Assembly (NCBI GenBank): GCA_016763615.1
Contig: JAESTJ010000050.1
Coordinates: 1 to 13,730 of the forward strand
Direction of reading: 5' to 3'
DNA from: Minisyncoccota bacterium
GTDB taxonomy: Bacteria > Patescibacteriota > Minisyncoccia > Phycocordibacterales > UBA2100
Length of the DNA stretch: 13,730 nucleotides
In this document: in pieces, positions 1 through 13,730 of the stretch
Layout: each line of letters opens with the position of its first letter
Numbering within the stretch: position 1 is the first letter of the stretch
Program-made: the position numbers and the translations under genes
The notes under the pieces: generated by a model
What the model saw: the letters and a program-made list of their open reading frames with translations, nothing else
Database searches by the model: none
What the model was told of the DNA's origin: nothing

Positions 1-2
1 AT

Positions 3-128
3 TTCCTAATTTTGGCACATTTCTTTGTCGATAGTACCTTCACGGCACTCACCATACCAGAGTGTATGGCTCGCGACCGCAAAGCCACTCTCTCCTCGAA
101 CTGCCCTCAAAATAAAGCAAATCGTTAA
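3..128. other. Left-edge block of unresolved identity
   Basis: Roughly the first 115 bases are richer in G and C than the AT-rich stretch that follows. One plus-strand frame is open from base 3 to a stop at 126-128. A minus-strand frame is open from inside the next gene to a TAG at 6-8, and a second minus frame is open to the left edge. None has a convincing start or ribosome binding site. It may be the tail of a neighbouring gene or a non-coding block at the edge of the inserted defence-like operon. I cannot assign it. Confidence 0.25.
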
Positions 129-132
129 ATTA

Positions 133-160
133 TTGAGTATACAAATATAAAGCGTATACT
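133..160 (+). promoter_or_regulatory. Promoter of the OLD-like operon, leaderless type
   Basis: TTGAGT (133-138), 16 nt, TATACT (155-160). The start codon at 169 lies 8 nt after the -10 box, so transcription should begin at or beside the ATG. No Shine-Dalgarno sequence is present. Confidence 0.6.
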
Positions 161-168
161 GGAAAACA

Positions 169-1983
169 ATGAAATATCTAACTTTTGAAATAGAAAATTA
201 TAAAGGGATTCAAAAGACATCATTAGATTTAGAAGGACGAATGAATCCAGGTATTTACACTCTGGTAGGTTTGAATGAAAGTGGTAAGACTACCCTGCTT
301 GAAGCATTAGATTTTTTAAGAAATGGCATTGATGCCTCGGCAATTAATGCAACTAACTTAATTCCTCGACGTCGTAGAAGTTCGTTCACGGGTGCTGTTC
401 AAGTGACCGCATTACTTTCGTTGACGGATCAAGATAAACACAAGCTCGATGATATCGCTGTATCAGGCGGTTTTAAAAACATTATATTACCAGATACTAT
501 AAAATTTATTCGATCTTTTCATTATGAAAAATCTGAATATAAGGGAGAAAATTCTTATACTGAGATTGATATATCTGCATCAAAAAAGGATTCTAAAAAA
601 GAACCCGCAATCTTAGACAGAGACGGAAATCCAGATCTGTTTGAGGTAATAGATGATTTTGTTTTAGAATCCTTACCTGTCGTAGTTTATTACTCTGATT
701 TTTTGTATGATTTCCCCCCAAAGATTTATATAGACGAAGGTGCTTTATCTCCAGTTCAAAAATTTTATAAAAACGTTTTTGAAGATATCCTCACCTCATT
801 AGATGTTGACCTTTCTTTGAAAGAGTTAGCTGACCGCATTCAAAACCCAAAATCAGGACATGCGGATCAGGTCGACGCTTTGATGAATCAATTGACTGAC
901 AAGGTTACAAAAGATGTATTTAGGAAATGGAATGAAATATTTGGCAAAAAACATGAAGATAAAAAGATTCGTTTTGAAAGCGGTATAGAAAAAGTGGAAG
1001 AAGATAAACCTAGTAGAGTTTTTATAAAGGTCTCTCTCATAGATGGCCCAGATCCATATCAAATACGAGAAAGAAGTCTTGGATTTAAATGGTTTTTTGC
1101 TTTTCTTCTTCTAACTATTTTTCGGAAACATCGGAAAAAGGATCAGGATGAGATGCTTTATCTTCTTGATGAGCCAGCTTCAAATCTCCACCCAACGGCC
1201 CAAAAGAAAATATTGCAGACTATTAAGGATCTAGGAGAGGGTAATAGCAGACTCGTATATACAACTCATAGCCATTTCCTTATAAACCCTGAATGGCTTG
1301 AAGGAGCTTTCATTGTAAAGAACAATGCTCTAGATGAAGAAGAAGATCCTCTCTATAGTGATAGTAAAGCTACTGACATAGTCGCTATTAAGTATAGAAC
1401 TTTTGCAGCAGAACATCCTAAGCAGGAAGAATATTTTCAGCCTATTCTTGACACTTTGGACTATCAACCAAGTAATTTAGAAATGATTGAGCCACTTGTG
1501 ATTACGGAGGGCAAGTTTGATTTCTATACGTATACTTATCTTAAAAAACATTATTTCGAAAAATACAAAGGCCTGAATTTTTATCCTGGCGGCGGGGCAG
1601 GATCAAATGATAAAGCTATAGCTTTATATCTGGCGTGGGCAAAAAGATTCTGTGTTTTGCATGATTCAGATAAAGGAGGCAAACTTGCCAAGGAACATTA
1701 TTTTAAAAGATTTGGAGAACACCTTTTGGAAGGGGTGTGTATTACTTATGAAGACATAAATAGTAGTTGGACTAAAAATACAACGGAGTCTCTTTTTAAC
1801 AGTACTGACTTATTAAAAATTCAACAGACACTCTATCCCGATGAGCTGACCTATAAAAAGGATTATTTTAACGAAGCAGTGCAAAAGTTAATTATTGAAA
1901 ATAAAAAAGTTGAATTAGGGAAAAGAACGATCCAAAACTTCGAAAGAGTGTTTAAAAGATTTGGTTCTAATTTAATGAACTAA
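169..1983 (+). CDS. OLD-family ATPase with Toprim nuclease domain
   Basis: A 604-residue protein with an ABC-type ATPase split by a long insert, followed by a Toprim domain. Walker A is GLNESGKT at residues 34-41. Walker B is LYLLDEP around 330-336, with the D-loop SNLHP after it and the switch histidine in TTHSH at 367. The Toprim domain starts near 441: E447 in VITEGKFD is the acidic metal ligand, and D499/D501 in LHDSDKGG form the DxD motif. This is the layout of OLD nucleases, including GajA of the Gabija anti-phage system, where the ATPase controls a DNA-nicking or cutting Toprim centre. Downstream there is no UvrD-like helicase (GajB). Instead a 170-residue protein starts 7 nt later and an HNH nuclease follows. 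The gene is AT-rich compared with the right half of the window, which fits transfer. OLD-like architecture is firm; the defence role is inferred from gene company. Confidence 0.88.
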   Translation: MKYLTFEIENYKGIQKTSLDLEGRMNPGIYTLVGLNESGKTTLLEALDFLRNGIDASAINATNLIPRRRRSSFTGAVQVTALLSLTDQDKHKLDDIAVSGGFKNIILPDTIKFIRSFHYEKSEYKGENSYTEIDISASKKDSKKEPAILDRDGNPDLFEVIDDFVLESLPVVVYYSDFLYDFPPKIYIDEGALSPVQKFYKNVFEDILTSLDVDLSLKELADRIQNPKSGHADQVDALMNQLTDKVTKDVFRKWNEIFGKKHEDKKIRFESGIEKVEEDKPSRVFIKVSLIDGPDPYQIRERSLGFKWFFAFLLLTIFRKHRKKDQDEMLYLLDEPASNLHPTAQKKILQTIKDLGEGNSRLVYTTHSHFLINPEWLEGAFIVKNNALDEEEDPLYSDSKATDIVAIKYRTFAAEHPKQEEYFQPILDTLDYQPSNLEMIEPLVITEGKFDFYTYTYLKKHYFEKYKGLNFYPGGGAGSNDKAIALYLAWAKRFCVLHDSDKGGKLAKEHYFKRFGEHLLEGVCITYEDINSSWTKNTTESLFNSTDLLKIQQTLYPDELTYKKDYFNEAVQKLIIENKKVELGKRTIQNFERVFKRFGSNLMN

Positions 1984-1990
1984 AAGAAGA

Positions 1991-2503
1991 ATGATATTTA
2001 TTATAGGAGTGGATCATGACTGGTATCAACATCTTTCTGATTGGAACGTAGAGTATGTTAATGATCTTAAGGTTGAAGTTCGCTATTTAATAACAGAAGA
2101 AGGCGTTCAGCTTATTGCTGAAGAATCTAGTGTTGCAGGTTTAAAAAAGAGAGGTATTGAGAAGACTGTCGCACAGGAAATTGCTGACGAGTTAGAAATA
2201 CCTCATAAACATATTGATCCTGATCTGGAAGAAAGAGAAGTCCTAGGCATAAGAACTCGTAAAGATGTAGCAAAATCTCTAGGGATAGGTCCTCCTGATG
2301 AAGCAACAGAGGAAGATATAGCTAAGATAAACGAGGACCTCAAGCCTGATTACAGACTCAGGGAAGAGGAGTGGTTGCGTAGAATAGAATCAAACATGAC
2401 AGCTAATATTGCTGTTGTTTGTGGCTTTCAACACGTGGAGTCATTTCAAGAACTTCTTGAAAGCAGGGGATATGATTCTGTGGTTCACGTGATCCTTGAT
2501 TAA
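1991..2503 (+). CDS. Unknown 170-aa protein in the OLD/HNH operon
   Basis: It starts 7 nt after the ATPase stop, with a weak purine-rich AAAGAAGA before the ATG, and is almost certainly co-transcribed. I do not recognise a named domain. The protein looks soluble and acidic. Residues that stand out are GVDHDWYQ at 6-13, EE at 44-45, HKHIDPDLEER at 72-82, REEEW at 124-128 and VVCGFQHVESF at 142-152. A buried strand ending in CG-x-x-H near the C-terminus, an EE pair and an RE-x-x-W helix recall the TIKI/TraB/ChaN/EreA group of metal-dependent proteins, but this is a pattern impression and not an assignment. The H and E residues could form a metal site. Its place between two nuclease genes suggests a regulator, a third effector or a sensor. 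Confidence 0.8.
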   Translation: MIFIIGVDHDWYQHLSDWNVEYVNDLKVEVRYLITEEGVQLIAEESSVAGLKKRGIEKTVAQEIADELEIPHKHIDPDLEEREVLGIRTRKDVAKSLGIGPPDEATEEDIAKINEDLKPDYRLREEEWLRRIESNMTANIAVVCGFQHVESFQELLESRGYDSVVHVILD

Positions 2504-2504
2504 T

Positions 2505-3323
2505 ATGACACATGGGCCTACAAACATAGACTCAAAAGATAAATGTATTTATTGCTACGATTCTAACGTAGAACTTACTGATGAGCATATCGTACCATTT
2601 TCGTTAGGTGGAGTGCATATTATACAGAAGGCTAGTTGTCTAAAATGTAACAAAATTACAACAAAATTTGAACGTAAGGTAGCAAGAGATTTGTGGGGTG
2701 ATGCAAGAATTAGCTATGATGCTCCATCGCGAAGAAAGAAGAATCGTAAGGACTTTATATCTATGGGTAATTCTGAGATACCCGCAAGTGAGTATCCAGC
2801 TGGTCTTGTGTTCTATGAGATGAATATTCCTGGAATTTTACAAGGACTAGCAGAAGACGTAGACATCTCTAAGCTCTGGAAGATGGTAGTCATTCATGAT
2901 GATAAGAGAATGGAAACTTTTTTGAAGGAGAATGCCAATAAGCCGACTTTAAGCTTTCGCAACGTTCCACAAGAGTTTGGGCAGCTACTTGCCAAAATAG
3001 GATACGGTCAGGTGCTTACTAGACTTGATTTGGATGACTTTAACCCTATTTGCCTACCTTATATCACTGGAGAAAAATCTAATGTGTCTTATGTCGTAGG
3101 TGGTGTTTTAACAGATGCTCAACCTATTAAGGAAACGGGTTATATATTAAATACAAAAGGTATTATTATTTCTGACAATAGACTCTTATTAATAGCTGAA
3201 GTTCGACTGTACTCAAATACTCACGCACCTGGATACCAAATAATTGTCGGCGAAATACTTGGATCTGAGAACATCACTCGAGTCATTAAAAAGATGAACT
3301 CTACTGAAAAGGTGATAAATTAG
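2505..3323 (+). CDS. HNH endonuclease with unknown C-terminal domain
   Basis: The ATG at 2505 sits 1 nt after the stop of the previous gene. A TTG at 2496 overlapping that gene is possible but less attractive. From the ATG the protein has 272 residues. The N-terminus carries an HNH nuclease module: CIYC (14-17) and CLKC (45-48) form a treble-clef zinc site, TDEHIVP (25-31) holds the catalytic histidine after an acidic pair, and N49 follows. The remaining 200 residues match no domain I know and may handle substrate or partner binding. No Shine-Dalgarno sequence is visible, so translation is probably coupled to the gene before. An HNH nuclease beside an ABC-type ATPase is the layout of Septu (PtuA/PtuB), but there the ATPase has no Toprim domain. 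The HNH call is firm; the role in defence is inference. Confidence 0.85.
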   Translation: MTHGPTNIDSKDKCIYCYDSNVELTDEHIVPFSLGGVHIIQKASCLKCNKITTKFERKVARDLWGDARISYDAPSRRKKNRKDFISMGNSEIPASEYPAGLVFYEMNIPGILQGLAEDVDISKLWKMVVIHDDKRMETFLKENANKPTLSFRNVPQEFGQLLAKIGYGQVLTRLDLDDFNPICLPYITGEKSNVSYVVGGVLTDAQPIKETGYILNTKGIIISDNRLLLIAEVRLYSNTHAPGYQIIVGEILGSENITRVIKKMNSTEKVIN

Positions 3324-3326
3324 GTC

Positions 3327-3360
3327 AACCACCATTTTAAATTCCCAATCAACTTGGAAA
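3327..3360 (+). repeat. Intergenic repeat, copy A
   Basis: Reads CCACCATTTTAAATTCCCAA then TCAACTTGGAAA. It matches copies B (4514) and D (5617) with a few changes and one fewer T, and lies directly after the HNH stop codon. Confidence 0.6.
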
Positions 3361-3382
3361 CGGACAAGGGTGCACTTCTGCA

Positions 3383-3706
3383 TTACTTCACACGCATAAA
3401 CGGAGAAATTATTATTTTCCCGAAAGTTTCCATAATTGGCATTACTTTTAGTAGAAATACAACAAGCATAAGTGCTAGTGCGTATGGCCAGTTTAAAAAG
3501 AATATTACGATTATTGTTAGCCATCCAGATATTCCGAAAAAGGCAGTCCACGGAGGAGGTGTAGGTGTATCTTTGGGGATGTCACCAAGCTTTTTCCACT
3601 GAATTAACCTAGTGTCATAAATAGATATTGCTTCAGAAATGATATAAAAAACAGATAGCCATAAAATTAAGGGTTGCCCAAATCCAGTTACTAATGTTTC
3701 AATCAT
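3383..3706 (-). CDS. Small membrane protein with three predicted helices
   Basis: A 107-residue protein with hydrophobic segments near residues 12-30, 53-73 and 75-100, separated by a charged and proline-rich loop (DIPKDTPTPPPW). I do not recognise the family. It begins 30 nt after the stop of the upstream minus-strand KTSC gene, so the two may share a transcript, although an AT-rich stretch just before the ATG could also hold a weak -10. No Shine-Dalgarno sequence is seen. The opposite strand has open frames of similar length, but only this frame gives a protein with coherent membrane segments. It sits in the repeat-separated array of small genes. Confidence 0.65.
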   Translation of the reverse strand: MIETLVTGFGQPLILWLSVFYIISEAISIYDTRLIQWKKLGDIPKDTPTPPPWTAFFGISGWLTIIVIFFLNWPYALALMLVVFLLKVMPIMETFGKIIISPFMRVK

Positions 3707-3736
3707 GATGTGAGATAATTTGTTTTACAAAATATT

Positions 3737-3973
3737 TTATCTCTTTGAAGAATAGGGTGGCCTATTCTCGTTTATAAAAGCGTTTAAACCATCCCCAGCA
3801 TCAGCTAGAGCTTTCATTTGATTTAGTACATAAAAGCTCACGCTGTCACCAATGTACTCGTATTCTGAATTGTCCTTAAACCGTATCGTTATTGAATTTT
3901 CGTCGTATTCATAAGCTTCAATATTTGAATCGTTGTCTGTATCTTTATATGATTGCATATAGCTATTGTACAT
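3737..3973 (-). CDS. KTSC-domain protein
   Basis: A 78-residue protein that is nearly all one KTSC domain. The pattern is I-x-x-x-x-Y near residue 18, then a short strand pair with ITIRFKDNSEYEYIGDS, then the helix VLNQMKALADAGDGLNAFI. The family is small, widespread in bacteria and phages, and usually of unknown function; some members sit beside nucleases or lysyl-tRNA synthetase domains. The start is the first ATG, 9 nt after a TATTAT -10 box; a second ATG five codons in is also possible. The three-helix membrane protein follows 30 nt downstream. Confidence 0.75.
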   Translation of the reverse strand: MYNSYMQSYKDTDNDSNIEAYEYDENSITIRFKDNSEYEYIGDSVSFYVLNQMKALADAGDGLNAFINENRPPYSSKR

Positions 3974-3982
3974 CTATTTAAG

Positions 3983-4011
3983 ATAATAGGGTCAGCCGCC
4001 ACCCTTCTTAA
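3983..4011 (-). promoter_or_regulatory. Promoter of the KTSC gene, leaderless type
   Basis: On the minus strand: TTAAGA (4006-4011), 17 nt, TATTAT (3983-3988). The ATG follows after 9 nt. The -35 overlaps intergenic repeat copy E. Confidence 0.5.
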
Positions 4012-4016
4012 AATTT
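3995..4016 (+). repeat. Intergenic repeat, weak copy E
   Basis: GCCGCCACCCTTCTTAAAAT resembles the first third of the stronger copies (consensus CCACCATTTTTAAAC) and has the same orientation. Homology is less certain than for A, B and D. Confidence 0.35.
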
Positions 4017-4047
4017 ATTGTGTAATTCTGGGAAAAGGCGCGTTTTT

Positions 4048-4076
4048 TGCTTTACAAATTTATGGATTGCGATAGT
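4048..4076 (+). promoter_or_regulatory. Extended -10 promoter, leaderless type
   Basis: TTGCTT (4048-4053), 17 nt, GATAGT (4071-4076) with TGC directly before it as an extended -10. The ATG at 4085 is 8 nt beyond the box. Confidence 0.5.
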
Positions 4077-4084
4077 GTGAGATT

Positions 4085-4495
4085 ATGAATTTGTTTGAAT
4101 ATCAGCTCTGGCAAAAAACTAAGACATGGCTTTGGATTATAATTCCGTTGATTCTTGTTTTTCTGTTCATCCAGCCTTACATTTCCTTATTTTTACTTTT
4201 TGTAGTCTTTGGAAGATTTCTATATGTAAAATGGTTACAATCAGCTCTTGATAAATCAGCCGAAGCAAGCGAAGAAGCGTTCCATAAGAATTTGGATGGA
4301 CTTGTTGAAGATATGAAAAGCAAGATGGCAATCGCAAAAACAGAAGAAGAATTAAAAATTATAGAAGATTTTCCAGACGTCCATCTTGATTTCGTGGAGG
4401 AAAAAAACGAGTATCTTGTTACTTACAGAAATGAGATTGCCCACCTTAAGTCTTTTCAAGAGATTCGACAGTGGCTAGGAACAAAGTCTAATTAG
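4085..4495 (+). CDS. Small protein with N-terminal membrane hairpin
   Basis: A 136-residue protein of unknown family. Two hydrophobic segments near residues 15-32 and 33-48 form a probable membrane hairpin. A charged, helical, mostly acidic region follows (about 55-105, rich in E and K, likely coiled coil), with a short mixed C-terminal part. Both termini would face the same side, probably the cytoplasm. The start is supported by a promoter whose -10 ends 8 nt upstream; there is no Shine-Dalgarno sequence. It is bounded by repeat copies E and B. The membrane topology is visible; no function can be given. Confidence 0.7.
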   Translation: MNLFEYQLWQKTKTWLWIIIPLILVFLFIQPYISLFLLFVVFGRFLYVKWLQSALDKSAEASEEAFHKNLDGLVEDMKSKMAIAKTEEELKIIEDFPDVHLDFVEEKNEYLVTYRNEIAHLKSFQEIRQWLGTKSN

Positions 4496-4513
4496 TCTCG
4501 TTTTAAAAGAAGT

Positions 4514-4576
4514 GCCACCACCATTTTTAAACCTACAAACAACTTAAAAATTACCGAAGGGGGTATTTTGGTCGTG
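4514..4576 (+). repeat. Intergenic repeat, copy B (full-length type)
   Basis: It shares CACCATTTTTAAAC (14 of 14) and then most of CYMCAAACAACTTRAAAA with copy D. It also shares a second block, CGAAGGG then 6 nt then TTGGTCGT (4555-4575), with exactly the same spacer length as in D. It lies just after the stop at 4495 and upstream of the promoter of the next gene. Confidence 0.7.
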
Positions 4577-4594
4577 GGGTGGGTTTTTAATTTT

Positions 4595-4603
4595 TGGTAT
4601 ACT
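4595..4603 (+). promoter_or_regulatory. Extended -10 element, leaderless type
   Basis: TGGTATACT (4595-4603) is a perfect TGn extension plus TATACT, ending 7 nt before the ATG at 4611. No good -35 is visible, as often with extended -10 promoters. Confidence 0.5.
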
Positions 4604-4610
4604 GGGAGCA

Positions 4611-4988
4611 ATGAAAGAAGATCTTTCACAAAATAATATTGAAGATAAAAAAAGTACCGACGAGCAAGGAAAAACTGCTCTTGCTCTGGAGTTATTCGAA
4701 AGCGGGGAGGTTTTTGCGTTCCCGGGAATAAAACCCGAGTCTTACACCAAGATAAAGGCGGAGCAAGAGGAGATTCCTGGGTACTCTACTCCGATAGATG
4801 AATTATTAAAGAGATTTCAAAACGAGGGTCTTAAGGTAGTACTTGGAAAAAATCCTGGAACAGGAAATATATACGTATTACCACAGGGGAGTGATGACAT
4901 AGAGAATGATAGTTTTTTCCCAAGGCACTTATCTACCGAAGGAGATATTGATGAGCGATTGCTAAAGTTAATCGGCATGAATAAATAA
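4611..4988 (+). CDS. Unknown 125-aa soluble protein
   Basis: I do not recognise this protein. It has no membrane segment or signal peptide. The first 20 residues are polar and probably disordered. The middle holds ESGEVFAFPGIKPESYTKIK (29-48), followed by a helix with PIDELLKRF and the strand KVVLGKNPGTGNIYVLP. The C-terminus is acidic. The layout suggests a small alpha/beta fold. It is carried alone between repeat copies B and C, with an extended -10 box 7 nt before the ATG and no Shine-Dalgarno sequence. Base composition matches its accessory neighbours. Confidence 0.65.
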   Translation: MKEDLSQNNIEDKKSTDEQGKTALALELFESGEVFAFPGIKPESYTKIKAEQEEIPGYSTPIDELLKRFQNEGLKVVLGKNPGTGNIYVLPQGSDDIENDSFFPRHLSTEGDIDERLLKLIGMNK

Positions 4989-4989
4989 C

Positions 4990-5030
4990 GTCGCCCATCA
5001 CTATTTTTAAACCTTGTGCATATTCCAAAC
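4990..5030 (+). repeat. Intergenic repeat, diverged copy C
   Basis: CGCCCATCACTATTTTTAAA aligns with the CCACCATTTTTAAAC block of copies A, B and D in the same orientation, right after the stop at 4988. The later part (ATTCCAAACAGTTTTGTCG) only loosely resembles the others. Confidence 0.45.
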
Positions 5031-5047
5031 AGTTTTGTCGCTTTATG

Positions 5048-5383
5048 TTATTTATTATTTTCGCACGCTATACCGTCATTATCTCTGTCTAAGTCATGTG
5101 GGTCTTCGGTTGGCCCACCTTGTGATATATAAAATAACTGCGCAGCTTTTTGCGTGGCGAAATCCCCACAGTTTTTGTCGTCTCTCAATAAGCGAGCCTG
5201 TGTTTTTGCTGCGGTCCGTGCGGTTTTAGGGGCAGCCTTCTTGGCTGCTTTTTTAGTGTGACATTGATATTCACCGGTTTTCCGGTTGTTGTGGCACCCC
5301 TCTGCGTTTGTGCGTCCGCCGTGGGCAAGTAGCGTACTTGGTACCAAGAAAGCAAGCGCCAACATGACAACAAAAGTTCTCAT
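5048..5383 (-). CDS. Secreted excalibur-domain protein
   Basis: A 111-residue exported protein. Residues 1-20 form a signal peptide (MRTFVVMLALAFLVPSTLLA). The mature part opens with HGGRTNAEGCH and a following Y-x-CH (21-42), a Cys/His motif common next to excalibur domains and in small secreted nuclease-like proteins, possibly metal binding. A basic A/K/T-rich linker (43-66) leads to an excalibur domain (about 70-108) with NCGDFATQ, the paired cysteines C72 and C107, and the calcium-loop motif DRDNDG at 99-104. Excalibur domains bind calcium in extracellular proteins. The ATG is 3 nt after the stop of the DUF350 gene, so the two form an operon and are probably translationally coupled. There is no catalytic domain, so it may be a surface or wall-associated binding protein. 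Confidence 0.82.
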   Translation of the reverse strand: MRTFVVMLALAFLVPSTLLAHGGRTNAEGCHNNRKTGEYQCHTKKAAKKAAPKTARTAAKTQARLLRDDKNCGDFATQKAAQLFYISQGGPTEDPHDLDRDNDGIACENNK

Positions 5384-5386
5384 GGT

Positions 5387-5605
5387 CTATCCGTTAATAG
5401 TAAACATCACAACCAGTGCCATACCAAGAATTACAGAAGCAATAATAATAGCCATACCCATGTTTCCATTTTTAACTTCTTGCCACTCATCAAGCGGTGC
5501 AATCCATGTGAATATTTTAAGACCGATACTTATAGCTACTGCCATAGAGATAGCTGCGGTAAGTGCCCATCCAAATGTGATTAGATATTGTGTAAATATT
5601 TCCAT
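5387..5605 (-). CDS. DUF350 family small membrane protein
   Basis: A 72-residue protein with two transmembrane helices (about 10-34 and 49-68) joined by the short polar loop APLDEWQEVKNGN. The loop with its E-W-x-E-x-K-x-GN pattern and the following helix MGMAIIIASVILGMALVV are typical of DUF350, a family usually built from one or two such hairpins in the inner membrane and of unknown function. The excalibur protein follows after 3 nt. The ATG lies 6 nt after a TATAGT -10 box, and no Shine-Dalgarno sequence is seen. Confidence 0.72.
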   Translation of the reverse strand: MEIFTQYLITFGWALTAAISMAVAISIGLKIFTWIAPLDEWQEVKNGNMGMAIIIASVILGMALVVMFTING

Positions 5606-5611
5606 ATATGG

Positions 5612-5638
5612 ACTATATCACCATTTTTAAACTCCCAA
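5612..5638 (-). promoter_or_regulatory. Promoter of the DUF350/excalibur operon, leaderless type
   Basis: On the minus strand: TTGGGA (5633-5638), 15 nt, TATAGT (5612-5617), then 6 nt to the ATG. It lies within repeat copy D. The short spacer lowers confidence. Confidence 0.4.
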
Positions 5639-5687
5639 ACAACTTGAAAACAACGTAAAAACGACGAAGGGCTCGCCTTGGTCGTCT
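5617..5687 (+). repeat. Intergenic repeat, copy D (full-length type)
   Basis: It carries CACCATTTTTAAAC, then TCCCAAACAACTTGAAAA, and a second block CGAAGGG-N6-TTGGTCGT (5665-5685) that can pair partly with itself (GACGA with TCGTC, AGG with CCT). It matches copy B over both blocks; D has about 9 extra nt between them. Confidence 0.7.
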
Positions 5688-5724
5688 TAAAACTTCAAAT
5701 TTCAAATTTTTAAACCCAGCACTT

Positions 5725-5751
5725 AATGTCCTAGGGGACCCCTAAGACATT
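5725..5751. repeat. 27-bp near-perfect palindrome upstream of the TA operon
   Basis: AATGTCCTAGGGG, a central A, then CCCCTAAGACATT. The arms are 13 nt with one C/A mismatch. It lies between the divergent DUF350 and antitoxin genes. It is not followed by a T-tract, so a protein-binding site is more likely than a terminator. Confidence 0.6.
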
Positions 5752-5760
5752 TAATTTAAC

Positions 5761-5780
5761 GAACGTTGACAATAACGTTC
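5761..5780. promoter_or_regulatory. Inverted repeat over the TA -35 box
   Basis: GAACGTT-GACAAT-AACGTTC is a perfect 7-bp inverted repeat with a 6-nt spacer that contains most of the TTGACA -35 (5766-5771). It is a likely operator half of the autoregulated toxin-antitoxin promoter. Confidence 0.55.
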
Positions 5781-5797
5781 TACAAAAGTACTATAAT
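5766..5797 (+). promoter_or_regulatory. Promoter of the toxin-antitoxin operon
   Basis: TTGACA (5766-5771), 17 nt, TACTAT (5789-5794); the overlapping TATAAT at 5792-5797 would need a 20-nt spacer. Transcription would start near 5801-5804, giving a leader of about 22 to 25 nt with no Shine-Dalgarno sequence. Confidence 0.55.
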
Positions 5798-5817
5798 ATC
5801 ATACTAAATTATAGTAC
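5788..5817. promoter_or_regulatory. Operator-like inverted repeat over the TA -10 box
   Basis: GTACTATAAT and ATTATAGTAC form a perfect 10-bp inverted repeat with a 10-nt spacer, so the two half-sites are 20 bp (two helical turns) apart. The left arm contains the -10 box. This fits binding of a ribbon-helix-helix antitoxin that represses its own operon. Confidence 0.65.
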
Positions 5818-5825
5818 CATCCAAT

Positions 5826-6035
5826 ATGACCACAATATCAGTACCATTAACTAAAGAACGTGAAGCGCAGCTCGACAATCTCGTCAGTAGCGGTGTAGCG
5901 CCAAACCGTGCTGCAGTCATGCGCAAAGCACTCGACAAACTCGCCGAAGACGAAGCAATACAAGCTGTCTTACGCGCAGAGCGAGAACCAATAATACGAG
6001 GAGATATACGAAAGATTCTTATGGGTTTGGATTAA
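5826..6035 (+). CDS. Ribbon-helix-helix antitoxin
   Basis: A 69-residue protein with an N-terminal ribbon-helix-helix DNA-binding fold of the CopG/ParD type: the strand MTTISVPLT (1-9), a helix with EREAQLDNLVSSG, and NRAAVMRKALDKLAED. The acidic and mixed C-terminus (from about 45) would wrap the toxin. The next gene starts 12 nt later and encodes a RelE/ParE-superfamily protein. RHH antitoxins repress their own promoters, and the inverted repeats over the -35 and -10 boxes fit that. The antitoxin identity is firm from fold plus neighbour. Confidence 0.88.
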   Translation: MTTISVPLTKEREAQLDNLVSSGVAPNRAAVMRKALDKLAEDEAIQAVLRAEREPIIRGDIRKILMGLD

Positions 6036-6047
6036 TCAGCACTTTTT

Positions 6048-6314
6048 ATGCGGGTACAATACAAACCATCTTTCTTGCGAGCTCTTAAAAAACTCCATCC
6101 AGAATTCCAAGAAGAAATAATAGAAAAGATAGAACTGTTTAAAGACCCAAAAAACCACGAACAACTCAAGGTCCATCAGCTAAAAGGAATGTTCAAAAAA
6201 CACTATGGCTTTTCAGTAGACTATCGGTACCGCATTATTTTCCAATATCTCGACAAAACCAAAAAAGAAGCAGTTTTGCTAATCATAGGCGACCATGACG
6301 TCTACAAAAATTAA
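6048..6314 (+). CDS. RelE/ParE-superfamily toxin
   Basis: An 88-residue basic protein with the small alpha/beta fold of RelE-like toxins: VQYKPSFLRALKKL at the start, a helix EEIIEKIELFKDP, HQLKGMFKKHYGFSVDYRYRIIFQY in the central sheet, and the closing strand LLIIGDHDVYKN. The C-terminal GDHDVY with H83 is close to the G-x-H-x-x-Y/F end of YafQ/StbE-like mRNA endonucleases, where the histidine acts in catalysis. R60 and R62 are candidates for RNA contacts. This favours an mRNA interferase over a ParE gyrase poison, but the subfamily cannot be settled by eye. It has no Shine-Dalgarno sequence and is probably translated from the antitoxin message. Confidence 0.87.
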   Translation: MRVQYKPSFLRALKKLHPEFQEEIIEKIELFKDPKNHEQLKVHQLKGMFKKHYGFSVDYRYRIIFQYLDKTKKEAVLLIIGDHDVYKN

Positions 6315-6322
6315 ACCCAGAT

Positions 6323-6352
6323 ACTTTTGTATCGGTTAACCGATACAAAAGT
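6323..6352. repeat. 30-bp perfect palindrome after the toxin gene
   Basis: ACTTTTGTATCGGTT followed by its exact reverse complement AACCGATACAAAAGT, starting 8 nt after the toxin stop. It could form a hairpin with a TTAA tip, but no T-tract follows on either strand, so it is not a standard terminator. A binding site for a dimeric protein or a resolution-type site is possible. Confidence 0.7.
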
Positions 6353-6403
6353 TCTAAACATCGCCTCCTATACCCTAAAACCTAATACCTATACACTAAG
6401 TAT

Positions 6404-6775
6404 ATGGTTCCATTCTCAATATTCGCACTTATTGCCGTATTTGTAGCTTTTGCCGCAGGGTTCTTCTTAGGTAAGAAAAAAGGCCTAAACCGCCAAAGTG
6501 CCGAGCGTATTAGCGGTTTAAATGCAGCCGAAATGGATGAAATGGGCAAAAAGGGTAGAGAAACAACTCAACGGCACATCGCAAAGCGAAAAGAGCGCAT
6601 TATGGATAGGGCAATGCGCCAGGGGCGCATCACTAACGACGACGTTGAAGATCTGTTCTGTGTATCCGATGCTACTGCTCGTAACTATTTAAACGACCTA
6701 GAAGAAGACGGCCAGCTCATCCAAAACGGCGAAAGTGGCCGCGGTGTATTTTATACACCAACAACACGGACATAG
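6404..6775 (+). CDS. Membrane-tethered winged-helix protein
   Basis: A 123-residue protein with one N-terminal transmembrane helix (about 4-23), the stop-transfer segment GKKKGLNR, a charged helical linker (40-70), and a C-terminal helix-turn-helix with wing (about 75-117). ITNDDVEDLFCVSDATARNYLNDLEEDGQL is the helix-turn-helix part, of the DeoR/FUR-like winged type, and GRGVFYTP ends the wing. The DNA-binding domain would face the cytoplasm, so it may be a one-component membrane regulator or may fix DNA to the membrane. A TATACA (6390-6395) lies 8 nt before the ATG, suggesting a leaderless transcript. No target can be named. Confidence 0.75.
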   Translation: MVPFSIFALIAVFVAFAAGFFLGKKKGLNRQSAERISGLNAAEMDEMGKKGRETTQRHIAKRKERIMDRAMRQGRITNDDVEDLFCVSDATARNYLNDLEEDGQLIQNGESGRGVFYTPTTRT

Positions 6776-6809
6776 TTCCAGTTAACCGCAGAAAACAAGC
6801 CATTTTACG

Positions 6810-6837
6810 TTTACACAAGAGCTAATTTTGGTATAGT
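6810..6837 (+). promoter_or_regulatory. Promoter of the tRNA-Ile gene
   Basis: TTTACA (6810-6815), 16 nt, TATAGT (6832-6837) with TGG before it (extended -10). Transcription would start near 6844, just before the truncated tRNA 5'-half copy. Confidence 0.6.
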
Positions 6838-6847
6838 GTCTCTCAAT

Positions 6848-6875
6848 GCGACTGTATCAGGCAGGTTAGAGACGA
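6848..6875 (+). repeat. Degenerate copy of the tRNA-Ile 5' half
   Basis: GCGACTGTA (6848-6856), TCAGG and GGTTAGAG (6864-6871) match 6903-6911, 6914-6918 and 6920-6927 of the complete tRNA in the same order, with small indels. The resemblance ends near the anticodon stem. Confidence 0.6.
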
Positions 6876-6902
6876 CTTGCTGGATAGGTTGCTGTAAAAA
6901 TT

Positions 6903-6976
6903 GCGACTGTAGCTCAGGTGGTTAGAGCGCGTCACTGATAATGACGAGGTCCCAGGTTCGAGTCCTGGCAGTCGCA
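6903..6976 (+). tRNA. tRNA-Ile (anticodon GAT)
   Basis: A complete 74-nt cloverleaf. The acceptor GCGACTG pairs with CAGTCGC. The D arm is GCTC/GAGC. The anticodon stem CGTCA/TGACG holds the loop CTGATAA with anticodon GAT. The T arm is CCAGG-TTCGAGT-CCTGG, and the discriminator base is A. CCA is not encoded (CAC follows), so it must be added by a nucleotidyltransferase. GAT reads ATC and ATT isoleucine codons. A promoter lies about 65 nt upstream and a hairpin terminator directly downstream, so the gene is a single-tRNA unit. A minus-strand open frame across it is an artefact of tRNA sequence. Confidence 0.95.
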
Positions 6977-6980
6977 CACG

Positions 6981-7023
6981 AAACATCAGAAGGTACCTTT
7001 GTTCGGGCACCTTCTGATGTTTT
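6981..7023 (+). terminator. Terminator of the tRNA-Ile transcript
   Basis: AAACATCAGAAGGT (6981-6994) pairs with ACCTTCTGATGTTT (7009-7022), a 14-bp stem with a 14-nt loop, ending in a short run of T, 5 nt after the tRNA. Confidence 0.75.
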
Positions 7024-7033
7024 GCATGATAGA

Positions 7034-7155
7034 CAGGACTCGAAAGGCGGAAGCCCGCGTGCCAAAGCACGAGTAAGGGCTGAGCCCAGACCAAAAGCAC
7101 TTAGTAGAATTGAGCCTGCAAGGCGTAAATTATACTTAGTGACTGGTGGTCGAAT
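7034..7155 (+). other. GC-rich multi-hairpin segment between tRNA pieces
   Basis: No gene is seen here. Three small stems follow each other: GGC-GGAA-GCC (7046-7055), CGTGC-CAAA-GCACG (7058-7071) and GGGC-TGA-GCCC (7077-7087). CAGGAC at 7034-7039 can pair with GTCCTG at 7156-7161, enclosing them all. CAGGACTCGAA (7034-7044) is also an inverted copy of the tRNA T-arm bases 6957-6967. It is either a structured RNA or rearranged tRNA debris. Confidence 0.35.
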
Positions 7156-7173
7156 GTCCTGGCAGTCGCACCA
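7148..7173 (+). repeat. Degenerate copy of the tRNA-Ile 3' end with CCA
   Basis: GTCCTGGCAGTCGCAC (7156-7171) is identical to 6962-6977 at the 3' end of the tRNA, 194 nt away. Here CCA completes the tail. The T stem is broken (CCAGG is replaced), so it is not a functional tRNA by itself. Confidence 0.7.
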
Positions 7174-7249
7174 AAACTTTTTTCTTTCTTTTTATATACA
7201 GAACGAGTACACTGCAGCGAGTCAAACCTATGTACCTTAGGGGGGTTAC

Positions 7250-8542
7250 ATGAACTACAAAAATGGAACTCAAAAACACGGCCTTCCAGTGTGGAAGGGC
7301 ACAAACTCACTCAAAAAACTCCTCAATATAACCGACGCCAATGGAGTTTTTCTGTATGACGAGAATGGAAAGCGCTATTTTGATTGGAACTCGGGGGTGC
7401 GTTGTGTGTGGCAGCACAAGCATCCAAAGATTGAAAAAGTGCGCAAGGAATATGATGGCGCGCAGTTTGTGCCACTTTCAACGACAACGCCACAGCGCGA
7501 CAAGCTTTGTGCACAAATTTCGCAACGTACAGGCCTGCCAAGGGTGTTTCTTCCCGAAAGTGGGACAGGAGCAACCGCTGCTGCAATCCAGTTTGCGTGG
7601 AGTTTTTTCAAGGGAACAAAACGCAAAAAAATTCTCTCGATTCGACCACGTAGTTATCACGGAGGGGTAGGCTTTGTACTCGAACTCGGCGACGACGCTC
7701 GGCGCAATCTTGTGCCACATTGCCACGAAGATCTTTTTCACAAAGTTTCTTCACCACCAATGTTTTGTGGAGAGACTGAGGGAGAGAAAGTTGCACAGGC
7801 ACTTCATTCTCTTTCGGAAACAATACGAAACCGTGGCTCCGAGACCATAGCCGCAATGATACTTGAGCCGGTGATTGGTACTGGGGGAGTATACCCGCTT
7901 CCAAAAGCGTACCTCGTTGGTGTGCAGGAAATTCTTCGTAAGAACGGAATCCTGTTTATCACTGACGAAATCATGAGTGGGTGTGGTCGCACGGGTAAAA
8001 TGCTCGCAGGAGAACACTCAGGTATCACACCCGACATGGTACTTCTTGGTAAGGGTCTCACCAACGCAGTCTTTCCGCTTGCTGCGGTTGCAGTGAATGA
8101 AGAGATTGCAAAGCACTTCGAGAACAACGTCGTTCCAGCTGGTTCGACGTTCAATGCACATCCCTTTGGTTGTGCGATTGCCTCAAGAGTATTAGAGGTT
8201 TTCGAAGAAGAGAAAGTGTTCGAACACGTTGCCGCAATGGAAGTTGTGGCATGCAAAGAGATGCAATCGCTCGTCGACGAATTCTCGTGTGTCAAAGAGT
8301 TTCGTCTTCTCGGGCTCTTTGGGGCGATTGAACTACAAAGCAAACAAGGGGAGCCATTTCTTCCTAACGATTTGTTTGTTCAAGAACTCCAGTGCGACCT
8401 ACAGAGCCGTGGTCTTCTGACGCTCTTTCGGGGAGGCACCGTGATGTGCAGCCCGCCATTGACCATCACTGCAAATGAACTCAAGGAGGGTTTTCAGATA
8501 ATGCGCCACGGACTACGAGCATGTTCTGAGGCTTTTCTATAA
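7250..8542 (+). CDS. Class III PLP-dependent aminotransferase
   Basis: A 430-residue fold-type I PLP enzyme of aminotransferase class III (the group with omega-transaminases, BioA, ArgD/GabT and glutamate-1-semialdehyde aminomutase). The phosphate-binding loop is SGTGAT (104-109), Y136-H137-G138 stacks on the cofactor ring, D239-E240 in ITDEIMSGCGRTG binds the pyridine nitrogen, K268 in LLGKGLT forms the Schiff base, and T300 in GSTFNAHP contacts the phosphate. All catalytic positions are present, so the enzyme should be active. The substrate cannot be read from sequence. The start is set by a strong Shine-Dalgarno AGGGGGG (7239-7245). No biotin, lysine or heme genes are nearby to suggest a pathway. 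A terminator follows at 8569, so it is probably monocistronic. Confidence 0.92.
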   Translation: MNYKNGTQKHGLPVWKGTNSLKKLLNITDANGVFLYDENGKRYFDWNSGVRCVWQHKHPKIEKVRKEYDGAQFVPLSTTTPQRDKLCAQISQRTGLPRVFLPESGTGATAAAIQFAWSFFKGTKRKKILSIRPRSYHGGVGFVLELGDDARRNLVPHCHEDLFHKVSSPPMFCGETEGEKVAQALHSLSETIRNRGSETIAAMILEPVIGTGGVYPLPKAYLVGVQEILRKNGILFITDEIMSGCGRTGKMLAGEHSGITPDMVLLGKGLTNAVFPLAAVAVNEEIAKHFENNVVPAGSTFNAHPFGCAIASRVLEVFEEEKVFEHVAAMEVVACKEMQSLVDEFSCVKEFRLLGLFGAIELQSKQGEPFLPNDLFVQELQCDLQSRGLLTLFRGGTVMCSPPLTITANELKEGFQIMRHGLRACSEAFL

Positions 8543-8568
8543 AACTCGATGCAAAAAATGTAACTTAT

Positions 8569-8605
8569 ACGCCGCCAGTGTTTCAGCTGGCGGCGTTTTT
8601 CTTTT
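8569..8605 (+). terminator. Rho-independent terminator
   Basis: ACGCCGCCAG (8569-8578) pairs with CTGGCGGCGT (8587-8596): a 10-bp GC-rich stem, 8-nt loop and T-rich tail to 8605. It ends the aminotransferase transcript. Confidence 0.9.
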
Positions 8606-8630
8606 ACTTTCCTAATAGTTGGGATACTAT
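8603..8630 (+). promoter_or_regulatory. Possible promoter of the thioesterase gene
   Basis: TTTACT (8603-8608), 16 nt, TACTAT (8625-8630). The leader would be about 40 nt, and no clear Shine-Dalgarno sequence precedes the ATG at 8678. Confidence 0.35.
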
Positions 8631-8677
8631 TACTTGTAAGGGTACACAGAATACAGTACGTGCCACTCTAAATAAAA

Positions 8678-9214
8678 ATGAAAGAATCCATTAAATTACC
8701 GACCGAATCAGAATCGATACCTATAACAGATTTCGCCAAAGAGGATGGTAGAGAAGTGCTGCTTGCGCATATAGAGAATGCCTTCGAGCTGTACAAAACA
8801 ATGGGTCTTAGCCCAGAGAGTTTTCAGTATTTTGAAGAGGAACAGAAACTAGAGATACAATTTACACCCAGTGAAAACCAAGAGGGTAATGCAGGAGTTA
8901 CGCACGGTGGTGTGTTGGCGTTTATGATTGACGCGAGCGCAGGAGCTTTAGCTATGGCAACTATCGACAAAGAGGATGTGGCGCTTACTGAAAGTACCAA
9001 TACTATAAATGATAGTTTAGTCCGTACAGGAGTTCCTGTTAGCGTCATCTCAACACGTATTGATGAGGGGGAGACTCCTTTGGAGAAACGACTCATATAT
9101 ATTCGCACCGAGGTACATCAGGATTCTAAGTTGGTAGCGCAAGCCGATACAAAATTGAAGTCAGTAAACCTAAAAACCCTAGAGAGAATACACAACAACG
9201 GGAATCATTTGTAA
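8678..9214 (+). CDS. PaaI-type hotdog thioesterase
   Basis: A 178-residue protein with a single hotdog fold of the PaaI/4HBT group, which cleaves acyl-CoA thioesters. The diagnostic motif is VTHGGVLAFMID around 74-85: H76-G77-G78 begins the long hotdog helix and D85 sits where PaaI enzymes have the catalytic acid. The later strands VPVSVISTRI and KRLIYIRTEVHQ-x-x-x-LVAQADTKLK complete the sheet. About 45 N-terminal residues precede the usual domain start and form a helical extension. Members act as homodimers or tetramers on aryl or medium-chain acyl-CoA. No CoA-metabolism gene is adjacent, so the substrate is unknown. It ends in a terminator shared with the convergent YfiH-like gene. Confidence 0.85.
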   Translation: MKESIKLPTESESIPITDFAKEDGREVLLAHIENAFELYKTMGLSPESFQYFEEEQKLEIQFTPSENQEGNAGVTHGGVLAFMIDASAGALAMATIDKEDVALTESTNTINDSLVRTGVPVSVISTRIDEGETPLEKRLIYIRTEVHQDSKLVAQADTKLKSVNLKTLERIHNNGNHL

Positions 9215-9242
9215 ATTCCTTCGGCAGCTAATTAAAAAGAAA

Positions 9243-9282
9243 AATTGCCCGACTTGTAGTTGCAAGTCGGGCAATTGATTTT
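9243..9282. terminator. Bidirectional terminator between convergent genes
   Basis: AATTGCCCGACTTG (9243-9256) pairs with CAAGTCGGGCAATT (9263-9276), a perfect 14-bp stem with a 6-nt loop. On the minus strand it is followed by a T-rich run; on the plus strand GATTTTG follows. It serves the thioesterase and the YfiH-like gene. Confidence 0.9.
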
Positions 9283-9304
9283 GCTAGTCTCAAGAATTCT
9301 CGAG

Positions 9305-10147
9305 TCAGCGATGGTGTACAAGCACCAAATTTCGCTTCTTTTTACGAGGGTCACTGCGAGCACTTGCCCATAGATGACGTCCCGTCCACGTGTCGTGGTA
9401 GGTATCAATACCATCAAAATGTATATGCTGAGAAGGAACTCCACACTCAATGGCTTGCCCGCGAACAATTGCGTGCAAGTCAATCTCGTCCGTAATGTTT
9501 TCGTTCACCAATGCACCTTCGTAACGCCGGCACCAATTCAGCAGAGACGAATTGTATTCGCCATACATGAAGTGATGTCTCTGGTGTTGAAAACCAGTTC
9601 GTATACCACAGAAAAGGTTCATGAAGATGTCTTCCGGAAGAACACCAAGTTCACGGAAAAGCGACAGTGCGTTATGAACCACACTGAAATGTTCACGAGA
9701 AGGTGTTCCTGATATTCCCGATAGCAGAACGGATCTGTCAAAAAGACTATCGCGTCCTGCGTGGAAGCAGAGCATGTGTCTCTCTTTGCGGTCGTACATC
9801 GCGACCGTTGGGCAATCTGCCGAAGTTATCGCAAAAGCTTCGCCCTTAGGGATAAAAACCCCATCAGCAAAACATTTGCCCATGACAGTTTTTCCATCCT
9901 TTTGAACCTCCTTTTTGAATTCAGGAGAGAGGGCGATGGTTGCGTCTGCCTTTGTGGGTACTGGCATCCATAGGCGCTGCACTTCATCAGGCAAGACGTT
10001 CAAGATGTGGTCGAAACCATTGGGATTAGTTCGGTCAAGTTTCCAATCTTGACCTCCCAAAATACCAAAACATCCAACCAATGCCGGCCCGCAGACTTTT
10101 ATGGTTTTTACTACGTGCTCTTTTTGTAAAGGAGCTGATTGTGACAT
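9305..10147 (-). CDS. Divergent YfiH/YlmD (Cu-oxidase_4) family protein
   Basis: A 280-residue protein of the YfiH/YlmD/LACC1 family. Members cleave purine nucleosides by phosphorolysis, deaminate adenosine, or have been called polyphenol oxidases. The core block is visible: ADGVFIP (94-100), ITSADCP with C112, and HAG with H129; C112 and H129 match two zinc ligands of the family. The C-terminal EIDLHAIVRGQAIECGVP (221-238) matches the conserved DL-x-x-x-x-R-Q-L-x-x-x-GV block. The upstream Q-V-HG motif that gives the first metal histidine is not visible (MPVPTKADAT is in its place), HAGWRG is HAGRDS, and the usual S-Y/F-RR block is changed to ASARSD. It may therefore have altered chemistry. 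The start is set by AGGAGG (10155-10160) 7 nt before the ATG. It ends with TGA. Confidence 0.8.
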   Translation of the reverse strand: MSQSAPLQKEHVVKTIKVCGPALVGCFGILGGQDWKLDRTNPNGFDHILNVLPDEVQRLWMPVPTKADATIALSPEFKKEVQKDGKTVMGKCFADGVFIPKGEAFAITSADCPTVAMYDRKERHMLCFHAGRDSLFDRSVLLSGISGTPSREHFSVVHNALSLFRELGVLPEDIFMNLFCGIRTGFQHQRHHFMYGEYNSSLLNWCRRYEGALVNENITDEIDLHAIVRGQAIECGVPSQHIHFDGIDTYHDTWTGRHLWASARSDPRKKKRNLVLVHHR

Positions 10148-10204
10148 GAGATATCCTCCTGTAGGTAAGTTGTCACTAGGTTGCCTCTAGGAGGCTCTAC
10201 TCGA

Positions 10205-10233
10205 TATAATGACACATAGAAAATCTGTGTCAA
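10205..10233 (-). promoter_or_regulatory. Promoter of the YfiH-like gene
   Basis: On the minus strand: TTGACA (10228-10233), 17 nt, ATTATA (10205-10210). The leader is about 50 nt and contains a small hairpin (GCCTC-CTA-GAGGC). Confidence 0.55.
10210..10232. promoter_or_regulatory. Operator-like inverted repeat in the YfiH promoter
   Basis: TGACACA and TGTGTCA form a perfect 7-bp inverted repeat with a 9-nt spacer. It fills the spacer and most of the -35 of the promoter, a position where a dimeric repressor would block RNA polymerase. Confidence 0.5.
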
Positions 10234-10247
10234 ATGTTATGTAAATG

Positions 10248-11663
10248 TTACGAAAAATTAGTATCGAGCCACTCAGGGAGTGTATCAAGTGCTCCGTCTA
10301 AGTTTCCGGATGTTAATACAAGAAGTACTGAGTTCTCATCCAATGCACTCTGTAGGTGCTCATGGATTTCCTCGGCAGTGTTCACTGCTTTAGCAGAAAC
10401 GTCTGCGGCATTAATTCTTTCCGTAATTTCTTTCTGAGAGAGCTGCTTGTGTGTGTCAGCACCTTGTTCAGCAGGGTGAAATACAAGCACCTCTCGCACC
10501 CCTTCAAAAACAGTGTCGTACCAACTTAGAGCATCATGGTTACGCCAACTAAAGGTGTGCGGCTCAAAGAGAACTACCATTTTTTTATCAGGGTAGTGTA
10601 GCTGGATTGCTTCTATGGCTGCACGAGCCTTTTCATACGAAGAACCAAACCCTTCATACGCAGGAACAGTTGCAGTAGTAGTAACTTTGTTTAGTCGTCG
10701 CTTCACACCAGAGAAGTCTGTTAGAGCACTTTCAAGTTCTTCAGGAGTCACCAGTTCACGGGTAAGAAGAGCTGCGGCAGCACCTACAATGTTTTGGACA
10801 TTATGAGCGCCAAGGAGTTTTGTAGTGAGTTGAATTATTATCTCGCCGTCATGAGTTAAATCAAACGTAGTGGTTTCTCCGTAGGTAATATTTTCTGCTC
10901 GCCAAAGACTACCTTCTTCAAGGCCATACGTTATGTATTGTGGTGCGTATTCGAGAACTTCACTTACTCCTCCATTGTCAGTACATGCAATTAAAAGGCC
11001 ATGTTCTGGCATTTTTTTAAGTAGTTCGATAAACGGCTGCACATATTTCTTGTATGTTGGAAAAACATTCACATGGTCGTGTCCAACTGAGGTAAGAAGT
11101 ACGTCATCGGCATTAAAGTGTAGAAATTTTGAAGAGTCGTCCCAGTGTGCGGTGGGGTATTCGTCTCCTTCAATAACTGAAACCTCTCCCGAACCTTTAT
11201 GAGAGGTAAATTCCATGGCGATGTTCATCGGGTACGCACCTATGAAATACGTGGGATCTTTTCCAGCATGCAGTAAAACCCAACTCAGGATGCTCGTTAC
11301 AGTAGATTTTCCATAGCTTCCAGCTACTATTATTTTGTGCGTATCAGAAATTATTTCTGCAACAACTTCAGGGAATGATTGTATTTCTACACCCATCTCA
11401 TGAGCGTGTGCAACTTCAGCGTTTGTTTCAGGATTTAAATTTGCATTGCGACCAATAACAACTAAATCTACATCTTCAGGAATGTTCGAAGCTCGGTAGC
11501 CTTCGAAGAACTGAACACCGAGCTTTTCAACATAGGTACTAGCAGGAGGGTAGAAGGCATCGTCTGAACCGCTCACATCCCATCCATCATCGAGTAAGAG
11601 TTTTGCAGTTGCGCTCATAGCGACCCCAGCAATACCAATTATGTGAACTTTTTTTGACGTCAT
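10248..11663 (-). CDS. mpl: Mpl-like UDP-N-acetylmuramate-peptide ligase
   Basis: A 471-residue Mur-ligase family protein, closest to Mpl, which attaches the recycled tripeptide L-Ala-gamma-D-Glu-meso-DAP to UDP-MurNAc; MurC is the alternative. The N-terminal Rossmann part opens with VHIIGIAGVAMSATA (6-20). The ATP loop is GSYGKST (115-121) instead of the usual GTHGKTT. EGDEYPTAHWDDSSKF and the later GHDHVNVFP match the Mpl E-x-DEY-x-x-x-x-x-D and DHxD blocks. GVKRRLN matches the linker before domain 3, and EPHTFSWRN the Mpl EPRS-x-T region. The D-F-AHHP signature of domain 3 is replaced by EGFGSS. The ATG at 11663 is chosen because its promoter ends 10 nt upstream; the frame stays open 38 codons further, but that part has no homology-like pattern and crosses the promoter. 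Confidence 0.8.
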   Translation of the reverse strand: MTSKKVHIIGIAGVAMSATAKLLLDDGWDVSGSDDAFYPPASTYVEKLGVQFFEGYRASNIPEDVDLVVIGRNANLNPETNAEVAHAHEMGVEIQSFPEVVAEIISDTHKIIVAGSYGKSTVTSILSWVLLHAGKDPTYFIGAYPMNIAMEFTSHKGSGEVSVIEGDEYPTAHWDDSSKFLHFNADDVLLTSVGHDHVNVFPTYKKYVQPFIELLKKMPEHGLLIACTDNGGVSEVLEYAPQYITYGLEEGSLWRAENITYGETTTFDLTHDGEIIIQLTTKLLGAHNVQNIVGAAAALLTRELVTPEELESALTDFSGVKRRLNKVTTTATVPAYEGFGSSYEKARAAIEAIQLHYPDKKMVVLFEPHTFSWRNHDALSWYDTVFEGVREVLVFHPAEQGADTHKQLSQKEITERINAADVSAKAVNTAEEIHEHLQSALDENSVLLVLTSGNLDGALDTLPEWLDTNFS

Positions 11664-11673
11664 ATATGAAGAA

Positions 11674-11702
11674 AATATAGCATTTGTGCCGTCTATGAAC
11701 AA
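11674..11702 (-). promoter_or_regulatory. Promoter of the Mpl-like gene, leaderless type
   Basis: On the minus strand: TTGTTC (11697-11702), 17 nt, TATATT (11674-11679) with TGC before it (extended -10). Only 10 nt separate it from the ATG at 11663, and no Shine-Dalgarno sequence is seen. Confidence 0.6.
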
Positions 11703-11732
11703 AGGTGGTTTGTGCCCGACATTTTGACACCC

Positions 11733-11761
11733 TTGACTAGATACAGTAAGTATGGTATTAT
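11733..11761 (+). promoter_or_regulatory. Promoter of the SleB-like hydrolase
   Basis: TTGACT (11733-11738), 17 nt, TATTAT (11756-11761) with TGG before it (extended -10). It is one of the best promoters in the window and diverges from the Mpl promoter about 30 nt away. Confidence 0.7.
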
Positions 11762-11771
11762 AAATATTGGA

Positions 11772-11790
11772 CTGCAATAGTATATTGCAG
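11772..11790 (+). promoter_or_regulatory. 5'-end mRNA hairpin before the SleB-like gene
   Basis: CTGCAATA-GTA-TATTGCAG is a perfect 8-bp stem with a 3-nt loop, starting a few nt after the predicted transcription start (about 11768). A 5' hairpin can stabilise mRNA; it could also be an operator. Confidence 0.5.
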
Positions 11791-11822
11791 AGTAAACGTC
11801 AAATTAGTATGGAGTATTGACG

Positions 11823-12335
11823 ATGTTATTTGTAAAAAGAGTAAAAGTTTTGTTGGTTATTGCGGTGATTGCTTTAAATATTTTTGGAGCATCTGGCAAT
11901 GCTCACGCGAGCGAAAAAGTTTCGGCTCAATATTATGAGATTGTACTACTCGCGCAGCTCATTTATTTCGAAGCTCGCGACCAACCTATGAACGGGCAAC
12001 TCGAAGTTGCTCGCGTGGTTATCGTTCGAGTTAAGGATAAACGCTGGCCGAATACTCTCGAGGGAGTGATTTTGCAAGGCGAAGAAAAACTTAACCGGTG
12101 TCAGTTCTCGTATTTGTGTGACGGAAAAGAAAAAATCGTCACCAATGAGGACGCGTGGACGAGAGCGCAGTTCGTCGCTTCGATTGCATATAGCAAATAT
12201 ATGCAAAGTGAAGCAGATGCAGGGTGTGTTCACTCATACCGTGCGACGTATGCGACGAACATCGGGTACTTTAAAGAACTAAAAAGAAAAAGACAAATAG
12301 GAGATCATATCTTCTATTGTGATAAGGCTAAGTAG
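11823..12335 (+). CDS. Secreted SleB/CwlJ-type cell wall hydrolase
   Basis: A 170-residue exported protein with a signal peptide (basic MLFVKRVK, hydrophobic LLVIAVIALNIFGASG, AHA cleavage near residue 29) and a Hydrolase_2 domain. LIYFEARDQPMNGQLEVARVV (46-66) is the family signature; E50 corresponds to the catalytic glutamate of these lytic glycosidases. NTLEGVILQ, CQFSYLCDG (93-101) and IGDHIFY (159-165) are the remaining conserved blocks. It should cut glycan strands outside the membrane, in wall turnover or division; sporulation is not implied. The start is the ATG at 11823 because GGAG (11811-11814) is 8 nt away; a TTG at 11817 is too close to it. It lies divergent from the Mpl-like ligase, another wall gene. 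Confidence 0.88.
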   Translation: MLFVKRVKVLLVIAVIALNIFGASGNAHASEKVSAQYYEIVLLAQLIYFEARDQPMNGQLEVARVVIVRVKDKRWPNTLEGVILQGEEKLNRCQFSYLCDGKEKIVTNEDAWTRAQFVASIAYSKYMQSEADAGCVHSYRATYATNIGYFKELKRKRQIGDHIFYCDKAK

Positions 12336-12353
12336 CTTTATCACAAAACTTAT

Positions 12354-12389
12354 AAGACCGAAAGCGACATTGCGTTGCTTCGGTCTTTT
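12354..12389 (+). terminator. Terminator after the SleB-like gene
   Basis: AAGACCGAAAGC (12354-12365) pairs with GCTTCGGTCTT (12377-12387) with one bulged A, followed by TT. Its T run overlaps the -35 of the rsmI promoter. Confidence 0.7.
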
Positions 12390-12415
12390 ACATTGTCTAT
12401 ATAGTAAGCTATGCT
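12387..12415 (+). promoter_or_regulatory. Promoter of rsmI, leaderless type
   Basis: TTTACA (12387-12392), 17 nt, TATGCT (12410-12415), then 6 nt to the ATG at 12422. No Shine-Dalgarno sequence. Confidence 0.6.
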
Positions 12416-12421
12416 CGCTTT

Positions 12422-13132
12422 ATGAAAGTGGAAAAAGCGAAAGATACGGAAGGCGCCGAGAAAGGAATTTTATACATAGTTGCAACCCCAATAGGAAACC
12501 TCGAAGATGTAACACTTCGAGCACTTCGTATACTCAAGGAAGTTGATGTAGTGTTTTGCGAAGATACACGAGTCACAAGGCGCTTATTTGAACGTCATGG
12601 CATTACCACACATCTCAAAAGCCTTAATGCGCGTACCGAATCACTGAAAACAGGTGAAGTACTAGAACACTTAGAAAAAGGTGACAATGTTGCCTATGTA
12701 TCAGATGCAGGCACACCGACTGTCTCAGACCCAGGTTCGCAGTTAGTGGGGCGAGTTCGCGAAGCAGGATTTGCTATTGAGGTAATTCCTGGAGCGTCAG
12801 CAGTTACAGCCGCACTCTCCATCACCGGAGTACCTGCAAGTGAATTTGTATTCTTAGGATTCTTGCCACACAAAAAAGGGCGCCAGACAAAATTAAAGGA
12901 AATTTCAGAAATAAAACGTACTGTAGTACTCTACGAATCTACCCATCGAATATTAAAACTATTGAATGAATTAGAGGAGTATATTGGCGAGCGTCATATA
13001 TGCATTGCCCGTGAATTAACCAAGATTCATGAAGAAGTTTTGTGTGGAACTGCAGGAGAGTTGCATACAATCCTGACTGAAACTCCAGAAAAGCAAAAAG
13101 GTGAATTTGTCGTCGTTATAGAACCTTTATAG
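12422..13132 (+). CDS. rsmI: 16S rRNA 2'-O-methyltransferase RsmI
   Basis: A 236-residue SAM-dependent methyltransferase of the tetrapyrrole-methylase fold that methylates the 2'-O of C1402 in 16S rRNA, in the decoding centre. The signatures are clear: LYIVATPIGNLEDVTLRAL (17-35), CEDTR (46-50), VSDAGTPTVSDPGS (93-106), VIPGASAVTAAL (121-132), FLGFLPHKKGRQ (144-155) and ARELTKIHEEV (196-206). The usual C-terminal extra domain of the 286-residue E. coli protein is absent; the protein stops just after the last strand, GEFVVVIEPL. A charged 14-residue tail precedes the usual start. The ATG is 6 nt after a good -10 box, so this longer N-terminus is probably real and the mRNA leaderless. Confidence 0.95.
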   Translation: MKVEKAKDTEGAEKGILYIVATPIGNLEDVTLRALRILKEVDVVFCEDTRVTRRLFERHGITTHLKSLNARTESLKTGEVLEHLEKGDNVAYVSDAGTPTVSDPGSQLVGRVREAGFAIEVIPGASAVTAALSITGVPASEFVFLGFLPHKKGRQTKLKEISEIKRTVVLYESTHRILKLLNELEEYIGERHICIARELTKIHEEVLCGTAGELHTILTETPEKQKGEFVVVIEPL

Positions 13133-13146
13133 AATTTCATTTCTAC

Positions 13147-13249
13147 CAAAAGCTCGAAATTTCGGCTACGACTTTGAGAAAAAAGTTGACCTATGCTCTG
13201 CATAAGTAAACTTTTTTATCCTCGTCTCACTCAAAATTTCGAGCTTTTG
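13147..13249. repeat. Nested long hairpin downstream of rsmI
   Basis: The outer arms CAAAAGCTCGAAATTT (13147-13162) and AAATTTCGAGCTTTTG (13234-13249) are perfect 16-bp inverted repeats. Inside are AAAAAAGTT (13179-13187) with AACTTTTTT (13209-13217), and at the tip TATGC-TCT-GCATA (13192-13204). No T run follows the outer arm. It could be a terminator-like structure, a small mobile repeat or a structured RNA. Confidence 0.6.
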
Positions 13250-13281
13250 CTAACGAAAGCAAATTCAACAAAAATTCCTTC

Positions 13282-13308
13282 TTGTACAAAAATAGAACGT
13301 GCTATACT
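13282..13308 (+). promoter_or_regulatory. Promoter of the small membrane protein, leaderless type
   Basis: TTGTAC (13282-13287), 15 nt, TATACT (13303-13308) with TGC before it (extended -10), then 8 nt to the ATG at 13317. Confidence 0.55.
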
Positions 13309-13316
13309 TGGGCACA

Positions 13317-13553
13317 ATGAAGCACACAAAGACTATTATTGGGCTCGGAGTATTGGTGGCACTCGTACCTTTTTTAGGTTTTCCAAGTGCCTGGAAAAAC
13401 GTTATCTTTGCTTTTTTGGGTCTCAGTATAGTTGCCCTTGCATTTCGGCTCCTTATTTCCACTCGTAGTTCCCAACCTAACACTAAAGAAAAAAAAGAAA
13501 ATACTTCGGCAGAAACCGGACACGTTGCGGAAGTTACCGTCGCACATGAGTAG
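13317..13553 (+). CDS. Small two-helix membrane protein
   Basis: A 78-residue protein of unknown family. Two hydrophobic helices, about 6-22 (IIGLGVLVALVPFLGFP) and 26-45 (VIFAFLGLSIVALAFRLLIS), precede a polar C-terminal tail rich in T, E, K and S that is likely disordered. The ATG at 13317 is chosen over an in-frame GTG at 13299 because the GTG would overlap the extended -10 box. Its last 8 nt overlap the start of the next gene, so the two are co-transcribed and probably work together at the membrane. Confidence 0.7.
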   Translation: MKHTKTIIGLGVLVALVPFLGFPSAWKNVIFAFLGLSIVALAFRLLISTRSSQPNTKEKKENTSAETGHVAEVTVAHE

Positions 13554-13730
13554 TTTTAGTAGAGGTGTTTCAGCACTAACAGTACTACTTAGTAGCATTC
13601 TAATACTTATAGCAGCCATTGGTGCAGTGTTGTTTTTTAGTACTTCAGTATTGGGGAAAGGAGTGACGACATATCAGAAAGGAGGTATAGCAGCCAAGTC
13701 TCTAGAGCAAGGGCCTCTTCCTGTGCAGCA
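13546..13730 (+). CDS. N-terminal part of a membrane-anchored protein (runs off the window)
   Basis: The ATG at 13546 overlaps the end of the previous gene and its frame is open to the window edge (61 complete codons seen). After a short polar start, MSSFSRGVSA, comes a long hydrophobic segment (about 11-33, LTVLLSSILILIAAIGAVLFF), either an uncleaved signal anchor or a signal peptide. The polar region GKGVTTYQKGGIAAKSLEQG follows and would be outside the membrane. The family cannot be told from this part. Overlapping starts indicate translational coupling. Confidence 0.6.
   Translation, partial: MSSFSRGVSALTVLLSSILILIAAIGAVLFFSTSVLGKGVTTYQKGGIAAKSLEQGPLPVQ

Follow-up and report, generated by a model that had tools for sequence, protein, structure and literature searches.

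The question raised by this locus is whether three closely spaced genes at one end of a contig, encoding an OLD-type ATPase, a small middle protein and an HNH protein, form one anti-phage system of a new kind, as an earlier note on this DNA had proposed, or came together as separate genes. The window, that is, the whole stretch of DNA that was analysed, is one entire contig of 13,730 bases from an assembly of 522 kb that is 62% complete. We put the probability at roughly two in three that the locus is a stack of three accessory genes, each acquired on its own and now probably transcribed together, and not a conserved three-part system. A shared function of the trio is not needed to explain the data, and stacking is the most economical account of them: three mobile accessory genes, moving independently, would have come to lie together.

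The three reading frames were found again where the note had placed them, with the limits listed in Table 1. The gaps it had counted, 7 nt between the OLD gene and the middle gene and 1 nt between the middle gene and the HNH gene, were also confirmed, the second with the HNH start taken as the ATG at 2505. A mechanical list of reading frames starts this gene at a TTG at 2496; the ATG is preferred because relatives of the protein begin there, with a common M-x-x-G N-terminus, and from the sequence a protein of 272 aa is the likelier product. The next gene after it (3383-3706) lies on the opposite strand. The 7- and 1-nt spacing points to co-expression, and the three genes are probably a single transcript; spacings tighter than chance stacking requires are a hint of selection for co-expression. 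The single promoter supposed to drive all three could not be established, because the contig edge lies only 168 bases 5' of the OLD gene and promoter-like sites are no more common than in shuffled sequence (15 in positions 1-4100 against 14.5 +/- 4.3). A tRNA was the sole match of Rfam at the gathering threshold.

Table 1. Features of the three-gene locus, in coordinates of the window.
Feature	Position	Strand	Remarks
Promoter-like match 5' of the OLD gene, unproven	133..160	+	9/12 matches
OLD-type nuclease gene	169..1983	+	604 aa; ABC ATPase at about residues 1-373, C-terminal Toprim at about 440-560
Walker A, GLNESGKTT, residues 34-42	268..294	+	G34, G39, K40, T41 invariant in 21/21
End of Walker B, D334-E335-P336	1168..1176	+	invariant in the family alignment (A3)
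Toprim acidic residues E447, D499, D501	1507..1671	+	kept in 20/20, 20/20 and 19/20 rows reaching there
TraB/TIKI/ChaN-like small protein, putative hydrolase	1991..2503	+	170 aa
Cys4-HNH protein	2505..3323	+	272 aa from the ATG; HNH_5 (PF14279)
HNH core, C14xxC17...E27-H28...C45xxC48...T52xxF55-E56	2544..2672	+	invariant in 20/20

The first protein matches the Pfam models AAA_15 (2.4e-23) and AAA_21 (4.5e-17), and 2130 of the 7997 candidates scored are its relatives at E<=1e-3. The best 120 of these were detailed; the nearest named relatives among the matches listed come from Candidatus Paceibacteria and the Patescibacteria group, with Bacteroidota lower down. These names, taken with the small size of the genome, suggest a Patescibacteria-like source. 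In a family alignment of 21 rows D334, E335 and H367 are invariant. The ABC-type ATPase with three Toprim acidic residues that the earlier note had recognised is borne out by the 20 rows that extend so far (the remaining row, P0127, ends before the Toprim), the one deviation being an N in place of D501. No Toprim Pfam model matched the window protein; among the 21 family members OLD-like_TOPRIM (PF20469) matched three and Toprim_2 two. The best OLD structure found by profile was T. scotoductus OLD (6P74, 3.7e-7), the ATPase of retron Ec83 scoring better (1.2e-7), and no close solved relative was found by sequence. According to published accounts, class 1 OLD genes are isolated, a class 2 gene (Gabija) has a UvrD-like helicase as its partner and those of class 3 lie in retrons. 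The nucleases of class 1 depend on metal, and in vivo P2 Old requires both its ATPase and its nuclease activity (PMC7049728, PMC10568477). Induced expression of YbjD is reported to give anti-phage phenotypes for which the Toprim is dispensable (PMC13261556). The combination of an ABC ATPase and a Toprim in one polypeptide agrees with class 1. As to isolation, no helicase was found in the 19 window ORFs, yet two genes follow closely on the 3' side and the contig ends 168 bases 5'. By analogy with class 1 proteins, whose domains and active-site residues can be recognised here, the ABC domain, by binding ATP and dimerising, would control DNA cleavage by a two-metal Toprim nuclease, and the protein would probably serve as an anti-phage or anti-plasmid factor.

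An anti-phage function of the OLD gene alone is plausible because three of its relatives lie with type I restriction genes. One lies beside HsdR and HsdS (L043), and HsdS with an N6-methylase and HSDR_N_2 is found next to the ATPase in a second locus (L045) and about 4 kb off in a third (L044). A Schlafen-type helicase (SLFN-g3) lies near the ATPase in L047 (RadC, then the helicase) and in L032, and L040 and L042 have no evident partner. Four relatives are on viral contigs. A housekeeping OLD gene in a cluster with no part in defence could be proposed from an archaeal OLD ATPase that is reported to function in the cell cycle, with apparently no role in defence (PMC12796447). The relatives on viral contigs and beside restriction genes argue against this, as does the patchy occurrence of the gene, which has any match in only 7 of 70 genomes of the family, one of them its own, and in the remaining six none better than 6.4e-33; we regard the housekeeping explanation as very improbable.

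The distribution of the genes also bears on the AT-rich, transferred look that the earlier note had remarked on. The trio has a GC content of 34-39% and a GC3 of 27-31%. AT-richness was rejected as a mark of the trio because unrelated genes up to position 4988 share the GC content of 34-39%. Acquisition is better supported by rarity. The HNH gene was found at E<=1e-3 in one of 70 family genomes and at E<=1e-20 in one of 324 genomes of the class sample, its own genome in each case. The ATPase is weak elsewhere: its best match in the other 69 family genomes has 30% identity (6.4e-33), and it reached 1e-40 in 5/397 genomes of the order and 1e-60 in 2/379 of the phylum (own included). The middle protein was present in 4/379 genomes of the phylum, one of them doubtful, and 2/334 of the class, in samples that overlap and include its own genome.

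The middle gene likely encodes a minimal protein of the TraB/TIKI/ChaN superfamily, from a very small family without a Pfam model, and so gains a likely identity. The fold predicted for it is that of this superfamily, and it shares with TraB/PrgY/TIKI/ChaN/Ere proteins the order H...E...R...H of conserved residues. It differs from them in being only 170 aa long and in that no Pfam model exceeds its cut-off. None of the five family members tried matched TraB (PF01963) at E<=10, and hhalign of the family against two small TraB alignments gave probabilities of 22.8% and 0.6%, at the C-terminal motif only, with 0.9% for an unrelated control. H9, E44 and H148 are invariant in 6/6 rows. The second Glu of the 2His/2Glu site of VvRRSP and EreC is missing, its place being taken by G6, with D8 in 4/6 rows; EreC E47, a Glu that precedes the first His by one turn, is thus absent from the family, which has G6 and D, N or K at position 8. 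From the predicted fold and the conserved residues, a hydrolase in which His and Glu activate water is likely. The conserved third protein of the earlier note is a real family, although a sparse one, and stands beside unrelated genes in three other genomes: its neighbour is a DUF2268 protease in L030, a protein of 318 aa that matches no Pfam model in L031 and, on the opposite strand, a reverse transcriptase in L051. A word search of 5.8 billion proteins returned three members including that of the window, and three more genomes came from the overlapping samples of 379 and 334, one doubtful match excluded, in a whole-genome search that covered this phylum only.

The third gene was correctly called an HNH gene, HNH_5 (PF14279) scoring 33.7 bits against a cut-off of 27.5 (3.5e-8). 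The Cys4-HNH pattern CxxC...H...CxxC is formed by C14, C17, H28, C45 and C48 in 20/20 aligned members. Position 49, presumably where H-N-H has its Asn, is N in the window protein, A in 18/20 and E in 1/20. Counting that of the window, the family has 371 members at E<=1e-3, and the best 120 of these matches, its own aside, are 48-61% identical to the window protein. Fifteen genome loci at 41-59% identity come from several phyla, among them Nitrospinaceae, Latescibacterota, Dehalococcoidia, Uhrbacteria, a Patescibacteria bacterium and Proteobacteria, the last presumably alpha-, beta- and gammaproteobacteria; relatives also occur on one viral contig (L018) and one plasmid (51% identity). Judged by eye from the starts of the reading frames, the neighbours of relatives at 41-59% identity include no common partner. 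A cross-phylum HNH family without an evident fixed partner is thereby put on record, and its members are likely autonomous nucleases, their activity and target being read from the motif.

Whether the three genes travel together was examined in 29 loci (17 chosen for the HNH gene, 3 for the middle protein and 9 for the ATPase) by scanning 2,693 ORFs with profiles of all three proteins. A second partner was found at E<=1 in 0/17, 0/3 and 0/9 of these loci, and the identical profiles recovered all three genes in the window as a positive control. A further pair of ATPase loci at lower similarity, L032 and L033 (30-32% identity), gave 0/2. The HNH loci were drawn from a two-pattern scan in which 15 of 42 stretches were confirmed; all of the 17 except L006 and L012 have 1.3 kb or more upstream, the middle-protein loci have at least 7.9 kb on each side, and the ATPase loci L040 and L041 have a short downstream flank or none. 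One HNH relative split over two frames (L017) was counted unjoined and one HNH match is cut by the locus end (L013). The counts leave aside a weak partial HNH match (L019), three of the four plasmid HNH matches, at 26-34% identity (H22-H24), a doubtful middle-protein match (G254; 19 bits, 3 stops), weak ATPase matches (L026-L029) and the distant ATPase matches on 67 plasmid records, at least 20 of them at 23-30% identity. In 11 chosen genomes, those with the middle protein (G846, G324, G091 and the doubtful G254) had no ATPase at E<=1e-20, except that G091 has a partial match (5.1e-31) on a different contig from the middle protein.

The single three-gene system of the earlier note is thus not upheld, and in all loci surveyed the gene order that it had suggested looking for is confined to the window. 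Stacking of accessory genes is favoured over a new immune system because elsewhere, in the genomes surveyed, each gene occurs without the other two. The alternative is a lineage-specific three-gene defence, in which the OLD protein would sense infection, the TraB-like hydrolase would modify or release an inhibitor or a signal, and the Toprim and HNH nucleases would destroy DNA or tRNA. The tight co-directional spacing and the key residues present in all three proteins are consistent with it, and OLD-HNH dyads and OLD-TOPRIM modules are reported from defence loci (PMC12839542). Against it stand the 0/29 and 0/2 loci with a second partner, the HNH relatives without a common partner and the PADLOC search, where the window HNH protein had no match and a single one of the 20 aligned members matched, at E 0.063. 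We hold this alternative to be rather unlikely, and it is placed no lower because of the spacing and because the contigs of the closest relatives lie outside the survey: P0002 (an 847-base contig), P0003 (6,559) and P0124-P0127, of which P0002, P0003 and P0124-P0126 would be expected to reveal a conserved trio. By the longest contig of the source records, none of the three middle-protein matches equals P0127 (719,437), P0126 (8,069), P0124 (2,841) or P0125 (2,167). If the accessory-gene stack is indeed ordinary, the locus cautions that accessory genes with no relation to one another can resemble a system through close packing alone.

With respect to known systems, the expectation that the set fits neither Gabija nor Septu holds, and it extends to PARIS: the Pfam and PADLOC searches lack the required partners, and the PADLOC profile search, which the note had recommended, placed the set in none of the three. 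Neither a helicase nor AriB nor a reverse transcriptase was detected next to the OLD gene, which sets the locus apart from Gabija, PARIS and retrons; Pfam matched no UvrD-type helicase, DUF4435 or RVT in the 19 window ORFs. GajA of Gabija, the partner of the UvrD-like helicase GajB, is an OLD ATPase with a Toprim like the window protein; Gabija was rejected since no GajB is among the 19 ORFs and the HNH cluster occupies the 3' side, although a gene beyond the near 5' contig edge would escape this search. PARIS was rejected because AriB matches none of the 9 further ORFs in the PADLOC scan and is not among the best 25 of 111 ATPase matches, with no DUF4435 in the 19 ORFs. The top PADLOC match of the ATPase, AriA (3.4e-24), was discounted because its 373-position profile (PDLC02979) covers residues 1-372 and so just the AAA_15-like ATPase part. 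A retron or class 3 OLD was rejected for want of an RVT in the 19 ORFs and of any Rfam match but the tRNA.

The PADLOC library presumably includes PtuB models, and the HNH protein had no PADLOC match at E<=1, hence no recognisable PtuB, so that Septu was also rejected. Septu has an ABC ATPase (PtuA) and an HNH protein (PtuB) in one cluster, as here; unlike Septu, the window ATPase carries a Toprim and a third gene sits between. Cooperation of two genes with the third as a passenger, most simply OLD with HNH as in Septu with an insert, or else OLD with the TraB-like gene, would draw on the AAA-type ATPase and HNH protein that are described as combined in Septu (PMC10952713) and on the PtuA models matching the ATPase at 2.3e-12. 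That score lies below AriA, Old and AbiLi and thus reflects generic ABC similarity, the HNH protein matches no PADLOC model, and no pair recurs in the loci surveyed, which makes such cooperation distinctly improbable.

The accessory-gene stack remains the preferred reading, and its OLD component resembles the class 1 nucleases TsOLD (6P74), phage P2 Old and E. coli YbjD, which likewise have an ABC ATPase and a C-terminal Toprim in one chain; they lack a UvrD-like partner, and none was found among the 19 window ORFs. It exceeds TsOLD (525 aa) in length by about 80 aa and, unlike these genes, is not isolated here. Literature searches on OLD/HNH/Toprim and on TraB in defence listed no title or abstract opening that names the trio, and one on ChaN-like proteins in defence listed no paper; the trio may still be described elsewhere. 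If the trio did act jointly, its two nucleases and hydrolase would make up an OLD class of a new kind; that a dual-nuclease OLD system with a TraB/TIKI hydrolase switch exists in a few ultra-small bacteria, as a class beside Gabija, retrons and PARIS, is in our view quite unlikely. No BREX proteins were recognised among the window ORFs scanned. An HNH gene linked to an OLD ATPase has already been published (PMC12839542): that report describes OLD-ABC and HNH dyads in BREX-associated loci and OLD ATPases paired with varied nucleases. The window shares with these dyads the linkage of the two genes; in the dyads the HNH replaces the Toprim nuclease, whereas the window has both, with the TraB-like gene between them.

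Relatives of the OLD-type ATPase gene were found together with type I restriction-modification genes at three loci in other genomes (L043, L044 and L045), whose hosts are three bacteria of one order and of different families. The ATPase gene was either flanked by HsdS and HsdR or adjoined HsdS, with an N6-methylase close by. In this group, the OLD nuclease may be a passenger or a back-up of type I restriction. Two genes away from the ATPase in L044 lies a 168-aa protein (9705-10211) that has a TIR/ThsB-type look by eye. The closest relative of the window ATPase at the protein level among the matches listed, P0127 (75% identity, 411 aa, representing 36 contigs, the largest of 719 kb), stops short of the Toprim domain, and may be an ATPase-only form of OLD or the product of a truncated gene.

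Relatives of the window HNH protein (family A2, loci L003-L018 and L052) were spread over several phyla, with about 41-61% identity over the full length among the matches listed. No fixed partner was evident by eye among the neighbors at these loci. The family mostly carries Ala at the presumed Asn position of the H-N-H motif. A homologue of the middle, TraB-like protein was found convergent with a reverse transcriptase (RVT_1) in L051 (8735-10557), where an XRE-like HTH ORF, recognized by eye, precedes the reverse transcriptase; this is possibly a retron or DRT-type locus. The best viral fold matches of the middle protein in BFVD were A0A481YWY5 and A0A873WCW8. The first is a TraB-family protein of a Marseillevirus, and the second (E 0.011) is a 187-aa uncharacterized protein of Klebsiella phage Miami. 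Phages may be carriers of small TraB-like proteins.

In the window, the GC content shifts near the tRNA-Ile gene, from mostly 33-44% (1-6800) to mostly 40-50% (6900-13730), returning to 38-39% at the far end. The first part contains small accessory genes (KTSC-like, Excalibur, DUF350 and a likely toxin-antitoxin pair), and the second mostly metabolic and cell-wall genes. The likely members of the pair are an ORF of 69 aa that looks antitoxin-like by eye and a ParE/HigB-like toxin of 88 aa; the Pfam matches lay slightly below the cut-off.

Features located in the window and at loci carrying relatives of its ATPase
Feature	Sequence	Position	Basis
ATPase (OLD-gene relative)	L043	6993-8765	
ATPase (OLD-gene relative)	L044	6826-8631	
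ATPase (OLD-gene relative)	L045	6969-8795	
Schlafen group 3 helicase upstream of OLD-like ATPase	L047	9766-11673	
Schlafen group 3 helicase upstream of OLD-like ATPase	L032	3393-5459	
Likely toxin-antitoxin pair	window	5826-6314	Pfam matches just under cut-off; antitoxin by eye
tRNA-Ile	window	6903-6977	

In two further genomes an OLD-like ATPase has a Schlafen group 3 helicase (PF09848) upstream, directly in L032 and with RadC in between in L047. The L032 helicase protein also matched S24 peptidase and, weakly, GIY-YIG. The pairing at these two loci resembles that of Gabija, but the helicase is of another kind.
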